Assembly: GCF_040537815.1 (NCBI RefSeq)
Contig: NZ_JBEWSZ010000008.1
Coordinates: 62,001-126,000, forward strand
From: Mesorhizobium shangrilense
Lineage (GTDB): Bacteria > Pseudomonadota > Alphaproteobacteria > Rhizobiales > Rhizobiaceae
Direction: 5' to 3'
Length of the DNA stretch: 64,000 nucleotides
In this document: piece by piece, positions 1-64,000 of the stretch
Layout of the letters: each line of letters opens with the position of its first letter
Numbering within the stretch: the stretch's first letter is position 1
Translations under genes and position numbers: made by a program
Notes under the pieces: generated by a model
Told to the model about the DNA's origin: nothing
The model's database searches: none
What the model saw: only the letters and a program-made list of their open reading frames with translations

Positions 1-1
1 G

Positions 2-298
2 GTGCAGCCCGAGATCCTGCTGCTCGACGAACCGCTCGGCGCCCTCGACGCCATGACCAAGATCTCCATGCAGGAAGAGCTGGCACGCATCTGGAGCGAG
101 GAGAACGTCACCATGGTCATGGTCACCCACGACTTGGAGGAGGCGATCTATCTCGCCGACCGGGTGCTGATCCTGCCGAAGGACAAAGGCGGCGCGGCAC
201 GGCTGATCACCGTCGACCTGCCACGCCCCCGCGAACGCAGCGAAAGCCGCTTCGTGCGCTATCGCGAGGAACTGTTGCGCGAGTTCGGCCTGCACTGA
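2..298 (+). CDS. ABC transporter ATP-binding protein, C-terminal part (nitrate/sulfonate/taurine type)
   Basis: This is the last 98 codons of an ABC ATPase whose 5' end lies left of the window. The Walker B segment ILLLDEP is followed by a D-loop (GALDAMT) and an H-loop (VTHD), in the usual order and spacing. The sequence VTHDLEEAIYLADRVLIL and the short tail ending EFGLH are typical of the SsuB/TauB/NrtD subgroup. That subgroup energises import of sulfonates, taurine, nitrate or thiamine precursors with a partner permease and a periplasmic protein. No partner gene is visible, so the substrate cannot be given. Family assignment is firm; subfamily is inference. Confidence 0.88.
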   Translation: MQPEILLLDEPLGALDAMTKISMQEELARIWSEENVTMVMVTHDLEEAIYLADRVLILPKDKGGAARLITVDLPRPRERSESRFVRYREELLREFGLH

Positions 299-461
299 GT
301 GTCGGCTGTTCGACGACGCTGCAGGCCGCCTCGGTACGCCGCGGAAGCGAACGGATAAAGAAACTTGCACCCCCTTGCACTCCAATGTGGCCGGCAATCA
401 CGCATCCGGGACGTGCCGGGCTTTCACGCACGAACGCCTCGCATGGGAAAGGACCAAAGTC

Positions 462-805
462 ATGACTGAAGACATCACCGCCGAAGTGAGCAGCGGCAAC
501 GTGTTTGCGGACCTCGGCTTTGACAACCCGAAGAGGAATTGCTTAAGGCCAAGCTGGCCCGCGAGATCCGCGCCATTATCAAGCGCCGGCGCCTGACCCA
601 GGCGAAGTCGGCCGAGCTGCTCGGGATGAAACAGCCCGACATCTCCGCGATCGTCACCGGGCGCACGGGGAAGTTTTCAATAGACAGGCTGGTTCGCTGC
701 CTGGACCGGCTCGACTACAAGGTCGATGTGGTGGTGCGTCACAAGCTTCGCAAACACGGCGGTAGCCGACCCGACGCGGGGCGAATTGAAAAAGCCTGCG
801 CATGA
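462..805 (+). pseudogene. XRE-family helix-turn-helix regulator, frameshifted
   Basis: A reading frame starts at ATG 462 behind an AGGA-type ribosome site and encodes MTEDITAEVSSGNVFADLGF, then loses homology after position 530. The frame resumes as LLKAKLAREIRAIIKRRRLT and continues through a clear helix-turn-helix (QAKSAELLGMKQPDISAIVTG) to 805. One missing base near 531 (CCGAAGAGG where CCGGAAGAGG is expected) joins the halves into a protein of about 113 residues. It resembles the small XRE proteins that act as antitoxins of RelE/HigB-like toxins, but no toxin gene lies in the 160 bases upstream. It overlaps the next gene by four bases. It is either a real pseudogene or a sequencing error. 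Confidence 0.7.
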
Positions 806-1179
806 CGAAGCTGAGGAGGTTTAAGCCCCAGCCCGTCGGTCATTCCATCCTCAAGGAAATGCTGGCGCTGCACCTCCAGCAGCTTGAGATCGAGAATGGT
901 GGGATGGAGGCCTTCCTCCCCAAGACGGGATTGGCGCGAGGGACCTACTACACGATGCTGCGCGGTATCGGAAATCCGACCCTCAAGACAATGGAGCGCA
1001 TCGCTTCCAGGCTCAATATGACCGTATTCGAGTTGTTGGGCTTCGAGATCGACGATGCGCGCAGAGCGCTGAAGAAGCGCGGCGTCGACTATGATGAGTT
1101 GACCTCAGCCATCCGGAAAAAAGATGAAACTACCCGGCGAATAGCGCGGAAGACCCGGTCGCAGAAGCTATCGGGCTAA
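802..1179 (+). CDS. XRE-family DNA-binding protein
   Basis: This 125-residue protein has a helix-turn-helix at about residues 38-72 (MEAFLPKTGLARGTYYTMLRG, then GNPTLKTMERIASRLNMTVFEL). That is the pattern of an XRE/Cro-like domain placed after an N-terminal extension. The tail is basic. The start overlaps the stop of the preceding XRE gene in an ATGA arrangement, so the two were probably co-translated. Two adjacent small regulators suggest a relic toxin-antitoxin or phage control locus. The regulated gene is not identifiable. Confidence 0.65.
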   Translation: MTKLRRFKPQPVGHSILKEMLALHLQQLEIENGGMEAFLPKTGLARGTYYTMLRGIGNPTLKTMERIASRLNMTVFELLGFEIDDARRALKKRGVDYDELTSAIRKKDETTRRIARKTRSQKLSG

Positions 1180-1385
1180 GAGAAACAGGCCGGCCATCGT
1201 CTTTTCGCATGGGCCTGCGAGAGAATCGAGCGAGGCATGCTCGGACGCGCGCCGTTATGCCGTGCCATCGCGCCCGGTGCAGTGGCGAAGCCGCAACGGC
1301 GGTTGCCCCATTCGGCATCACTGGCGACGCCAAGCGGTTTTCTTGCGGCCGTTTCGGCAACCATCGGACAACGCTCGAGACCGAA

Positions 1386-1478
1386 ATGGCACAGACGCGG
1401 AGCATTCATCAGACGATCACCGACAGCATCGTCAACGCGATCGAGAACGGAACGGCGGGAGACTGGCAGATGGCCGGC
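1386..1478 (+). pseudogene. ArdC-like anti-restriction protein, N-terminal remnant
   Basis: From ATG 1386 about 30 codons read MAQTRSIHQTITDSIVNAIE followed by NGTAGDWQM. This matches the N-terminal pattern of ArdC/DUF1738 proteins (…QxITxxIVxxxExG…W), as in the intact copy at 56565-57512. After about 1478 the similarity stops and the frame runs into sequence that overlaps an opposing gene. I read it as the broken 5' end of a second ardC-type gene. The preceding 200 bases (1180-1385) hold no supported gene. Confidence 0.5.
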
Positions 1479-1540
1479 TCGCCGAGAGAATCGCTTGGGC
1501 GTTTACGGAACCATGCGGGCACCTTTTTCCGCCCGAGGAT

Positions 1541-2065
1541 TCAGCTCGGGCCGAGGGCATGCCGCAAATTTCCTAGTTCCGAAAGGAGCCGCTGCCCAGC
1601 GGCTTGGAGTGATTTGACTGTTTCTTCGGCTTCGTTCTCTTCGATAACAAGGACCGTACGTTGCGGTTGCTTTGATCGGAAGGCAAGCGTTCGCAAGACG
1701 AGCAACCAACCCCCTCGTTGGTCGAGCACGACTTTGCCGACACCGTGGCCCAGCGACGTGCGCAGGCCCTCATGGGTGCGGAAGGCCGATAGTGCTGCTG
1801 CGGATGCCTTTCCTTCCAAAGCGAAAGCTCCGGCTGGTGCGGTCAAAGTTGCCAATTCTTCGAACCGTTGCCCGACGAGATGGGGCAGTTTCACGACAGT
1901 GCCACGCTGCGATGTATTCGCTAGCACCAAAAGCGTCTCACTAACGGCTGCCTCGCTTCGCGCAAATATATCGAGGCAACGTCCACGCCATGCGTTTGCA
2001 GCCATGTGAGCCCGAGGCCACTGGGCGTTGTCGACAGTAGGGATAGGGCTCGTTTCGGTATCCAT
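1541..2065 (-). CDS. hypothetical protein
   Basis: This leftward frame of 174 codons has protein-like composition: hydrophobic and charged residues alternate, and there are no low-complexity runs. It is soluble, with no signal peptide or membrane segment. An internal methionine at 2005 (MAANAWRGRCLDIF) is a reasonable alternative start because the first 20 residues look weak and no ribosome site stands out at either. The opposite strand also carries a long frame here, which I consider a shadow beyond the ardC remnant. Function unknown. Confidence 0.5.
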   Translation of the reverse strand: MDTETSPIPTVDNAQWPRAHMAANAWRGRCLDIFARSEAAVSETLLVLANTSQRGTVVKLPHLVGQRFEELATLTAPAGAFALEGKASAAALSAFRTHEGLRTSLGHGVGKVVLDQRGGWLLVLRTLAFRSKQPQRTVLVIEENEAEETVKSLQAAGQRLLSELGNLRHALGPS

Positions 2066-2374
2066 ATGGGAACCGATAATAGCAACCGAAACTTACCAAT
2101 ACGTTGGCCGTGAGAGCAGGGCGATGCATCATTGTGTGTCGACATACGCTGCTAAATGCATCGCCGGCAACACCTCGATCTGGATTGTGAGGTGGATTAA
2201 TTTAAGGATTGCAACTGGAATCGATCGGAGTCTTACTGTTCATTCGCGAGCCTGTGCGCAACGGGGTGCCGATGATCGTCGTGGCCGAAGCCCTTGGGCA
2301 GGTGAAATCAGGATGGCCGAGAAGCACTATGCGCAGGCGGCTCGCTCCTGATATTGAGGGAATATAGCGCGCTC
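2066..2374. other. intergenic stretch, nothing recognised
   Basis: About 310 bases separate two leftward genes. Short open frames on both strands lack ribosome sites and recognisable motifs. No hairpin or repeat stands out. Confidence 0.4.
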
Positions 2375-3547
2375 CTACTTCTCCTTCTTTTTGGGGCATT
2401 CATACAATGGCCATTGTTTTGCAAGGCCCAACTTCACCAATAGAAATCGATGTAGAGTTCCCACATCCATCAGCTCTGAGTTCTCTTCACATATCCTTTC
2501 GTTGAGCCATGTCGCCCCTTCACCATCGTATTTCGGGTCTGTTTTCCACCGAGCAAATTCGTCAAGCATATCGAACTGAAGTCGGTTTTCTCCGTGCATC
2601 ATTGCGCCGAACTCGAATATATAACCGGCAACATCCGAAAAATCCCCTCCCTCGAAGTATCTCATCGAAAGCATCGAAAGTGTGCAATAGTCTTGTGGAA
2701 TCGGCATAGAACTAAATAGGATAACTGGTTCACTTTTGTGATCAAGAGCTTCGGTTGTAGGAAAATGTGATCGCTGTATCACATCATACGCACAACTATC
2801 AAGAACGCTCTTCGCTTTGAATGCGATGAATCTAACAAGATCCAACGGAATTGGTTGCGTTCTGGACGGGATCATTATCGGCAAGAAAGCTGTCTCTTCA
2901 CCGTGGTCAAAGTACAATTTCATATCTGATCCGGTTATCTCCATCGAATTTCCAGAGTCTTTGTTAAAAACAAGTCGAGCAGAGACGTCTATAATTGAAC
3001 AGTTGCTCTCGCAGTCGAGATAGATATCTATCGTATTGCGCCTTATCCCCATATAGTACTGGATTATCTGTATGACATCGGAAACGCTAATATCTACTAC
3101 GGGAATTTTGTAGTCTATACCGCTGAAGTAAAGAATATGAGAGACTTTCTCATTGGGATTCAGCTTGAAGCGGATAGTGCCGATATCTTTGAAGTCCGGA
3201 TCTAAATGCCTACCTTGATAGCCTACCGATCTATTGCGGCCGCTCTCGTCGAAATCAAAAGATAGATCTAGGGCGTCCGGAGCCACAGAAGCATCCGCAT
3301 AGGCTAACTGTTGCTTCAGGTAATCTGACTGAAACCCAAACTTCTGGAAGGCGGCACTCATCTGTATGCTGTCGACGTAGTAACATGTACCGCACCAGAG
3401 CGGCTTCAGCCACATGAATAATATCGCAGCGAAAACCAGGATCGTCAGCAACACTCCCAAGCTTTTGTAGGATTGGCCCTTGGACTCCGGGGCAGGTGCA
3501 GACGCTGACGCGGGCGCTGGAGATGCGATCCTCTTGTTGCTGCTCAT
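2375..3547 (-). CDS. hypothetical single-pass membrane protein
   Basis: This 390-residue protein has an alanine/proline-rich cytoplasmic N-terminus (residues 1-25). One transmembrane helix follows at about 30-48 (LGVLLTILVFAAILFMWL), then a large domain of about 340 residues with scattered cysteines (WCGTC near the membrane, CESNC in the middle). The topology suggests a large periplasmic part. The gene is lower in G+C than its neighbours, with many AT-rich codons, so it probably arrived separately. I do not recognise the family. Its place next to a nuclease-fold gene and the T4SS cargo region may be chance. Confidence 0.7.
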   Translation of the reverse strand: MSSNKRIASPAPASASAPAPESKGQSYKSLGVLLTILVFAAILFMWLKPLWCGTCYYVDSIQMSAAFQKFGFQSDYLKQQLAYADASVAPDALDLSFDFDESGRNRSVGYQGRHLDPDFKDIGTIRFKLNPNEKVSHILYFSGIDYKIPVVDISVSDVIQIIQYYMGIRRNTIDIYLDCESNCSIIDVSARLVFNKDSGNSMEITGSDMKLYFDHGEETAFLPIMIPSRTQPIPLDLVRFIAFKAKSVLDSCAYDVIQRSHFPTTEALDHKSEPVILFSSMPIPQDYCTLSMLSMRYFEGGDFSDVAGYIFEFGAMMHGENRLQFDMLDEFARWKTDPKYDGEGATWLNERICEENSELMDVGTLHRFLLVKLGLAKQWPLYECPKKKEK

Positions 3548-3617
3548 TCTTTCCTCGATATCCTAGGCACTAGCCAAAAGGAAAACGCGAAACTGTGCCT
3601 ATCCCAACCTCTCCAGA

Positions 3618-4535
3618 TCAGCAAAGTGTCTCGCACGCCACCCCGTCGCTATCGCGATCCAGTTTGCGGCCCCAAGAGCAGTTGTGCAAATACCATTGGG
3701 CCTCATCACATGAGCCGACCTGCGAACAGGTGCGCCGCAGCTCGCATGAATAGCCGCCGCTCTGCATGACCAGCTTGCGGCTGACGATGCCGAGTGGCTG
3801 GCTCAGCGGCGCCGCACCGTCGGGGTGCGATGCGCGCCAGTCCCACGGCGCTTGGAAGTTACCGACCCACATGCCGACCTTCGCAGTCTCCGCCTTTGCC
3901 TGCTGCGGTGCATAGGCGCCATGGCTGTACTTCGGCCAGTCCAGCGCCAAGCCATTCTCGACAAGCCATCCGGCGACGCTCTTGCCGTCCGCACGGTAGC
4001 AATCGCCTACATAGCGGCCGTACCTGTCCCATGACATGAACGTGCAACGAGTGGGCCTGGAAAGCGTCAGGAACGTATCGAGAGCAGCGGCCGACTTGAC
4101 GCCGCACTGGTAGCGAAAGCCCTTGGCGTCGTCGCACTGCTGCGCGGACTCGGGTGCGTCGATGCCGTTGAAGCGGATGCGTTGACCATGGATCTCGATC
4201 GTGTCGCCGTCGATGACTGAAGCGACGCCGGCGATCGGCGCCGGCGATCGTCCAATCCAGTGTGATACGTTCAGGTCGGGGGCGCCTTCGCTGTGCTGCA
4301 CGACAAACTGCGTCACGTAGGCGGCCATAGCTGCAACTGTCACGAACACAAGCCGCTTCGGAACACTTGCCAGGAGGCGTGCACGCCGAAGCTTGGCGCC
4401 GGTCCGCTTGCGCCATTGGTCAGACTGATTGTCGTATCGGTATTTGTCCAAGCCCCTCACTCCCCAACGAGAGAATGCGTCCGCTGCGGAAGAGAGTCCA
4501 GATGTCATCAGATCGGCTTCAACGCCCGCTAACAC
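3618..4535 (-). CDS. SNase-like thermonuclease with C-terminal Excalibur domain
   Basis: This 305-residue protein has a membrane helix near residues 60-80 (LVFVTVAAMAAYVTQFVV). A staphylococcal nuclease fold follows at about 100-230, with the core VIDGDTIEIHGQRIRFNGID, then APES and later DRYGRYVG. The metal and catalytic positions (Asp of DGDT, Arg of IRF, Asp-Ala-Pro-Glu, Arg of the second motif) are all present, so it should be an active Ca2+-dependent nuclease. The C-terminal 55 residues carry cysteine pairs and a DxDxDGxxCE signature (DRDSDGVACE), the Excalibur calcium-binding motif. The helix would anchor it on the outer face of the membrane. This is the only clearly complete active site among the five SNase-fold genes of the window. 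Confidence 0.85.
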   Translation of the reverse strand: MLAGVEADLMTSGLSSAADAFSRWGVRGLDKYRYDNQSDQWRKRTGAKLRRARLLASVPKRLVFVTVAAMAAYVTQFVVQHSEGAPDLNVSHWIGRSPAPIAGVASVIDGDTIEIHGQRIRFNGIDAPESAQQCDDAKGFRYQCGVKSAAALDTFLTLSRPTRCTFMSWDRYGRYVGDCYRADGKSVAGWLVENGLALDWPKYSHGAYAPQQAKAETAKVGMWVGNFQAPWDWRASHPDGAAPLSQPLGIVSRKLVMQSGGYSCELRRTCSQVGSCDEAQWYLHNCSWGRKLDRDSDGVACETLC

Positions 4536-4904
4536 GGCGCGCGGTGGCCGGCCCGGGGCCGCGCATATAGTGGAGCTCCGGCCGGTAGCGCGGTGTAACG
4601 AATTCGCGAAAGGTTGATGCCAACCGAATGATCAAAGCCGAACGTCCCATGGCGGCTGCTAGGAACGCTGCGGGAAGGCCAAACAGAAGCTTGCGCGACA
4701 TCATTGTCCCAACGTCATACGCCGGTGTCGATGGGGAACAGGGTCTTTGTGCCCGGCATGCCTGAAGCTGTGGGCGCAAGAACCGTGCCACGCTTGCCCC
4801 GCGCACGATTTCCGACGGGAGTCGCGTCGCCTCAACTCTGCTCGTAGCCGTTGCTTGTCATCTTCCTTCTAAGGCGCAATAGTTTTTGCGGGAGGGAAAG
4901 ATCG
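4536..4904. other. intergenic stretch between divergent genes
   Basis: The 369 bases separate a leftward nuclease gene from a rightward small gene and should contain both promoters. I see no convincing gene; a leftward frame at 4519-4806 has no ribosome site and no motif. Confidence 0.4.
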
Positions 4905-5132
4905 ATGCGCGAACTGCCGCGAAACATCGACGCCGATGTGGTGCTCGCGATCGGCGAGATGCTCGACGACCACGCAAGAATGGCGTCGGTCTCGCTCGCC
5001 GCTGCAGTCACCCACATTCGAAAGCTGCAACAAACGGCGCTGAGCGATGACGAGGTTGAGCAACTTGTTGTGGAAATGGCTGGCTCGCGCGGCCTTGCCG
5101 TGAAGTTTGATCGCCGCCCGTCTGGAACATAA
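4905..5132 (+). CDS. small hypothetical protein
   Basis: The frame encodes 75 residues beginning MRELPRNIDADVVLAIGEML. ATG 4905 is chosen because a strong GGGAGGGA ribosome site sits just upstream; an earlier in-frame ATG at 4851 lacks one. The protein is helical and acidic, with no signal peptide, and ends in a basic stretch (KFDRRPSGT). The composition is consistent with a small regulatory or antitoxin-like protein, but I do not recognise it. Confidence 0.6.
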   Translation: MRELPRNIDADVVLAIGEMLDDHARMASVSLAAAVTHIRKLQQTALSDDEVEQLVVEMAGSRGLAVKFDRRPSGT

Positions 5133-5166
5133 TCGGCCGGACGCATTGACCGATGAGTCGGTCGCG

Positions 5167-5352
5167 CTATTCCATGTCGGGCACTTCGCCCTGAGCGAAA
5201 AGCACCGTCGGCGGCCCGTAGTCGCCTAGCGCTGGATCGGCGTCGCGGCTCCAAGCTATGACGCCCACATGGTTGCCCGCCAGCGCCTTGGCGGTTCGAA
5301 CTGCTCTATCTTCGCTTTGCTGATCGGTCAGGCCATCCGGGACCTGCCGCAT
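5167..5352 (-). CDS. small hypothetical protein
   Basis: The leftward frame carries a protein-like segment (RAVRTAKALAGNHVGVIAWS, then a glycine/proline-rich end). The start at 5352 is uncertain; an upstream start at 5388 would overlap the cold-shock pseudogene end. No membrane segment is present. It resembles small conserved rhizobial proteins of unknown role, from memory only. Confidence 0.4.
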   Translation of the reverse strand: MRQVPDGLTDQQSEDRAVRTAKALAGNHVGVIAWSRDADPALGDYGPPTVLFAQGEVPDME

Positions 5353-5384
5353 GCTTCCGGCTCTTGCGGGACGCAGCCGAAAAA

Positions 5385-5520
5385 TCAACCAGCTTTGCTG
5401 AGGCTGCCAGCGGAAGACTTGCCAGTGCGGCGGTCCTGCTCGACCTCGTAGTTGATCTTCTGGCCGTCAGCCAGGCTCGAGAGGCCCGCGCGTTCGACAG
5501 CGCACGGTTCCAGTCGCCAT
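5385..5520 (-). pseudogene. cold-shock protein gene with internal deletion
   Basis: On the minus strand a typical cspA-type start (AAGGA ribosome site, then ATG reading MATGTV) at 5520 runs straight into the C-terminal half of a cold-shock protein. That half reads AVERAGLSSLADGQKINYEV, then EQDRRTGKSSAGSL, and stops at 5385. The middle of the OB fold, with both RNA-binding motifs, is missing: roughly 25-30 codons. The two parts are in different frames, so no useful product can be made. Both ends of the gene survive, which marks a simple internal deletion rather than an insertion. Confidence 0.85.
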
Positions 5521-6336
5521 ATGCGTATTCCTTGTAAAGTTCGCAACGCGTTTGGTTCGGCGATTAAGCCGGACCGGTTGTTATTGAGCGCTAATATAGG
5601 CGCAGCAAACGCGAAAGACCGCAAGGCCCGGAGCGACACACCTGGTTAGCGCATTGTGCACTCATCTGGACCAGCGACGCCAAGCGGCGACGCGAAGGCA
5701 GATGAAGCTAATGGACCAGGGGGTAAACTCTTGCAATGAGGAGCCGCGGTCAGGGTCTCAGGGACGGCGAGCTTCCCTGCGCTAGCCAACACTGACGCAC
5801 CGCGTAACGCCTTACTCACGGCCGCGGGATTGAGCGAGTGGTTCACATAGCCACCTTCGTGCATAGCCACCCTGGCAAGAGCTTTGAGGGAGTTTCGAAA
5901 ATTGGATAGTTTCGAGAGGATGGCGCTAATCGATGCGGCCAAGCGCGGACGCGATCGATAATGCGCGCGTTTTGCTGGATCAGTTCAGAGGTAAGTCAGA
6001 AACACTCGCCCGAGCGACCGACGACTTTCTGCTTGATCTGATGACCCTGGTGTTTGTTGCAGAAACCACCCGCGAGAGGTCCACAATCCGGCGCGGCGGT
6101 TGGCGCGCATTTGACCAGGATCAGGCTGTTGTTGGTGGTGATAGTCTGAAGCATAGGCGTCCGTCCCGGTAGAGAGACGTCGCAACCAGCAAGAAGGCGC
6201 CGATCTGTTTGTCGGCGAACCGCTTGAGTCGTGGCTTGGACGGCAGTAACGTCTTCAAAAACCGTGGGAAAATGCGTGGGGGCGCCCTTTGTCGTCGAGA
6301 TCAAACAGAAGCGTGGGCTCGTGAAGCGGCCACAGT
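5521..6336. other. degraded region, no certain gene
   Basis: A leftward 98-codon frame at 5646-5942 contains a protein-like stretch (ARVAMHEGGYVNHSLNPAAV) but begins and ends without supporting signals. It may be a fragment of a larger gene. Other frames overlap each other and look like shadows. The stretch lies between two clear pseudogenes and is probably debris. Confidence 0.4.
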
Positions 6337-6945
6337 CGATCTGGGGCGGCATCGACCTGGCTGCCATCGCGAACGAGGCCGACAAGGCTTCAGGCGCCAA
6401 GGTCCCCTATTTCGAGGGCTATCTGTGAGACCCGCCGCGCGCCAAGGAAGCAATCCGGCAAACGGCGAAGCTTGCCCATGCGGCGGGCCGCGAAGTGTCG
6501 ATGACGCTGTCGGATTCGTTCTGTGTCGACCGCTAACCGCGACGAGTTCCTCGAGCTGATGCGCTCCGGCACCGTCGATATCGTCTTCGCGATAGCCACG
6601 AGATCAAGTCGCTCTACCAGACCTCGTCGTTCGACGAGGCGCTGGTGCAGATCCGCAAGGATTGCCGGATCGCCGCCGTGACCCGGTCGGAAAAAGGCTC
6701 GGTCATCGTGCGCGGCCGACGAGACCGTCGTCATCCAGGCGACCGCGATCAGGGAACTGGTCGATACGACCGGCGCCGGCGACGTCTACGCTGCCGGCTT
6801 CCTCTATGGTTGCACGACCGGGCGCAGCCTCAGGGATTGCGGCGATCTCGGCTCGCTGGCGGCCGGGCTGGTGATCCAACAGATGGGGCCGAGGCCCAGG
6901 CAGAATCTGCGCCATGAGGCCGAGCAGGTCGGGCTGCTGAGGCGA
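6337..6945 (+). pseudogene. PfkB-family adenosine kinase, broken
   Basis: Pieces of an adenosine kinase appear in order across all frames: VPYFEGYL, then DPPRAKEAI, MTLSDSFCVDR, DEFLELMRSGTVDIVF, IAAVTRSEKGSVIV, and LVDTTGAGDVYAAGFLYG with VIQQMGPRPR. The DTTGAGD element is the PfkB signature 2 with the catalytic Asp. An in-frame TGA follows FEGYL (TGG expected), an extra base after FCVDR shifts the frame, and at least two further shifts follow. The N-terminal third is missing. The gene would have converted adenosine to AMP in purine salvage. It is a chromosome-type gene that decayed after capture. Confidence 0.8.
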
Positions 6946-7173
6946 ACGGCAGGCTTGCGACCAAGCGCTCGCAGGCACTCAAGGTGTTTGACATCGAAAA
7001 GCCAAGCAAGTGCCTTTTCGTCCGCTGCACGGACGGGGTAGTTGCTTTTGACAAAGCTAAGGCAGACTCGAAAACATACGGCCTGAACCCAACGTGAGTC
7101 TGGTGGGTCTTCCAAGCGCCGATTTGGCCGGGTAGAGTTTGCAGGGGCGCGAACAACCGGATGAACAAACGGC

Positions 7174-7851
7174 ATGATGCTGGAAAAACTGCGGGCATGT
7201 TGGGGGTTTACCCCGACCGTCGATAGGAACGTCGCCCTGGTCGAAGGCTTTCTGAAGGGCATGCGCTTCGCCGACCTGGCGCAGGAACATGACTTGTCGA
7301 CATCGAGGGTGCGCCAAATCATCGAGAGGGCCGATCGACTCGTGGGCGGCGGCATCCTGACCGAGGCTAAACCGTCCAAGGCCTCGCCTCGAACCGAATT
7401 CATGGTCGATTATCCGTATGTGTGGAACCTGGCCCAGATGCACCGGCTCGGTAGCGTCACGCCGCACCATTTCTTTACGGAGTTGGAACGCGCGGGATCG
7501 CTGGAGCGGTTGGTGGACATGATGAAGCGGTTGCCGAGCCGCGCACGAACAACACGTGAGCTGGTGCGCCTCGTGTGGCTAAAGGAGAAGGGCGAGAGCC
7601 CATGGCCTGCAATGAAGCGATCAAGCATTGCGATCGTGCAACCAACCTGCCCGGTCGACCATCCGGACCGCGGCCTTCAATGCCAGCTCGCCTTGGAACC
7701 GGCCGTCCAGCAATTGGTTGAGCGCGCAGCGGAATCCGGCTGGACCGAGGACGAGATAGCCCGCGCGCTCCTCGAGCTCGCCGGCGCACGCCTCAAGAGC
7801 AGCTCTGCCAATTGCGCGACTGAGAGGGCGATAGACCGCGCGAGGAGATGA
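7174..7851 (+). CDS. hypothetical HTH protein, possibly a chimaera
   Basis: The first 60 residues contain a sigma-70 region-4-like helix-turn-helix (EGFLKGMRFADLAQEHDLST, then SRVRQIIERAD). A helical middle follows to about residue 145. The last part (LEPAVQQLVERAAESGWTED, then EIARALLELA) looks like a separate short family in which GW…E(I/V) recurs. The two parts may have been fused by deletion. A 225-codon frame without stops suggests it is or recently was coding. A DinB-like remnant follows, so an SOS or plasmid-maintenance link is conceivable but unproven. Confidence 0.45.
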   Translation: MMLEKLRACWGFTPTVDRNVALVEGFLKGMRFADLAQEHDLSTSRVRQIIERADRLVGGGILTEAKPSKASPRTEFMVDYPYVWNLAQMHRLGSVTPHHFFTELERAGSLERLVDMMKRLPSRARTTRELVRLVWLKEKGESPWPAMKRSSIAIVQPTCPVDHPDRGLQCQLALEPAVQQLVERAAESGWTEDEIARALLELAGARLKSSSANCATERAIDRARR

Positions 7852-7997
7852 GCAGCATCTCCCGCAAAAGCAGGCCGTTGCGTTCCCTGTGATGATTTCG
7901 AGGATCGGCGCGAACGACAACGCCAAGGTATCGAGTAAGGCGAACGGCAAGTATGTCGGCCGACAGGACACGGCAAGCACACGGGATCCAACAACGT

Positions 7998-8500
7998 CGG
8001 TCGCATACTGTGCCCTTGCCGCAGCGTCTTTGGTACGCGCTGCACGGCTATGACATTCAGGCTCCCCCGTCGAGCTGCGGAATGTTCGGCCATGGTCGCG
8101 TGCTGCCGCCGGAATCGCGAACGATCAGCGGTGCGCGCGAGATCTCGCGCCTGCTGCTGATCAAGGCGGCGCGGCGCCTGCGGCGAGAGAGTTTCTATGC
8201 TGGTGGGCTGTGGCTATGGCTCTCTATCCGAGACGGGTCGTAGCTCGGCAAGCGCCATTTGCCGATCGTCAATGACGATCATGCGATCCTCTCGGCGCTG
8301 GCCGAACTGTGGGTCCAGGTTCGGCAGAATTATCCGCGCGGCCTGACGATATTCCGGGTGGGCGTCACCCTCTACGATCTGTCGCCGGCGGGTGAGCGGA
8401 ACCTTGATTTGCTGCTGAACGACGATCGGATTCGCCGGCGATGGGAAAGCGCCAACGCGGCGGCCGACCGCCTCAGCCCATCTTCCCACGGTGGCGCGGG
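7998..8500 (+). pseudogene. Y-family DNA polymerase (DinB-like), C-terminal remnant
   Basis: The frame contains LWYALHGYDIQAPPSS, then GHGRVLPPESRTISGAREIS and RLLLIKAARRLRR. This resembles the little-finger region of DinB/ImuB-like translesion polymerases on rhizobial plasmids. A single TAG at 8241-8243 interrupts it at a position where tryptophan is expected. The same frame then continues PIVNDDHAILSALAELWVQV and RNLDLLLNDDRIRRRWES. The catalytic palm is absent, so this is a double lesion: 5' truncation and a nonsense codon. Confidence 0.55.
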
Positions 8501-8996
8501 CTGGCTCCGCGCGGGCTCCTTCCACCCTCACAAATCGGTTCCGTTGCATTCCCTGCAAGCGCAAGTAGCCGCACGTTCGTCGCTGCGCGGTGACGGTGCA
8601 TTTCATGTCAAAATGGTAAAAGATTCTTGTGCATTCGGGTTACCTAAAATAAGGTAACTCACAAAGGGTAGCCCTAAGGGATTGGGAAAAAGCTGAACCA
8701 CTTCAATTAGCTAGACGGTGCATTCTTTGAAGTGCGCGACATTCGAAGTCTATAGATAGGCGCAAGAGGGAACGCTTAAACAAACGTAATCGAACCGAAA
8801 GAGGTTCGTTCCGTATTGGGACGCCTGATCACGGCTGATCGGGACTCTTAGGCGGAAAATTGGGGTAATACGATGGGGCGGAGGGGGCGTGCCATGAACC
8901 AAGACTCTTAATTCTCCAATCATTGGAGTCAGGTTAGCGGCGGCGAGTCAAAAACACACCCGAATCATTGTCGGGCTAAGAAGGTGAAATACGCTC
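8501..8996. promoter_or_regulatory. intergenic region with palindromic operator candidate
   Basis: About 500 bases without a supported gene lead into the HTH gene at 8997. At 8914-8928 lies a perfect 15-base palindrome (CTCCAAT-C-ATTGGAG), about 70 bases before that start. A second, looser dyad with GATCACGGCTGATC lies near 8827-8840. The downstream gene encodes a repressor-type HTH, so autoregulation through the 8914 site is plausible. The site is directly visible; its role is inference. Confidence 0.45.
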
Positions 8997-9350
8997 ATGC
9001 CTCGGTTTAAGGGCGAAAACAAAGGCGAAGAGACGACCATCAAGGATTTGAAGGAATTGACGTTTCAGGAGCGACTCGTATTTGGCCTGGAACGGATCAA
9101 GGCGCAGCGGGGTTGGAAGAACAAGGATCTCGCCGCGAAGCTTGATGTGACTGAAGGATATATGTCGCAGGTGGCCCGCGGAATGCGCGACGTCAAGCTG
9201 ACGATGCTCGATAAAATGACCCGTGAACTCGAGGTCTCGATTGGCGATCTGTTCGAGGTCAGCGAGGAGGACCTCCAGCCGCCACGGCAGGAGGAAAAGA
9301 GGCGAAAGTCAAAAAAAAGTTGCCCGGGCATATCCCGGGCAAGCCTCTAG
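8997..9350 (+). CDS. XRE-family transcriptional regulator
   Basis: This 117-residue protein has one Cro/C1-type helix-turn-helix at about residues 25-80 (LVFGLERIKAQRGWKNKDLA, then KLDVTEGYMSQVARG). The tail is basic and low-complexity. ATG 8997 follows an AAGGTGA ribosome site. The last codons run through a perfect hairpin that serves the convergent gene as a terminator, which explains the odd C-terminus CPGISRASL. It probably controls itself through the palindrome at 8914-8928 and perhaps the conjugation genes, but no target can be shown. Confidence 0.75.
   Translation: MPRFKGENKGEETTIKDLKELTFQERLVFGLERIKAQRGWKNKDLAAKLDVTEGYMSQVARGMRDVKLTMLDKMTRELEVSIGDLFEVSEEDLQPPRQEEKRRKSKKSCPGISRASL
9311..9342 (-). 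terminator. rho-independent terminator of the 9361-9903 gene
   Basis: On the minus strand a perfect 9-bp stem (TTGCCCGGG/CCCGGGCAA, arms 9334-9342 and 9320-9328, 5-base loop) is followed by eight T (A-run 9311-9318 on the plus strand). It lies inside the 3' end of the opposing HTH gene, so the two genes share sequence at their convergent ends. Confidence 0.88.
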
Positions 9351-9360
9351 ATCGGCTTCA

Positions 9361-9903
9361 TCAGTAATTGAGATTGAACCAGAAGCGTTGCTTCTTCCCT
9401 TGCTCGTTTGGGATGTCGAAATACCACGGGTCGGCGCGGCGGGGGCGCAGTGATGAAGTTTCTTGGATACAGCTATTACCGTCGCGACCGCCGGCAACTG
9501 TACGGTAATCAAGGTTGTTACCTGTGCGCCTATTGCTGAGACGGTCTCTGCACACGTTGACCGTCGTTACGCAGCGATCGGGCTCACGGCGATTGCCGTC
9601 GCGGCCGTGCTCGCTGTAGCCGACCTTTGTGCCTTCACGGCATTGCTCGTAATTTTCCCGCCCGGGCTTGCCGGCCTTGGCTTGCTCGCAAATTGGCCAG
9701 CTGAAGCCGGGTTCTGCCATGGCCGTGATCAGTTTCGTCATCGGCGGAACGCAGTAGGAAACGCCGTGCCAGGATGGGTTTTGTGATGCTGCGCACAGAA
9801 GAACCTGGCAGCCCCACGACGCGTCCTGCGCCTGGGCGGGCGCTGCCGCCCATAGTGTGCCGGTGGCGATCAATGCAGCAGAAAACAAGCCATAAGATTT
9901 CAT
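9361..9903 (-). CDS. secreted cysteine-rich protein, TrbM-like
   Basis: ATG 9903 is chosen because CAGGAGAGGGAA precedes it. The protein (180 residues) has a signal peptide (MKSYGLFSAALIATGTLWAA, cleavage after AQA). A segment follows with paired cysteines (CQVLLCAASQNP, CVPPMTKLI, CEQA, YEQC). This Cys…LLCAAS…C.PP pattern resembles TrbM-like conjugation proteins, which are periplasmic and help assemble the mating channel. It heads towards the strong terminator at 9311-9342. The cluster of small secreted genes next to a virB operon supports a T4SS role, but the family match is by eye only. Confidence 0.6.
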   Translation of the reverse strand: MKSYGLFSAALIATGTLWAAAPAQAQDASWGCQVLLCAASQNPSWHGVSYCVPPMTKLITAMAEPGFSWPICEQAKAGKPGRENYEQCREGTKVGYSEHGRDGNRREPDRCVTTVNVCRDRLSNRRTGNNLDYRTVAGGRDGNSCIQETSSLRPRRADPWYFDIPNEQGKKQRFWFNLNY

Positions 9904-9929
9904 TTCCCTCTCCTGTGAAATTAAAACGA

Positions 9930-10298
9930 TCAGTTTGCATAGGCCCAAGCGCCATCGATTTTTGCGAATGGAAGCGACTTAGGCATAGACCAACCGGACG
10001 AATCCGAGACTGTGCCGTTGCAAATCACGCCAGGAATCACGGGGTGCTTCTGACATTCGGTTATCCGCATTGAGCTCCCTTTGAAGGTCGTTTTTTGAAG
10101 TGCCGCCGTGGCCTCCTCGTCGGTAGGAACTTCCAGCTTCGCTGCTTCGGCCACTTTTGTCTCAAGCTCAGTGACCTTCGCCTCGAGCTCAGTGATTTTC
10201 GTGCTCGTGGTCATGTTGTTGACCTGATAGCCGGCGCCGAAGCCGACGAGGGCGGCAACGGCGGCGGCGACACCGGCGGAAATATACGGATTGGTCAT
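9930..10298 (-). CDS. membrane-anchored coiled-coil protein
   Basis: This 122-residue protein starts at ATG 10298 behind GAGGAAGC. Residues 5-25 are a glycine/alanine-rich membrane segment (ISAGVAAAVAALVGFGAGY). A short heptad coiled coil follows (ITELEAKVTELETKVAEAAK), and then a small cysteine-containing domain (CQKHPVIPGVICNG). It is probably anchored in the inner membrane and faces the periplasm. Size, topology and location recall entry-exclusion or pilus-assembly accessories, but there is no specific motif. Confidence 0.65.
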   Translation of the reverse strand: MTNPYISAGVAAAVAALVGFGAGYQVNNMTTSTKITELEAKVTELETKVAEAAKLEVPTDEEATAALQKTTFKGSSMRITECQKHPVIPGVICNGTVSDSSGWSMPKSLPFAKIDGAWAYAN

Positions 10299-10307
10299 GA
10301 TGCTTCC

Positions 10308-10637
10308 TCAGTATCCTTCAATGCCAAGCCGCTTCAGAATGATGGTGGGATCCTTCTCACAATCCTTCTTCCAATCGGGATGTTTGACGCAGGCATAGGC
10401 GTATTGGCTGAGATCGGCTGACGAGAGATCGGCAAGCTTGTTGCCGATCACTTTCCATTGCTGAACGTCCTGCGGGTCGCAACCGGCGCCGCCAGCACCG
10501 CAATAGTTGGGATCGCGTTCTTCCACCTGCTTTTGCGTGGCGCCATCTTGTGTAGCGGACTGCGACATTGCTGCGATCGGGACCGCAGCGAGGAGCAGCG
10601 GCGCCGTAGCGAGTGCGTATGTGAGCAAACGGTTCAT
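10308..10637 (-). CDS. small secreted protein, paralogue of the 43499-43792 product
   Basis: ATG 10637 follows a strong AAGGAGG site. The 109-residue product has a signal peptide (MNRLLTYALATAPLLLAAV…). The mature part contains CGAGGAGC, then LSQYAYACVKHPDWKKDCEK and DPTIILKRLG. The same spacing of CGAGxxGC, SQYAxAC, PDW, C, DPxxxLxRLG occurs in the product at 43499-43792, 33 kb away, so the two are paralogues. The four conserved cysteines point to disulfides in the periplasm. Function unknown; presence in both the T4SS flank and the oriT-side gene array suggests a conjugation role. Confidence 0.7.
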   Translation of the reverse strand: MNRLLTYALATAPLLLAAVPIAAMSQSATQDGATQKQVEERDPNYCGAGGAGCDPQDVQQWKVIGNKLADLSSADLSQYAYACVKHPDWKKDCEKDPTIILKRLGIEGY

Positions 10638-10638
10638 G

Positions 10639-11262
10639 TTAGCCTCCTTGGGATTCTGCAGAGGATGCTGGAATGTCTGGAGTGACCGGAGGGGGCAAGG
10701 GGAGACCGGGGTCGAACGTATCCGGAGCCTGCTCGGGTGTCTTTTTATCCCGCGCCGAAACATAGAGCCATGGCGGAAGGAGATCCTTGGAAGACCAGAC
10801 CCCGTAACCAAGACCGCGGGCTTTCCTCTCTATGTCGAAATAAGCCGGGACTTGCGGCTCATCCTTGTAATTAAACGCATAGCCGATGCCTTCCGCGATT
10901 GCGGTGGCAGCCAGATTGGTTTCTCCGACGAAGCAATGAGCGATGAGATTTTTGTTGGCGTCCCGTGCGACCGGCGCGCAGTTGACGTCTCGCTCGAGTG
11001 TCCGGAGGATCATCCATGCCTTGGCAACTTGTCCGGCTGGCCATTCAATACCCTCGCTGACGGCAGTCTGCTCCAGGCGAGGAGCCTCATATCCAGCAAG
11101 GCGGACAATCTGACCGCGATCTTTGAAGTCGATTGTCGTGCCATCGATCACCTGCACCTTACCGTAGATTTGTCGCGGTACGTCGGCCGGCCGGCTCTGC
11201 GCCAGAGAAAGCGATAGGAGCCCGGCGAGAAGAGCGAAGGTGATGGCAGCTGTTCGCATCAT
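10639..11262 (-). CDS. SNase-fold secreted protein with altered active site
   Basis: The product (about 207 residues) has a signal peptide (TAAITFALLAGLLSLSLAQS). The SNase core reads VIDGTTIDF…VRLAGYEAPRLEQ. In active staphylococcal-type nucleases these positions read DGDT and (I/Y)DAPE, so here the calcium-binding Asp and the general-base Glu are changed. The conserved fold elements and the terminal GLGYGVW remain. The C-terminus is proline-rich. It probably keeps the OB fold as a binding or structural module. It is one of three tandem SNase-like genes with close or overlapping ends. GTG 11268 is an alternative start. Confidence 0.7.
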   Translation of the reverse strand: MMRTAAITFALLAGLLSLSLAQSRPADVPRQIYGKVQVIDGTTIDFKDRGQIVRLAGYEAPRLEQTAVSEGIEWPAGQVAKAWMILRTLERDVNCAPVARDANKNLIAHCFVGETNLAATAIAEGIGYAFNYKDEPQVPAYFDIERKARGLGYGVWSSKDLLPPWLYVSARDKKTPEQAPDTFDPGLPLPPPVTPDIPASSAESQGG

Positions 11263-11264
11263 TG

Positions 11265-11918
11265 TCACCGTTGTGCCTTCTGTTGCTGCATCAGTACCGA
11301 GACGGGGTGCGGCATATCAGAATAGGCCCATAAGCCTGCGCGCGCCGTTCGCGCGCTTTCTTCTGCCACCCGGTAACCAGGAACGATCAGCTGGCCCGCG
11401 CCGTCGACGGCGGCAAAGCCCCATCCTTGAGCAATCATATAGGTGGCTAGGTCGTAGCCTCGTTCGCCAGTCGTGGTCTGGCAGACGACGACGGCGTTGT
11501 TCTGATCGAGATCCTTGACCGTGGTGCAGACGGGCTTGGTATCGCGGATGAGAGCTTGAGCCATGATCAGATTCAATTCCCCGCAATCACGGACGACACC
11601 AGCGGACAGGGTGACATTGGTTCCCCGGAGGCAGGTTTGCAGTCCATATAAGCGATAACGACGTCCGTCGGAGATCCACGTGTCACCGGTCTCGAACTGG
11701 GCTGTAGCTGGAAATGGAGTAAAGTTTAATTGCCGAGCGCCCCCGTCTTGCGTCTGAGCCGGCGGTGTCTGATTTGGCGACGCCTGCACTGGAACCACTG
11801 GAGGGGCGGGCGTCGCTCTCAAGGATTTTTCGGCAAGAAACTCTGGCATGACGTACATGCCTGCATAAAGGCCGGAAGCTGCAATCGTGGTAATCAACAT
11901 GAACAGTCGGATCCGCAT
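11265..11918 (-). CDS. SNase-fold protein, degenerate, membrane-anchored
   Basis: ATG 11918 overlaps the stop of the gene upstream (TGATG), indicating translational coupling. An N-terminal hydrophobic helix (LFMLITTIAASGLYAGMYVM) is followed by a proline-rich linker. A domain recognisable as SNase-like follows from WISDGRRYRLYGLQTCLRG and the end ARAGLWAY. The catalytic Asp/Arg/Glu set is absent, and cysteines (C…C…VC…VVCQ) have been added. It is most likely a non-enzymatic derivative of the same family as its two neighbours. Confidence 0.6.
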   Translation of the reverse strand: MRIRLFMLITTIAASGLYAGMYVMPEFLAEKSLRATPAPPVVPVQASPNQTPPAQTQDGGARQLNFTPFPATAQFETGDTWISDGRRYRLYGLQTCLRGTNVTLSAGVVRDCGELNLIMAQALIRDTKPVCTTVKDLDQNNAVVVCQTTTGERGYDLATYMIAQGWGFAAVDGAGQLIVPGYRVAEESARTARAGLWAYSDMPHPVSVLMQQQKAQR

Positions 11919-12598
11919 CAATTCGTTGAAGGATTGGTTCGATAACGTTCACCGTAAGGGTGCGTGAAATAGGAATTCACCCAAATGCCAGCCTTTGACC
12001 GCCGCGCGTCATCCTCCGCTTTCGCATACTCCGGAAAGATCGGCTTGCCAGCGCGATCACGGGCGGCAAAGGCAAACCCTTTCCGGATCATGGTTTCAGA
12101 TAGAGATTGCACCATGTCGTCCTGGGTGAAAAAACACTCAGCAAAGCGGACGGTCGGACTTCCAGGGTTTTGTCCGACGAAGTGGCAGGGGAAGGCGTCG
12201 CCGGCGTCGGCTTTCGCCAGGTCGAGACTGGAGGCCAGCCCCGCTAACGAGACCATGACACATGACACCTGATTGCCCATGAACTGGACCATTTCAGTTG
12301 AAAGGCAGCCCTGGACACCGGCGAGTTTAATAACCGCGCTGTTGGAATCGAGAAACGCACTGCCTGTGAGAGCGCTCACGGGTTTGACCGTCTTCAACGT
12401 GAGCTGAGTTGCGATCGAGGACGTGTCAAGCGCGGCCTGTGGCTCAGGGACCAAATCCCGGCCTTGCGCATAGGCGTTCTGGTAATAGGAGATGAATTTC
12501 GAGACGGCATCGTCCTGCGACATGGCTGGCGGGAGGAAGAGGCAGCTCGCAAGCGCCAGATAGGAGAGGCGGCGTGGCCGCCAGACAGGGTAGCCCAT
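11918..12598 (-). CDS. SNase-fold secreted protein, degenerate
   Basis: The start at 12598 is preferred because AGGTGA lies upstream and the following residues form a signal peptide (LALASCLFLPPAMSQ); an upstream in-frame start at 12637 is possible. The protein ends with the SNase-like pattern YAKAEDDARRSKAGIWVNSY. The core positions (SAVIKLAGVQGC) lack the catalytic residues, as in the two downstream neighbours. The three genes form one leftward operon with overlaps of one to four bases, which suggests the paralogues act together at the cell envelope. Confidence 0.6.
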   Translation of the reverse strand: MGYPVWRPRRLSYLALASCLFLPPAMSQDDAVSKFISYYQNAYAQGRDLVPEPQAALDTSSIATQLTLKTVKPVSALTGSAFLDSNSAVIKLAGVQGCLSTEMVQFMGNQVSCVMVSLAGLASSLDLAKADAGDAFPCHFVGQNPGSPTVRFAECFFTQDDMVQSLSETMIRKGFAFAARDRAGKPIFPEYAKAEDDARRSKAGIWVNSYFTHPYGERYRTNPSTN

Positions 12599-12727
12599 GA
12601 TCGCAATCGTCACCTGTTGACTGCGACGAAAATGCACGAAATGATAGTGCAGTGCAAGTATCGGAAATTCTACTATTTTGATATTTTAGGTCGAGCGCTG
12701 GCTGAAAAAGCGAAGGAGAACAGCGAA

Positions 12728-13126
12728 ATGTCCGCCTTAACCAAGGCGATCAGACTTCTGATTCTGCCATTCCGGATTGCCTGGATGAGCGTGAAGGTCG
12801 TAGGGTTCCTGATTAGCAGTGTGCTCTGCTTGTGGCTCGGCGCCTTCGTGGCTTATTGGGTTGCGCTGACGTTTTCATACATCTTCCTGCCGGATGCATG
12901 GACCGAGGCTATGTGGGCGTGGGCGTCAGGTCGTTATGATAGACATCTATGGTTCCGCGTCGCGACGATCGCGCCTTTTGCCTTTCTCGTAGGATTACCC
13001 TTCGCCTTTTTGAAGGATGACCGGACACCGGAAGAACGGCGGAGAGACGAAGAAGAGCGGCGTCGTCAACTCAATGATGACCTGGCGGCACAGCGGTTTC
13101 GGGAAGGGCTTGGTCTGCCACGATAG
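12728..13126 (+). CDS. small integral membrane protein
   Basis: ATG 12728 follows GAAGGAGAA. The product of 132 residues has two or three membrane helices (VVGFLISSVLCLWLGAFVAY; WVALTFSYIFL; ATIAPFAFLVGLPFAFL). It ends in a highly charged cytoplasmic tail rich in Arg and Glu (EERRRDEEERRRQ). The gene is transcribed away from the SNase-like operon, so the 130 bases upstream hold a divergent promoter region. I do not recognise the family. Confidence 0.65.
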   Translation: MSALTKAIRLLILPFRIAWMSVKVVGFLISSVLCLWLGAFVAYWVALTFSYIFLPDAWTEAMWAWASGRYDRHLWFRVATIAPFAFLVGLPFAFLKDDRTPEERRRDEEERRRQLNDDLAAQRFREGLGLPR

Positions 13127-13160
13127 CCGTTCCGGTAGGAGCCAATTTTGGGCAGCCGAT

Positions 13161-13625
13161 TTAGAGGGCGAGGGCCAAGCCGATCAATCCTGCAAGGGCA
13201 GCCATGGCGAGGCTCAGAAGGGCAAACCAGAATATCCAATCGATCAAGTCGCCCACGTAATCACGGACGGCTTCTTTTTGTGCAAGACGATGAACCACGA
13301 ACAGGAGTGTCGTGGGGGGCAGCGTAGGCAGGCAGACCGCGGTTGCGCTCCCGTCCAAGTTTCTGACGCTGCTGCTAATCCCACTGCCATATCGAGGCCC
13401 AAGGGCGGGGAGGAAAGTGGTGATCGCATCATAGGCGAGAACGGTCACCAGGAGCGGGCTCATGGCAAACAGAATCCCGAACACCGCATACGACCAGAGG
13501 TCGATGTCCGGCCAAGTGAAGAGCCACCGCGCCAGCCTAATTGTTCCGGTGAGCGCGTGTAGCAACAATGCCAGCCTTAGAAAGAAGATCCACGCCGTTG
13601 CCGGAGCGGACACTGCCTTGCTCAT
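13161..13625 (-). CDS. small integral membrane protein
   Basis: The start ATG at 13625 overlaps the stop of the frameshifted SNase gene upstream (TGATG), a coupled arrangement. The 154-residue product has three to four hydrophobic segments (WIFFLRLALLLHALTG; YAVFGILFAMSPLLVTVLAY; LIDWIFWFALLSLAMAALAG; LIGLALAL). The same frame stays open upstream to 14030, but that part is read from the antisense frame of the SNase gene. Function unknown; envelope location is clear. Confidence 0.6.
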   Translation of the reverse strand: MSKAVSAPATAWIFFLRLALLLHALTGTIRLARWLFTWPDIDLWSYAVFGILFAMSPLLVTVLAYDAITTFLPALGPRYGSGISSSVRNLDGSATAVCLPTLPPTTLLFVVHRLAQKEAVRDYVGDLIDWIFWFALLSLAMAALAGLIGLALAL

Positions 13626-14046
13626 CAGTTCGAGAACCAACCTGCAGCGTACTTGCGGCCGGACCGCTCGGCCAAACCGGCTTTCAGCAATTCGCTTGCA
13701 TCGCCCTTTCTGGTCTGGACGCTCACCAACGTGCGCCCATAACGGCCCTCTCCGTGCGGCGCCACGCTGATGATGCCAGACTGCAAGAGGGATTGCAGAA
13801 GGTAGGCTGCCTTTACACCGGTTTCGTACTCTTGTTGGCACTTTGCACACCCGGCAATTCAGGGGCGTCAATCTCGTACAAACGGTACTTGATTCCAACA
13901 AACCAGAAGGTATCGCCGTCAACGACGCGTTGCTGGCGTTTCGCGTAACCGCATATGGGAATGGACGCGTTGGCGTCCGACTCAGTAACACTAACAATGG
14001 AAATTGAGAAAGGAAGGAAACAATGAGCATAGGGGTGATTGTTCAT
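13625..14046 (-). pseudogene. SNase-family thermonuclease, frameshifted
   Basis: From ATG 14046 (ribosome site GAGAGGAT) the frame encodes an SNase start with an intact motif: VVDGDTFWFVGIKYRLYEID followed by APEL. It then runs into a stop after KSTKPV. The rest of the fold lies in another frame: CQQEYETGVKAAYLLQSLLQ, then HGEGRYGRTLVSV and GLAERSGRKYAAGWFSN, with the stop overlapping the next gene start. One missing base near 13845 restores a nuclease of about 140 residues with the DGDT, DAPE and RYGR elements. The intact motifs argue that the lesion is recent or a sequencing error. Confidence 0.8.
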
Positions 14047-14056
14047 ATCCTCTCTT

Positions 14057-14518
14057 CTAGGAAATTACTGTGGGTTTCTTGCGGACGATAGCCAGATCAA
14101 GACCTGTCATCTGATCCTCTTGCATACGTGGGACGAGGATTGGTTGAATGCAAGTCGTCAACTGAGCGAGTTCGGCCATGGTGATTGTCGGCTCGATGCC
14201 AAAAGGAGAGGCATCAGCGTCAAACTCATCTTTGTTGTCGTCAGCGAACACAATGGCGTGGCTAGCGAGGAACTGCGATTGTTTGATCTGAAACATAGCC
14301 GTCCAATATGGCTCCGTGTCCTGGGCGTCGTGCCAGACCAGATGGCGACGGCCTCCGAGCTCGATTTCAAGGGTGTGCAGCGCCCGTGCGCCAAGAAGCT
14401 GGCGCAACTGCGTTTTCGGCTGATGCTGATGCTCATCGACAGGGTCGACGATGTACACCGGGCCGATGGTCGCATTGAGGGGGTCTATGAGGAATCCAGT
14501 GTAGCGGACAGGTTTCAT
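14057..14518 (-). CDS. hypothetical protein
   Basis: ATG 14518 is chosen because TGGAGCGAAAA precedes it. The same frame is open for 39 codons further upstream through a hairpin-rich leader, which I treat as non-coding. The 153-residue soluble protein begins MKPVRYTGFLIDPLNATIGP and contains acidic patches (DDNKDEFDAD) and EPTITMAELAQL near the end. Size and composition recall the small accessory proteins of the 42-51 kb array (for example DUF2958 and DUF3085). No catalytic motif is visible. Confidence 0.6.
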   Translation of the reverse strand: MKPVRYTGFLIDPLNATIGPVYIVDPVDEHQHQPKTQLRQLLGARALHTLEIELGGRRHLVWHDAQDTEPYWTAMFQIKQSQFLASHAIVFADDNKDEFDADASPFGIEPTITMAELAQLTTCIQPILVPRMQEDQMTGLDLAIVRKKPTVIS

Positions 14519-14927
14519 TTTTCGCTCCAGAATAGGAAGGGGGCAGGCTCTTGGGCCTGCTCCCGCCTGTTGAAGGGACGCGGGGGATGGCAAAAAGCGC
14601 CCGGTTGCCGGACGGGGTGCGCAACGCGGTTGCACCCGTCAGGGTGCGACCGACTTGCTGCATCCGGGCCGGCAGGCAGGCGCTTTGCGACGGGAAGGGG
14701 GGAAGGCCCCCTTGGGTCGCGTTCTCAGTCGAACGGAGACGCATAAAGCCGCTAACGGGAAGAAGCTATAGGACTGAAGCACTATGTCCGGAGGAATGCG
14801 CGAAACACTTTGCTCTGAAACTGAACCTGGTGCTTCATCGAGCGTGTGGTTCATGCGACGCGGCCAGTAATCGGTGAGTACAGGGTCGAACTGACACCTT
14901 TTCGCGAGGGGCAGTTGGTATGAGGAG
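14519..14927. promoter_or_regulatory. hairpin-rich leader and divergent intergenic region
   Basis: Reading leftward from about 14745, the DNA upstream of the 14518 start carries several GC-rich dyads. One is GGGGGCAGGC…GCCTGCTCCC at 14542-14567. Another is a set with the elements GCATCCGG and GCCGGCAGG near 14660-14680, elements that recur at 43388 and 44441. This resembles the structured leaders in front of genes in the 42-45 kb array. To the right, 14750-14927 should contain the promoter for the rightward T4SS block; no clear promoter can be assigned by eye. Confidence 0.4.
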
Positions 14928-15218
14928 ATGGTGACCGACGGTGCGATCGAATTGAGCTATGAGGAAGTTCAGCGCCGTGTGGAAGAAACGTTCCGCGTCA
15001 GTAAATGGAGGGCGGAGACGAAGGCTGCCGAACAATGGCCTGGTGAAAGTTCCATGTGGATGCAGGAGGATCATCTTGGAACCGACGAAACCACGAGACC
15101 GGGCAAAATCTGGCAATGGCTCGAGGCGCACCGCCGCGGAATGGTGTGGGCGTTTGCAGTCGCCGCGGCACTTGTAGGGGCACTTATCTCTCAGATGATC
15201 TTCCATCGTTGGTTTTGA
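14928..15218 (+). CDS. small C-tail-anchored membrane protein
   Basis: The frame encodes 96 residues (MVTDGAIELSYEEVQRRVEE…), with ATG 14928 behind GAGGAG. The N-terminal 70 residues are charged. A single membrane helix sits at the very end (MVWAFAVAAALVGALISQMI), giving a tail-anchored topology with the bulk in the cytoplasm. It is the first gene of the rightward block that leads into virB. No family recognised. Confidence 0.55.
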   Translation: MVTDGAIELSYEEVQRRVEETFRVSKWRAETKAAEQWPGESSMWMQEDHLGTDETTRPGKIWQWLEAHRRGMVWAFAVAAALVGALISQMIFHRWF

Positions 15219-15300
15219 TCCGTTTGAAGCTTGAGTTTTCAATTATACGTCGGTAGAAAATTACACTGCAGTGATATGTTTTTGAGCCGAAGCGGTTTTG

Positions 15301-15567
15301 ATGGAGCAGGACGACAGGCAGTCATCAGGGGACGAAGCCGAGGGTGGTACGAAGAAAAGCTGGCAAATCAGCGCCGATGGCGTTGCGCCAGAGATTCTTG
15401 ATGTAGCCAGCGCTTGGTTGAATGCCGGCGGAGGGGATCCGGTCGTGGGCTTGCTTCTCATGAGCGAACGCCTGTTGACTTGGCGGACTTTCTCGTCGGT
15501 GGGAATAACAAGAGGTACGCTGAGCGTGTTTCCGGAGCCAGCGGGGGCCGAGGACGAAGGCGAGTGA
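15301..15567 (+). CDS. small hypothetical protein
   Basis: This 88-residue acidic protein starts at ATG 15301 and contains SWQISADGVAPEILDVASAW and LLLMSERLLTWRTFSSV. It has no membrane segment. The ribosome site is weak, and the stop lies 25 bases before the next gene, consistent with one operon. I cannot place it in a family. Confidence 0.5.
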   Translation: MEQDDRQSSGDEAEGGTKKSWQISADGVAPEILDVASAWLNAGGGDPVVGLLLMSERLLTWRTFSSVGITRGTLSVFPEPAGAEDEGE

Positions 15568-15592
15568 TCCACGGCCAGGCGGGGACAACTCT

Positions 15593-16372
15593 GTGACGCA
15601 GCATGATCGGTCGTTGCTGACCAGTGAATGGTACGTGGTTCCGATTTCGGTCGATTGCGCCGGATGTGGTGCACAGACGCGTTCGGCCGGGATTATCGTC
15701 GGGCCGTCCAGTTTCACCAATGCCGCCGATTTCGACCTTGAAAGTGATGTCTTCGAGAAACCATGGGAGCCATTGGAGGCGTTCGGTCTGGTGGAGAAGC
15801 TTGGAGGGCGAACGGAGAATGTCGAGCGCTTTGTTGTGAAGCGCTATCACAGCGCGTTCGCAATGCAGGAGGACGGGCTGAAGGCTGTGTGCGAGCATTG
15901 CAGCGACAGCCTGCCGGGGGCGCTAATCCGGGTCGCTGCGATGGACAGCTTTGTTCGCCTCGGACAGCGGAGGCTCCTCAAAAACGAGGGGCTGATGTTC
16001 TTCTCGTCCAACGTTGTTCTAACGCAGTTTCATGGCGGCACGTGGATCCAAGAGAGCGGGATCGAGGGCGGTGGCTATTCGCTCTTACTTCTATGTGACG
16101 CTGAAGATGCGAGTGGCGGGGAAGGCGTGGTCGAGTTGTGGCACAGCGTCGAGCGCAACGACTACGCCGTTGTTATCAAGGGGCACGGTGATCGCGAGAT
16201 GCTGCGCCGCGGCTTCAGCGATGATCTGGAGCAGGTTGTGGCTGATGTGACGGGGTTGGGGCTCGTGTTGACCCAATTACGTCTGGCGCAAGACGAATCG
16301 CCATATTGTGAGCTTGCCCGCAATATTTTTCTCAGCGCGTTGAGCCGCGCGGGGTATCAGCAAGACGAATAG
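15593..16372 (+). CDS. hypothetical protein with CxxC pairs
   Basis: This 259-residue protein starts at GTG 15593. Two cysteine pairs (CAGC near residue 23, CEHC near 101) in the N-terminal half could bind zinc. The C-terminal half is acidic and soluble (DAEDASGGEGVVELWHSVER, then ELARNIFLSALSRAG). There is no signal peptide, so it is cytoplasmic. It sits between a small gene and a lipoprotein gene leading into virB1. A regulatory or accessory function for the secretion block is possible but not demonstrated. Confidence 0.6.
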   Translation: MTQHDRSLLTSEWYVVPISVDCAGCGAQTRSAGIIVGPSSFTNAADFDLESDVFEKPWEPLEAFGLVEKLGGRTENVERFVVKRYHSAFAMQEDGLKAVCEHCSDSLPGALIRVAAMDSFVRLGQRRLLKNEGLMFFSSNVVLTQFHGGTWIQESGIEGGGYSLLLLCDAEDASGGEGVVELWHSVERNDYAVVIKGHGDREMLRRGFSDDLEQVVADVTGLGLVLTQLRLAQDESPYCELARNIFLSALSRAGYQQDE

Positions 16373-16386
16373 GGAGTGCTATTCCA

Positions 16387-16848
16387 TTGATTATTAGAAA
16401 GACTTTCATCGGCGGGGTTGGAGCGGCACTGTTTTTGGCAGGTTGCGCAAGCGGGGTTCATCATATGCGACCACTGCCGGTTGCACCTTACACCCATCTT
16501 AGGCTGAATTCCTGCAAGGCCTATGGCAGCAACATCGTCGAATGCCAGTTGGAATATGGGGGCGGCTTTGGTCACCAGCGCCTTGGGCCTGTGCAGCAAA
16601 GGTCGCGGGCATATGTGGCGAGCAGTGGGGACTATCAGTACCAGGTGTCGTCGTGTTTGCCGATGCAAAGAGTGCAGGAGCAACTGCCGATCTATCTGTG
16701 CGAAATTTATGGAGTTCGGTCCGGTGCGGACGCGGGTTCAGTTTTCATAAAGGGAGGAACTGCCGTGCGTCTGGCAAAGGTCCTGGGGGACCGTGAGCAG
16801 CAACGTTACCGTTGGACATCAGACGTCTGGTCTCGGGTACGTGACTGA
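16387..16848 (+). CDS. outer-membrane-type lipoprotein
   Basis: Translation probably starts at TTG 16387, behind GGGAGTG. The 153-residue product has a lipoprotein signal with lipobox LAGC (IIRKTFIGGVGAALFLAGCA), so it would be lipidated at Cys 20. The mature domain has several cysteines (NSCKAY, VECQLE, SSCLPM, YLCEIY), probably paired. Its position just before virB1 recalls VirB7-type or exclusion lipoproteins, although the size is larger than VirB7. The family is not recognised. Confidence 0.65.
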   Translation: MIIRKTFIGGVGAALFLAGCASGVHHMRPLPVAPYTHLRLNSCKAYGSNIVECQLEYGGGFGHQRLGPVQQRSRAYVASSGDYQYQVSSCLPMQRVQEQLPIYLCEIYGVRSGADAGSVFIKGGTAVRLAKVLGDREQQRYRWTSDVWSRVRD

Positions 16849-16990
16849 TTCTATTAGAAGATTGGAATGTAGGCATTGACCAGCCTAGGGCATGAAAGCC
16901 TAGGGGTACGAAGGATTCTCGTTGATTTTTCGCTTGGAATGAGATCCAAATTATTCTACTACGCTATAAGAACTCACGGTAGCACAGTCG

Positions 16991-18175
16991 ATGATTTGCA
17001 GCTCATTAGTGCATGTGGAAGGATCCGGGAAAGGATGGTCGCGGGTCACTGGGTTGGCTGCCGCGACGTCAGCTTTTGTCCTGACAAGCTTTGCTGGAGT
17101 GTCGAATGTCGGCGATTCCGCATCGGCAGCACGCAGGAGCGACGAGCCTTTGAAGCCGGTTATGGCGACAGCCTACCAGCCGATAAAGGTGAAGATTTCA
17201 CCGGAAGAACTGGCATCTGGCTCTGTCGGGAAGGTTGTACGGGCAGACGTGGTGGTCGCTCTGCCGCTCGGAGGAGACCGCTTTAATGAGCGATTTGGCG
17301 GGGGTTGGAATAGTTTCGATGTAGTTGACAATACTGTGTCAGCTAAGGGAGCGCCGGGGGTGGTTGATCGCAGTTTGGTCGTTGCCTATGCGCCGGAGGC
17401 AGAAACAGCACTTGGTCTGCGTGAGCAAGCCGTGCGCTCCTCCATAGAGGTCTTCTCACATGGGGAGATGCAAGAGGAAATGGTGGACGGGCCATCCGTT
17501 GACGAAGTTACTGCGCTGAAGGGCGCCGTGACTCCGTCATGGAACGAGCCAAGGCCGGATTTGCTGGAAGGCGTTCCGGCCGAGTACGCAAAATTGGTGA
17601 CGACGATCTCCGCGGAAGAGGGTGTCGACCCGAATTTGATGTTGTCAATCATGCGCGTGGAGGACGCCGGGTTCGATCCGCAGGCTGTTAGCTCCGCAGG
17701 CGCGATTGGACTTATGCAGGTCATGCCCAAGGTTGGAGAGGCTTTTGGCGCGGCGGACCTCACGGAGCCCTCGCAGAATATAAGGGCAGGGGCGCGGTTT
17801 CTTCGCGTTCTCGTCGACAAGTACCGAAATCTCGTGCTGATCGCGTCAGCCTATAACGCCGGTGAGCCGAGAGTGGATGTCCGTCGGTCTCTGCCGTTGA
17901 TTCAGGAGACGGCGGATTACGTGACGCGCGTGGTGGGGCTCTACACTAATACGAGCTCGACCGACGAGGTTTTTGCGATCGGTCGCGGTGCTAGGGCTGC
18001 GCCGACGGCAAGGAAAGCGGGTGGAAGATCGGGACGGGCAGAGCGGGCGAAGTCGCCAATGCTGGTCTTTTCGGTTGGTAGCACGGGCGACGAAAGCGGC
18101 CGTGTGGAACAGGAGAGTGGACAGGTTCCCGTCAGTGGCCCTGTGAAGATCAAAAAGGAAGAGGTGCTTCAATGA
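16991..18175 (+). CDS. virB1: VirB1-like lytic transglycosylase
   Basis: The 394-residue product has an N-terminal hydrophobic export region, a long linker and a lytic-transglycosylase (SLT) domain at about residues 195-310. Motifs are ISAEEGVDPNLMLSIMRVED, then SSAGAIGLMQVMPKVGEAFG, and ASAYNAGEPRVD. The catalytic Glu is in MRVED; the usual following Ser is Asp here. It would cut peptidoglycan in the periplasm so that the T4SS can assemble. The C-terminal 80 residues are basic and disordered. The stop overlaps the virB2 start by four bases. It begins the virB operon. Confidence 0.88.
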   Translation: MICSSLVHVEGSGKGWSRVTGLAAATSAFVLTSFAGVSNVGDSASAARRSDEPLKPVMATAYQPIKVKISPEELASGSVGKVVRADVVVALPLGGDRFNERFGGGWNSFDVVDNTVSAKGAPGVVDRSLVVAYAPEAETALGLREQAVRSSIEVFSHGEMQEEMVDGPSVDEVTALKGAVTPSWNEPRPDLLEGVPAEYAKLVTTISAEEGVDPNLMLSIMRVEDAGFDPQAVSSAGAIGLMQVMPKVGEAFGAADLTEPSQNIRAGARFLRVLVDKYRNLVLIASAYNAGEPRVDVRRSLPLIQETADYVTRVVGLYTNTSSTDEVFAIGRGARAAPTARKAGGRSGRAERAKSPMLVFSVGSTGDESGRVEQESGQVPVSGPVKIKKEEVLQ

Positions 18176-18543
18176 ATATGATTGTGGGGACGTTGCAGGC
18201 GCTTGCCGTATATGGCCGGTCCGCCTGGTATTCGGCCAAGGGACGCAAGTGGATGGTTAACGGCGCGATGCTTGCCGTATCCAGCATGGTCCTGCTGGTA
18301 AGCCAATTCGAGCCGGCAGCTGCGCAGAACCTTGATGCTCTGCAGCAGGCGGCCGATCGGCTGGTGCAGTTCTTCGTTGGTCCGTTCGGCCGTTCGGTCG
18401 GCGCGATCGCTTTTATCGGCATGTTCCTTGCGGCTGCTTTTGGCTACTGGAATTGGGGCGCTCTTCTCAGGGTGGCAGGCTGCCTTGCCGGCATGTTTGC
18501 TGCTGCTGAATTGGTCGATTTCCTGGCCGGTAGCGGTAAGTGA
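18172..18543 (+). CDS. virB2: VirB2-like pilin
   Basis: The product of 123 residues has a long signal region with a hydrophobic stretch (AMLAVSSMVLLVSQF) and a likely cleavage after AAAQ. A mature pilin of about 70 residues follows, with two membrane helices (VGAIAFIGMFLAAAFGYW; VAGCLAGMFAAAELVDFLAG). VirB2 polymerises into the conjugative pilus and lines the secretion channel. The position between virB1 and virB3, with overlapping or tightly spaced ends, supports the call. Confidence 0.9.
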   Translation: MNMIVGTLQALAVYGRSAWYSAKGRKWMVNGAMLAVSSMVLLVSQFEPAAAQNLDALQQAADRLVQFFVGPFGRSVGAIAFIGMFLAAAFGYWNWGALLRVAGCLAGMFAAAELVDFLAGSGK

Positions 18544-18546
18544 TCC

Positions 18547-18873
18547 ATGGTGGCTGGAAGCAACAGCCACGGCGGCGAAGACGAATATATTGAGTCTTAC
18601 CCCGTCATACTGGCACTGACGCGACCGCCGACAGTGATGGGCATTCCGTATACATATTTTCTTGCGGAATGCCTCATCTCGCTGATGGTTTTCATGATCC
18701 TAGGTTCCATTTTATGGTTCCCGGTTTCTTTCATTGTCTGCCACAGCATTCTGTATGTGCTGACAGTGAAGCTCGATCTTTGGTTTTTTGACATTGTCGG
18801 TCGTCTCAGCATGTGCGGCGTGAACCCATTGGGCCGCAAGCTTGGGGGCGGGGTTCGAACGTACGGGGTTTGA
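18547..18873 (+). CDS. virB3: VirB3-like inner-membrane protein
   Basis: This 108-residue protein has the VirB3 pattern: PVILALTRPPTVMGIPYTYF followed by a pair of membrane helices (ISLMVFMILGSILWFPVSFI…) and the end FDIVGRLSM. VirB3 is a small inner-membrane part of the T4SS that works with VirB4. It starts 4 bases after the virB2 stop and ends 4 bases before virB4. Confidence 0.9.
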   Translation: MVAGSNSHGGEDEYIESYPVILALTRPPTVMGIPYTYFLAECLISLMVFMILGSILWFPVSFIVCHSILYVLTVKLDLWFFDIVGRLSMCGVNPLGRKLGGGVRTYGV

Positions 18874-18876
18874 TCG

Positions 18877-21399
18877 ATGAATACGATGGCGCGTTCCTTG
18901 AAGGGATCATTGACGAAGGGTTGGGAGATCTTCGCCGACAAGAGCATCTCCACCCACATCCCCTTCTACGTGCCGATTGAAAACGGCATCATTCGGCTGA
19001 AAAATGACTGTCTTGTCTCGACGCTTCGGCTGAACGGTTTTTCGTTCGAGACCGCTGACATCGAGACGATCAACATGCTTCAGCGTCAACGCAATTCTGC
19101 GTTCCGCGCGATCTCCTCGATTGGTAATTTTTCACTCTACACGCATGTCATTCGGCACAAGGTTGCGCCGTCGTTGCCGTCGAATTTTGCCGATCCGTTT
19201 ATGAAAAAGATGGACGACATCTATCAGGCGAGCATTTCGAAGAACGAAATGTTCGTGAACGACACTTATGTGTCGCTAGTCGTGCGCCCTTTCTTCAAGA
19301 AGGGATCTGCGCTTTCGCGCGTCATGGGCGTGGGCGGTAATGTCGTTCGAAAAGAGCAGTTCCGTCTAATGCGGGACAAGCTCGTCGAGGCCACGCGCGC
19401 GATTGAGAAGTCACTGGATGCCTATGGGCCGAAGGTGCTGCACGACGTGCAGCGCGTCGAGGTCGATCTTGGCAACGGCAAGCGGATTTACCGCGATATC
19501 TCCCAGGACATGGTTCTTGAAGAGGGCGCGAGGAAGGTTTGGTTCTCGGAGCAGTGCGAGTTCTTCTACACACTGCTGAACGGCGGTCGGGTAAGGCCGA
19601 TCCGCCTGGGTAACACTCCGATTGATGAATTGCTGCCCGCACGGCGCACATCGATCGGCAATCGCATAATTCATCTGCAGGGCGATACGCCCGAAGATGA
19701 TCGGTACGCCGGTATAGTCTCGCTTAAGGAGTACCCTCCGGAGACTGGCGCGGGCATGCTCGATTACATCTTGAAGCTGCCCTTTGAGATGGTTGTCACA
19801 CAGTCGATGTCGTTCGTCGACGACATGGCCGCACGCAACCGAATTGAGCGGTTGGACCGGCAGCTCTCCAAGGCGGACGAGGGCGGGTCCAGTGTGCATG
19901 CAAATCTCGATATCGCCCGTGACGAGTTGGCGCGAAAGCGGGTGGCTTTTGCTGAACATCATTTGACGGTCATGCCGATCGCGAAGACCACGGCGCAACT
20001 TGACGATGCTGTGGCACTTATCGGTAACGAGTTGGGCGCCCTTGGCGCTTCATACGTGCGAGAGGATCTCAATGCCGAACCGGCCTATTGGGCTCAGCTC
20101 CCGGGCAATCAGGCTTATATTGCGCGTCGGGCGTTGATCTCCACGCTGAATTTTGCCGGATTGAGCAGCTTCCACGCCTATCCTTATGGCAAGCCGGACG
20201 GTAACCACTGGGGACCGGCAATCACGATCTTCGAAACGACATCAGGCACGCCGTTCTTCTTCAACTTCCATCAGGGCGATGTCGGACACACGACCGTGTT
20301 TGGTCCTACCGGTTCCGGTAAGACGGTGATCATGGCGTTCATGATCCTGCAGGCGTACAGGGTTAACCCGCGGCTCAAGACAGTGGTGTTCGACAAGGAT
20401 CGCGGCCTTGACATTATGGTCCGCGCTGCCGGCGGGACGTATATGACTTTGGAACCGGGTGAGCCGTCGGGCTGGAACCCGCTTCTTCTCGAGGATACGG
20501 AGAGGAACCGGGTGTTTCTATACCGGCTTTTGAGCTTCATGCTCAAGCCGGCGAAGGAGGGCGAAAACCTCACGCCCCAGGAAGAGTCCATCATCCGCAA
20601 TGCGATCAAGTCGGTCTTGAAGACCAAGGATAAGTCTTATCGTAGGTTATCGTCGCTGCGCGCGCTGCTAGCTGGTAGCGAGCGAACCGAAGGAAGCCTC
20701 ATTGCGAGATTGGACAAGTGGGTTGACCAAGGCCCGTATGCTTGGCTCTTCGACAATGCGGAGGACAATCTGGACGTCACGAAGCCGATGATCGGGTTCG
20801 ACATGACGTCAATCCTTGACGATCCGACGGTCCGCACGGCAGCGCTTTTGTACATGTTCCATCGGCTGGATGCCATTTATGACGGCAAATCGCCCATCAT
20901 CAACCTTATGGACGAGGCGTGGAAGCTGCTCGATGACGATGAATTCAAGCGCACGATGAAGGACTACTTCAAGACCATCCGTAAGCGGAATGGTCTTGTC
21001 ATCTTCGGAACGCAGTCGGCCGATGACGTCGTGCAGTCGAGCGTGAGCCGGACCATTATCGAGCAGACGTCCACCAACATTTTCTTTGCAAACCCAAAGG
21101 CTGACGATAGCTCCTACATGAATCATTTCGGCCTTTCGCAGGCCGAATTCGATTGGGTGAAGAACGGCGATCCAAAGTCGCGATTCATGCTTATCAAGCA
21201 CGCGAAGGACAGCGTGATCGCCCGTGTGGACATGTCTCACATGCCGGAATTCATCAAGGTGTTGTCGGGTCGCGAGGAAACCGTGCGCGAGGTCGAGATT
21301 CTTCGCGACGAATATGGAGACGATCCGAAGAACTGGCTGTCGAAATTCTGTGATTGGAACGAGGGAGAAGGGGATGAACAACGCAATGTCACCAAATAG
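18877..21399 (+). CDS. virB4: VirB4-like T4SS ATPase
   Basis: The 840-residue length matches VirB4. A CagE/TrbE/VirB4 N-terminal domain precedes the ATPase. Walker A (GPTGSGKT) lies near residue 475, Walker B (IINLMDEAW) near 678, and the late motif FGTQSADDV near 710. The protein powers pilus biogenesis and substrate transfer at the inner membrane. The start ATG follows a GATCG spacer right behind virB3, and the 3' end overlaps the next gene by 26 bases. Confidence 0.95.
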   Translation: MNTMARSLKGSLTKGWEIFADKSISTHIPFYVPIENGIIRLKNDCLVSTLRLNGFSFETADIETINMLQRQRNSAFRAISSIGNFSLYTHVIRHKVAPSLPSNFADPFMKKMDDIYQASISKNEMFVNDTYVSLVVRPFFKKGSALSRVMGVGGNVVRKEQFRLMRDKLVEATRAIEKSLDAYGPKVLHDVQRVEVDLGNGKRIYRDISQDMVLEEGARKVWFSEQCEFFYTLLNGGRVRPIRLGNTPIDELLPARRTSIGNRIIHLQGDTPEDDRYAGIVSLKEYPPETGAGMLDYILKLPFEMVVTQSMSFVDDMAARNRIERLDRQLSKADEGGSSVHANLDIARDELARKRVAFAEHHLTVMPIAKTTAQLDDAVALIGNELGALGASYVREDLNAEPAYWAQLPGNQAYIARRALISTLNFAGLSSFHAYPYGKPDGNHWGPAITIFETTSGTPFFFNFHQGDVGHTTVFGPTGSGKTVIMAFMILQAYRVNPRLKTVVFDKDRGLDIMVRAAGGTYMTLEPGEPSGWNPLLLEDTERNRVFLYRLLSFMLKPAKEGENLTPQEESIIRNAIKSVLKTKDKSYRRLSSLRALLAGSERTEGSLIARLDKWVDQGPYAWLFDNAEDNLDVTKPMIGFDMTSILDDPTVRTAALLYMFHRLDAIYDGKSPIINLMDEAWKLLDDDEFKRTMKDYFKTIRKRNGLVIFGTQSADDVVQSSVSRTIIEQTSTNIFFANPKADDSSYMNHFGLSQAEFDWVKNGDPKSRFMLIKHAKDSVIARVDMSHMPEFIKVLSGREETVREVEILRDEYGDDPKNWLSKFCDWNEGEGDEQRNVTK

Positions 21400-22552
21400 G
21401 GCATTGGCCGTTGCGTTGGCAATGGCTACTGCATTGTCGTCCTCGGTCGCGCTGGCGCAGGTCCCGGTTATCGACGGCGCGCGAGTGAAAATCCAAACGC
21501 AGACGATGGACTGGTATACGACCTATGAGGCCGACACCAAGAAGGTGAAGGGCGCGTCAGGTGGCACAACTGAAAGCGTTGCCCCAGGGCAGGGATCTGG
21601 ATCGCCAATGGACTGCTCGGCTGAGGGCATGTCGGGCGATACGACACGGGCGCCAGCAGCAAAGCGCACGCATAGCCAGCAAGAGATTGCGCGAATGGTG
21701 GAGGAGGAAGCCATCCGTCAGGGTGTCGATCCTAATTTCGCGATGGCAATTGCCGAACAGGAATCGCGTTTCAGGCAGTCTGCTCGTTCGGGCGTTGGGG
21801 CTATTGGCGTGATGCAGCTCATGCCAGGGACAGCCGCAGAGTTGGACGTCAATCCGTACGATACGCGGGACAATATCCGCGGCGGCGTGAAGTACATAAA
21901 GAAGCTGCAAGGCATGTTCGGCAACCGTACCGATCTTGTGGCCGCTGGCTATAATGCCGGGCCATATCGGCAGTCGCTCCTGAATGGCAGAGTCCCGAAC
22001 ATTCCAGAAACTCAGGATTACGTCAAAAAGGTCTCCGGCTACTACAATCAAAACAAAGCACACAACGGCGATCGGGCACCACAGGGTGGAAGCACGCCCG
22101 ACCCGGAGACCGTTGGCTATAATCAGGCATGCGGAGAGCCGCTGAAAAAGGCGCTGGACCGGAACACAGAAGCGCAGCTCGAGCGAGGCAAGATCTGGAA
22201 CGAGTTTGTGCAGAAATCGACGGAAGCAAATCAGCAATATTTGCAGCGCTTGCAGGCCGGATTGACTGCTGCATCGGCGGGGTTGCGATCGAGTGGTGCT
22301 GGGGGTGACAAGGGATTTGGCGATGGATCCCTTGTGATGCCGGAGGTTCAGTGCCCAACAGCGGTATTCAATACCGGAGGAACGCGCTGCTATGCCGTCC
22401 CGTCGCCTGCATCCACGAAGGACATTCAGGGCTGGTTGATGAATTTGCAAGAGCAGGCCCGTTTGAAGGGGGAGGCGGCAACTTTCTCTGTCATGGAAGA
22501 TCCCGCGTTGGGGCTAGTAACGGTGGTCGATAACCGGCCGATCGCGCAGTAG
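21374..22552 (+). CDS. second lytic transglycosylase, VirB5-associated
   Basis: The start at ATG 21374 lies inside the end of virB4 behind GAGAAGGGG. The product (392 residues) has a signal peptide (…ALSSSVALAQVPVIDGA). An SLT domain spans about residues 110-225 with canonical motifs: AIAEQESRFRQSARSGVGAI, GVMQLMP and AAGYNAGP. A cysteine-containing C-terminal region follows. The N-terminus just after the signal (QVPVIDGARVKI) resembles that of the next gene (QVPVTDAANIKI). The operon thus encodes two transglycosylases, and this one has the more standard active site (QESRF). Confidence 0.85.
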   Translation: MNNAMSPNRALAVALAMATALSSSVALAQVPVIDGARVKIQTQTMDWYTTYEADTKKVKGASGGTTESVAPGQGSGSPMDCSAEGMSGDTTRAPAAKRTHSQQEIARMVEEEAIRQGVDPNFAMAIAEQESRFRQSARSGVGAIGVMQLMPGTAAELDVNPYDTRDNIRGGVKYIKKLQGMFGNRTDLVAAGYNAGPYRQSLLNGRVPNIPETQDYVKKVSGYYNQNKAHNGDRAPQGGSTPDPETVGYNQACGEPLKKALDRNTEAQLERGKIWNEFVQKSTEANQQYLQRLQAGLTAASAGLRSSGAGGDKGFGDGSLVMPEVQCPTAVFNTGGTRCYAVPSPASTKDIQGWLMNLQEQARLKGEAATFSVMEDPALGLVTVVDNRPIAQ

Positions 22553-22576
22553 CAGTTGGAAAAGAGGATAGGCGAA

Positions 22577-23368
22577 ATGAAGAAACTCATCATAGCAGGC
22601 GCATTGAGCGTTCTCGCGATGTCGTCGGCATATGCGCAGGTCCCTGTCACGGACGCTGCAAATATCAAAATCAACCAGGAAATTCAGCGGCTATCCGCTC
22701 AGATCCAGCAGGATACGTCGGTCGTCAAGGACAACACGACAAAGACCCTGCAGGCCATTACCGGCGACCGAACCCAGGACGCCAGTCAGTTCGCATCGCT
22801 TGCGGCTGGCAACGGTTTCAGCATGGGACAGGCGCCTGGATTCGACAGCATCCTGTCGGGTAATTCGGCAGTTTTCGGGGGAATTGGTGGCCAATTCCAG
22901 AACGCTGCGGCGAAGCTCATTAATGGGCTCAATCTGGTGAAGATGGTTACCGATACGGTGAATGGCGGAAGCCTGTCAGGCGCCAATCAAGCCTATTCTC
23001 AGGGTATTAATGCCCTCACAACGATGACAGCCCTAACGGACGCGATGAACGCTGCGTCAAAGGATCGTCAGAATTCGTTCCAGCAGGCAACACAGCAGAT
23101 CGGCACGGCGAAAGATCTTAAGGGCGCGCTTGAGCAGAACACGCAAATGGTGCTGCAGGGCAACCAGACCGCCAACGAGGCAGTCGGATCGCTCAACAAC
23201 CAAGTCATGCTGCTCAATCAGCAGTACAAAGCAGGGTTGGCAACGTCGTCACAGAATATGAAGGTATTTGCTCCGCTTCCCGACAGTGTCATCCGCAGTG
23301 GCAGTCAACAGCCGCAAGGATCGTCGGTACGTGATCAATTGAAGGCCTTCGAGGATCAGAACCAGTGA
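22577..23368 (+). CDS. virB5: VirB5-like minor pilus protein
   Basis: ATG 22577 follows AGGATAGGCG. The 263-residue product has a signal peptide (MKKLIIAGALSVLAMSSAYA) and a helical, glutamine-rich mature part with coiled-coil character (INQEIQRLSAQIQQDTSVVK; QQATQQIGTAKDLKGALEQN). This is typical of VirB5/TrbJ proteins, which sit at the pilus tip and affect adhesion and host range. Order after virB4 supports it. Confidence 0.85.
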   Translation: MKKLIIAGALSVLAMSSAYAQVPVTDAANIKINQEIQRLSAQIQQDTSVVKDNTTKTLQAITGDRTQDASQFASLAAGNGFSMGQAPGFDSILSGNSAVFGGIGGQFQNAAAKLINGLNLVKMVTDTVNGGSLSGANQAYSQGINALTTMTALTDAMNAASKDRQNSFQQATQQIGTAKDLKGALEQNTQMVLQGNQTANEAVGSLNNQVMLLNQQYKAGLATSSQNMKVFAPLPDSVIRSGSQQPQGSSVRDQLKAFEDQNQ

Positions 23369-23580
23369 AGGTTGTGGGTTTTTTGATACTGGCCTGCGCG
23401 GCCATAACCGGTTGCGCGGGCAAATATGAGCAGTTGGCAAGGTGTTCGGCCGATGAAAACCCCGTGCCGAGTATGGCCTATGGCTCGGAAGCTAAAGGGA
23501 GCACTGAGCCTGGTGACGTGTTTTTGGCTGTGACAAATGAAGACGATTGCGGTCCCATGAGGCCGGTGAATCCATTCTAA
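23365..23580 (+). CDS. small lipoprotein, VirB7-like position
   Basis: A GTG start at 23365 overlaps the virB5 stop. The 71-residue product has a lipoprotein signal (VVGFLILACAAITGCAGKYE), lipobox ITGC, and two further cysteines in the mature part (RCSADE, DDCGPM). In VirB systems a small lipoprotein near virB5/virB6 is either VirB7, which stabilises VirB9, or an entry-exclusion lipoprotein. The sequence does not decide between them. Confidence 0.7.
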   Translation: MKVVGFLILACAAITGCAGKYEQLARCSADENPVPSMAYGSEAKGSTEPGDVFLAVTNEDDCGPMRPVNPF

Positions 23581-23589
23581 GGGGGACCG

Positions 23590-24675
23590 ATGGACGCGGT
23601 CAGCTATGCAGTCAATTTTTATGGCGACGCGCTAAGCTATTTCGACAAGATCAATGTTGCCTCCCTGGAGAGAGCCTGGGGATTGTTCGCCGAGAACGGC
23701 AATTTGATCTCTGCCATCTTGGCGCTCTTCTTGATCCTGTATTTTCTGTGGGGAGCGCTCGGGCTTTCCAGCGTGACCTTGCAGGACATGGCCATAACCG
23801 GATTCAAGGTTGCATTAGCATATGCGCTAATCATGTCGTGGGCGATATTTTACGACAACATCGCGCAGTTTGTCTTGGAAACTCCCCAGCAGTTGGGGTC
23901 AGCAATATCATCTGCGATGGGAGGAGACGTAGCTGGTGCGAATTTGGCGCAGCAAGTCGCCAGTATGTGTTTGAAGATCTACAATTTCACGATGAAGCTA
24001 TTTAACTCGTTCGAGTCTGGCATCATGCCGAATGTGACCGGCGCTGTTATTGTATTTATCGTGTTCTGTTTTGGTCTATTGCCAATGCTCCTGATCCTGA
24101 CGGGAGTGACGCTTTTCTCCAAGATGATTACGGCTATCATGTTGGCTGTCGGTCCTATTGCGATCCTTTGCTACTTTTTTCACATCACGAATTTCGTCTT
24201 TGGTGCCTGGGTGAGAGGAATTGCCTACGGCATGTTCATGCTCCTCTTCACTTACATCATGGCGGGCCTGGCTTTCGGCTTTCTTGCTGGAATGATGGAG
24301 ACGGTGAACGATAGCATGGCAACTAAGGAGAATGCACTTGCGATCGCGATCGCCATAGTTCTGTATCTTGCGATCATTTCCTATTTCATTCTGCAGGTGC
24401 CGGATTTCGCGAAGTCCTTTGCGTTTGGTGCGGCTATGAGCGGCGTTTCAGGCGGCGGGTATGTGCCGGAACTCTATCGTGGTGCTCAGAGCAGACTTTC
24501 CAAGGGTAACAGCAGAGGGGCACAAGCCGCAGGGGCAGCGCTTGCCATGGCCGGCGGGCCGAAGGGTGCCCTCTTGGCAACAATGGCTGCCGGGGGGGCT
24601 ATGGGCCGAGGCATGGGTGCTGGTGCGGGTGCGTTAGGGCGGATGTTGACAAACAGACGGCGCAACGGCGGCTAA
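23590..24675 (+). CDS. virB6: VirB6-like polytopic membrane protein
   Basis: This 361-residue protein has at least five membrane helices in the VirB6/TrbL pattern (LISAILALFLILYFLWGALG; ALAYALIMSWAIFY; VIVFIVFCFGLLPMLLILTG; FMLLFTYIMAGLAFGFLAG; IVLYLAIISYFILQVP). The tail is rich in glycine and alanine. VirB6 forms part of the inner-membrane channel. The gene follows the lipoprotein by 9 bases. After it the operon has a 117-base gap, the only real gap within virB. Confidence 0.92.
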   Translation: MDAVSYAVNFYGDALSYFDKINVASLERAWGLFAENGNLISAILALFLILYFLWGALGLSSVTLQDMAITGFKVALAYALIMSWAIFYDNIAQFVLETPQQLGSAISSAMGGDVAGANLAQQVASMCLKIYNFTMKLFNSFESGIMPNVTGAVIVFIVFCFGLLPMLLILTGVTLFSKMITAIMLAVGPIAILCYFFHITNFVFGAWVRGIAYGMFMLLFTYIMAGLAFGFLAGMMETVNDSMATKENALAIAIAIVLYLAIISYFILQVPDFAKSFAFGAAMSGVSGGGYVPELYRGAQSRLSKGNSRGAQAAGAALAMAGGPKGALLATMAAGGAMGRGMGAGAGALGRMLTNRRRNGG

Positions 24676-24792
24676 TTGGCGGTTGTTGCCGTAAGGAAAC
24701 CCATTTTCTTGCACTTGAGTGTAATTTATGGTGCATGTGATTGATTCACACGCCACAAAGTTTGTGTCGATTGGGACATATGAGGTTGGAAA

Positions 24793-25530
24793 GTGGCGTT
24801 CTTTAAGAAGCGGCAGAACGAGGTGCCAAGCGATCAGGCGCCAGGTCCGCAAGAGACTTATGATCAGCACCTTTCATGGGGCGAGAAGAACAAATCATTG
24901 AGGACGCTGATTGGCCTCATTTTGCTGTTCTTCGCCGTGGCTGGATGGGCAGTAGCGGGAATTTTGTCTTTCTCGGTTGCACAGCTATTTCCATTGGTGC
25001 GCACCGAGGTCGTGCCCCTCATCGTCGATAAGAACACCGGCTATATGGAAACCGTGACGACGCTCGAGAAGGACCGGACAAACGTCGCGGAAATGCAGGC
25101 TGTTAGAGCCGCCTTTGTTGGCAACTATGCCATCCGGCGCGAGACCTACGATCCACGTTATCTGTCAGACAATTTCGACATGATTGCTCTCTGGTCCGAG
25201 CCGGGCTCGAAGGCCTTTAAGGACTATGAGGAGTCGATGAATCCATCGAACCCACGGGGGCCGGTGAAGACTTTGGGATCAACCGGTGAAATTCGCCCGG
25301 AGATCCTTTCAGTCAATCCTCTCAACGCTAACACCATGAATGTGCGCTTCGAGACGAGAGAGCGCCAGCGTGGTGGCGAGGTGGTGAACAGGTGGTCTGC
25401 CACGGTTCGTTATAAGCAGATCAATTTGCAGGCAAGCAACAGGGTGCGGCTTTACAACCCGCTCGGTTTTGTCGTGACCGAGTATGTAAAGGTGCCTGAA
25501 AACATGCCGTCCGGGTTGGTGGGTCAATGA
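24793..25530 (+). CDS. virB8: VirB8-like inner-membrane protein
   Basis: The GTG start at 24793 follows AGGTTGGAAA. The 245-residue product has a short cytoplasmic N-terminus, one membrane helix at about 38-62 (LIGLILLFFAVAGWAVAGIL), and the periplasmic VirB8 domain (YAIRRETYDPRYLSDNFDMI, then PLGFVVTEY). VirB8 nucleates the T4SS core. The 117-base gap before it may hold an internal promoter, but I see no clear −35/−10 pair. The stop overlaps virB9 by four bases. Confidence 0.93.
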   Translation: MAFFKKRQNEVPSDQAPGPQETYDQHLSWGEKNKSLRTLIGLILLFFAVAGWAVAGILSFSVAQLFPLVRTEVVPLIVDKNTGYMETVTTLEKDRTNVAEMQAVRAAFVGNYAIRRETYDPRYLSDNFDMIALWSEPGSKAFKDYEESMNPSNPRGPVKTLGSTGEIRPEILSVNPLNANTMNVRFETRERQRGGEVVNRWSATVRYKQINLQASNRVRLYNPLGFVVTEYVKVPENMPSGLVGQ

Positions 25531-26372
25531 AGAGAACGACGACTATCCTCTTGAGCCTGCTTTTGACCATATCAATGGCTCATGCGGAACTGGTTGCTCG
25601 GCCTGGCCGGCTCGATCCGCGTGTGCGGACGTTGCCCTATTCGTCAGAGCAGGTGTTTTTGGTCACAGGAACCTACGGGATGGTGACGACCATCCTGTTC
25701 GGTGCTGATGAGGAAATCACCCAGGTCGTCGCCGGCGACACCGTGTCATGGCAGATACTAACATCAGCAGACCGGCGGTCGCTGACGTTGAAGCCGATGG
25801 AAAAAGATGCGCCGACGAATTTGTCGGTGGTTACATCAAAGCGGACCTACTCTTTTGATCTTCGCGTTAACGACACCCGCTCGATGCTCAATCAGACTTA
25901 CAAGCTACGCTTCACGTATCCCGAGGACGCAGGACTGAGGGGCACGGCGGAGATGTGGAAGCAGGCACAGGACGCCCAAAAAAACCCTAATATCAAGAAC
26001 ATCCGCCGGGATAAGGTCAACTACGACTACGGTTTCAAAGGCAGCGATTCAGCCAAGCCTTTGTGGGTGTTCGACGATGGGCTGAAAACCTTCATGAAGT
26101 TCACTGGTGACGTTCCAGCGATTTTTATCGTTGACCGAAAGCGACGCGAAAGCCTCATAAACTACCGGAGGGAAGAGGACTATATCGTCATCGATACAGT
26201 TTCGCGGCAATGGACGCTACGCTACGGCACGGAGGAAGAAACGTGCCTTTTCAATTTGCGGACCGCACCGGCCGATGCGCCAGCGCCGATCGAAGGCGTG
26301 GTGGGTCCTAAGAGGATTGGCAAGGGCGGATCGCGCAGCGGCCCTCTCCAACCGCAAACTCGATCAAGGTAG
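25527..26372 (+). CDS. virB9: VirB9-like core-complex protein
   Basis: The 281-residue product has a signal peptide (TTILLSLLLTISMAHAE). The N-terminal VirB9 domain has RVRTLPYSSEQVFLVTGTYG and the C-terminal domain has KPLWVFDDGLKTFMKFTGD, a conserved VirB9/CagX block that interacts with VirB7. With VirB7 and VirB10 it forms the ring spanning to the outer membrane. Order and overlap with virB8 match a standard operon. Confidence 0.93.
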   Translation: MKRTTTILLSLLLTISMAHAELVARPGRLDPRVRTLPYSSEQVFLVTGTYGMVTTILFGADEEITQVVAGDTVSWQILTSADRRSLTLKPMEKDAPTNLSVVTSKRTYSFDLRVNDTRSMLNQTYKLRFTYPEDAGLRGTAEMWKQAQDAQKNPNIKNIRRDKVNYDYGFKGSDSAKPLWVFDDGLKTFMKFTGDVPAIFIVDRKRRESLINYRREEDYIVIDTVSRQWTLRYGTEEETCLFNLRTAPADAPAPIEGVVGPKRIGKGGSRSGPLQPQTRSR

Positions 26373-26380
26373 GGGGCAAG

Positions 26381-27751
26381 ATGTCCGATTCTCACTATCA
26401 TTCGATCGAAGGCGATACAGCGATCGGCGGTCCAGTCAGAAAAGTGGGCATTGGCATCATGCGCCCAGTCGCGGTTGCGGCCGCGATCGCGGGCGTAGGT
26501 GTCGTGCTTTATTTCCTTTTGTCCGGTCGCCAGGAAGCGCCGATCGTCGATACAACGCCGCGAGAGGAGTTTCAGCCGATCCAGGCCCCGAGGAATGACG
26601 GGTTTACGACACCAGCGCCTCCACCGTTGCCGACCGTGCAGGTTCCAGAGGCCCCACCTCCGCCGCCGCCGCCTCCACCGGCCGCCGTGGTTCCGGCAGC
26701 TATGCCGGTAGCGACGCCGGAAGACGTCGATTGCTCCAACGGCAAGAATCCTGAACATCCGAAATGCGTCGAACTTGCTCGGCAAGCGAAGTTGCTCGAG
26801 CGTGTGCGTTCGTCGTCCATGGTTTTCGATCAGTCGAATCAAACCAACGGAGCAGCTCAGCCGACAGCAAACGGGCAGGGTGGCTTTGGCGGTGGCGAGC
26901 CGTCTGCTGCTGAAGGACAAGCTGCAGGCGGTGGCGGTGGCGCTGTCGACAATGATCGCGCGTTCCTGAAGGCCATGGGCGGGCAGGGTGTTGAAGTCTC
27001 GACGGCGACGGAAAATCTCCGCACCGATGCGTGGATCCCGCAAGGAACGACGATTCGTGGCACGCTTGAGACGGCCATCAATTCGGACCTAGCCGGCATG
27101 GTGAAGGGCATCGTGCGTGAGGACGTCTATTCGTTCGATGGTCGTCGCATTCTAATCCCGGCAGGCTCGTCACTGATCGGCGACTACAAGTCTGGCGTTG
27201 AACGCGGGCAGGAGCGGGTTTTCATCGTGTGGACCCGTATGATCCGTGGCGACGGCGTGTCTGTGCAGTTGGGCTCGTATGGTACTGATCGGCTCGGCCG
27301 CTCGGGCATGACGGGCAAAGTGGACAAAAAATATTGGGAACGCTTCGGCCCGCCAGCATTGATGACGATGATCGGCGGCGCGGCACAATACGTTGCCTCA
27401 CTTGGCCAGCAGGAAACGCAGTACATTACGATCGTCAACTCGGACGGTTCAGTCACGCGCACCCCGCAGGATAACGGCGACAGTTCCCAAACCCGGGCGC
27501 GAAAAATCGCGGCTGAAACCATCGCGTCAGGGATTCAGCAGATGGCCTCTCAAGCGTTCGAAGACACCCGTAGCATCCGTCCGACGATCCATATTGCCCA
27601 GGGATCTGATATCACTGTTTTCGTCACCCGTGATTTGGACTTTGCGGACCTTTATCCCGACCCGGTGCGGGAAGAGTACGAGCGGCTTCTGCACAAGAGG
27701 GAACAGCGGGACAGTGCTACCCGCGTGCCAGACGAGCCCGTCTACAAATGA
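26381..27751 (+). CDS. virB10: VirB10-like energy-transducing protein
   Basis: The 456-residue product has a cytoplasmic N-terminus, one membrane helix at about 32-50 (VAVAAAIAGVGVVLYFLLSG) and a proline-rich stretch (APPPPPPPPPAAVVPA) crossing the periplasm. The TrbI/VirB10 domain follows (AWIPQGTTIRGTLETAINSD; IPAGSSLIGDYKSGVERGQE; FVTRDLDFADLYP). It senses ATP use by VirB11/VirD4 and gates the outer-membrane channel. It overlaps virB11 by four bases. Confidence 0.95.
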   Translation: MSDSHYHSIEGDTAIGGPVRKVGIGIMRPVAVAAAIAGVGVVLYFLLSGRQEAPIVDTTPREEFQPIQAPRNDGFTTPAPPPLPTVQVPEAPPPPPPPPPAAVVPAAMPVATPEDVDCSNGKNPEHPKCVELARQAKLLERVRSSSMVFDQSNQTNGAAQPTANGQGGFGGGEPSAAEGQAAGGGGGAVDNDRAFLKAMGGQGVEVSTATENLRTDAWIPQGTTIRGTLETAINSDLAGMVKGIVREDVYSFDGRRILIPAGSSLIGDYKSGVERGQERVFIVWTRMIRGDGVSVQLGSYGTDRLGRSGMTGKVDKKYWERFGPPALMTMIGGAAQYVASLGQQETQYITIVNSDGSVTRTPQDNGDSSQTRARKIAAETIASGIQQMASQAFEDTRSIRPTIHIAQGSDITVFVTRDLDFADLYPDPVREEYERLLHKREQRDSATRVPDEPVYK

Positions 27752-28797
27752 ATGCGCGTCCGTCCATTTCGGCTGAGCAGCACTTTCTCTCGGAAGCGCT
27801 AGAGCCAATTAAGACTTTTCTCGACGATCCGAGCATCGTCGAGATTTCGTGCCAGCGAAGCAACGAAGTGTGGCTCGAGCGTATTGGCACGCTGGCAATG
27901 GAAAAGGTGATTGTCGAAGGGGTCGAGCAAGAGGCGATACGCCATATGGCGTCTCGTGCCGCATCCTTCACCAAGCAGAACATCAACGCTGAAAAACCCT
28001 TGCTGTCGGCCACACTCGTCAATGGCGAGCGCGTCCAGTTTGTCTTGAACCCGACATCGGCAACCGGCCATGCCTTGTCGATCAGAAAGCAGTTTATCCG
28101 GCGCTTCGACCTTGACGATTATGAGAAAGCCGGCGCCTTCCGATTCACCAAGGTGACGGGTGACGACTATATCGACGATGTCGATGTCGAATTATCGAAC
28201 GTGTTGCGGGCGGGAAAGGCAAGGGCCTTTCTTGAAATGGCGGCGAAGAACCATCGCAGTATGCTGATCTCCGGGGGAACGTCGACTGGCAAGACGACAT
28301 TCCTCAACACGATGCTGACGGCTATTCCGAACAATGAACGCTTCGTATTGATGCAAGACACGCCCGAGCTCGAGCCGCGTCAAGAGAATGTCGTCTCTCT
28401 GCTCGTTTCGAAAGGGGGGCAGGGCGAAGCGCGTGTGACGATGACGGATCTGCTGGCCACCGCGCTGCGTTTGCGGCCGGATCGGATTTTTATGGGCGAG
28501 TTGCGTGGCGAAGAGGCATTCGACTTCCTGAATGCGATCAATACCGGCCATCCAGGGTCAATGTCGACCATTCACGCCAATTCGCCGCATCATGCTTTTA
28601 ATCGGTTGTCGACACTCGTTTTGAACAGCAATGTTCGCATGGAGCGCGACGATATCATTCGTTACATCCGGTCGATCATTCCGATCGTGGTGCAGTTGAA
28701 GAAGAGCGATGCTGCCGGCGGCCGCGGCGTCAGCGAAATTTATTTCGCCGATGAGGTAGATGAAGATGGCAAGCGTGTACACGGACGAGGAGATTGA
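27748..28797 (+). CDS. virB11: VirB11-like traffic ATPase
   Basis: The length of 349 residues is normal for VirB11. Walker A (GGTSTGKTTF) is near residue 175, the Asp box RFVLMQDTPEL near 200, Walker B/His box MGELRGEEAFDFLNAINTGH near 250, and STIHANSP near 273. The hexameric ATPase sits at the inner face of the membrane and switches the T4SS between pilus assembly and DNA transfer. Its 3' end overlaps virD4 by 38 bases. Confidence 0.95.
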   Translation: MNARPSISAEQHFLSEALEPIKTFLDDPSIVEISCQRSNEVWLERIGTLAMEKVIVEGVEQEAIRHMASRAASFTKQNINAEKPLLSATLVNGERVQFVLNPTSATGHALSIRKQFIRRFDLDDYEKAGAFRFTKVTGDDYIDDVDVELSNVLRAGKARAFLEMAAKNHRSMLISGGTSTGKTTFLNTMLTAIPNNERFVLMQDTPELEPRQENVVSLLVSKGGQGEARVTMTDLLATALRLRPDRIFMGELRGEEAFDFLNAINTGHPGSMSTIHANSPHHAFNRLSTLVLNSNVRMERDDIIRYIRSIIPIVVQLKKSDAAGGRGVSEIYFADEVDEDGKRVHGRGD

Positions 28798-31663
28798 CCG
28801 CCCGAAGTGGACTGGTCTCCAGAAAGTATCGTTTTTCACCTTCCCGGTGGCGCTTGTCGCTGCGATCTTGCTGTGGCTTGCTTTTTTCACGCTCATCTAT
28901 GACCTCTATGTGACGTCGTTCGGCTCGACCTCCTTCTTCGACTATATCTCCAAGGCCCCATTTCCGGATGGTGTTCGATACACCTGGTCGATCATCGGCA
29001 TCCGCAACACCTTTGGCTTGTCGGTTCTCGCCGTCGTGCTGGCGGCGCCTTTCCTCTTCGCCTGGTTTTGTCTCTGGATGATGAAAGGAGGACGAGCGCT
29101 TTCGCGCAAGATTCTTTATCTCTTGCATGTGCGATCGATGTTCAGCCTGATCGCGAATACGGCCCTTGTCTTCGCGGCCGCCTATGTCGGTGTGATCGCC
29201 TATGGCATCGGTTTTTTTCTGGTCGCGACGAAGTTCGGCCATAATGCCGCAGCGGCCGAATATTTTGGCAATCATCTCGCGGCCATGTACCAGGCGCCCT
29301 TTGGCGCGATTGATGCGGCCGGCGCCTATCAGCGGCCATCGCGTCAAACGGTATTGGCTGCACTGGCGGGGCTTGCGGCGGCCGGCGCTCTGGTAGGCTT
29401 TCCAATCGGAGCGGCGGTGCAAAAGCGTCAGCGTATGGTCATGGGCAAGGCCCGTCTCGCGACGTTGAAGGATGCGGCGGATTTCCGGCTGCGCGACAAG
29501 CACGGGATCGTGCTTGGGCTGAAGCAGGGGCTGTTGTTGCGCAATGACGGCGATCAGCATGTCATGGTCATCGGCTCGCCAGGGCAGGGTAAGTCGCGCA
29601 GTTTCGTGATCCCGACGATGATGAGCTTTCAGGGCTCCCAGTTCGTTCTCGATATGAGCGGCGAGCTGTTTGAGGAAACCTCCGGCTACATGAAAGACAA
29701 GGGGTACGATGTCTATTTGCTGGCGCCGGGTTCCAAGCTCACTGACGGCTACAATCCTCTCGATCTGATCAGCAAGGACCCAAATCAGCGGATCACCGAC
29801 CTCCAGAAGCTGACGCAAATGCTGCTTCCGGAGCGTCTTCGCTCCGATTCATCGGATTTTTGGGAGGAAAGCGCCCGTATCCTGATGACAGCCATGTTGG
29901 GTTTCGTCCTCGAATGCCCGGATACGCGAAAATCATTGAGCGAGCTCTATCGCATCCTCAACTCGATGTCGGACGAGCGCAAGGCGATCGTGCAGCTGCT
30001 TGAGAACTATGAAAGTGTTCTCTCCGATCAGACCCGTATGCAGCTGACCAAATTTTCCGGACGGCATGAAAAGCTCGGGGAGGGCATCGCGGCCGAGATC
30101 GTCGCGAAGCTCAACTTCCTGCAGAACCCTCTCGTCGAGGCCTTGACCTCCATAACGACGATCCCGGTCGACACCATCCGGAAGCGTAAGATGGTGATCT
30201 ACATCCAGGCGGACTGGAACGCGATCCAGATCTACGAGCGGCTGATCTCGATCTTCCTCCAGCAGATGGCGGACAAGCTGGTGCAGATGGGCAAGTTGCG
30301 GGATGGCGAGCACGAAATCCTCATGATGCTCGACGAGTTCGGCAATGGCGGCCGCATCGATACGGTTTTGACCCTGGCGCCATTGATCCGCAAGAACGGC
30401 GTGCGCTTCGTCTTCATTCTTCAGGACGGCGCGCAGCTCGAGCGGTTGTACCAGAAATCTGGCCAAAAGATCCTCATGGGGGCTTCAACCATCAAACTCT
30501 TTATGAACTTCCAGAACCAGGAGGACGCAACTGCGGTCTCCATAGCGGCCGGCAAGACGACGGGATGGATTGATCAGTCGTCATACACGCATCGTCATGG
30601 TCGTCGTGATCGCTCGGTTTCTAAGGTGCCGGTGGCCGTTGATCTTCTCCCGGTCAACACGCTGATGATGATGAAGCCCGAAGAAGCCATCCTGCAGGTG
30701 ACCGGAATGCCGCTGATGCGGATTATGAAGCTGGATTCGGGCGGCGAACGCATGTTCTCGAAGGTTCGCAAGTTCAAGCCTCTGCCTAAGCCACGCATGG
30801 AGCCGGTAGAATGGACCGTTGCGGATACCGTCAAATTCAACGGCTCCCGACCTTCCGCGAAGGATGCGACAGGCGAAGTGAAAGACCGGCGCGTCAAGGC
30901 AGCGATGGAGGTCGATTTTGCGTCCGTTGAGCGGCCACAGAACGCTCATGAGGTTCGTTTCTCGGTTAAGGATGGTATCCGCCAGGTGTATATCTCGTCC
31001 CTCGATGAGCTGCGTCATCGGCTTGATCTCGATGAGAAGCGTTCAGTCGGAGTGACTGAAGATGATCTGCGGAAAGAGCGGCAGAAGGAACAGCCGCCTC
31101 AAAAGATTGCAAACGTCAACACGGTATCCCTCAGCCATAACGACAAGCGCCCTAAAACCGACGATGAATCGGAATCCGATACAAAAGCAAGCCGGAAAAG
31201 ACGCCCAATTAGTGAGATGAATTCCGGTGACCGCGGCTCGCTGAATAAAGCCACCACACAGCGCGCAAACCAGGAAATTGGTGAGAAGGACGGAGCCGAC
31301 GAAGACGACCTGGAGATCGACCTTGAGAAGCTCGATCGTAACAAATATGCCAGCATCCTTACAAAGCGGGATCCTGTTCGGGAGCGGCATTTGGCGCGCG
31401 AGGATGCGCCAGATATGCAGGTCATTCGTTCGCCGGTGCTTCGGCGGCAGGAAGTCCGCGACGCGTTTGATTCCGACGTTACCGCCTTTAATCAGGTGAT
31501 TTTTGACAGCGTGAATGCGGCCAGCGAAGTCGACGCTACGGACTTGAACGCTGACGTTGATCTGATGGTGCAAAAGCTATCGGAAAGAATGTCCGACAAA
31601 ACCTCACGCAGCTATCTCGAGGAATATGCGGAGATGGCGCGTGATCCATTGGCAGAAAAATAG
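28760..31663 (+). CDS. virD4: VirD4-like coupling protein with long C-terminal extension
   Basis: The 967-residue protein has four or more N-terminal membrane helices and then the coupling-protein ATPase. Walker A (GSPGQGKSRSF) lies near residue 271, Walker B (HEILMMLDEFG) near 520 and VFILQDGAQLERLY near 553. About 300 residues after the ATPase (from about 655) are charged, low-complexity and end in an acidic helix. Classical VirD4/TraG proteins are 600-700 residues, so this extension is unusual and may bind substrate. ATG 28760 lies inside virB11; ATG 28766 is equally possible. This is the last gene of the block. Confidence 0.95.
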   Translation: MKMASVYTDEEIDRPKWTGLQKVSFFTFPVALVAAILLWLAFFTLIYDLYVTSFGSTSFFDYISKAPFPDGVRYTWSIIGIRNTFGLSVLAVVLAAPFLFAWFCLWMMKGGRALSRKILYLLHVRSMFSLIANTALVFAAAYVGVIAYGIGFFLVATKFGHNAAAAEYFGNHLAAMYQAPFGAIDAAGAYQRPSRQTVLAALAGLAAAGALVGFPIGAAVQKRQRMVMGKARLATLKDAADFRLRDKHGIVLGLKQGLLLRNDGDQHVMVIGSPGQGKSRSFVIPTMMSFQGSQFVLDMSGELFEETSGYMKDKGYDVYLLAPGSKLTDGYNPLDLISKDPNQRITDLQKLTQMLLPERLRSDSSDFWEESARILMTAMLGFVLECPDTRKSLSELYRILNSMSDERKAIVQLLENYESVLSDQTRMQLTKFSGRHEKLGEGIAAEIVAKLNFLQNPLVEALTSITTIPVDTIRKRKMVIYIQADWNAIQIYERLISIFLQQMADKLVQMGKLRDGEHEILMMLDEFGNGGRIDTVLTLAPLIRKNGVRFVFILQDGAQLERLYQKSGQKILMGASTIKLFMNFQNQEDATAVSIAAGKTTGWIDQSSYTHRHGRRDRSVSKVPVAVDLLPVNTLMMMKPEEAILQVTGMPLMRIMKLDSGGERMFSKVRKFKPLPKPRMEPVEWTVADTVKFNGSRPSAKDATGEVKDRRVKAAMEVDFASVERPQNAHEVRFSVKDGIRQVYISSLDELRHRLDLDEKRSVGVTEDDLRKERQKEQPPQKIANVNTVSLSHNDKRPKTDDESESDTKASRKRRPISEMNSGDRGSLNKATTQRANQEIGEKDGADEDDLEIDLEKLDRNKYASILTKRDPVRERHLAREDAPDMQVIRSPVLRRQEVRDAFDSDVTAFNQVIFDSVNAASEVDATDLNADVDLMVQKLSERMSDKTSRSYLEEYAEMARDPLAEK

Positions 31664-31912
31664 GGATAGAGGGAGCAGCTGATGGCGAGAGCTTTGTCAG
31701 CGATCTATCCGACGAACAAAGAGAGCGAAAACCATAATTAGATAGCAATATCAATCGCTTCAAGTTCCATAAACTATCTTATGCAACTCTAGATTGTAGG
31801 GGCTAAGTTAAAATGTCCGGGTTTGGCAAAGTAGGAATGTCGCTCCTGCTTGTGCGCTGCCAATCTCTCCGCCTTCGACGGTGCGGGAGATTGCAACTTG
31901 GGACTTGTTCTG
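31664..31912. other. post-virD4 stretch with a 19-codon truncated frame
   Basis: A short frame at 31682-31741 (MARALSAIYPTNKESENHN) follows a GGGAGC ribosome site 18 bases after virD4. It may be the cut 5' end of a gene once part of the operon. From about 31797 the sequence (GTAGGGGCTAAGTTAAAATG…) looks like the left end of the ISNCY-type element whose transposase starts at 31913. Confidence 0.4.
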
Positions 31913-33322
31913 ATGAGCGAACGCGAGCTGAAGCGTATCGAGGTTTTGTCGAAGGTCATTGAACGACGCATCTCCACTGCGTCGGGCGCGAAGATCCTGG
32001 GGCTCACGGTCCGCCAGACCCAACGATTATTGAGGACATTCCAAGACGACGGTGCCGCGGCTCTCCGGCACAAGGCGCGCGGCAGATGTTCGAACAATCG
32101 CATCGTCGATAACGTTCGCGACTTTGTCCTGGAGCTCATCCGCGAACACTATGTCGACTTTGGTCCGACGCTTGTCCGCGAGAAGCTGCTCGAGCGACAC
32201 CAGATAGCGGTCAGCAAAGAGACGCTGCGCAAGTGGATGACCGAAGCCGCCATTTGGACATCGCGACGTGAGCGCAAGCGCCAGATTCATCAACCGCGTG
32301 GCAGGCGAGATTGCTTCGGCGAGTTGGTTCAGATCGACGGATCGCACCATTGGTGGTTCGAGAGCCGGGGGCCAAAGTGCGCCCTGCTCGTCTACATCGA
32401 TGACGCCACCGGCAAGCTGCTGCATCTGCGCTTTGCCGGTTCCGAGAACACGTTCGACTATCTGATCGCCACCAAGGCGTATTTGCAGGAATGGGGCAAG
32501 CCGATCTCCTTCTACAGCGACAAGCATGGCGTGTTTCGCACGACGCATGGTTCGGAGAAGGATCGAACGACTGGCCTGACGCAGTTCGGTCGCGCGCTCT
32601 ACGAACTGAACATCGACATCATCTGCGCCAACAGCCCGCAGGCCAAGGGTCGCGTCGAGCGCGCCAATCAGACGCTGCAGGACCGGCTTGTGAAGGAGCT
32701 GCGCCTTCGCGGCATCAGCACGATCGAGGCGGCCAATGCCTATGCGGCTGAGTTTGCTACCGACTTCAATGCCCGTTTTGGCAAGGAACCACGCAATCCG
32801 AAGGACATGCATCGCCCCCTTGCCGATCATGAGAATCTGGACAGTGCGATGTGCCGCAAGGAGATGCGGACTCTGTCCCAGGCTTTGACACTGCGCTACG
32901 ACAAGGTGCTGTTCATTCTCGATCCGAGCGTCTTCGCTAAGCGCCTGGCCGGTAAGAAGGTCGTCGTCTGCGACTATCCCGATGGCCGCCTCGAGATCAT
33001 GGAGGGCAGCACGTCCCTACCCTATAGAACTTTTGACAAGCTGCGCTCGGTACACAGATCGGAGATCGTCGAGAACAAACGCCTGGATGAAGCGCTTGCA
33101 ATGGTGGCCGAGATGCAGGCCGGCCGTGAGCTGACACGCAGCCAACACGGACCGCGGCGCACAGGCCAGGCGAACCACTTGTTCGGCATTCCCGATGGCA
33201 GCCAGAGCAATGGCTACCAGAAGCGTGGCCGCAAGCCTGGTCGACGGACGGATTTCATGAACGATCCCGCCGTCATCGCTCGGCGAGAACAGGCATTGGC
33301 GGGGCTGTTGGCTGCGGAGTAG
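31913..33322 (+). mobile_element. ISNCY-type DDE transposase
   Basis: The 469-residue product begins MSERELKRIEVLSKVIERRI; an upstream in-frame start at 31850 is less likely. A helix-turn-helix (ASGAKILGLTVRQTQRLLRT) is followed by an integrase core. Catalytic candidates are Asp in QIDGSHHWWF, Asp in FYSDKHGVFR and Glu in KGRVERANQTLQ. The family is common in Rhizobiales as ISNCY. The left end near 31797 is a candidate. I could not find its mirror image downstream of 33322, so the right end may be lost or diverged. It lies just after virD4 without interrupting it. Confidence 0.85.
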
Positions 33323-33655
33323 ACGTCCAGTCCGGCACTCAAAGCTCACATGAGGAATTTGGCGTCAAGGTGTTTCAGGCGAGCACGAGCTTCTCCTTGT
33401 TCTATTGTTTCGGAGTCCATGGTCTGAGCCGGTTCGCGTGACCCGGCTCGTCTCCGATGCCGGTTCAAACTCACATACGGTTGCCGTATTGTACGGCAGC
33501 ACCAACATCCCGCTTGCGTTGCGGCAAAGGCTCAGGAGAACGGGACCATTCTAAAGCGCGGCATTTGAAGCCAAACTTTGAGGCGGTTCGCTCACCTGGA
33601 TCCGCCAGGATTGATCAGTCCTGGAAGATTGCTGAATTGGGTTGAGCGTTCGCCA
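33323..33655. other. inter-IS stretch, nothing recognised
   Basis: The 333 bases between two transposase genes probably contain the ends of both elements. No supported gene, and no clear terminal inverted repeat, could be seen. Confidence 0.35.
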
Positions 33656-34831
33656 TTATGCGGTCTTCATCACCGCCCCTTCAATGACAACGCCGAAAGT
33701 CACATACTTCCAAAGCGCAATCAGGAGCTTTCGCGCCAGCGCCACGATGGCACTCTTTTTCATCCGACCATCATTCGATTGGACCCGCTCCATAAACCAG
33801 CCGGTTAACGCCGACATCGGTTGATTGCGCAGCCACAGCCACGACAGTTGGATCATTGTCGTGCGTAGCCGAGGATTGCCGGCCTTCGACACACCTTGTT
33901 CGCGATCAACGGTTCCACTCTGCCAGGGTGTCGGCGCCAATCCTGCATAGGCAGCAACCTGGCGCCGGTTGTCGAAATGGCGAGACAGTCCCTCGCCCCA
34001 GAGGATGGCGGCAAACTCGGCGCCAATGCCCTTGAGGGCGCATAGCCTTGCTGCGGGCGTCGACGCGGTGGTCATCACATCTTTGGTCACGGCTATCATC
34101 GCATCGCGCGCGTGCTCCACCGCAACTATATGCTCCAGCAGTAATTCAAGCCGATCAAGTTCCCGTTCTATTTGAGCGCTGATGTGCTTCGGCAACGGAC
34201 GGCCATCGCCGGTCCTCAGGCTTTCCAGCTGTTTGCGCCGGTCTTTGCGAAGCGGTACGTAACCGCTGACGCCCTGGGCAAAGAGCAGGCCCTTTATGCG
34301 ATTGACATGCTCCACCCGCTCCGCAATCAGCACTTTGCGTTCCCGGCAGACGCGACGCCGATCTTCCTCTTCCGGGCTCGGCGCTCTGACCATCGCGCAC
34401 ACACGCGGCTCACCGCGTTTGAACGCGAGAAGCGCCCGAACCAACGCCTCTCCATCGATCCTGTCGGTCTTCGCACGCCGGCGGCGACGCGAAGCGGCAA
34501 TCGACGCCGCATCGACAACATGGCTCTCGATCCCGTTCGCCTCCAACACGCGATGTATCCAAAAACCGTCCAACCCTGCTTCCTGAATTGTCACAATCGG
34601 AAATGAGCACCCGGTTCGAGAGTGGGCCTTCTTCCGTATGTGGTCGAACAGATTCATCAGCTCGGCAACATCGCCGCCGCTCACCACATGCCTGGACATC
34701 TTCTCGCCGCCACCCGGCGACAACGACGTGATCAGCCAGGTCGATCGACTGAGTTCCAGGGAAACAAAAATTGCGCCAAGATCGACACGGATCGCGGTCG
34801 GCAATTCGGATTGGAAGGATATGTTCTCCAT
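33656..34831 (-). mobile_element. IS110-family transposase
   Basis: The 391-residue product carries the IS110 arrangement. An N-terminal RuvC-like DEDD domain includes VDLGAIFVSLELSRST and later the block AKTDRIDGEALVRALL. A C-terminal transposase domain has ALKGIGAEFAAILWGEGLSR, then VAAYAGLAPTPWQSGTVDRE with the catalytic Ser region QGVSKAGNPRLR. IS110 elements lack obvious terminal inverted repeats, so boundaries cannot be set by eye. The gene appears complete. Confidence 0.9.
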
Positions 34832-35578
34832 GGCCGTCTCCTGTTGAGCGAGTGCTTCTATGCAGCCTCACTCTGACAGAGCGCCGACCGCGGTTCACTC
34901 CTCATGGGATCTAAAGCCGGGGAGCTTGGCTGAGCCGCACCCGATCGGGCTGCGCAACCCTGACCAGCTTACGCCCGATCGGGCGCTAACGTCGGCGCCA
35001 AGAAGCGCGTCACTGTCGCGTTTCTAAATTGCTGCGACCTGCTGTGCGAATTACCCCGTTGCGACATTTCTACTTTGCTGGCCAAGCGACATTCGAACTT
35101 GGTTGCAACATAGATTGAATGTATGTGTGCAAGCAATCTGGCATAGTTGCTGCTCCGGTCGGGGATGCTGCTGATTCACTACAATAGCCGACATGTGATG
35201 GAGAAAATCCTCACGCCTGGGGAGCCGACGGTCGAGGGCAGCGTTCATGCGGGGTTGGACGTTTCATTTGGCGATTTGCGCGAGTGGCACACTGGGAAGA
35301 TGTCGCGGCAAGCGTTCGCCACCCAGTCAGATCATCGGTATTCTTCTTTTATCCGCGGGAGCCGCTCACGCGGAAGTTTTCGACTGTCGATCTGCTGGGG
35401 GACATCAAAGTCGCCACAATGGCGGCTATGAGAGCGTAGCCCGGCTTGCAGAACCGGGTAATCGCGACAGGTTGGCGGTGCGCGGCTTACGAGGGGCAAC
35501 CTATGCGAAAATGTGTCGGCTGTACTTTGGCGGACATCGACCATCCTGGTCGGCCGCACTCTATGCGGACCCCCGGGT
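34832..35578. other. probable insertion-sequence remnant region
   Basis: About 750 bases lack a convincing gene. Near 34940-34990 the 12-base palindrome GCCCGATCGGGC occurs once in full and once nearly so. At 35010-35115 several related motifs occur (GTCGCGTTTCTAAATTGCTG, GTTGCGACATTTCTACTTTG, AAGCGACATTCG). Repeated subterminal motifs of this kind are seen at ends of large IS elements, so I suspect an IS end. A signal-peptide-like frame at 35247-35651 has no supported start. Confidence 0.35.
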
Positions 35579-36556
35579 TCAGGACTTGGAGGATAAATCG
35601 GCTTGGTCGCCGACCTTTCCGAGCCGGTCGCGGATATATGCCTCTATGTAGTCGAAGACCTCCGCCGCACCCTCATCAGTCTCGATCAGATCGATGGGGC
35701 GACGGCAGCCGAGATGGTCGCTCTCCTTACGCGCCCATTTCAGGATTTCGCCTTCGGTGCGCAGAACCGGCCGGGCCATCTCCAGCATTTTCGCAAGGTG
35801 ATGCGGCTTCGCATACCATGAGTGCGGCTTGATGCTGGCGCGGCGGCGGCCGGGAACGATATCTGGCAATTGTGAGGCGCGCAGCTCATCCTGCGAAATA
35901 TGCCGCCTGACCCAATGGGCGAGTTGGGCCAGCGAGGCGTTTGCTTCGCGTTCAAGGTCACTGCCCACCCCGACTTTGCGCGTCGGTATCACCAAGCCGC
36001 GGACGATGTGCGGGCAACGAGCCTTCAGGATGTCCAACGCCGGCGCGAGGTCGGTGTCGTTGGTGACGAGCACCACTTGATCGACCTCCCCACTAAGAGC
36101 ATCGTCGTAGAGCTGAAGCGCCAGATTCACATCGGACTGCTTCTCCTCGAGCTTCCAGACCTGGATCTTGTCGCAATCGCGCGGCCAGCGCTTCGGATCG
36201 TCGGCTGGAACAATATGCTGATTGGCCTTGTAGAGCGAGTAGTGACCCATCACGAAGGACAGCCGGCCACCGCAATGTGTCGTCAGCGCATTGTGGTACT
36301 GGGCCTGAGACGACACCGAGTCCTCGCCCTTTGCCGCACTTCCAATGATCTTTGCCGTGAAATATTTGATCGCGCAGTCTGGATGCAGGATCATGGTCGC
36401 CGGATCGGCGTCAGGCGCGGGCCGGTAGAGGATAGTGGGCAGGATATGCGTCTCGAATAGGGTGAGCACGTCGAGCCACTTGAAGGCGGTCGTTCGCAGG
36501 CAACCGTAGTAGAGATTGTAACCGTCGATATAGATTCGGGTTCGTAACGCCGCCAC
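35579..36556 (-). CDS. NYN-domain protein with MbcA/ParS/Xre-like C-terminal domain
   Basis: GTG 36556 is preferred because upstream in-frame sequence runs through a terminator-like hairpin. The first 225 residues form a NYN (PIN-like) nuclease-type domain: RTRIYIDGYNLYYGCLR with the first Asp, KQSDVNLALQLYDDAL with the second acidic cluster, and VDQVVLVTNDTDLAPALDI with the third. The last 50 residues (GEILKWARKESDHLGCRRPI, then DLIETDEGAAEVFDYIEAYI) resemble the toxin-binding domain of MbcA/ParS/Xre antitoxins (DUF2384). The first part predicts an RNase or related nuclease. The fusion is the odd point. The gene stands alone between IS remnants. Confidence 0.75.
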   Translation of the reverse strand: MAALRTRIYIDGYNLYYGCLRTTAFKWLDVLTLFETHILPTILYRPAPDADPATMILHPDCAIKYFTAKIIGSAAKGEDSVSSQAQYHNALTTHCGGRLSFVMGHYSLYKANQHIVPADDPKRWPRDCDKIQVWKLEEKQSDVNLALQLYDDALSGEVDQVVLVTNDTDLAPALDILKARCPHIVRGLVIPTRKVGVGSDLEREANASLAQLAHWVRRHISQDELRASQLPDIVPGRRRASIKPHSWYAKPHHLAKMLEMARPVLRTEGEILKWARKESDHLGCRRPIDLIETDEGAAEVFDYIEAYIRDRLGKVGDQADLSSKS

Positions 36557-36572
36557 CCCTGCCCCCAAGACA

Positions 36573-36601
36573 TAAAAAAACCGGCTTGCGCCGGCTTTTT
36601 T
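36573..36601. terminator. bidirectional terminator-type hairpin upstream of the NYN gene
   Basis: A stem CCGGC/GCCGG with a 4-base loop is flanked by a run of A on the left and T on the right, so it can stop transcription in either direction. It lies 17 bases upstream of the NYN start in the leftward sense. It could insulate the gene from upstream reading or act as an attenuator. A dyad AACAC…GTGTT at 36652-36667 lies further upstream and may be an operator. Confidence 0.6.
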
Positions 36602-36793
36602 CCCCAACCGCCCGGAGCCCGTGTCTCTCAGGATGCTGGGTTAGTTGTTAGAACACAACATAGTGTTGGATGACCCTCTCGTCAACGGGTTTACGGGGTC
36701 GCGCTTGTTCCGCAATGCGCAATTTCGTTCTCAATGCACCTAAAATACGGATCTACGCGACATCCGCAATCCTGTTGAAGGGGGCGATACCAT

Positions 36794-36938
36794 CATGCAT
36801 GATCTCAAGACGTTGCTGTTCAGCCTTGAGCCGACCGATCTGCCGAAGAGGCTCGCCGGCAAGAAGGTCATCGTCTGCGACTACCCCGATGGGCGCCTGG
36901 CTGACATCAAGGGCGAGGTTCGCTACGGCGATCCGTAG
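36794..36938 (+). pseudogene. ISNCY-type transposase fragment
   Basis: A frame of about 45 codons contains PKRLAGKKVIVCDYPDGRLA. This matches the C-terminal part of the intact transposase at 31913-33322 (AKRLAGKKVVVCDYPDGRLE) with a few substitutions. Nothing else of the element is visible. It is a relic of a related, not identical, insertion sequence. Confidence 0.8.
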
Positions 36939-36959
36939 CGCGGAGGCCGGTGGAGCAGT

Positions 36960-37215
36960 CGATGCAACTCCCTCCATCGAGTTCGCCAGCTACGACGATA
37001 TGCACAAGGTATTGTGCCCCTCCCCGCCTTGCCATCGTCAAGGCCCTCGCCGGAAAGGGCGCGCTTTCGATTCGCGAGGTAGCGCGCCGCGTTGGTCGTG
37101 ACGTGCAGGCCGTGCATCGCGACATGACCCACCCTCATCAACAGCGGCGTGATCGACCGGACGCCGAAGGGGTAGAGTTTCCCCATGGCCGCGGAACTCA
37201 ACAAGCTTGAAGACA
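36960..37215 (+). pseudogene. HTH antitoxin-type regulator (COG4190-like), frameshifted
   Basis: In successive frames the DNA reads IEFASYDDMHKVL, then RLAIVKALAGKGALSIREVA and RRVGRDVQAVHRDM, and then, after another shift, TLINSGVIDRTPKGVEFP. This is the order of a small MarR-like winged-helix protein of the COG4190 group, often found as antitoxin-like regulators. At least two single-base shifts break it (near 37015 and 37128). No partner toxin is seen. Confidence 0.65.
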
Positions 37216-37288
37216 ATTTCCAAACGGCAGTTGATGCGTGCACTTGACGGTATCGACAAGACGCGTGGGAGTTGCCACCGCCCTCTCC

Positions 37289-39292
37289 TCACCGGCTCCG
37301 GTCGCGATCCTTTTCCTGCGGCGGGCGCAACTTAATGGTTTTCGCGACTTCACGATCGCGCTGCTGCTCTTCTTGCCGATCGCGGCCGCGTTCCTCGCGG
37401 TCGTTCTCGCGAACATCGTGGCTGGCGTTGGCGCTGGCGATGCGCGCTGCGTCGATTGTTCGATTGTTCGAGGTTTTGTTCAGGGTCCCCTGCTCCGCGA
37501 CGTGGTCGCGGCCGGCGGCGGACTTTGTCTCGAGCGACGTGGACTTCCGATTGTCCTGGCCGCGATCCTTCTCCTTCGCCGCACGCGCATCCAGCTGCAG
37601 GCCGACAACTTTGCCAATCACCTTGGTGGCCTGCTCAAAGATAATCCGATCGGCAGGGTTCGCGATTTTTGCGGCAACGCTGACTGCCGTTTGCGCCAAA
37701 GCCTCCTTGGCGGTCTTTGCCTGTCCGGTGCTGATGGGTGTGGATCTCAACATGTGGTCGTGACCTTTCTCTTGTGTAGGGTCCCTGCCCTCGCGAATTG
37801 CAGCTTCTAGCCGATTATACTCCCGTCGAAGTCCTACGGACAGGTCTTGGCTCAGCTCACGTGCTGTACTTGGCGCTGTTTTGTCTTTTGCCAGCCCCTC
37901 GAGCATATCAATAACACGGTTGATAGATCTTTTAGTCTGGTCGAATTTTTCTCTCGCAATCTCCAGCTTCGGAGCTGTCGGCTTATCTCGGACCTTTGAC
38001 ATCACCTTGTCGATGACATTGGTCGGCGCAGTAGCTCCCATGCGCCGGAACATTTCCCATTCCCATCTTTTGACGGGAGGAGGACCTGCCCTCTCGACGC
38101 GCTTTTGCCTGTCGATCGCAATTCCGCGATCGCGCGCCTTATCTGCAAAACGGAGCCGCCATTCGGTAAAGTCACGAATGTTTGGGTTGATCATCTTCCC
38201 GCCAGCATGGCGCAATGAGACAATGACATGGAGGTGCGGGTGCTTTTCCATGTCATGTCGGTTATGAACGGCATAGGCGTATCGGTGCCCTGCGAATTGC
38301 TCTTTCAAGAAGTCTCGGCCGGCCAGGACGAATTGATCGCGATCGACATTGGCGGGGCCTGATAGCAACAGGTGCATGAAATCACGAGGTTGGCGCGTTT
38401 GCATCAGAGCGGCGATGGTCTTGCCCTCGGTCGTGATTTCCTTGTGATCCGTGGTCGTGATTTCGCGACGATCGTCGGATCGCTCATAGACCCCGCTTTT
38501 TCCCCCGCGCTGCTTGATATGGGATTTTGTCGACAGGGTGACATCAGCGCCGTCGCGCTGCATGGCGTGCAGGGTTGCCGTCAGTCCTTTGGGGCCTGAT
38601 GCAAAGTCGACGGGATAGCGGGAAATCGGCTTGATACCCTCCTTGCGCAAGGCACTGTCTAGACGAGCATCGATGGCCCGAATGTCATCGAGCTCGGCCG
38701 GGATCCGATTGTCGCTGCTCCGGTCGGCTCGGCTTTTCTTTTCATGAGCGATGACAAGCGCCAGGTGGAGCCGGGTCTGTCCGTTGACGCCAGCGCTCAC
38801 ACTGAATGCGTATGTTCGATCGGTGTCGCCGGCGTGACGGAACCCCTCCCCTGCCAATGAGTCCAGGGCTCGAGCGACACTTCCGCGATCCGTTTTTTCA
38901 AGCTCGTAGCTGAAGCGGACGATATCCTTGCTGCCTTTTCGGTTTCCGAATTCTCGCTCCCACTCCCTGACAGCTCGGTTCAGATCCGAAACTTCACGGC
39001 CGTCCTGGTCGTGTGCCCGTTCTTCTTTGCTTTGATAGGCAAGAACGTTCCGGGCCGATCCGGATCCAGCACCGTAGGACAGAACCTTGACGACGACGGC
39101 ATTGTTGCCAGTTGCTCGGCTGAGGGCGGTAGCGGCGCCGCTGTGCACGTTCGGTGCCGTGGGAGAGCGGCGCGCTCCGCCCCCTCCCCCGCCACCGCGG
39201 CGGCGGAGCTCGTCGTCTATCAGATCGAAATATGTCGGTAGTCGTCGCTCTTCCGGCCTAGGCCCCGAGCGACCCTTGGATAGGTCGTTCAT
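37289..39292 (-). CDS. MOBP-type relaxase (VirD2/MobZ-like)
   Basis: The 667-residue protein nicks oriT and pilots the strand into the recipient. After a proline/glycine-rich N-terminus, motif I (SARNVLAYQSKEE) gives candidate Tyr 86. The three-histidine motif (HNRHDMEKHPHLHVIVSL, His 343-355) chelates the metal, as in MOBP relaxases. About 200 extra residues separate the two motifs, more than in VirD2. The C-terminal third is helical and highly charged and ends AKTIKLRPPQEKDRDRSR. This arginine-rich tail is a typical T4SS export signal and nearly repeats the tail of the Fic protein at 45122. The start overlaps the accessory gene upstream by 35 bases. Confidence 0.85.
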   Translation of the reverse strand: MNDLSKGRSGPRPEERRLPTYFDLIDDELRRRGGGGGGGARRSPTAPNVHSGAATALSRATGNNAVVVKVLSYGAGSGSARNVLAYQSKEERAHDQDGREVSDLNRAVREWEREFGNRKGSKDIVRFSYELEKTDRGSVARALDSLAGEGFRHAGDTDRTYAFSVSAGVNGQTRLHLALVIAHEKKSRADRSSDNRIPAELDDIRAIDARLDSALRKEGIKPISRYPVDFASGPKGLTATLHAMQRDGADVTLSTKSHIKQRGGKSGVYERSDDRREITTTDHKEITTEGKTIAALMQTRQPRDFMHLLLSGPANVDRDQFVLAGRDFLKEQFAGHRYAYAVHNRHDMEKHPHLHVIVSLRHAGGKMINPNIRDFTEWRLRFADKARDRGIAIDRQKRVERAGPPPVKRWEWEMFRRMGATAPTNVIDKVMSKVRDKPTAPKLEIAREKFDQTKRSINRVIDMLEGLAKDKTAPSTARELSQDLSVGLRREYNRLEAAIREGRDPTQEKGHDHMLRSTPISTGQAKTAKEALAQTAVSVAAKIANPADRIIFEQATKVIGKVVGLQLDARAAKEKDRGQDNRKSTSLETKSAAGRDHVAEQGTLNKTSNNRTIDAARIASANASHDVRENDREERGRDRQEEQQRDREVAKTIKLRPPQEKDRDRSR

Positions 39293-39653
39293 CGTGCTGT
39301 CGAATTAGTTCCTCGATATAAGTCGATGGTCTCACAAAAGCGGCGTCGCGAATAGAGTCGATTGTGTTTATGACTTCATTAAGTTTCGCCATTATGGCTT
39401 TCGCCGCTTCATCCCGCCTATCTTCATTATCGGCTAGAAACTCTTCATTGTGGAAGGCCATCTCACGCAGGAACTGATGCATATTCGCCAATTGCTTGTC
39501 ATGTTCTTCAAGCATGGCTGGCGTATTCATGATCTCTCTGATCACGGTCAGCTTTGCGACCATGTTGACGGACAAATTCAGTCGGCTCGCCAATGCGTCG
39601 ACATTTGCCAACACATGCCCAGGCAGCCGAAACATAACGGCTGGTTCCCGCAT
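39258..39653 (-). CDS. relaxosome accessory protein (VirD1/MobC-like position)
   Basis: The start at 39653 (MREPAVMFRLPGHVLANVDA) is chosen over 39686. The 131-residue protein has a short N-terminal DNA-binding-like element (MFRLPGHVLANVDALASRLN) and a long helical, coiled-coil-like body. Its end overlaps the relaxase start, the usual place for VirD1/MobC proteins that open oriT DNA for the relaxase. Sequence similarity to VirD1 is not obvious, so the call rests mainly on position and size. Confidence 0.6.
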   Translation of the reverse strand: MREPAVMFRLPGHVLANVDALASRLNLSVNMVAKLTVIREIMNTPAMLEEHDKQLANMHQFLREMAFHNEEFLADNEDRRDEAAKAIMAKLNEVINTIDSIRDAAFVRPSTYIEELIRQHDERPIQGSLGA

Positions 39654-39657
39654 GAAG

Positions 39658-40107
39658 TCAGAACCCCCTCTCCGACAAGGCTTCATTGATCAGACGGTGG
39701 AGTGCTTTGTTGGGATCCTGCCCAACATCGACAGCGTATTTGAAAACGCGGAGCATCATCTCATCGTCAAAGAATAATGAAACACGGCGTGTCCCGGCTT
39801 TGGGCTTGGGCTCAGGCGACTGCGTCTTTCGAGGCGGCGGCGTGCTTGCGGCTTTTGGCTTTGGCGTCGTTGTCGATGACCCAACCGGCGAACCAATAGC
39901 CTGATCGGTGGGCTCAGCCTCGGACCGGGAGGATGTTCCGGCAGGCACCGGCGTAGTGCGCCTCGCTTTTTCGATCGTAACATCGGTCGGCATAAAAGCG
40001 ACAGCTGCGTCGTCGTCGGCAACGGGTTCTGCCGCCTGAAACCTCGATGAAGCCATGCTGACGATGTTGCCTGCAACGGGTTCGCGTTCCTTGGGTGCTT
40101 TGGACAT
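39658..40107 (-). CDS. VirC2-like ribbon-helix-helix protein
   Basis: The 149-residue protein has a disordered Pro/Thr/Ser-rich N-terminal two-thirds. A compact C-terminal domain (RRVSLFFDDEMMLRVFKYAV, then GQDPNKALHRLINEALS) has the length and pattern of a ribbon-helix-helix fold. VirC2 of Agrobacterium has this architecture, follows virC1 and binds DNA near the T-DNA border. Here the start overlaps the virC1-like stop in ATGA. A role at the oriT or at the repeat field at 41 kb is a reasonable inference. Confidence 0.7.
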   Translation of the reverse strand: MSKAPKEREPVAGNIVSMASSRFQAAEPVADDDAAVAFMPTDVTIEKARRTTPVPAGTSSRSEAEPTDQAIGSPVGSSTTTPKPKAASTPPPRKTQSPEPKPKAGTRRVSLFFDDEMMLRVFKYAVDVGQDPNKALHRLINEALSERGF

Positions 40108-40874
40108 CAGGCGTTACTCGCTTTCTTCTGGCCCGGTTGCTCGGACGCAAGAAGGTTGATGAATTCGTTGTTGACCATTTTGATCGAGTCGATTGAGTCC
40201 AGAACGCTTTCCGAGGCGCGGATACGTGCCGAAGGCGTGAGTTTAGGATTGTTCCGGATAGTCTCCAGCTTGGTGTAGAGCGAACCGTATCCGGCCACGA
40301 CGTCGCTATAATGGTTGCTCTTCTTGATCATTGAATTGACGATCGGAATCTTGCCGTAGTTTAGGATTTTGATCACCTCCCCTAACGAGCGGTTCGATTT
40401 TAGGGCGATCATGTCGACGTTGTTCCACATTGCCGCATACGGAATTCGGCGGCCGCCTCGTTTCTTCGATATCTCCTCAAGGATATTTGCCACATTGATT
40501 GCCTGGGTGGCCGAGGTGGGCTCCAGAATGATCGGAATGATGACGGCGTCGCATTCTTCATAGACGTCGACGGCGCGGCCGTGCACGTAGCCTCCAACGT
40601 CAAACACGCGAATGTCGACGGTCGGGGCCGATTTCAATTTCCCATGGAAGTCATCCTCGGACGAAATCTGCAGATGTGAGATCCGTCCATCATCAGGAAG
40701 CATATTTCGCTTTTTTGACACTTCGTACCAACGGGTCGCCGTTTGCTGGTCGTCGCAATCAACCAGTTGAGTGCGGTGTCCCTGCTGGGCAAATTCAGCG
40801 GCCAGGTTGACGCACAACGTTGTCTTGCCTGCCCCACCCTTGAAAGTCGATATTGCCAGTGAAAGAGGTCGCAT
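40107..40874 (-). CDS. VirC1-like ParA-family ATPase
   Basis: This 255-residue protein has a deviant Walker A (STFKGGAGKTTLCVNLAAEF), a Walker A' region LVDCDDQQTATRWYE, and the switch IRVFDVGGYV. Expected ParA elements are present, but DVGG replaces the usual DxPP. VirC1 assembles relaxosomes and binds overdrive DNA; ParA proteins move replicons. Placement with a VirC2-like gene, a MobC-like gene and a relaxase favours VirC1. It is the first gene of the leftward operon, whose promoter must lie just right of 40874, next to the repeat field. Confidence 0.85.
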   Translation of the reverse strand: MRPLSLAISTFKGGAGKTTLCVNLAAEFAQQGHRTQLVDCDDQQTATRWYEVSKKRNMLPDDGRISHLQISSEDDFHGKLKSAPTVDIRVFDVGGYVHGRAVDVYEECDAVIIPIILEPTSATQAINVANILEEISKKRGGRRIPYAAMWNNVDMIALKSNRSLGEVIKILNYGKIPIVNSMIKKSNHYSDVVAGYGSLYTKLETIRNNPKLTPSARIRASESVLDSIDSIKMVNNEFINLLASEQPGQKKASNA

Positions 40875-40961
40875 CGCTGATCCTTGTGTTCACACGCCAT
40901 GGTTCGATCACGCTCATGGAAAATGAGCCTGTCTTCAACCCTACCCCTCAACGATTAACAA

Positions 40962-41390
40962 AGTGGCAGTCGCGGCGACTGCCAGACGTCGCGTGGTAGC
41001 GACTGCCATTGTGGCAGAATGGCAGTCGTAGAGACGTAGCGTCGTCCATAATGCACATGTGCCAGTTGTCCAATCGCAGCGTTGTAGCGTTGTGGCGACT
41101 GCCATTCTGCCAGTTATCGCGACGTAGCGTTGTCCATTATGCCATTATGTCAGAGTGGCGTTATGGCAGTGTGACAAGATGGCAGAATGGCAGTCGTGGA
41201 GACGTAGCGTCGCCCATAATGCACGTGCGCCAGTTGTGCAATCGCGGCGTTGTAACGTTGTAGCGTTGTCGCGACTGCCACTCTGCCACTCTGCCACTCT
41301 GCCACTCTGCCACTCCGCCAATATGGCAGAATGGCAGAGTGGCACTCGAAGCGACGTAGCGACGTGCATTATGGACGACGCTAGGTCTCC
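40962..41390. repeat. dense direct and inverted repeat field between virC1 and oriT
   Basis: Two direct copies of about 100 bases (41011-41112 and 41180-41289) share TGGCAGAATGGCAGTCGT…, then AGCGTCGTCCATAATGCAC (one mismatch in copy two), then CCAGTTGT and GCGACTGCCA. An inverted copy of the 19-base core lies at 41364-41382. At 41275-41314 the 8-mer CTGCCACT occurs five times in tandem and pairs with TGGCAGAGTGGCA at 41334-41346. A dyad TGGCAGTCGC…GCGACTGCCA lies near 40963-40983. No credible coding frame explains this. The position suggests a binding array for VirC1/VirC2 or a centromere-like site. Confidence 0.85.
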
Positions 41391-41611
41391 AGTTCTGCCG
41401 GCTGTTTTTGGCTCCGACTTCACTAGTTTTAGCACCGCAATCACCTTCCCTTGCTGGCCAACAAACGGCCATACAGCGCCCGGAACGAGCAGGCCGCTCC
41501 AAGCCAGGGCAACATGCCATGACGTGCCTCAGCGGTCTGGCCGAAATAGAGGCCGTTCCAAATCTCCAGCTAACTCAAAACAGCGAAGCGCACTCGCCCC
41601 TCGGGCGAAAC

Positions 41612-41788
41612 GGCTGGCGGTATACCGCCAGCCTATCCTGCCATTAATAATCGCGCGAAACGATCCGCTCGTGCCCAAGCCCCCAATGCTGTTGCGAGTC
41701 TTCAGACATAGCAATAGCGATCACCGGCGCAGCCTGTGATCGGGGGCGCAGGATCAGCACGGCGAGTCGTTTCGCGCGAATATTAATG
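41612..41788 (+). other. oriT: candidate origin of transfer (oriT) with nick core
   Basis: A perfect 22-base palindrome (half-site GGCTGGCGGTA, 41612-41633) is followed directly by CTATCCTGCCATTAA. The core TATCCTG|C matches the nick consensus of RP4-type oriT (YATCCTG|Y), and TATCCTGCCA is the complement of TGGCAGGATA in T-DNA borders. The predicted nick is between 41640 and 41641. A palindrome just 5' of the nick is the usual relaxase-binding arrangement. Just beyond lies a near-perfect 21-base inverted repeat (ATTAATAATCGCGCGAAACGA at 41643-41663 and its mirror at 41768-41788, two mismatches). The MOBP-type relaxase operon starts 740 bases away. Confidence 0.75.
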
Positions 41789-42143
41789 CCGAGGCGAGCC
41801 GTCCTCGTGAGTGCGTTGAGGCGCCCTGAACCGAAGGGAAAGGACGCCGATACGCACGAAGGATGAGACGGCGAGCACACCGCAGGAGAGCAAGAGCCGT
41901 CGGAACGCAGCCCGAAGAATGAGGGCGAAGTGAAGAGTCCGGCTCGGCCTCCGTATTGTTTTGGAAAGTCGCGGCAGCGTCAATCTAACGGCCCGAAAGG
42001 CCGGGCGGGTGTTTACCCGCACCGACAGGAGAGGGGAGTTTGAGGGGAGAGGCGGCTAGTCTCTCCCCTCAAATCGCTCCCGCAGCCTCGATGGCAAGGG
42101 GCGATAGAAGGACGAGGACGCGGAATGGAGGGGGAAGGGGGTG
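41789..42143. other. non-coding stretch with strong hairpins
   Basis: No supported gene. At 41990-42022 two hairpins follow each other (CGGCC…GGCCG and GCGGGT…ACCCGC). At 42039-42072 a perfect 13-bp stem (TTTGAGGGGAGAG/CTCTCCCCTCAAA, 9-base loop) ends just before the AT-poor 3' flank of the next leftward gene. The last may act as a processing or termination hairpin. Confidence 0.5.
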
Positions 42144-42361
42144 TCACCGCCCCGCACCCTCCGCAGAGAGCAGCGCCTCCAGGGCCAGCTCCATTTCTGC
42201 GGTCTGCTTCTGAGCCTCGACGCGCTCATTCTTCGGAAGACCGTTGCGGAGTTCGATGTTGATGAGCCAGATCGCTTCGCGCAGCTCCTCTCTTCGGCGT
42301 AGAAGTGGCCGCAGAATTCAACGCGGATGATGTCGTCGGCGGAATTGATCTGGATGGACAT
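42144..42361 (-). pseudogene. small hypothetical gene, single-base frameshift
   Basis: From ATG 42361 the frame reads MSIQINSADDIIRVEFCGHF and YAEE, then shifts. In the next frame it continues ELREAIWLINIELRNGLPKN, then ERVEAQKQTAEMELALEALL, and stops at 42144. Restoring one base near 42283 gives about 72 residues. The product would be a short helical protein comparable to its neighbour at 42568-42741, which has a similar …ELxxxI…NER…A…E pattern. It is preceded by the structured leader at 42413-42535. Confidence 0.6.
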
Positions 42362-42412
42362 GGTCGAACCTCATTGTTGATCCGTTCTCCTCGTCGAGAA
42401 CGGGAAACGCCC

Positions 42413-42535
42413 GGCATCCGGATAGCGAGGGTCAAGGATCGCGAAGCGACCGGTGGAGCCGGCGAGCGGGGGAGCCGATTTTCTGACGGCGCCCACAAGG
42501 CGACGGCTGAAAATTGGGGGGACCGCTCTTAGGTC
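42413..42535 (-). ncRNA. structured leader element, copy A
   Basis: Read leftward, the element contains GAGCGGTCCCCCC, an interrupted stem (AATTTTCAGCC…CAGAAAATCGG), then TCCCCCGCTCGCCGGCTCC and a hairpin CCGGC…CCGG, ending CGATCCTTGACCC. The same ordered blocks occur at 42790-42890 and 44230-44370, each upstream of a different leftward gene. It lies 52 bases before the start at 42361, so it is a 5' leader or an independent small RNA. Confidence 0.6.
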
Positions 42536-42567
42536 TTAGTCAAGTGTCCTGTTGGAAGAAGGTGCCG

Positions 42568-42741
42568 TCATTCGGGCGGCTCCTCCTCGGCGATCATAGC
42601 GTCGAACTGGCGATCAATCGCTGCCTGCTCTGCAATAAGCTTTGCGAGCTCCGCCCGAGATGCTGCGCGTTCGTTGGGCGTAAGGATGCAAGCGGAAAGC
42701 TCGGTGCGCAGCTGTTGGATTTCGTCGTAGATCGTAAGCAT
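42568..42741 (-). CDS. small helical protein, 57 residues
   Basis: ATG 42741 follows GAGGAGAGACAC, a strong ribosome site. The product (MLTIYDEIQQLRTELSACIL, then TPNERAASRAELAKLIAEQA and an acidic end) is one long amphipathic helix pair. It resembles the frameshifted neighbour at 42144-42361 in size and pattern. Such short acidic helical proteins are frequent in plasmid accessory arrays; the role is unknown. A structured leader (copy B) precedes it. Confidence 0.65.
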   Translation of the reverse strand: MLTIYDEIQQLRTELSACILTPNERAASRAELAKLIAEQAAIDRQFDAMIAEEEPPE

Positions 42742-42789
42742 GTGTCTCTCCTCTGTTTGAAGACGAGAGACGTGCACGATGCCGGAGCA

Positions 42790-42890
42790 GATCGGGTCGA
42801 GGATCGCCGTAGGCGACCGGCGGAGCCGGCGAGTGGGGGAGCCAAAATGCGCAGCATTTTGGGGGTACCGCTCGTGCTCGAGGCGGGCTG
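42790..42890 (-). ncRNA. structured leader element, copy B
   Basis: Read leftward: CGAGCACGAGCGGTACCCCC, a compact stem CAAAATGC…GCATTTTGG, then CTCCCCCACTCGCCGGCTCC, hairpin CCGGC…CCGG, and GCGATCCTCGACCC. The upper stem is short here (7-8 bp) compared with copies A and C, while the flanking boxes are kept. Change of the stem with conservation of pairing is what a structured RNA would show. It precedes the 42741 start by about 50 bases. Confidence 0.62.
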
Positions 42891-43444
42891 TTCCGGCATG
42901 GTATAATGGGATATCTGAAGTAACTGACCTTCGGTTCCCACGGGCTCGGACATAAAGAACGCCAACCGAGTGCTCAGATGCTAATCGAGGGGCTAGGCAT
43001 TTCCGCATCGACCCTTCTTCAGCACCCGATCATCATGTCGAGCTTAGCCGACGGACTTCGCACGGACAATTGTTGCCATGCTTTTCTCCTTTGTCAGATC
43101 GACGGCATTCTCCTTCTTGTGTGCCAGACGGTGACCACAGGTACCTCCCGCGCATCGCTGCGTCAGACTCGTGTGGTCACTCCGCGATGCGCGGGTCCCT
43201 CCTATGGACACCGTGCAAACGCCATCACCTTGGCGACAGATTACCCTGTGAACGAGACGGTAACGAGACAATCAGGACACTTCTTGGAAATGCATTCTAA
43301 CCGCTCGTCCTTGACGCTCGCGTTTGGCCGGATGGCATAATTGGAGTGTCGAGACGGAAAGCCTGTCGGCGCCGACCAGGCGCCGACGCCGCATCCGGCC
43401 GGCAGGCCGGCCGGACCGCAGTGAAGCAACACATCGACATAAGT
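42891..43444. other. intergenic region, no certain gene
   Basis: Short frames on both strands lack ribosome sites and motifs. The segment 43388-43415 contains the repeated element GCCGCATCCGGCCGGCAGG, found again at 44441-44466. Nothing else is recognisable. Confidence 0.4.
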
Positions 43445-43479
43445 AAAAAAGGCCCCTGCTCGTTGTGAGCAGGGGCCTT
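43445..43479 (-). terminator. rho-independent terminator of the 43499-43792 gene
   Basis: On the minus strand an 11-bp perfect stem (GGCCCCTGCTC with its complement, 5-base loop) is followed by six T. It lies 20 bases after the stop at 43499. Confidence 0.9.
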
Positions 43480-43498
43480 AGTGTCGAGATCGCAAATA

Positions 43499-43792
43499 TC
43501 AGTCCTCCGATGTCAATCCGAGACGTGACAGGACCGTAGCGGGATCGGCGAGGCACAGCTGACGCCAGTCTGGTCGCGATGCGCAGGCATGAGCGTATTG
43601 CGAGACGGTTGCTGACGAGGTTTCGGGCAGCAGCGTATAGCCGACATGCATGAACTCACGGACGAGCTGCGGAACGCAGCCTCGGTGACCAGCGCCGCAA
43701 CGGTCTGAAGTGGAGACGGCGATCGGCGCTTGGCCGGCCAACGCACAGGACGGCACAACGAGAAGCGAGAGGATGATGAGAGCGCGTTTCAT
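43499..43792 (-). CDS. small secreted protein, paralogue of the 10308-10637 product
   Basis: ATG 43792 follows AAGGAGCC. The 97-residue product has a signal peptide (MKRALIILSLLVVPSCALAG). The mature part contains CGAGHRGCVPQLV, VSQYAHACASRPDWRQLC and DPATVLSRLGL. The order and spacing of cysteines and the PDW and DPxxxLxRLG blocks match the secreted protein at 10308-10637. A strong terminator follows. It is probably periplasmic and disulfide-bonded; function unknown. Confidence 0.75.
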   Translation of the reverse strand: MKRALIILSLLVVPSCALAGQAPIAVSTSDRCGAGHRGCVPQLVREFMHVGYTLLPETSSATVSQYAHACASRPDWRQLCLADPATVLSRLGLTSED

Positions 43793-43794
43793 GA

Positions 43795-44187
43795 TCAGGC
43801 TCCTTTCTTTTCGAAGGTTTCGATGTAGCCCCGGCAACGAGCCTCTTCGGCGTATTCCGAGAGGGGTCGCGAGGCGATGAATGTGGAATCGCGGTCGGCA
43901 TGAACGCCGCATGGGCCTACGATGGTTTGAAGCTCATCCAGCGATATGTAGCCTAATTCCGGGAACCCCAAGCCAGGATCGCAGAGACCGAATAGAGAGG
44001 CGGTGTCTTCATCGTACTCCGTGACCAGCCAGATGGCGCGGCCGGTCGGCAGCCAAAGCTTCAGGACCGGATGGAAGTCGATCGGCGCGAGGCGTTCGCG
44101 CTCACGCGCCAGGTTCTTGCGATAGTTCTCCTTCAGCCGTTCAAGCGCTTCGGCCGGGATCAGTTCGTAGAACATCTTGTAAGTCAT
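43795..44187 (-). CDS. DUF2958 family protein
   Basis: ATG 44187 is chosen because GAAAGG lies eight bases before; GTG 44196 is also in frame. The 130-residue product contains HPVLKLWLPTGRAIWLVTEY, then FGLCDPGLGFPELGYISLDE and VGPCGVHADRDSTF. This is the characteristic DUF2958 pattern known from plasmids and integrative elements. The biochemical role is unknown. The stop lies two bases upstream of the 43792 gene start, so the two are one transcription unit, led by leader copy C. Confidence 0.8.
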   Translation of the reverse strand: MTYKMFYELIPAEALERLKENYRKNLARERERLAPIDFHPVLKLWLPTGRAIWLVTEYDEDTASLFGLCDPGLGFPELGYISLDELQTIVGPCGVHADRDSTFIASRPLSEYAEEARCRGYIETFEKKGA

Positions 44188-44229
44188 GATGATCACCTTT
44201 CGTCTCTATGACGAAAGGTGGCCACTTTG

Positions 44230-44370
44230 AGCCGACGAGCGGGTCAAGGACCGCACCAGCGGCCGGCGGAGCCGGGGAGCGGGGGAACCGATTTTCTGGC
44301 GCCGTAGCGAAGCGGCCCGGGCGCAGCGAGGGTCGGCGCCAGAAAATCGGGGGGACCGCTCATCCTTGAG
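44230..44370 (-). ncRNA. structured leader element, copy C
   Basis: Read leftward: GGATGAGCGGTCCCCCC, then a 14-bp perfect stem GATTTTCTGGCGCC with its complement around a branched loop, TTCCCCCGCTCCCCGGCTCC, hairpin CCGGC…GCCGG, and GCGGTCCTTGACCC. The outer boxes GAGCGG and CCGCTC also pair. This is the best-formed of the three copies. It ends about 45 bases before the DUF2958 start at 44187. Confidence 0.65.
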
Positions 44371-44440
44371 GCGGGAGGAGTGAGAAGTAAAATGGGAAGT
44401 CATGGAGAGAGGGGAAGCACGCCCGCGCCGAGCGGGCGTG

Positions 44441-44466
44441 GCCGCATCCGGCCGGCAGGCCGGTCA
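44441..44466. repeat. GC-rich repeat also found at 43388
   Basis: GCCGCATCCGGCCGGCAGG with flanking GCCGG occurs here and, extended, at 43388-43415; a looser form occurs near 14660. It forms a small hairpin (CCGGCC…GGCCGG). The role is unknown; it may be part of transcript ends in this gene array. Confidence 0.5.
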
Positions 44467-44546
44467 TAGACAGCAGCAAGGCACACCAGGCGGTGGAGAT
44501 GATGCAGCAAGCCTCGCCTTGCTCACGCAGGGCGAGGCGTCGTCGG

Positions 44547-44744
44547 TCAGTGTGGTCGATTGTCGTTGTCGGCCTTGCGATCGAAGTCGACTCGGTAGCT
44601 GACTTCCAGTTTGGCGAGGAGCGGAAGCGAGAAGGCGACGGAGATTCTCAGCTGGCCCTTATGGGACAGCTTGGCGATTTGCCGATTGATGTAGTGGCGA
44701 AGACGGCGACCGGTTTTCTGGCAGAAGCTTACGAGCGTTTTCAT
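44547..44744 (-). CDS. small basic protein
   Basis: ATG 44744 follows GGAGGATCTACC. The 65-residue product (MKTLVSFCQKTGRRLRHYIN, then LRISVAFSLPLLAKLEVSYR) is basic at the N-terminus and contains a short hydrophobic stretch. It ends RKADNDNRPH. It may associate with membrane or nucleic acid. No family recognised. A long branched hairpin (44790-44887) lies in its leader. Confidence 0.55.
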   Translation of the reverse strand: MKTLVSFCQKTGRRLRHYINRQIAKLSHKGQLRISVAFSLPLLAKLEVSYRVDFDRKADNDNRPH

Positions 44745-44789
44745 GAGGTAGATCCTCCAAAGTGGTTGTGCGCAATCGCGTAGCTCGAA

Positions 44790-44887
44790 GACCGCTGGAA
44801 CGGCCAAGCAGCACCGCGCAGCGGTCGGAACGGAGCGCTGCGGAGAGGAGAACCCGTAGGGTTGCGCTTGGCCGTTCCAGCGGTATC
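44790..44887. repeat. long inverted repeat in leader of the 44547-44744 gene
   Basis: Perfect 19-base arms (ACCGCTGGAACGGCCAAGC and its complement) enclose about 60 GC-rich bases that can fold further. It lies 45 bases upstream of the start at 44744. The design, a long outer stem with a structured loop in front of a small gene, is the same as in leader copies A-C, though the sequence differs. Confidence 0.65.
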
Positions 44888-45088
44888 GTGCGCAGCGTTA
44901 GGATTGCGAACTGCCATTTCGGAGATGCCGGGGGAACCGCGGGCTTCGTAGCCCAAGTGGCCTGCCGCTACATCAATCGGTAAATTGCCATCGGCCGCCA
45001 GGTCGATCTCCGTCGCCCTGTTACTGTAGTGGGCGGGAACGAAGCCATTGTCGTTTGACGGGGACAACGACAACAAGCCGCAATGACC

Positions 45089-45115
45089 GGCAGCCCCGTG
45101 AATACGGGGCTTTGC
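45089..45115 (+). terminator. weak hairpin near the end of the Fic gene
   Basis: Stem GCCCCGT/ACGGGGC with a 4-base loop and a short T run (TTTGCT) on the plus strand. It sits just past the Fic stop and may protect or end transcripts. Confidence 0.45.
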
Positions 45116-45121
45116 TAGGAA

Positions 45122-46108
45122 TCAGCGGGAGCGGTCGCGGTCAGACAATTTCGGAGGCGCGAGCTTGACCGTTTTGGCAGGTATTTTGTCCTGAGCGCGC
45201 TGCGATTTGTCATCGCTTCGATCTTTCTCGTCGCCACGATCTGACTTGCTTCTGGCAGTGATGGCGTGCTCGATGGAGACGTTGACGCGATCATTGGATT
45301 GCGGCGTCTTGGCGAAGTTTTTCACGTCGAAGGCGTGGACGCCGCGAGCATTGGCGACAAGTGCGGTGTTGTAGCTGACGGTTAGGACCTGCCCCTTGAG
45401 TTCGTCACCCTGTTTGGGGAACTGGATCTCGGGCTTGCCCATCATCCTAAGCGCCTGCGCGGTCATGCTGGTGATGCGTCCGAGTTCGGGGTGGTTGCGC
45501 TCTTTGTTGATCTGGTGAGCCTGCAGAACGCGTTTCGCAAAGTCCTTGCCATCGCCAACGGTGGCCTTGGCCAGGAAATCACGCGTTTCGCTCGCAGCCG
45601 GCCACATTGTTTCGCGGTCGAGTTCGAAACCGCGCTCCTTGGCGAACTGGTGCATGAATACGCCGATTGTGCGGGTATTGCCTTCTCGAAAGGGGTGAGC
45701 CTGCCAGACGTTGCTGATCAGCTTGGTAAACTGAGCCGCGGATTGAGCCTTGTTGTTGTCGTCCCAGCGTAACCTGCCGAGATCCTTTGTGTCGCGATCG
45801 AGCAGCTGCTTCATGTCCTTGTGATCACCATAGACGACCGAATGGCCGCCGAGGACCGCTTCTGGCTTTGACATGTTGTAGATGCGCTGTTGCCCGGCCC
45901 AGGGATAGACATCGGCGAAGATTCGGCGATGAACTTCCATAAGGTGTTCGGTATCGAAATTGCCCTTCACCGGGTTCTTCGCTAGATCGCGGAGAGCTTT
46001 CTTCGTGGTGACCTGCTCACGCAGATCAAGCGTATCCTGATCGCGCGCACCGAATTTGTTGATCAGTACCGATGTGCCGGGATAGCAATAGGGGTCTTGA
46101 TCAGACAT
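45122..46108 (-). CDS. Fic-domain protein with relaxase-like C-terminal export tail
   Basis: The 328-residue protein (ATG 46108, MSDQDPYCYPGTSVLINKFG) has a Fic domain with motif HPFREGNTRT at about residues 138-147. Most Fic enzymes transfer AMP from ATP to target proteins; the motif His, Phe, Glu, Gly-Asn and final Arg are kept. An OB-like segment follows (LKGQVLTVSYNTALVANARG). The layout Fic-OB resembles Bartonella Bep/VbhT proteins, but no BID domain is present. Instead a charged linker ends AKTVKLAPPKLSDRDRSR, 13 of 18 residues identical to the relaxase tail. This suggests export by the same T4SS. No neighbour shows the [S/T]xxxE[G/N] antitoxin motif. Confidence 0.88.
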   Translation of the reverse strand: MSDQDPYCYPGTSVLINKFGARDQDTLDLREQVTTKKALRDLAKNPVKGNFDTEHLMEVHRRIFADVYPWAGQQRIYNMSKPEAVLGGHSVVYGDHKDMKQLLDRDTKDLGRLRWDDNNKAQSAAQFTKLISNVWQAHPFREGNTRTIGVFMHQFAKERGFELDRETMWPAASETRDFLAKATVGDGKDFAKRVLQAHQINKERNHPELGRITSMTAQALRMMGKPEIQFPKQGDELKGQVLTVSYNTALVANARGVHAFDVKNFAKTPQSNDRVNVSIEHAITARSKSDRGDEKDRSDDKSQRAQDKIPAKTVKLAPPKLSDRDRSR

Positions 46109-46208
46109 GGTCACCGAATAACCAAACTAGAACAATCAGATGCGATTTGAATCGCCTCGCGTCCCCCGGTCAACAGCCGGGGATCTGCTCGAAATTCTGG
46201 TCGGGAAA

Positions 46209-46232
46209 AGAAAAACGGCCGATCAGGCCGCT
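46209..46232 (-). terminator. terminator overlapping the stop of the 46223-46582 gene
   Basis: Leftward: CGGCC TGAT CGGCCG followed by TTTTTCTTTT. The stop codon at 46223-46225 lies in the loop. It separates the upstream gene from fic, so fic probably has its own promoter in the 100 bases at 46109-46208. Confidence 0.8.
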
Positions 46233-46582
46233 TTTGATCGTTTGTAAGCGAGGTAGCGATCGCCGACGGTGAAGGCCTCGTCCATGGTCAGGACGCCGTG
46301 CTCCTCGAGCGCGGAGAGGAATTCCTCGAACGGACCGAGTTCGTTGCCAGAGCCGCGCATGATGGCGAGGCTGCCGTGATCGTCGTCATCGAGCATAGCC
46401 TGACGATGACGCGAAAACACGTCGAGGTCGCCGGTCTGGAAGAAGGCATTGATCACCATGTCGGCTTGTTCGCGCGTGGTGATGATGTCGGGAACATTGT
46501 CGAGCATGGCACCTCTCTTTCGGCGTTCAATATAGACATTTCTGCCATGAATTTCAACGTTTTGCAGCCTGTTGACGGACAT
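46223..46582 (-). CDS. hypothetical protein upstream of fic
   Basis: ATG 46582 follows AAAGGAGTG. The 119-residue acidic protein (MSVNRLQNVEIHGRNVYIER, then ITTREQADMVINAFFQTGDL and ALEEHGVLTMDEAFTVGDRY) has no membrane part. Its position just upstream of fic raised the question of an antitoxin, but it lacks [S/T]xxxE[G/N] and a terminator separates the genes. Unrecognised family. Confidence 0.6.
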   Translation of the reverse strand: MSVNRLQNVEIHGRNVYIERRKRGAMLDNVPDIITTREQADMVINAFFQTGDLDVFSRHRQAMLDDDDHGSLAIMRGSGNELGPFEEFLSALEEHGVLTMDEAFTVGDRYLAYKRSKAA

Positions 46583-46623
46583 TGCGAGCACTCCTTTCGG
46601 TTGTTTGAGGGGCACCGACGCAG

Positions 46624-46652
46624 AAAGCCCCGCCCTTGCGGGCGGGGTTTTC
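46624..46652 (-). terminator. terminator of the DUF736 gene
   Basis: An 8-bp stem (CCCCGCCC/GGGCGGGG) with a 4-base loop lies between A-rich and T-rich flanks. It is 14 bases after the DUF736 stop and works in the leftward sense, possibly in both. Confidence 0.7.
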
Positions 46653-46665
46653 CAAAGCGCGCCGA

Positions 46666-46992
46666 TTAGTTGGCCGGCGGGTTCCAGATCATGACAAATT
46701 CGCCTTCCTTGCCGCCGGGGGCCGGTGCGATGTTGGCGTAGAGGGTACCGAACTCGGGGGCGCGGAGCGAGACGGAGATGTATTCGGCTCCGGTGCGCTG
46801 CGAGGTGCGAACCCAGGCTGCGCCGAGTTCGAAGCCGTTGCGGGATGCGACCACGCGGTAGTCGGGTTCCTGGCTTTCGTTGCTGCTCTTGACGTTTTCG
46901 ACGATCGAGATCGGGCAGCGGATCGCGAGGGTGGCGAGGGTGCCGGTGAAGCCTTTTTCGTTGGCAGTGAGGCGAGCGATGGTGGCGGACAT
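46666..46992 (-). CDS. DUF736 family protein
   Basis: ATG 46992 follows AAGGAGAACC. The 108-residue product has the DUF736 pattern: MSATIARLTANEKGFTGTLA with the repeated GxLxTL, PDYRVVASRNGFELGAAWVR and YISVSLRAPEFGTLYANI. DUF736 proteins are small and abundant on rhizobial plasmids and conjugative elements; their function is unknown. It has its own leader hairpin (47105-47190) and terminator, so it is monocistronic. Confidence 0.88.
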   Translation of the reverse strand: MSATIARLTANEKGFTGTLATLAIRCPISIVENVKSSNESQEPDYRVVASRNGFELGAAWVRTSQRTGAEYISVSLRAPEFGTLYANIAPAPGGKEGEFVMIWNPPAN

Positions 46993-47104
46993 TGCGGTTC
47001 TCCTTAGCTGATCGGGATCATTCCCGTGAACGCCCCATGACAAAGCGCCAGACGGCGGACTGGTCACGACGGGATTTATCCCGGAGCTCGACCCATGCCT
47101 GTGC

Positions 47105-47190
47105 CAGCGGGGGAGGGGGATCACCCACCCGAAGGGCGGCGCGCCGGCGCGCCGTGATCGCGTAGCGATTATGGGGAACCCCCCGCTGGC
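47105..47190 (-). ncRNA. leader hairpin of the DUF736 gene
   Basis: Arms CCAGCGGGGG (47105-47114) and CCCCCCGCTGG (47180-47190) enclose a loop with the further dyad GATCAC…GTGATC. The CCCCCGCT box recalls leader copies A-C. It lies about 115 bases upstream of the DUF736 start. Confidence 0.5.
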
Positions 47191-47688
47191 TTGCCCTTTA
47201 GGGTCAGGCGTGGGTTGACCCGGCCGACGGCGGCGGTTCGAATAAGGGGCGTCACTGGGGATGAATTCGGATTAGACACGGAGAACGTTGTCTCCGTTCC
47301 TCGTGTTTGCCTCTCAACGGAAGGGCCGTAGGACCGGCTTTCGCCGATCTCAGGCAGCGGCCGGTGTGGGGCCAACGCACCATGCAGCAGCGCGGGCACA
47401 GGCGACAGTTCGAAGAGTTTCGCATTCGTGCGCGATCGATCTGCGCGACTGTGTCTGCCTTCGCCCCTGCGCCGGCTCGCAGGATCCTGCTCATTCCGTG
47501 TTTCCCGTGAATCAGCCTCGCCAGCATCGTTGCGACGGCCATGGCGTGAGGCTAGCGGCGAAGTCACCTCGATCTGGAATCCATGCGACTGCCGGTCAGC
47601 CCGCTTGAACCCTTTTGGCCACAAGGGCGGGCTTGCTGAACCATGACCTCAAACGCCCGAATTGTATCGTACCAGACAATTTGGCCTC
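47191..47688. other. non-coding stretch between divergent genes
   Basis: About 500 bases separate the leftward DUF736 gene from the rightward SprT-like gene. Open frames on both strands are compositionally odd (arginine-rich) and have no ribosome sites. It should contain two promoters; none is obvious. Confidence 0.4.
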
Positions 47689-48285
47689 ATGATGAAGATC
47701 AATCCGACGAAGAAACCCTATAGCGGGCTCGATCATGCCTATGCGGTGTTCAATGCGGAATTGTTTGGGGACGAGTTGCCGTCGTACCTCATAAGCATCC
47801 AGCGTGTGAAAAAGGCCTACGGCTATTTCGCTGGCGGTCGTTTCGGCTCGAAGGACGGCGCGTTCGTGACCGACGAAATTGCGCTGAACCCCTCGCATTT
47901 CAGCGTCCGCCCGACAGAACAGACCCTTTCGACGCTCGTGCATGAGATGGTGCATCTGTGGCAGCACCATTTCGGCAAGCCGTCGCGCGGCGGCTATCAC
48001 AACCGCGAATGGGCGGAGAAAATGCATTCCGTGGGGCTCGCTCCGTCATCGACGGGAGAGCCTGGCGGCAACGAGACCGGACAGCGTGTCACGCACTCAT
48101 TGCTCAGTGAGGACCATTCCAGACCGTTTATGCCAAGCTGGAGAAGGAAGGCTTCGACGCGCTCTATGTCGAGTTGGGGACGACGCGAAAAAGCAGGCGG
48201 CGCGTCGCAAGAAGGCGGCGAGCAAGACATGCTATAGCTGCCCGGCATGCGGACTGAATGCGTGGGCGATCCGAACGAGATCGTC
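47689..48285 (+). pseudogene. SprT-like zinc metalloprotease, frameshifted
   Basis: The frame from 47689 reads MMKINPTKKPYSGLDHAYAV, a SprT-like core with active-site HEMVHLWQHHFG (HExxH) and YHNREWAEKMHSVGL. After ETGQRVTHSLL (near 48108) it shifts to FQTVYAKLEKEGFDALYVEL, and near 48172 to DDAKKQAARRKKAASKTCYS, then CPACGLNAWA with the zinc-ribbon cysteines. Two or more single-base shifts thus break an otherwise recognisable protein. The end of the zinc ribbon is lost where the sequence joins a truncated opposing gene near 48286. It is the only rightward gene of the 42-60 kb array. Confidence 0.8.
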
Positions 48286-48286
48286 C

Positions 48287-48478
48287 GCTCATCAGCTGAA
48301 CGGGGCGAGTTTTGAGGCGAATGCCGAGGATGGCGCAGATGGTCTCGAAATCATCATAGACGAATTCGAACCAGTCATGATCGAAGCCATTTTCCCTATA
48401 CCAGGCGCGCGCGTTTTCCTTGGCCGCGTCGGACAGTTCGTCGAGGCGATACACTGTGGTCTCGATGATATCAGGCAT
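48287..48478 (-). pseudogene. antitoxin-like protein, C-terminally truncated
   Basis: ATG 48478 overlaps the end of the upstream gene by eight bases and has a GGAGG site. It encodes MPDIIETTVYRLDELSDAAK, then ENARAWYRENGFDHDWFEFV and YDDFETICAILGIRLKTRPV. From memory, proteins with this N-terminus are about three times longer and are annotated as antitoxins of stability systems. At about 48287 the homology ends and the frame runs into the antisense of the SprT remnant. It is therefore a deletion junction that cut both genes. Confidence 0.6.
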
Positions 48479-48950
48479 TGGCTTTTCCTCCATGGCGGGG
48501 CACGAGCACGATCGAACGGGCTGCAACGTTGAAAACGAGTTTGTCCGGACTGGAGAGGTCGGCCTCGCAAGTGCCGTTGGCCTGCTCCAGGCAGTCATAG
48601 GCCATGCGCGCGATCGCATGAGGAATTGACAGTTCGAGGGGGACAGGGTCCGGCAATCCCCATTGAGGGATTGAGAGGGTGATGGGACCGTGGGGAAGCC
48701 GCGTCGACCGATCGTCGGTGATGAGCGCTATTTGCTCGATGCGACCGTCATCGTCGTCTCGGTCGACGGTGACGATAATGAGAGAGATGCGCGCTGCGGC
48801 GAGCGCTTCGAATAGTGCGGCGCGGTTTGGCAGGCGCATCTTGGCGGAGAGGACGCGATACGCGGCCAAATTTGCATCGTATCGGGCAAGCGCTTCGTCC
48901 AACGCGGTATCTCGCGCCGGCGCGCGCTGTAGCAGTGCTATCGCTGACAT
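48471..48950 (-). CDS. hypothetical protein, DUF6878-like
   Basis: The 159-residue protein starts at ATG 48950. Central features are ALFEALAAARISLIIVTVDR, then DDDDGRIEQIALITDD and IAR MAYDCLEQANGTCEAD. The layout (a sentence-like β strand, an acidic GRIE block, then a Cys-containing end) resembles DUF6878 proteins of plasmids. The role is unknown. It is translationally coupled to the truncated gene downstream. Confidence 0.6.
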   Translation of the reverse strand: MSAIALLQRAPARDTALDEALARYDANLAAYRVLSAKMRLPNRAALFEALAAARISLIIVTVDRDDDDGRIEQIALITDDRSTRLPHGPITLSIPQWGLPDPVPLELSIPHAIARMAYDCLEQANGTCEADLSSPDKLVFNVAARSIVLVPRHGGKANA

Positions 48951-48959
48951 GGGGCAGGC

Positions 48960-49050
48960 CTCCGGAGAGCCGGATGAAGGGGAATCGGCGGGCGCTCTCT
49001 TTCGACCGCGCCGGTCCGACCTCTTTCGGGCTGCCTCTTGCTCTCGATAT
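48960..49050 (-). promoter_or_regulatory. shared leader motif upstream of the DUF6878-like gene
   Basis: Positions 49031-49044 (CTGCCTCTTGCTCT on the plus strand) and 49020-49029 (CCTCTTTCGG) recur as 53781-53794 and 53750-53759 in front of the ParB-like gene. A short dyad (GACCG…CGGTC) lies next to them. The shared boxes suggest common control of these genes. Confidence 0.5.
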
Positions 49051-49122
49051 CGCGTGGGGAGGGGAGGGCGCCGTCAGGCGGCCGTTTCGTCGGGCGTAAC
49101 GCCCGACCTGGAATGGGTGGCT

Positions 49123-49375
49123 TCAAGCCAAGCGACCATGTGGGAGCCATCTTTCGATGGGCCGTAGGCGGTTACGACCAATCCATGCCTCAAGCTCCCG
49201 GTTGAGCCCGATCCGCTCGTTGCGGAAAATCTTGCCAAGCATCAGCTTGCAACCAGACTCGCTCGCAGCGTTCATCAGCTGAAGCGAGTTCTGTGACGCC
49301 GATTGCGTTGGGAAGGCCGTGCTCGCCGGCAAAGCCGGAGAGAATGGCGGCGATTTTTCTGTAAACGACGCTCAT
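49123..49375 (-). pseudogene. hypothetical gene, frameshifted
   Basis: ATG 49375 (site GGAGGCC) starts MSVVYRKIAAILSGFAGEHG, then LPNAIGVTE. The frame must shift by one base near 49290 to continue LQLMNAASESGCKLMLGKIF, then NRELEAWIGRNRLRPIERWL. Together they give a protein of about 83 residues. The family is not recognised. Confidence 0.5.
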
Positions 49376-49691
49376 GGTCGGCCTCCGGTCCATCGCCCGT
49401 CGTCGATTTCTTGCGAGACGAGATCGTGAGCCTTGAACAAGATGTCGGAGCCGCTTATCGAAATATGGGGGAAGAAGCGGGCGTTGACCCCATGGAGGCA
49501 CCAGTCTGCGTAGTAGCAGTAGGATCGCGCCGACATGACAAAGGCGAGCAGGTCGATGGCCCAATGGGTTTGGGCTCGACGACAACGGTGACGCCGTTGC
49601 GGGTCTCTTTCCAGGGCAACGAGCGTTCGGTTGGCGGCTGTTGCCGGTCGAGGGCAAAAATCTCTTCGATGCCTGCTCGATGGCGGGGCAT
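49372..49691 (-). pseudogene. hypothetical gene, frameshifted
   Basis: The first part (HRAGIEEIFALDRQQPPTER, then ETRNGVTVVVEPKP) and the second (WAIDLLAFVMSARSYCYYAD, then ISISGSDILFKAHDLVSQEI) lie in different frames. One base near 49575 would join them to a protein of about 105 residues. The start at 49691 lacks a clear ribosome site. The stop overlaps the start of the next gene. Function unknown. Confidence 0.45.
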
Positions 49692-49726
49692 CCGGAATGA
49701 AGTGGGAAAGGGGCTTCAACCGCTGA

Positions 49727-50061
49727 TCATGACGATGTTTGGCAGGGTTCGTTGATGCCGAGGCGTGCACGCAGGCGATTGATCGCGTCAGTCTGGCGTT
49801 CGATCTTGCGTCGCAAGGCTTCGACTTCGCTGCGTCGACCTTCGAAGATCGTGGCGATGCAATCGCGATAGTGCCGCTCATCGGCCGGGGTCCAGGTGGA
49901 AGCATGGCGACCGTACTGGCGGACTTTTTTCCGGTCCCTGATCGTCATGCGTTCGGCGGCGCAGAGTATCTGGCGATCGATGATCTTCAGATGCCGGAGT
50001 TGATACGGCAGGCCTCTTCCATGCGCAGGAGTTCGCTCTTGGCGTCCTGATAGGCGATCAT
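49727..50061 (-). pseudogene. hypothetical helical protein gene, frameshifted
   Basis: ATG 50061 reads MIAYQDAKSELLRMEEA. After one missing base near 50018 it continues LPYQLRHLKIIDRQILCAAE, then TIRDRKKVRQYGRHASTWTP and RKIERQTDAINRLRARLG. The second frame alone is open from 49948 to 49727. The product would be about 111 residues, basic, with a coiled-coil end, possibly DNA-binding. No family known to me. Confidence 0.45.
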
Positions 50062-50073
50062 GGCGGCGCTCCT

Positions 50074-50442
50074 TCAGGCGTCAGGGCCGGAATTGAGCGG
50101 CGTGGGCGGCATGTGGTGGATTTCAGCGCCTGCGCGTCGGTAGGCATCCATCACGTGATAGAGCGGAACGAAGGAGAGGCTGTTCCAGGGCGCGGGATCG
50201 GGGGCGCGACCGACGGCAATCATAGGCCCGTTGCAGGCAAGTTTCGCGACGACGCCGAAATCGAGTTTGCGGCTGTCATAGACGGGCAGCCCTGCGGCGA
50301 TGGCTTCGGCCTTGACGGTGTCGCAATCATAGCCGCTGAGCCAGCCGAGGCCGTAGTGAAGGGAGAAGCCGCCGCGGCCGATCGACAAGTGTCCGCCTTC
50401 GGTGGCAAGGGCTTTCTGGATATAGGGGGTATAGTCGGTCAT
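50074..50442 (-). CDS. hypothetical protein
   Basis: The 122-residue product starts at ATG 50442 (MTDYTPYIQKALATEGGHLS). It is a compact soluble protein with FSLHYGLGWLSGYDCDTVKA, then AGLPVYDSRKLDFG and AEIHHMPPTPLNSG. An upstream start at 50481 is possible. The neighbours are small leftward genes with similar spacing. The function is unknown. Confidence 0.6.
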   Translation of the reverse strand: MTDYTPYIQKALATEGGHLSIGRGGFSLHYGLGWLSGYDCDTVKAEAIAAGLPVYDSRKLDFGVVAKLACNGPMIAVGRAPDPAPWNSLSFVPLYHVMDAYRRAGAEIHHMPPTPLNSGPDA

Positions 50443-50568
50443 GGCTGCGTGCTCCGCGACGAGCGGCCGCGTGCCTGTCACGCGGTCTGAAGAACCGTCA
50501 CGGAAAAAAGGGCCCCCCTTTGAGCAGAAGGGCGGCCCTGTCGAACCGACGTCAGGAGCCCGTGAGGC

Positions 50569-50874
50569 TTATCGGACTATGCCGAGTTGTTCACCGATGC
50601 TCGGGGGTGTCGGTTTGCTCGATTCCTTGATCAGGGAAACGACGGCTTCGCGCGACAGTCCGGAAAGGTCATAGCCTTGTGCGCGCGCAGCGGTGACAAT
50701 GCTTTCCAGCGATGGAAACTCTTCGAGGAGTGTTCCAAGCCATAGTTCGCACATGTCCGTTTCCTCGTCGGGAAACGCCTGCAAGAAAAAGGTTCGCAAG
50801 GGCGGGTCATAGCCGATGACGGCTTCGGGATCGGACTTTCCGCCCTTGGTGACAGTAGCAATATGTCGGCTCAT
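50569..50874 (-). CDS. hypothetical protein
   Basis: ATG 50874 follows TTGGAGAGAGC. The 101-residue acidic protein (MSRHIATVTKGGKSDPEAVI, then FPDEETDMCELWLGTLLEEF and GYDLSGLSREAVVSLIKES) is soluble and helical at the end. It sits in the run of small genes between a hypothetical gene and the 50889 gene. No family recognised. Confidence 0.6.
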   Translation of the reverse strand: MSRHIATVTKGGKSDPEAVIGYDPPLRTFFLQAFPDEETDMCELWLGTLLEEFPSLESIVTAARAQGYDLSGLSREAVVSLIKESSKPTPPSIGEQLGIVR

Positions 50875-50888
50875 GCTCTCTCCAATCT

Positions 50889-51074
50889 CTAGTATTCGTA
50901 GGTTCGGGACCCGTCGGGCAGATCGCAAGCGATCTGGACGTGAAGCGTTTCCAGTTCGTCGGGTTCATAGTGCCGATCCCGCCAACCGATGGCTTCGCGC
51001 AATGTCGGGAAGGATGTTATATCTGTCTCGCCGATATATCCGGCGTTCTCGACGACAGTGTATTTGCGTTTCAT
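50889..51074 (-). CDS. small hypothetical protein
   Basis: The frame of 61 residues starts at ATG 51074 (MKRKYTVVENAGYIGETDIT) and ends VQIACDLPDGSRTYEY. It is a mixed α/β mini-protein without membrane segments. It lies 14 bases upstream of the 50874 start, in one transcription unit with the DUF3085 gene above it. Confidence 0.55.
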   Translation of the reverse strand: MKRKYTVVENAGYIGETDITSFPTLREAIGWRDRHYEPDELETLHVQIACDLPDGSRTYEY

Positions 51075-51099
51075 GGTTATGCTCCAACCAGGAAGCCGG

Positions 51100-51480
51100 T
51101 CAATGCCGGCGTTGTTCGGTGAAAACCGAAATCGTGGTTTCGGTGAACTCGAAGACAAGCGGGCTGTTGGCGGCAATGGCATCGCGCACGACAGCGGCGT
51201 CGATGAATTCGCAACCGTCATCACCGCCGAAGGTGGCCTGTTTGGCGGCCCACCACTGATCGAAGGGCATGGAGTCGGGATTGCACTCCAGGGCGTAGAC
51301 GACGATCTGCTTTTCATCGGTCGCCATGCCGTTATGCATGAGGTAGACGCCCTGATCGCCGACCAGCCAGAAGCCGGCTGGATCCTCGATACCCCATCGA
51401 GGACGCAGGCCCAAAGGCCAGCGGGATTCGGCTGCCGTGAGCAGTTCGCGCAATTTGTTCGCGGGGAAAGTCAGTCGCAT
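51100..51480 (-). CDS. DUF3085 family protein
   Basis: The 126-residue protein starts MRLTFPANKLRELLTAAESR and contains GFWLVGDQGVYLMHNGMATD, then FDQWWAAKQATFGGDDGCEF and IDAAVVRDAI. These blocks are characteristic of DUF3085 proteins, which occur in plasmid accessory arrays with ParB-like and ArdC genes. Function unknown. It follows the ParB-like gene by 80 bases in the same direction. Confidence 0.8.
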   Translation of the reverse strand: MRLTFPANKLRELLTAAESRWPLGLRPRWGIEDPAGFWLVGDQGVYLMHNGMATDEKQIVVYALECNPDSMPFDQWWAAKQATFGGDDGCEFIDAAVVRDAIAANSPLVFEFTETTISVFTEQRRH

Positions 51481-51560
51481 GATATTGCTCCGTTGCTGTT
51501 GATGCGAAAACGGCCCGGTGTGAGCCGGGCCGTTGTGACGATTGGGTGGGAGGCAAGCGG

Positions 51561-53711
51561 TCAGGCCGCATTTTCTTTCAGGAAAGCGGGAATATCATCG
51601 TCTTCGTCGACAACCTGCTCGTGTTCCTGAAGCTCGTCCTCGGGATCGGCGTCGTCAGCTCCATCGACGTCGGTTTCCCGGTCTTCGTTGTCTTCCGTGT
51701 CAAGATCATTGTAATCGTGCGACGAATAATCCGGTGCCGGAGCCCGCTCGATGAAGGAGCCGGTGAAGGCCATGCCGTCGGGCAGCCAGGTGGAGGTTTT
51801 GGCAGCCGTGTCCGGGGTGAGGCCGGCTGCGGCGCGCGGATCCTCGCTGAAGGCCTGTTCCATGCTGGCGGCAATGACCGGCTTCTTGTCCTTGGCCTTG
51901 TCGTCGGCCCACCGATCGCCGATCAGTTCGCGGGAGACCTTGATGGCATGGTCCTTCTTGGTCTTGCCCCAATAGTTTGCAGCCGTGGGCCTCCAGCAAG
52001 CGGCGGCATCAATTGCCATGCGGTGACCGATGACCTCGATGATCGGATTGGCGCCGGTGTCGGTTGCGAGCTGCTGGATGACGCCGTGTGCCGAGCACCA
52101 GGCGAAAAGAGCCTGTTTGTCGGCGTCGGGCAGCGCGCACATGGCTTCGAAGTCGTGCGGGCTTGCGAGCGATAGCCATTCGACGTTGAGCCCGTCGCGA
52201 GTTGCCTGAAGCATGCGGGCGGCGACGGTATCCTTGATGGCATCGCGGTTGCGCCATGTCTCGGCGTGCGTGATCGACACATTGACTGGTGTCGAACGAG
52301 AGGACGAGTTGCGCAGGGTGCGGAAGCACATCGAATAGAGCATTACGTCGAAGGCGGTGGTGAAGTCAGCGGCGAGATGTGCCTGCAGAATCTGATGGCG
52401 CGTGGCGCGCAGTTCCTCAGCAAGCGACATCGAGACGCCTTGCTGCTTGCGAGCGTCAGTTGCCGGATCATTGTTCGCATCGATCGTGCGGGTCGTTGAG
52501 GCCGGCATCTGAATGTCCGGACCGGCGCTGTCGCCTTCGTCTTCATCCTCGCCAGACTTCTTTTTGGGGAGGTCTTCGGGACGGACAAGGCCGGCCTCGG
52601 TGCGCAGATCACCACCATGATCAACGGTGACGACAACACCGGCGATCGCCTTCTGCTCGGCCGTAAAGGTCGCGCTGTCGGCAATGATCTTCCGGATTTC
52701 CTCAAGGCGCTCGGAGGCGGCGTCTTCCTCAGCCTGCAGCTCGTCCGTCCAGGTCTCCTCGTCATACTCGTTCGAAAACGCTCCGAGACGAGTTTCGAGG
52801 TCCTCGAATTCCTTGACGAGTGCGGGATCCGGTTCGACCGGTTCCGGATAGACGCGACCGAAGGAGCGGAAGGCGTCATAGGCGACTTCGACTTCAACTG
52901 CGACCCATTTCCATTCCTTGGCGAGTTCGTCGGCTGTCGCCTGCAGCTTTTCGCCGGCAAGTTTTTCCAGCAGACCGCCATCAGCGAGATGGACGCTGTT
53001 GTTGTCGGAGAAGAGGTCACGGAGCACCGTGCCGCCGGCGGCCTGGTAGGTCTCGACGCCGACGAAGAGGGCAAGCTTGGAATTGCCGTGATAGGTGCGC
53101 TGCGTCAGGGCTGACTTGATGTTGCTCGGATAGGGCGCGTAGGGGCTGTTCGTGTATTCCTCCCAGACCTCCTTCTGTCGGCCGTGATCGTCGGTGATCG
53201 AGAAGGCCTGCACGCATTCGAGCGTCATCTTGTTGGCGCGGAACGCCTCGATGATGACGGGAGAGACGCGAGCGAGCTTCATGCGGCGGTCGACGAAGTT
53301 GAGGGTGACACCGAAGCGGTTGGCGATTTCTTCGCGAGACCAGCCCTTCTTTTCAAGGGCGTTGAACGCCTCGGCCTCGTCGGCCGGGTGCATGCCGGCC
53401 CGAACGAAATTTTCGATGAGGGAGGTTTCCTCGGCCTGCTTTTTGGTTTCGATGATGCAGGGGATTTCCTTGTCGGCCTGATATTCGCCTTCAGTGACCA
53501 GGCGCTCGAGCACGGTGAAGCGGCGTCCGCCGGCATGGACGAGATAGCCGTTTGCGGACTTGTAGACGAGGAGGTTCTGCTTGATGCCGTTGGCTTTGAT
53601 GCTGGCATAAAGCTCGTTGTCGTCCTCTTCGCTCGCAGCCGTCTTGCGAACGTTAAGCGGGCTGAGGGACAGCTTGTTGAGGGGGATCATGGCGATGGTG
53701 GGATTGGTCAT
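51561..53711 (-). CDS. large ParB/Spo0J-like protein
   Basis: The 716-residue protein has an N-terminal ParB domain (IPLNKLSLSPLNVRKTAASE, then YLVHAGGRRFTVLERLVTEG and IENFVRAGMHPADEAEAFNA). A helix-turn-helix follows (SREEIANRFGVTLNFVDRRM, residues about 120-160). The remaining 500 residues are acidic, with a disordered aspartate-rich end. Canonical RepB/ParB is about 330 residues, so this is the long plasmid ParB-like type, not the partition protein of this replicon. It may regulate the accessory array or bind DNA; CTPase function depends on the GGRR motif, which is present. Confidence 0.85.
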   Translation of the reverse strand: MTNPTIAMIPLNKLSLSPLNVRKTAASEEDDNELYASIKANGIKQNLLVYKSANGYLVHAGGRRFTVLERLVTEGEYQADKEIPCIIETKKQAEETSLIENFVRAGMHPADEAEAFNALEKKGWSREEIANRFGVTLNFVDRRMKLARVSPVIIEAFRANKMTLECVQAFSITDDHGRQKEVWEEYTNSPYAPYPSNIKSALTQRTYHGNSKLALFVGVETYQAAGGTVLRDLFSDNNSVHLADGGLLEKLAGEKLQATADELAKEWKWVAVEVEVAYDAFRSFGRVYPEPVEPDPALVKEFEDLETRLGAFSNEYDEETWTDELQAEEDAASERLEEIRKIIADSATFTAEQKAIAGVVVTVDHGGDLRTEAGLVRPEDLPKKKSGEDEDEGDSAGPDIQMPASTTRTIDANNDPATDARKQQGVSMSLAEELRATRHQILQAHLAADFTTAFDVMLYSMCFRTLRNSSSRSTPVNVSITHAETWRNRDAIKDTVAARMLQATRDGLNVEWLSLASPHDFEAMCALPDADKQALFAWCSAHGVIQQLATDTGANPIIEVIGHRMAIDAAACWRPTAANYWGKTKKDHAIKVSRELIGDRWADDKAKDKKPVIAASMEQAFSEDPRAAAGLTPDTAAKTSTWLPDGMAFTGSFIERAPAPDYSSHDYNDLDTEDNEDRETDVDGADDADPEDELQEHEQVVDEDDDIPAFLKENAA

Positions 53712-53739
53712 GGCATGGCTCCTGATGAGCCGGGCGGGA

Positions 53740-53800
53740 GAAACTCTCTCCTCTTTCGGAGCCCGGTCAGCCGGGCTTCCCTGCCTCTTGCTCTATCGGG
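53740..53800 (-). promoter_or_regulatory. shared leader motif upstream of the ParB-like gene
   Basis: Boxes CCTCTTTCGG (53750-53759) and CTGCCTCTTGCTCT (53781-53794) match those at 49020-49044. Here a hairpin AGCCCGG…CCGGGCT (53760-53777) sits between them. It lies about 40 bases upstream of the start. A transcription leader with a regulatory hairpin is the simplest reading. Confidence 0.5.
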
Positions 53801-53865
53801 CCATGCTGGGCGGGGCGTTTCAGATGTGGCTCTCGGGCGGCCAGTTCGCGCGATCGGCTCAACAG

Positions 53866-54219
53866 TTAATCGTCTGATAGTTTCCAAGGCCCGGTATCTC
53901 GGCGTCGCGGTTGCTGAGGCTGGATCTGACCTACCTTTCGAGTTTGCAGGCTCAACTCGCGTTTCGCGGCCTCGACACCCGCCTGATATGCTTGCTCGAG
54001 TCCGCGGACGATTTCTCCGCCGCTGTCAGAATTGAAGCCGTATTTCTTTCGTTCAGCACGATTCACAAGCAGCAGGCGGGCAAACTCCCGAAAGATACGC
54101 CGCCGCAGATCCTTTGGTGCACGATCTACCGGTGTGGTTGAAATCATTGATGCCGCCTCGTTCAACGGGACAGTTCTCATCCGTTCATAAAAAGGATGGT
54201 CTTTCATGCTTACAACCAT
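53866..54219 (-). CDS. small hypothetical protein
   Basis: ATG 54219 is favoured by AAAGGAA six bases before; ATG 54207 (MKDHPFYERMRTVP) is possible. The 117-residue protein is basic (APKDLRRRIFREFARLLLVN, then YQAGVEAAKRELSLQ) and mainly helical. It could bind nucleic acid. Not recognised. Confidence 0.55.
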   Translation of the reverse strand: MVVSMKDHPFYERMRTVPLNEAASMISTTPVDRAPKDLRRRIFREFARLLLVNRAERKKYGFNSDSGGEIVRGLEQAYQAGVEAAKRELSLQTRKVGQIQPQQPRRRDTGPWKLSDD

Positions 54220-54568
54220 CGCATTTCCTTTCTTGTTTAAAGGCTTATCCCGTTAGCTCCGGTAACACAAAATGTAGTGGGGCTGTTGACGGCTTTGGAT
54301 CGCTGCTTGATTTAGCTGAGTCGATCGCTGCGGGGCAGATCCTGCCCGATTCCCCCCGGGAACGCGCGCGCAGCAGGCCCTTGCCGAGGCAGGCCGCCGG
54401 CGTCGGTCATGGACCGGGAGCGCGGCCAGGCCGGGGCGAAGGGGCTGGCGTTCCCTCCGCCGGATCTCGTCGGCTCGAGCTTGTTGCCGCTTGAGGCAGG
54501 CTGCCCTAGGGTGCTAAGCATAAACGCAATCTAATTTTCCGTTGGGGCGCTTGCTGTGTCCGGATGGA
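54220..54568. other. intergenic stretch, nothing recognised
   Basis: About 350 bases between leftward genes. Frames on both strands are arginine/glycine-rich and lack ribosome sites. No hairpin of note beyond short GC dyads. Confidence 0.35.
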
Positions 54569-54982
54569 TCAGCGCCGCGTGAGGCCGGCGATCGGCCGCC
54601 TGTCGCGCATGGCGTTGATGAAGCGCCGGGCGACTTTTTCGAGAAAGCGCGGGCTAAAGGAACCGACAGGCGTCACGCTTTCGAAGTCGTAGAGCTCGTC
54701 CAGCTTGACCTTGTTGTAATCATCCAGGATCAGGTGACTCACCTTCTCGGCTTCGGCCCCGAGGCCGATCCTGTGGCGCTCGGTTTCCGGAATGATCTCG
54801 TAGAGCCGTTCCTCGCCCGGCTCCCGCGGCTGCGGCGCCTGCCCGGAGATCGGGAACAGGTAGAGCCACCCGTTGACTTCCATCATCAGGCAGACGCGCC
54901 GGATTTTCCGGCCGCTCTCTTCGCCGCGGACAGCCTCATGCCCCCAGAGGTAGTGGAAGCGGTAGACCTCTCCCCGCTTCAT
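54569..54982 (-). CDS. toxin-like protein of a PemK/MazF-type pair
   Basis: The 137-residue product starts MKRGEVYRFHYLWGHEAVRG and has IRRVCLMMEVNGWLYLFPIS, then HLILDDYNKVKLDELYDFES. The opening (RGEVYRF…) and the middle strand resemble PemK/MazF endoribonuclease toxins, but the match is loose and longer than usual. The start overlaps the antitoxin stop by four bases (ATGA), the usual coupling of toxin-antitoxin pairs. The toxin would cut mRNA when the antitoxin is lost. Confidence 0.65.
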   Translation of the reverse strand: MKRGEVYRFHYLWGHEAVRGEESGRKIRRVCLMMEVNGWLYLFPISGQAPQPREPGEERLYEIIPETERHRIGLGAEAEKVSHLILDDYNKVKLDELYDFESVTPVGSFSPRFLEKVARRFINAMRDRRPIAGLTRR

Positions 54983-55239
54983 TCGCCGGACTTTCTGGCG
55001 TCGTCGAGAATCTGCTGAAACCCTGTCATCAGGTCATCGATGTCTTCGTTGGGAGCGGTGGCGAGCGTGAACGCGTTCTGGCCCCGCCTACGCACCCCCG
55101 TCAGGCGCTCGTATTCCGCCGTCGGCATCATCACCACCTTCGCCTTGCCGCGCTTCACCAGGGACACTGTCTCAGCCATGGCGGCGTCCAGGACGTCGCC
55201 GGACCGACGGCTCAGATCCGAAAACGAAAATTCCTTCAT
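54979..55239 (-). CDS. Phd/YefM-like antitoxin
   Basis: ATG 55239 follows GGAGGTCGAG. The 86-residue protein (MKEFSFSDLSRRSGDVLDAA, then VSLVKRGKAKVVMMPTAEYE and RLTG) is a textbook Phd/YefM N-terminal DNA-binding fold: 'S.LSRRSG.V…A…V.L…GK…V.M…EYERL'. The C-terminal helix would wrap the toxin. The pair with the downstream gene probably stabilises the replicon. Confidence 0.85.
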   Translation of the reverse strand: MKEFSFSDLSRRSGDVLDAAMAETVSLVKRGKAKVVMMPTAEYERLTGVRRRGQNAFTLATAPNEDIDDLMTGFQQILDDARKSGE

Positions 55240-55252
55240 CTCGACCTCCAAG

Positions 55253-55276
55253 TCTGTAAAATCTGCATTATACAGA
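55253..55276. promoter_or_regulatory. operator candidate of the Phd-type operon
   Basis: An imperfect dyad TCTGTA…TACAGA spans 55253-55276 directly upstream of the antitoxin start, in an AT-rich stretch that suits a promoter. Phd/YefM antitoxins usually repress their own operon by binding such dyads. Confidence 0.55.
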
Positions 55277-55309
55277 AAATACGTTATTCGGCAAGAAGGC
55301 CAATCAACC

Positions 55310-55834
55310 TCTTGCGGCGATTTGATCAACGATGGTCCCTGCACTGGAGCAGAGGAACGCTTCAGTAGGTGTCGAAGACCAACGCGGTCCGCTGCTTCGC
55401 CAGCACGGGCGCCGCGGCTTGCGCTTGATGTACACTTCAGGTTCGGGCGGGTAGTTCGGGTCGAGGAGGCGCTTGGTATGGACGTGTGTCGCCCCTTCAT
55501 GCCGAAGGCGAGGGAGGGTAGCGTCTCGTTGACGATGCAGTTGCCGTAGAGTTCCGCATACCCGGTGCTGGCGAGAGGAACCTTGCGGCACACGACGATT
55601 GCCGGCCAGGACCAGTCGCCGAGCACACCATTCATGCGGTCGATGTGATCGAGCGTTTCGGGCTTTTCGCCGCCGGCATCGGCGAAGGTGATGACGGCGG
55701 GACGAAGGCCGGCGAGCTTCAGCACCACGAGCATGGCGGTCGAATCGACGCGCCGGAGCCGAAGGAGACGGCGAGCAGGCGGCCGCTGAGGGCGGCCGTC
55801 AGACGACGCCGCAGGCGGGAGGAAAGCAGCATTG
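55310..55834 (-). pseudogene. PAPS-reductase/adenine nucleotide hydrolase-like gene, broken
   Basis: From 55834 leftward: MLLSSRLRRRLTAALSGRLL AVSFGSG, then, after a shift, VDSTAMLVVLKLAGLRPAVI and TFADAGGEKPETLDHIDRMN. Then GYAELYGNCIVNETLPSLAF appears, with another shift, followed by KRLLDPNYPPEPEVYIKRKP. SGxDSTA is the PP-loop of PAPS-reductase-like enzymes. At least two frame changes and loss of the C-terminus break it. The intact protein would be a plasmid-type adenosine-phosphosulfate reductase or thiolation enzyme. Confidence 0.65.
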
Positions 55835-55844
55835 TGTTTTCCTC

Positions 55845-56519
55845 CTACCGTGGCAGGGAAATAAGCTTGGCCTGCTCGATCGCCTTTTCGGCGGCGTCGA
55901 CGGCATCCTGGATGGCGCCGTCGCAATCATCGAACATGGCACGCATCTGTCCCATCTGCGTCAAACAGGCTTCGAGCGCGCCGAGGCAGGTCGTAAGTAG
56001 GGTGGTAGCGTCCGGTGCTGGTTCGATGGCCTCGCCGCGGACGATCTCACGGGCTTGTTCAATCAGGCCGTTAAGCGCTTGGTGTTGGCCGACAAGATAC
56101 TCGAGATCGAACTGTTCCTCCTGGAGGCGTGCTTTGATTGCCATGGGATCGGTCACGCCTTCATCTTTGCAGATGTGCGTGATGCAATCGCCCCAGGTCT
56201 CGAGGCGAGCGATTTGTTCCGCAAAAATAATCGCATCGGCATGGTACTGAGGGAGGTGGATACTATCCTCAGTGAAGCGGAAGGGGACGTTTTGCGTTCC
56301 GTCCCAAGGGTCGCCGTCGCCCTCGACCACGCCATAAACGAAGGTCGGCGCGGGGTCCCACGTCTTGCGGTCGGTGTCGATATCACCGTTGTCGATCGCG
56401 GAGATCGCCTTCTCGCAGGCGTCCGTGACTTCCTCGGCCTCGACGGTGATTGTGGCGCGGCAGTCGCTGTCATAAAAGGCCGCGCAGACGGTGAATTTCC
56501 TCGGCATGGTCTCGGCCAT
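55845..56519 (-). CDS. hypothetical protein
   Basis: The 224-residue protein starts at ATG 56519 behind AAAGGTTACG. It is acidic. The first half is mixed α/β (MPRKFTVCAAFYDSDCRATI, then WDPAPTFVYGVVEGDGDPWD). The second is helical, with a cysteine-containing C-terminus (TTCLGALEACLTQMGQMRAM). It precedes the broken PAPS-reductase-like gene by 11 bases, so the two were probably co-transcribed. Unrecognised. Confidence 0.6.
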   Translation of the reverse strand: MAETMPRKFTVCAAFYDSDCRATITVEAEEVTDACEKAISAIDNGDIDTDRKTWDPAPTFVYGVVEGDGDPWDGTQNVPFRFTEDSIHLPQYHADAIIFAEQIARLETWGDCITHICKDEGVTDPMAIKARLQEEQFDLEYLVGQHQALNGLIEQAREIVRGEAIEPAPDATTLLTTCLGALEACLTQMGQMRAMFDDCDGAIQDAVDAAEKAIEQAKLISLPR

Positions 56520-56564
56520 GATCGTAACCTTTCTTGATATCGGTAAGGTGAGGGGGAGGGAAGA

Positions 56565-57512
56565 TCAGGCGGCCGCGGCCCGCGGCGCATCGTCCTTGGT
56601 GGCGGCGTCGGGCTGCAGGCTGTGCAGGTAGGCGACGGCACGTTCGGCATGAGCGGCGGCTTGGAAAATGGCCCGCTTCTCGTTTTTTAAAACTTTGATC
56701 CAGCTGCCAATATAGGCGGCGTGATCCTCGCGCGGTTCATCCTCGATGCCGATATCCGCGCAAATCATGGCACTCGAAATTTCGGCCACACATTCTTCGA
56801 TCGCGTAGCCTTCGTCACCCCATGTCTTGCGGCCGAAATCACGGTCGAGGCGGGTCGGGTGCCGAGTCCAATGTGCGACCTCATGTGCGAGGCACGAAAC
56901 GTAAGAGTCCGGCGACTCGAACGCCTCGAAGACGGGCATTCCGATGAGGTCGTCAGTGAGACTGAAGTAAGCCTTGTTGCCGCCGTGACGGATCTTGGCG
57001 CCGGTATTGGCGAAGAAGGCGTCGGCGGTGATAAAGCGCTCCATGGGCGGGAGCGGCTCGATTGGTGCGGGGGTGAACTGGGCCGGAAGATTGTCGATCT
57101 GGTCGCAGTTGAAGACGCAGTAGCCTTTCAGGAAGGGGATGCGCTGCTCGATTTCCTCGCCATGTTCGCCTTCCTCGGTCTTTTCGATTGCACCGGCATA
57201 GACGACGAGCGTGGAGGTTTCTCCCTTTCTGACCTGTCCACCCATTTCCTGAGCCTGGCGATAGGTCATCCAGTAGGGGGAGGCGTACCCGTTAGCCGTG
57301 GCCTCCATCCAGAGCAGCACGGTGTTGATGCCACGATAGGGCACGCCATTGTGGCGCAGCGGGCGTGTCGGCGATCCGTTTGCACCCCATGGCTGATGCC
57401 AAGGGCGCACGCCGGCCTCGAGCTGCTCGACGATTTTATTGGTGATGCGCTGATAGACGTCCTTGTCCGGACGGCGGACGGTGGCGGAACGTTTGTGGGA
57501 TTTGCTGGTCAT
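56565..57512 (-). CDS. ardC: ArdC-like anti-restriction protein
   Basis: ATG 57512 follows GGAGAAAGC. The 315-residue protein has the ArdC N-terminal ssDNA-binding domain (DVYQRITNKIVEQLEAGVRP, then WHQPWG and NTVLLWMEATANGYASPYWM). The C-terminal metallopeptidase-type domain carries HEVAHWTRHPTRLDRDFGRK and EECVAEISSAMICADIGI. The HExxH zinc motif is intact. ArdC proteins protect incoming plasmid DNA from restriction in the new host. A leader with a GGCCCG hairpin precedes it. An N-terminal remnant of a relative lies at 1386. Confidence 0.9.
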   Translation of the reverse strand: MTSKSHKRSATVRRPDKDVYQRITNKIVEQLEAGVRPWHQPWGANGSPTRPLRHNGVPYRGINTVLLWMEATANGYASPYWMTYRQAQEMGGQVRKGETSTLVVYAGAIEKTEEGEHGEEIEQRIPFLKGYCVFNCDQIDNLPAQFTPAPIEPLPPMERFITADAFFANTGAKIRHGGNKAYFSLTDDLIGMPVFEAFESPDSYVSCLAHEVAHWTRHPTRLDRDFGRKTWGDEGYAIEECVAEISSAMICADIGIEDEPREDHAAYIGSWIKVLKNEKRAIFQAAAHAERAVAYLHSLQPDAATKDDAPRAAAA

Positions 57513-57846
57513 GACGCTTTCTCCGATCACGGGACCGGGGAAAGCCTCTCTCTCCCACTCAGGCCCGTTCGACCGGGCCTGTGCTTTCTCTAACTCTTAT
57601 AAGAAGGGGCTGGCCTGCCACCTTCTACCGGCCGGCCGGGGCGGTGGTGCCAGGCCGATAAGGTTGTGAGTGAGCGCTGCCTGGGCGTCGCAAGAGCGAT
57701 CGTAGCCCGTACGGGGCGAGACCCGTTTCGGGGCTCGACGAAGCTTGGCGAGGGCATCCGCGAAGCGGATGCGGAGCCTTAGCGGAGCTGAGCGCGGCCG
57801 CGCAGCGGCTTGCCCTTTCCGGCCTGGATCGTTCACCAGAGGGCGA
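57513..57846. promoter_or_regulatory. GC-rich structured leader of ardC
   Basis: Next to the ardC start a hairpin AGGCCCG…CGGGCCT (57561-57580) lies between purine/pyrimidine-rich tracts, the same design as in the ParB-like leader. Further right the sequence is full of short dyads. An open leftward frame (57597-57836) is arginine-rich and probably not a gene. Confidence 0.45.
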
Positions 57847-58340
57847 CTAACTCCACGGAGAAAGCGCTTTTAGAAGGTATCCCGGGCGCCCCTTCTGCGT
57901 GAGGCGCCAGCCGAAGCTAGGGGAAACGTGACGTTCATTTTCGGTGGGCGTATCTGAACGGAAATGGGGTGTCGTTTTGGAGAACTTGGCATAAGTCGCC
58001 CGGCTCCATTTCCTCGGGTCCTCGTACGCGCTTTCATCGAAAACAATATCATCCACGTGAAAGTCAACGACGCCGGTGGGAGAGTGATTGAGAACCACCC
58101 ACTCTGCCTTTTCCACGGCGACGCGATGATCCCTGCCGACGCGTCGCGGCTGGGCGATCATATTGCTGAAGTACGAGATGTCCTGGGCCGGCAGGCTTTG
58201 GCGCAGAAGATCGGGTAAAAGGAATACCCGCTATCATCTCCCCCCAGGGCGCGCTCGATGCGCCCGAACGCCTCGCTGGGATCTGCGTTCGCGTCGAACG
58301 TCGGCATCGTTACCTGAAGCCGGAGCAGTTCGACGATCAT
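57847..58340 (-). pseudogene. hypothetical gene, frameshifted
   Basis: ATG 58340 overlaps the stop of the upstream gene and reads MIVELLRLQVTMPTFDANAD, then RIERALGGDDSGYSFYP. After a one-base shift near 58218 it continues LRQSLPAQDISYFSNMIAQP, then VDFHVDDIVFDESAYEDPRK and GRPGYLLKALSPWS. Joined, the protein would be about 164 residues. No family recognised. Coupling to the upstream gene indicates a two-gene operon. Confidence 0.5.
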
Positions 58341-58603
58341 CGACTGCCATCATTAGCCCCTGTCTGCGGCCCAATCTCGACATAGCGTCCGATCGACCAC
58401 AGGTATGCGATTATCTCTGCCACGAGATAATCGCGTTCGCCGTAGATTTCGGCAATCCATCGCAGCTGTGGCTGGATGGCCTCGCGTTGGGCAGGCGGTA
58501 AATCAACATCGCCGAAGACATATCCGAAATGGCCGATTGCGCAGATGTTGCAGCCGAGATCGACAACTGATTGTACAAACGCCGGAATGTCTTTTTCTTG
58601 CAT
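58337..58603 (-). CDS. hypothetical protein
   Basis: The 88-residue protein starts at ATG 58603 (MQEKDIPAFVQSVVDLGCNI, then FGYVFGDVDLPPAQREAIQP and ERDYLVAEIIAYLWSIGRYV). It is helical and acidic and contains two cysteines. The stop overlaps the downstream start. The frame remains open upstream without a ribosome site. Unknown function. Confidence 0.55.
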   Translation of the reverse strand: MQEKDIPAFVQSVVDLGCNICAIGHFGYVFGDVDLPPAQREAIQPQLRWIAEIYGERDYLVAEIIAYLWSIGRYVEIGPQTGANDGSR

Positions 58604-59207
58604 AGTCTTCGTGTCAAGGCTTCGATGGCGACGCCGCCTGGCCCGCCGTGTCTCGAACTGCTTCCTCCGCACGGCCGCCGTGTACCTTAGCAATGGCCGC
58701 CGGCGTCGACGCTTGAGTGCACCGCCTTCGGCAGGGGAAGAAAAAGCCGGACTCGAATACGGCCCGGCGAAAGGAAGGGTCAAAGCTTTAGAGGGAACTC
58801 TGTCCAGCGGCTTGGGAGGAGATCGCTGAACAAGCCTCTTTTGGCCCTGTTTTCGCTCGGTTGCGACGAAGATTATTCCAAATACCGTACCGCGAACGGG
58901 AATTTTGTTGCCACATTTCGGGTTTGTTGAGACGAACAGGATGTCGGCGTGCAGTCGGATCCATTCTTGTGACGGGCCCGGAGCTGGGGATTCAGGCTTG
59001 GTCTTGCATCCGCGAGCGGCAGAAGCCGAATAGGTCCAGCACGGCGAGAAGCGAAAACTCGACTTCGAAGGCCAGGCCAGGCGCTCGTCACCGCCGCGCT
59101 GCAAGCGCTTCCCGCGCGAGTACTGCTGTCTGATGTCGCCCGCCCGGCGGCCCTGGGCGAACGCGGGCCACGCGCCGGCGTGGCCTTGGTCCAGAACGCG
59201 GTTGCCT
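58604..59207. other. degraded or non-coding stretch
   Basis: About 600 bases between leftward genes. The leftward frame that runs through it has arginine-rich, unlikely composition, and rightward frames are broken. I see no recognisable protein, RNA or repeat. It may be debris of a gene captured with the ParE/ParD pair. Confidence 0.35.
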
Positions 59208-59543
59208 CTACATAGGGGGCAAGTCGGGATCTTCCAACCAGGCTGGTATATCGCGTTTGGCATGCAGGACGCGCCAGACGTCTATGTGCGCGGCCAACTC
59301 GACATAAAAAATCAGATAAGGAAAACCATTGATCCGAACGTGGCGCAGATTGGGGACGCCGAGTTCGTAGGCGAAGCGCGGCGACCCGGCGGCCGGATAA
59401 CTGGCAATTTGAGTGTAAGCCCGTTCGAGCTGCTCGACCAGGTTGGTCGTAACCCGTGGACCAGCTGTTTCGAGATAGTTTTCAACGGCCTTGTCAACGT
59501 CCTCTCGCGCTTGCTCGCGCGGAATAACCAGCTTCGCCGTCAC
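59208..59543 (-). CDS. parE: ParE/RelE-type toxin
   Basis: The 111-residue protein has the ParE pattern: AREDVDKAVENYLETAGPRV, then YTQIASYPAAGSPRFAYELG and HVRINGFPYLIFYVELAAHI, ending VWRVLHAKRDIP. Toxins of this group poison gyrase (ParE) or cut mRNA on the ribosome (RelE); the subgroup is closer to ParE. It follows its antitoxin with a four-base overlap. Confidence 0.88.
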   Translation of the reverse strand: MTAKLVIPREQAREDVDKAVENYLETAGPRVTTNLVEQLERAYTQIASYPAAGSPRFAYELGVPNLRHVRINGFPYLIFYVELAAHIDVWRVLHAKRDIPAWLEDPDLPPM

Positions 59544-59779
59544 GCTTTGGTGCGGCTTTGAATGCGATCGCGCAGGTTTTCGAAGTAGCGGTCGTCGATC
59601 GGCTCGGTCGGTGGTGTTGATGCACCTTCCATGAGCAGGCCGCGCAACTGTTCACGATCCCGATCACGTCGGATCAATTCGCGAACGTACTCGCTGCTTG
59701 TGCCGTATCCTCGTTCGGAGACCTGTTGGTCGACGAAGGTTTTGAGGTTGTCGGGCAAGGATATGTTCATGGTGCTCAT
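59540..59779 (-). CDS. parD: ParD-type antitoxin
   Basis: The 79-residue protein starts at ATG 59779 (MSTMNISLPDNLKTFVDQQV, then SERGYGTSSEYVRELIRRDR). This is a ribbon-helix-helix DNA-binding domain, followed by a toxin-binding tail (EPIDDRYFENLRDRI). Such pairs stabilise plasmids. The short AT-rich stretch just upstream (59780-59830) should hold the autoregulated promoter. Confidence 0.9.
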   Translation of the reverse strand: MSTMNISLPDNLKTFVDQQVSERGYGTSSEYVRELIRRDRDREQLRGLLMEGASTPPTEPIDDRYFENLRDRIQSRTKA

Positions 59780-60293
59780 GCGCCCAAGATAGGCGTTATG
59801 GCAAAAAATGGCAAGAATGATGTAGTCGTTACACCTTTCACCACGTTCCGGATTGAGCGGCGGGATGTCGCCTTCGACGTTCACCCCAGGGAGCGACGGG
59901 GATGACGTGGCCGTCCGCCAGGGTGGTCGGCCTCTGCCCGGTGACTTGGCGAGATGGCTGGCGCGCACGTCGATGACAATCACGGGCGCGACCGGCACCT
60001 TGCCCTTCTTCTCGCGCTGCTTGTTGAGGCGAGTTGGTGCCGGTTCTTCGTGCCGGATCGCCTGCGGTGTCGAGAGTGCACCAAGAAGAGCGGCGACCAC
60101 GCCAGCGTGCCGGTATCGGTGTTGGCGGATGGGCACGCGCTTGTGGTCGCCGATGATTTTGTGACCCGATTGATTAACAAAAACGAGATTGGTGCGGCTC
60201 TTGGTTTCGAACATCACATGCGTCGATAGAGCAATGACTTTGCCGTTGACCTCGCTTGTGACGCGCTGGCAGACCGCGGCGAAGTGGACGGTT
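59780..60293. other. stretch without certain gene
   Basis: A leftward frame continues upstream of parD to 60325. It contains a protein-like part (FETKSRTNLVFVNQSGHKII) that I do not recognise and that has no start signal, so it may be a gene fragment. A rightward frame overlaps it. Undecided. Confidence 0.35.
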
Positions 60294-60566
60294 TCATCGA
60301 GGATTTTCTGGCACCAGGAGACCAAAAAGAAGGCGTGCGGGGATGGGGGCTATCTCCGCGTCCCATAGCTGGTTGGAGAAGTCGATGAAGACCTGAAGGG
60401 CGTCATCGACCGTGTCTGGATCGACGAAGCTGAATGAGAATTCGACGGTTTCCGGTGCGCGTTGTCCGACGAAGCGGGCGAGTTCCGCCGGCTCATCCGT
60501 TTGCCATGGCTCAAGCGAGCGGAACTTGCCTTCGCGAAAGTATTCAAGAGCCGTGTGTAGTCGCAT
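60294..60566 (-). CDS. small hypothetical protein
   Basis: ATG 60566 lies 22 bases inside the end of the upstream gene. The 90-residue product (MRLHTALEYFREGKFRSLEP, then FSFSFVDPDTVDDALQVFID) is acidic and soluble. Coupling to the upstream gene suggests they work together. Not recognised. Confidence 0.5.
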   Translation of the reverse strand: MRLHTALEYFREGKFRSLEPWQTDEPAELARFVGQRAPETVEFSFSFVDPDTVDDALQVFIDFSNQLWDAEIAPIPARLLFGLLVPENPR

Positions 60567-61944
60567 TTGGCTCGGTCGATATTTGACGCGGCGCCCGCGT
60601 CGAGTGCCGGGAATGCTCGAGCACCCAATAAAGCAGCCGCTTGCCGGTTTCTTCGGCGGTTGCCTGGGAAATATCAGCTGGCCGGATTTCGAAGACAGGC
60701 CCGATCTCGCGCATCCGAGGGAGCGTTTTTTCCTTCGCGGTCTTGTATTCGTCGGTGTCCATGCCGAAGGCCTCGACGATAAGGTTCACAGGCTCATAAT
60801 TGCCATAGGTTGTCTCGAGCACGAAGTCAGGGCGGCAGAGCCCCGAAGGGGTTTCCCATGCAAACAGCGGTTTGGTGATCCTGATACGCAGTTGCGGCGC
60901 GGCTTCGAAGAGGGAGTGCTGCAACCAGAACAGCATGTGCAAAACGTCGCGTTCGAAGCCAGATTCTACGGGAAACAGTGTATCGCCGTTGTAGACTGGC
61001 TGCGCATAGGCCTGAATTGCCCTGATCGGGCCTTGGTCATTCTCCTGAAAATCGGCATTGAGGATTGTAAGGAAAGGCCCGCGGCTTGCGGGATCGCCGC
61101 GCAGCGGCTGGCGCACTTTGGAGTGGACCTCGATCTTGCGCGCGTTCGATGCGGGTGAGACGACCTTGGCTGAGACGGTAGGCGAAAAGAGCAGCATGAA
61201 CCCGGTGCGCCGCAAGGCTTCGGGCCAGTCGGGGTGTGATTTGTCGAGTAACGCTTGCCAGCGGCTGTGCAGATCCCAGTAGTCTGCCGCCCAAGTCGAC
61301 ATCAGCGCGCCGAGTGTCCAGGTGCGCAGAACCTTGAGTTCGCGTGCGGCATGTCGAAGCTTTGAGATTTGAGGGCTGAGAGCGAATTCCGGCCGATCCT
61401 GCAGAGGCGGGATCACGTTCACGGCGGCTTTGTCTATCAGCCTCCAGAGGATGACGCCGAGTTTAGAGGGCCTGTCGTTGCGTTCAACGGACCGCGTCGG
61501 CGCCGGCGCGTCGCGGTCGGCAAGCCGGTCGGGGATGGCAGGCAGAGCATCAACATAGGTGCGCTCAATTTTGGGCAGCGGCCTGATGTTATATCCGCGG
61601 TCGAAGAGAGCAGGGGTCTCATCTCGATCGATATGAAAGGGGCAGGTGTCGGCATGGTTTGGCCGATCTTCTTGTTGGTGCGGATCTCCGTCCTTTGGCG
61701 TGAGACGGCGCAGCGTGAAGGTTTTTTCCTGCTGGATCGGCGCGAGCAGCGGCTTGAATTGGTTGGAAACACAGTCGCATTCGATCCAGCCATCCATGGT
61801 CTTGGCGCGTTTGATGGCGGTAAGGGCGATGCGATCATCGTCTTTATTGCTGGAATTGCCGTACCAGGCGCGCAGCGCCATCGCTTCCCGCTCAGTGAGG
61901 GGGGCAAGTGGATGACCGGGGCTGTTGCGGACGACGATGCGCAT
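60544..61944 (-). CDS. hypothetical protein, DUF1173-like pattern
   Basis: The 466-residue protein has an N-terminal cysteine/histidine set (WIECDCVSN near 53, HADTCPFH near 98) like that of DUF1173 proteins on repABC plasmids. Its C-terminal segment LCRPDFVLETTYGNYEPVNL IVEAFG resembles a PD-(D/E)XK nuclease core. Both matches are from memory. It lies next to repC in the same direction, so a role in plasmid maintenance or DNA processing is plausible. No membrane segments. Confidence 0.6.
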   Translation of the reverse strand: MRIVVRNSPGHPLAPLTEREAMALRAWYGNSSNKDDDRIALTAIKRAKTMDGWIECDCVSNQFKPLLAPIQQEKTFTLRRLTPKDGDPHQQEDRPNHADTCPFHIDRDETPALFDRGYNIRPLPKIERTYVDALPAIPDRLADRDAPAPTRSVERNDRPSKLGVILWRLIDKAAVNVIPPLQDRPEFALSPQISKLRHAARELKVLRTWTLGALMSTWAADYWDLHSRWQALLDKSHPDWPEALRRTGFMLLFSPTVSAKVVSPASNARKIEVHSKVRQPLRGDPASRGPFLTILNADFQENDQGPIRAIQAYAQPVYNGDTLFPVESGFERDVLHMLFWLQHSLFEAAPQLRIRITKPLFAWETPSGLCRPDFVLETTYGNYEPVNLIVEAFGMDTDEYKTAKEKTLPRMREIGPVFEIRPADISQATAEETGKRLLYWVLEHSRHSTRAPRQISTEPNATTHGS

Positions 61945-61957
61945 TGGATCCGTTAGG

Positions 61958-62191
61958 TTAGTACCACGCGCCAGAATTTACAGCTGAGATAGTGCGACGA
62001 GCGACCGGAGATCCACGAAGCGGCTCCTTTCGATGCGGGCGCCCTCGATCGCCAGCGAAATAGAGATGAAGATCGTAACCCGCAATGGCATACCAAGGCA
62101 TCATCTGGAACCGCGCTGTTAGCCCGCGCCAGCCACGCCGCGCGATCGGATTCGGCAAGTGAGTTCTACCAAACCATTCCGGCAGTTTCAT
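61958..62191 (-). CDS. small hypothetical protein, uncertain
   Basis: The 77-codon frame begins MKLPEWFGRTHLPNPIARRG and has a tryptophan/tyrosine-rich middle (FQMMPWYAIAGYDLHLYFAG). The tail looks random and may be shifted. It lies between repC and the 61944 gene. Weak support. Confidence 0.3.
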   Translation of the reverse strand: MKLPEWFGRTHLPNPIARRGWRGLTARFQMMPWYAIAGYDLHLYFAGDRGRPHRKEPLRGSPVARRTISAVNSGAWY

Positions 62192-62315
62192 CGGGCGTCG
62201 GTACCCGGTCGTGCTCGTTTTTCATGCCTTCGATGCTCTCATAAGACGCTCGTCCCGACAAGCGCTGCAGCCACCGTCCATGTCCCATAGTTTGGATCGA
62301 AACCCGCCCGGCTGA

Positions 62316-63665
62316 TCATGACCTGCGTCCCGGCTTGTCGAGACTGCGGCGCAACGCATCGCTGATTTCCAGCCGGTTTTCGGTGCGCACAACCTTGCCC
62401 GCCGTCTCCAAATCGACCGCAGCGGCTTCAGCCTCGGAACCGGTTCCAGTTGTCTTCGATGCGTCAAGCTTTGCCCGCAACAAGGCCATCACCATCGGCC
62501 AGACCGAGAACTTTCCGGCCTTTGCTCGGTCCGTCAGGCTGCGCAAATAGCCGCCGGCGCTGTTGATCTGGTCCTGCCGCTGGTAGATCGCGGCAATGGC
62601 AATCGCCGCCTGCTGCCCACCCATTGCCGTTCGCGCTTCCTCCCAGGCGCTCGGGCTGATGCCCAGGGCTGGCCGGGCAACCTCGGCCGCGGCCAGAAAT
62701 TCACGCCAGTTGCGGATTCCGCCGCCGCCCTTCACCAGCCAAAGCATGTTCGGGCAGGCATCCAGCACGATCCCCAACGGCAGCTCGCGCTTCGGCAGGC
62801 TCCGTACGTTGTCAGTGTCCGCAACGTTGCCGTCCGCTTCATCCCTATTTCCTAAGCCGCTTTCAGATTCAGATTTAGAGTCTGGTTTTGAATTCTGTAT
62901 GTGGCGCTCGATATGAGACTCATTGGCGCTCATATTCTTTGTTTTTACGAATGATTCCAATACCTCACGCACTTCAGCCCAGAGGTCCTCCAGCTTGGCG
63001 GTGATGGCTTCGAGGACCTGGCAGGGCGCTGTACGGGGAATCTGGCCGACGATGGCTTGATAGGTTTGCTGGACCCTGCCCCAATTTGCCGGAACTCCTT
63101 CCTCGATGCCGGCGTCTATCATCTTGACGATGTCGCGGCGGCATATGGTTAGCCGTTCCTTAACGACTCGGTAGGCCCTCTTCTCGGCTCGGACGACTTC
63201 CGCCAGCTCCTTGAGCTCCGCTGCGCGCGCCACGATCGGCGAGATGTCGAAGCCGTAGGCTTGCTCGATCTCGCCCCCTTGCCCTTTCCGCGCGTAGCGT
63301 TTGCCGTTGGGGCTGTCCCTGCGGATGATCAAGCCACACTCGACCAAGACAGCCAGGTGCCGCCGTAGCGTCGAAGGTGGCATGCCATTGGCGCGGCCGA
63401 TCAACTGCTCATTGGAGGGCCAGACGATCAGCTCGCTATCGCCATAGAGCGCGGTGTCCGGATGAAACGAAAGCAGGGCGTCAAGTATGGCCAGTGCGCG
63501 ATCGGTCGCGCCCAAGGCGCCTCGGGCTTCCTTGATGTTCTGGAAGACATGCCATTTGTGGACTGTTAGGTCCGCCGGCATTGCCTTTGCGGCCACCTGG
63601 CTTGAAATCATACCAAGCGTCATCGGCCGCCGCCCAAAGGGCGTCGTTGAGATATGCGTTTCCAT
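62316..63665 (-). CDS. repC: replication initiator RepC
   Basis: The 449-residue protein has RepC features: LTVHKWHVFQNIKEARGALG, then ATDRALAILDALLSFHPDTA, followed by a winged-helix region (LIVWPSNEQLIGRANGMPPS, then TLRRHLAVLVECGLIIRRDS) and SAGGYLRSLTDRAKAG near the end. RepC is the essential initiator of repABC plasmids and usually acts on an origin inside its own gene. It lies downstream of repB with a ~200-base gap that holds the candidate antisense RNA. Confidence 0.95.
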   Translation of the reverse strand: METHISTTPFGRRPMTLGMISSQVAAKAMPADLTVHKWHVFQNIKEARGALGATDRALAILDALLSFHPDTALYGDSELIVWPSNEQLIGRANGMPPSTLRRHLAVLVECGLIIRRDSPNGKRYARKGQGGEIEQAYGFDISPIVARAAELKELAEVVRAEKRAYRVVKERLTICRRDIVKMIDAGIEEGVPANWGRVQQTYQAIVGQIPRTAPCQVLEAITAKLEDLWAEVREVLESFVKTKNMSANESHIERHIQNSKPDSKSESESGLGNRDEADGNVADTDNVRSLPKRELPLGIVLDACPNMLWLVKGGGGIRNWREFLAAAEVARPALGISPSAWEEARTAMGGQQAAIAIAAIYQRQDQINSAGGYLRSLTDRAKAGKFSVWPMVMALLRAKLDASKTTGTGSEAEAAAVDLETAGKVVRTENRLEISDALRRSLDKPGRRS

Positions 63666-63768
63666 GCTCTTTCACCTATCGCTAGGCAAAAGAAATCTGC
63701 TCGCCGAAACGGCGCTTTCCCTCACGGGAACTCTTGACTGTGATTCGCAGAAGTGCGATTCTCTAGGT

Positions 63769-63817
63769 GCTAACTAATGAGAAGGGCTTCCGGACGCTGT
63801 TTCGGGGGCCTTTTTCT
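63769..63817 (+). ncRNA. antisense countertranscribed RNA of the repABC locus
   Basis: In the repB-repC gap, on the strand opposite to repC, TTGACT (63734-63739) and GATTCT (63757-63762) are 17 bases apart, giving a promoter. Fifty bases further a hairpin GGCTTCCGG…CGGGGGCC ends in TTTTTCTTTT (63811-63820). A small RNA of about 50 bases in this place controls repC expression and incompatibility in known repABC plasmids. Structure and position are seen; function is inferred from the family. Confidence 0.75.
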
Positions 63818-63864
63818 TTTGCTGTGTCGATCTCCTGACTACGTTGCCTGCATCGCAGAGCCGA

Positions 63865-64000
63865 TTAGCGGCTCTGCCGATACTCCTTGAAGAGGCGCGG
63901 CAGCTCGTTGAGCACGAATTCCGCAAACTCCGGTGATGATTTCCGGTCGATTGTGACCGTGACTTTCTGTTTGCTCTGGGTGATGCGGCCGATTTCCTGA
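63865..64000 (-). CDS. repB: RepB partition protein, C-terminal end
   Basis: The last 45 codons lie in the window; the gene continues to the right. The end reads EIGRITQSKQKVTVTIDRKS, then SPEFAEFVLNELPRLFKEYR and QSR before the stop TAA. This matches the C-terminus of RepB of repABC plasmids (…FPxFVxxxLPxLFxEY…). RepB binds parS and works with RepA in segregation. repA and the rest of repB are outside the window. Confidence 0.85.
   Translation of the reverse strand, partial: QEIGRITQSKQKVTVTIDRKSSPEFAEFVLNELPRLFKEYRQSR

What the first reader, a model, noticed from the sequence alone, without database searches (positions are those of the whole stretch)
45122..46108. Fic protein ends with the same arginine-rich tail as the relaxase
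The Fic protein ends AKTVKLAPPKLSDRDRSR; the relaxase (stop at 37289) ends AKTIKLRPPQEKDRDRSR: 13 of 18 residues agree at the extreme C-terminus, with no other similarity. Codons differ even in the shared DRDRSR (the serine is TCC in one, AGC in the other), so this is not a recent DNA copy but protein-level retention. C-terminal arginine-rich tails are known export signals of VirB/VirD4 systems. The simplest reading is a Fic effector or toxin sent through the plasmid's own T4SS, alone or with the relaxase, using a relaxase-type tail in place of the BID domain of Bartonella Bep/VbhT proteins.
Basis: partly seen in the sequence, partly recalled or inferred. Interest (0 to 1): 0.9.

Follow-up and report, generated by a model that had tools for sequence, protein, structure and literature searches.

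The report
Fic toxin copying the relaxase's tail
A Fic-family toxin carried on a soil bacterium's conjugative plasmid ends in the same short tail as the plasmid's own DNA-pilot protein, and related plasmids show the same pairing with differently worded tails, which suggests the toxin is addressed for injection into the recipient cell along with the plasmid.

Summary
The Fic protein (45122-46108, minus) and the MOBP-type relaxase (37289-39292, minus) share 13 of their last 18 residues and no other significant similarity; at 8 of those 13 residues the codons differ. In the 8.35-Mb genome only these two genes end DRDRSR-stop. The pairing recurs, with different wording, in four plasmid classes of Hyphomicrobiales: ranked against all ORFs of its locus, Fic is the best match to the local relaxase tail in 31 of 32 pairs of these classes, but in 0 of 9 pairs outside them. 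Across 14 pairs identical residues use identical codons no more often than codon usage predicts (63 of 157; 61.3 expected), so the likeness is kept at protein level. Inside the window's class the tails partly co-vary (permutation fraction 0.004, not phylogeny-corrected; one sub-lineage departs in its last six residues); the other three classes show no such signal. The Fic is modelled as FIC-OB, as in Bartonella Beps, but with a disordered tail and no BID domain. Best reading: a Fic toxin exported by the plasmid's own T4SS through a relaxase-type address tail. Export is untested. New variant of a known kind (VbhT).

The parts
45122..46108 (-). Fic protein, 328 aa from ATG (330 aa from GTG at 46114)
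45671..45697 (-). FIC motif HPFREGNTR (residues 138-146); GNT instead of GNG, and the second arginine (R2) position is Gly
45254..45418 (-). beta domain after FIC (residues about 231-285), confidently modelled; called OB by analogy with Beps
45125..45178 (-). codons of the relaxase-like tail AKTVKLAPPKLSDRDRSR, modelled as disordered
46223..46582 (-). upstream partner ORF (from ATG) with AIMRGSGNE motif, candidate antitoxin of unknown family; a terminator-like hairpin plus T-run lies between it and Fic (seen in the sequence; the scan tool listed the palindrome on the other strand only)
37289..39292 (-). MobA/VirD2-like (MOBP-type) relaxase, 667 aa
37292..37345 (-). codons of the relaxase tail AKTIKLRPPQEKDRDRSR
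40107..40874 (-). VirC1/ParA-like ATPase, head of the relaxase operon
39258..40107 (-). two small ORFs (39258-39686, 39658-40107) between VirC1 and relaxase, no Pfam hit; accessory relaxosome genes by position (inferred)
28760..31663 (+). VirD4-type coupling protein, 967 aa, proposed reader of both tails
18877..28797 (+). VirB-type T4SS genes VirB4 to VirB11, named by order and by the like gene order of annotated plasmids

Best explanation
The Fic protein is a toxin or effector of the conjugative plasmid that is exported through the plasmid's own VirB/VirD4 channel. Its catalytic FIC domain is followed by an OB-like domain and a flexible linker that ends in an 18-25 residue imitation of the local relaxase's C-terminus; the plasmid's coupling protein would read that tail as it reads the relaxase, so Fic enters the recipient with or beside the relaxase-DNA complex and modifies a target there until plasmid-made antitoxin is produced. 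Shown: tail identity, recurrence in four plasmid classes, protein-level conservation, partial co-variation in one class, predicted FIC-OB fold without BID. Inferred: recognition by the coupling protein, export, action in the recipient, and which target is modified.
For: In four plasmid classes Fic is the top C-terminal match to its own relaxase among all ORFs of at least 60 aa in 30 of 31 loci and in one more (NT-25). Class-mean scores own versus foreign: W 52.8, V 47.8, M 26.3, T 35.9 against 3.8-21.7. Tails share the class's net charge, positive or not. Identical tail residues use identical codons 63 of 157 times, 61.3 expected, in 14 pairs. Within class W own pairs beat shuffled pairs, fraction 0.004; e.g. 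VLTPP with VLTPP (L012), KVRPP with KVAPP (L013). In W the linker before the tail is 34% identical, the tail 54%; in V 54% and 60%. In six stretches of about 42 kb with the same relaxase and no annotated Fic, no convincing ORF carries the tail (best 40, an out-of-frame ORF over an HU gene; next 29). Of 19 other Fic frames listed besides the V-class L118, 18, including the two other Fic proteins of the own genome, end 21-65 residues after the FIC motif (one broken; L111 ends Arg-rich); only L120 is long. Coupling proteins are 56-71% identical within W and 21-28% between W, V and M (T not compared). Precedent: VbhT is secreted by a conjugative T4SS through a relaxase-derived BID domain (PMC5675462; abstract, passages and section 10 read).
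Against: No translocation was tested. All nine scored pairs outside the four classes fail to rank first: L008 74 of 266, L009 33 of 340, G383 67 of 182, G017 5 of 151, G193 2 of 334, G241 25 of 200, Sphingopyxis 28 of 420, Cupriavidus 10 of 342, Rhodococcus 2 of 392. L008, L009 and G383 were set apart after I had seen their tails; G383 and G193 have TraA-type relaxases like M and T. One in-class locus, L017, ranks 2 of 158. Sub-lineage A. leguminum/Ensifer/S. meliloti: Fic ends KYRSR, relaxase KDRDRSR. V, M and T show no significant fine-scale co-variation. G198 and G202 keep the V-class Fic tail with no PF03432 relaxase found (other relaxase families not searched there), though coupling-protein genes remain. 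Several of the loci are close relatives, so they are not independent.
Confidence: 0.74

Rival explanations
1. The tail docks Fic on the coupling protein or relaxosome in the donor without export: Fic works there as a brake or regulator of conjugation, for instance by competing with the relaxase or by modifying a transfer protein.
For: The same tail identity would be needed for docking; Fic-bearing plasmids are a small minority of plasmids with this relaxase (1 record with the Fic at 60% identity or more, 47 records with the relaxase over at least 80% of its length).
Against: The known relative with a relaxase-derived C-terminus, VbhT, is exported (PMC5675462). FIC-OB architecture is that of exported Beps.
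Confidence: 0.13
2. Both proteins carry the tail for another shared partner (a chaperone, single-stranded DNA, a plasmid-encoded adaptor) and the tail says nothing about secretion.
For: The tail is modelled as disordered and is charged and short-motif-like.
Against: Most T4S substrates carry their signal at the C-terminus (PMC6509941, passages), and the wording follows the transfer-system class.
Confidence: 0.08
3. Chance or composition: arginine/aspartate-rich C-termini are common in these GC-rich genomes and look alike.
For: One out-of-frame 60-aa ORF reached a score of 40 among 2895 ORFs in six loci, near the lowest class-W pair (43); nine pairs outside the four classes rank between 2 and 74.
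Against: Rank 1 in 31 of 32 in-class pairs; unique DRDRSR-stop in the own genome; class-specific wording.
Confidence: 0.02
4. Recent duplication or gene conversion of the relaxase 3' end onto fic, without function.
For: VbhT shows that relaxase ends can be fused to a Fic gene (PMC5675462).
Against: Identical residues have no excess of identical codons, 63 of 157 versus 61.3 expected; in W and V the tail is better conserved than the linker.
Confidence: 0.03

Closest known systems
VbhT of Bartonella schoenbuchensis plasmid pVbh (VbhTA toxin-antitoxin module)
   Same: Plasmid-borne Fic toxin near the dtr genes, C-terminus matching the local relaxase TraA, conjugative VirB-type T4SS (PMC5675462); its FIC domain is the best PDB sequence match of the window Fic (residues 3-167).
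   Different: VbhT carries a BID domain virtually identical to that of TraA (PMC5675462; about 100 aa, PMC6509941). Here there is no BID, only an 18-25 residue tail; the FIC motif lacks R2 and the partner gene is not recognised as VbhA.
Bep effectors (BepA, Bep1) of Bartonella
   Same: FIC followed by OB; BepA and Bep1 chains are the five top Foldseek matches over 295-311 columns.
   Different: No BID domain; on a conjugative plasmid with a relaxase. Foldseek rmsd is 10.7-11.4, so the domain arrangement is not fixed.
FicT of Methylobacterium extorquens DM4 p1METDI (BID-like extension, proposed substrate in PMC5675462)
   Same: Matched by the window Fic (H6) and by homology of what I call class M, whose members show the same tail pairing with TraA; p1METDI itself was not fetched.
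   Different: Class M Fic is about 434 aa as annotated in L002 and L004, with a BID-like extension according to the paper; relaxase is MobA_MobL/TraA with a BID match below the cut-off.
VirE2/VirE3/VirF/VirD5 and VirD2 of Agrobacterium (C-terminal VirB/VirD4 signals)
   Same: Short positively charged C-terminal signals shared by relaxase and effectors of one T4SS (recalled; general review statement in PMC6509941 passages).
   Different: Recalled as charge patterns without the residue-by-residue identity to the relaxase seen here.

Membership tests
VbhT-type exported Fic toxin | FIC domain homologous to VbhT | tested here: met
   Best PDB matches 3zcb/3shg VbhT, E=8e-22; fold match 3shg TMt 0.80
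VbhT-type exported Fic toxin | C-terminal BID domain | tested here: not met
   No PF17841 in window Fic (E<=0.001) or in the W and V representatives L013 and L003 (E<=0.1); residues 288-328 disordered
VbhT-type exported Fic toxin | NCBIfam VbhT equivalog score (cut-off 800) | tested here: not met
   94.3 bits
VbhT-type exported Fic toxin | VbhA-type antitoxin with (S/T)xxxE(G/N) directly upstream | tested here: not met
   Window partner ORF lacks the motif and any Pfam/NCBIfam hit; class V has VbhA (PF18495 E=8.6e-18 in L003), with the motif altered
VbhT-type exported Fic toxin | C-terminus shared with the plasmid's relaxase | tested here: met
VbhT-type exported Fic toxin | Secreted through the plasmid's T4SS | not testable with these tools
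   needs a translocation assay
Canonical AMPylating FIC enzyme | Motif HxFx(D/E)GNGRxxR | tested here: not met
   HPFREGNTRTIG: GNT, and Gly at R2; motif definition recalled
Bep effector (FIC-OB-BID) | FIC followed by OB | tested here: met
   predicted fold only
Bep effector (FIC-OB-BID) | BID domain | tested here: not met
VirB/VirD4 substrate with short positive C-terminal signal | Net positive C-terminal tail | tested here: met
   Class W Fic mean +4.1, relaxase +4.4 in the last 25; not so in classes V and M
VirB/VirD4 substrate with short positive C-terminal signal | Recognition by the cognate coupling protein | not testable with these tools
   coupling protein present in the window at 28760-31663

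The most novel reading that the evidence does not exclude
Conjugative T4SSs of Hyphomicrobiales read a class-specific C-terminal address word, not mere positive charge, and one toxin family (Fic) has come to carry each class's word repeatedly and keeps it in step with the relaxase. Relaxase-tail matching would then be a way to predict proteins co-injected with plasmids.
Probability: 0.45. Interest if true: 0.87.

Novelty: new variant of a known kind. Interest (0 to 1): 0.76.

Why it matters
Harms et al. (PMC5675462) wrote that most T4SS signals are very short and notoriously difficult to predict, and anticipated that more toxins secreted alongside conjugation would be found. Here the plasmid supplies its own key: the relaxase tail. 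The residue-level match across four transfer classes turns 'which plasmid proteins are co-injected, and what part of the tail is read by VirD4' into a directly testable question, and offers a natural set of paired signals for mapping coupling-protein specificity.

Tried and rejected
Recent DNA copy or gene conversion: rejected by codon comparison. Chance or composition: rejected by the rank test and own-genome pattern. Other cargo with the same tail: no convincing ORF in the loci scanned (the best stray scores were 29 and 40, the latter out of frame over an annotated HU gene). A universal rule for plasmid Fic proteins: rejected. Of 41 Fic/relaxase pairs ranked, Fic was first in 31: 31 of 32 in the four classes, 0 of 9 outside (two MobF plasmids L008 and L009, G383, G017, G193, G241, Sphingopyxis, Cupriavidus, Rhodococcus; Sphingopyxis was also tried against its LPD7 protein, 11 of 420). 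The first three of these nine had been labelled class X only after their tails were seen. Fine-scale co-variation in classes V, M, T: not significant. Order- and genus-wide searches for more class-W pairs gave little: own genome plus one other in 397 searched (a 38% relative) and own genome plus one other in 146 searched.

Rows dropped before counts: L005 (no relaxase seen), L014, L020, L025, L027 (no whole relaxase found on the contig), L129/G189 and L131/G195 (relaxase cut at a contig end or the Fic tail out of family), L126/G198 and L132/G202 (no relaxase found), L236 (no PF03432). E. adhaerens pC fits class V by eye but was not scored. Three pairs on different contigs of one genome (L010/L171, G096, G031) and two protein-only pairs are in the 39-pair matrix but not in the rank test; one of these (P0003/P0124) was later placed about 9 kb apart on one contig, the other (P0007/P0130) rests on equal contig length.

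Full report
WHAT IS THERE. The window is a stretch of contig C8 of an 8.35-Mb genome with a VirB-type T4SS and a VirD4-type coupling protein at 18877-31663 on the plus strand, a relaxase operon at 37289-40874 on the minus strand headed by a VirC1/ParA-like gene, and, about 6 kb further, a Fic gene at 45122-46108, also minus. The two C-termini are AKTVKLAPPKLSDRDRSR (Fic) and AKTIKLRPPQEKDRDRSR (relaxase): 13 of 18 identical, in the only significant similarity between the proteins. The DNA is 31 of 54 identical, and 8 of 13 identical residues use different codons. In the whole own genome only these two genes end DRDRSR-stop.

ARCHITECTURE. AlphaFold2 with 16 aligned sequences gives a mostly confident FIC plus OB-like fold for residues 1-285 and disorder for 288-328 (mean pLDDT 80.9). 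The best fold matches are BepA and Bep1 of Bartonella over 295-311 columns (rmsd about 11, so domain orientation is not fixed), then VbhT. No BID domain is found in the window Fic or in the class W and V representatives L013 and L003. So the build is that of Bep effectors with the BID domain replaced by a short tail. The FIC motif is HPFREGNTRTIG: GNT instead of GNG and no second arginine, whereas VbhT reads HPFREGNGRTLR in the alignment.

RECURRENCE. The tails of the classes are unlike. Examples, Fic then relaxase: W TRTVKVAPPKSKNHDRGR, VRTIKVRPPQSKDRDRGR (Phyllobacterium, L013); W ARIVLTPPKSDDRGRDR, SRVVLTPPKDRDRGDRSR (Mesorhizobium denitrificans, L012); V ELKAIEAQQLADRQRNRDQDDRER, RLEELEREQVEQRERNRDDRDR (Rhizobium rhizoryzae, L003); T LDRAQAQERSRAQLRSLDRHGPTR, YERAVSQTRAQSQVRDQGVTR (Pelagibacterium, L021). 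Mean C-anchored scores within class are 52.8, 47.8, 26.3 and 35.9; between the four classes 3.8 to 21.7.

RANK TEST. For 31 loci of the four classes with Fic and relaxase on the same contig or plasmid, all ORFs of at least 60 aa in the stretches held were ranked by C-terminal similarity to the relaxase. Fic was first in 30 of 31 (106 to 598 ORFs per locus) and second in one (L017, class M). The three X pairs (two MobF plasmids L008 and L009, and G383 with a TraA-type relaxase) gave ranks 74 of 266, 33 of 340 and 67 of 182. Seven further pairs gave 5 of 151, 2 of 334, 25 of 200 (G017, G193, G241), and 1 of 368 (NT-25, class V), 28 of 420 (Sphingopyxis), 10 of 342 (Cupriavidus), 2 of 392 (Rhodococcus MobF). 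In all, 31 of 41: 31 of 32 in the four classes and 0 of 9 outside them. The X pairs were set apart after I had seen their tails, and G383 and G193 carry TraA-type relaxases, so the phenomenon is tied to particular plasmid lineages and is not a rule for a relaxase type. Many V and M loci are close relatives; the independent unit is nearer to the four classes. M and T are related and have BID-type regions (PF17841 E=2e-8 in the L021 Fic, 5.6e-21 in its TraA, 1e-4 and below the cut-off in the L002 TraA, none in the L002 Fic), which Harms et al. already proposed for the M. extorquens member. The new cases are W and V, in whose representatives no BID is found.

PROTEIN-LEVEL CONSERVATION. In 14 pairs, 157 aligned residues are identical; 63 have identical codons against 61.3 expected from the two genes' own codon usage. 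There is no DNA-level memory of a copy event, so the likeness is either old and selected or convergent. In class W the body is 66% identical between members, the 30-residue linker 34%, the last 18 residues 54%; in V 76%, 54% and 60% for the last 24.

CO-VARIATION. In class W own pairs score 61.8 on average, shuffled pairs 52.8 (sd 2.8, 0.375% of shuffles as high); V 48.0 versus 46.8 (14%), M 28.0 versus 26.7 (23%), T 34.9 versus 35.9 (99%). These shuffles are not corrected for phylogeny. The Agrobacterium/Ensifer/Sinorhizobium sub-lineage is a counter-example in the last six residues. Relaxases of the window's family listed without regard to Fic (120 tails) nearly all, judged by eye, keep K(S/T)(I/V)KLRPP...DRDRSR or a close form, and W-type Fic at 60% identity or more is in 1 plasmid record against 47 records with the relaxase over at least 80% of its length. 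The tail is therefore primarily the relaxase's, and Fic is the follower (inference). In six stretches of about 42 kb around such relaxases without an annotated Fic, no convincing ORF carries the tail.

ADDRESS, NOT JUST CHARGE. Net charge of the last 25 residues: W Fic +4.1, relaxase +4.4; T +2.6, +3.0; V -1.1, -2.4; M -1.1, -1.9. Coupling proteins are 56-71% identical among three W-type plasmids and 21-28% identical between the W, V and M (TraG) proteins compared; T was not compared. The tail wording thus follows the transfer class and not a general positive-charge rule (inference).

OTHER FIC PROTEINS. Of 19 Fic frames listed for loci besides the V-class L118, 18 end 21-65 residues after the FIC motif, including the two other Fic proteins of the own genome (L108 is broken; L111 ends Arg-rich); L120 (G017) is long.

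CONTRARY DATA. No export assay exists. Two V-class genomes, G198 and G202, hold the Fic with its usual tail and no PF03432 relaxase (MobA_MobL was not searched there), with coupling-protein genes on the same contigs (in G198 one is a 253-aa frame about 5 kb from Fic).

MECHANISM AND FUNCTION. Most likely Fic is delivered to recipients with plasmid transfer. What it modifies is unknown: FicT toxins AMPylate gyrase and topoisomerase IV (PMC5675462, passages), but the missing R2 here makes the chemistry uncertain. An ORF just upstream (46223-46582 in the window) with AIMRGSGN(E/D) is seen in 5 of 7 class-W loci looked at (not L012, L122) and 2 of 3 class-M loci (not L022) and is a candidate antitoxin; in the window a terminator-like hairpin separates it from Fic, so the two may be separate transcription units.

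LITERATURE. Seen: PMC5675462 (abstract, passages, section 10), PMC6509941 (passages), PMC13274422 (one passage; whole-word search found no Fic, VbhA or VbhT), PMC8627217 (term search only; no Fic). Searches listed no paper that, from its title and abstract start, reports short relaxase-type tails on Fic proteins; the library lacks most subscription papers and holds no bioRxiv preprints. Harms et al. expected further toxin substrates with short signals.

VERDICT. Observation confirmed; interpretation supported by comparison, not by experiment; new variant of the VbhT kind. On rechecking, I lowered the probability of the general address-word reading from 0.50 to 0.45, because three non-matching pairs had been set apart only after their tails were seen.

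Noticed in passing
L003, L007, L008, L124-L128, L130, L132-L134 (Fic and the ORF upstream): In 12 of these 12 loci the Fic reads GNGRxxE (second arginine replaced by Glu) and the VbhA-like ORF upstream reads (A/M)NxRQG where the canonical motif is (S/T)xxxEG (Glu to Gln; canonical form recalled). Xanthomonas L009 with Arg keeps SQRLEG; L131 has Gln at R2 and no such ORF was listed. It looks like a coupled toxin-antitoxin charge swap (Pfam VbhA checked for L003 only).
   Followed up: partly
window 46223-46582 (-): Partner ORF upstream of Fic with AIMRGSGN(E/D), shared with several class W and M loci, no Pfam or NCBIfam family: possible new kind of Fic antitoxin.
   Followed up: partly
window 45671-45697 (-): Class W, M and T Fic motifs looked at read GNT and lack R2, so the transferred group may not be the usual AMP.
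   Followed up: no
window 40959-41380: Dense 8-nt-phased repeats (CTGCCACT/TGGCAGA types, both orientations) upstream of the VirC1/ParA gene: candidate overdrive, centromere or oriT-side array.
   Followed up: no
L227 12138-13829, L228 12439-14121, L232 12449-14131: In plasmids of the same relaxase family without an annotated Fic nearby, a conserved two-gene unit (about 95-97 aa plus about 460 aa) sits beside the coupling protein; it is not among the four best C-terminal matches to the relaxase.
   Followed up: partly
L176 1471-1722 (G015 contig C2): An orphan 83-codon frame encodes about the last 70 residues of a class-W relaxase, tail included, apparently a remnant.
   Followed up: no
L238 19863-20831 and 23109-27386: Rhodococcus MobF plasmid: Fic end ...TRDTGYEL and relaxase end ...DRGTDNGPEL rank 2 of 392 with a low score of 18; possibly a further, weaker case.
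   Followed up: no
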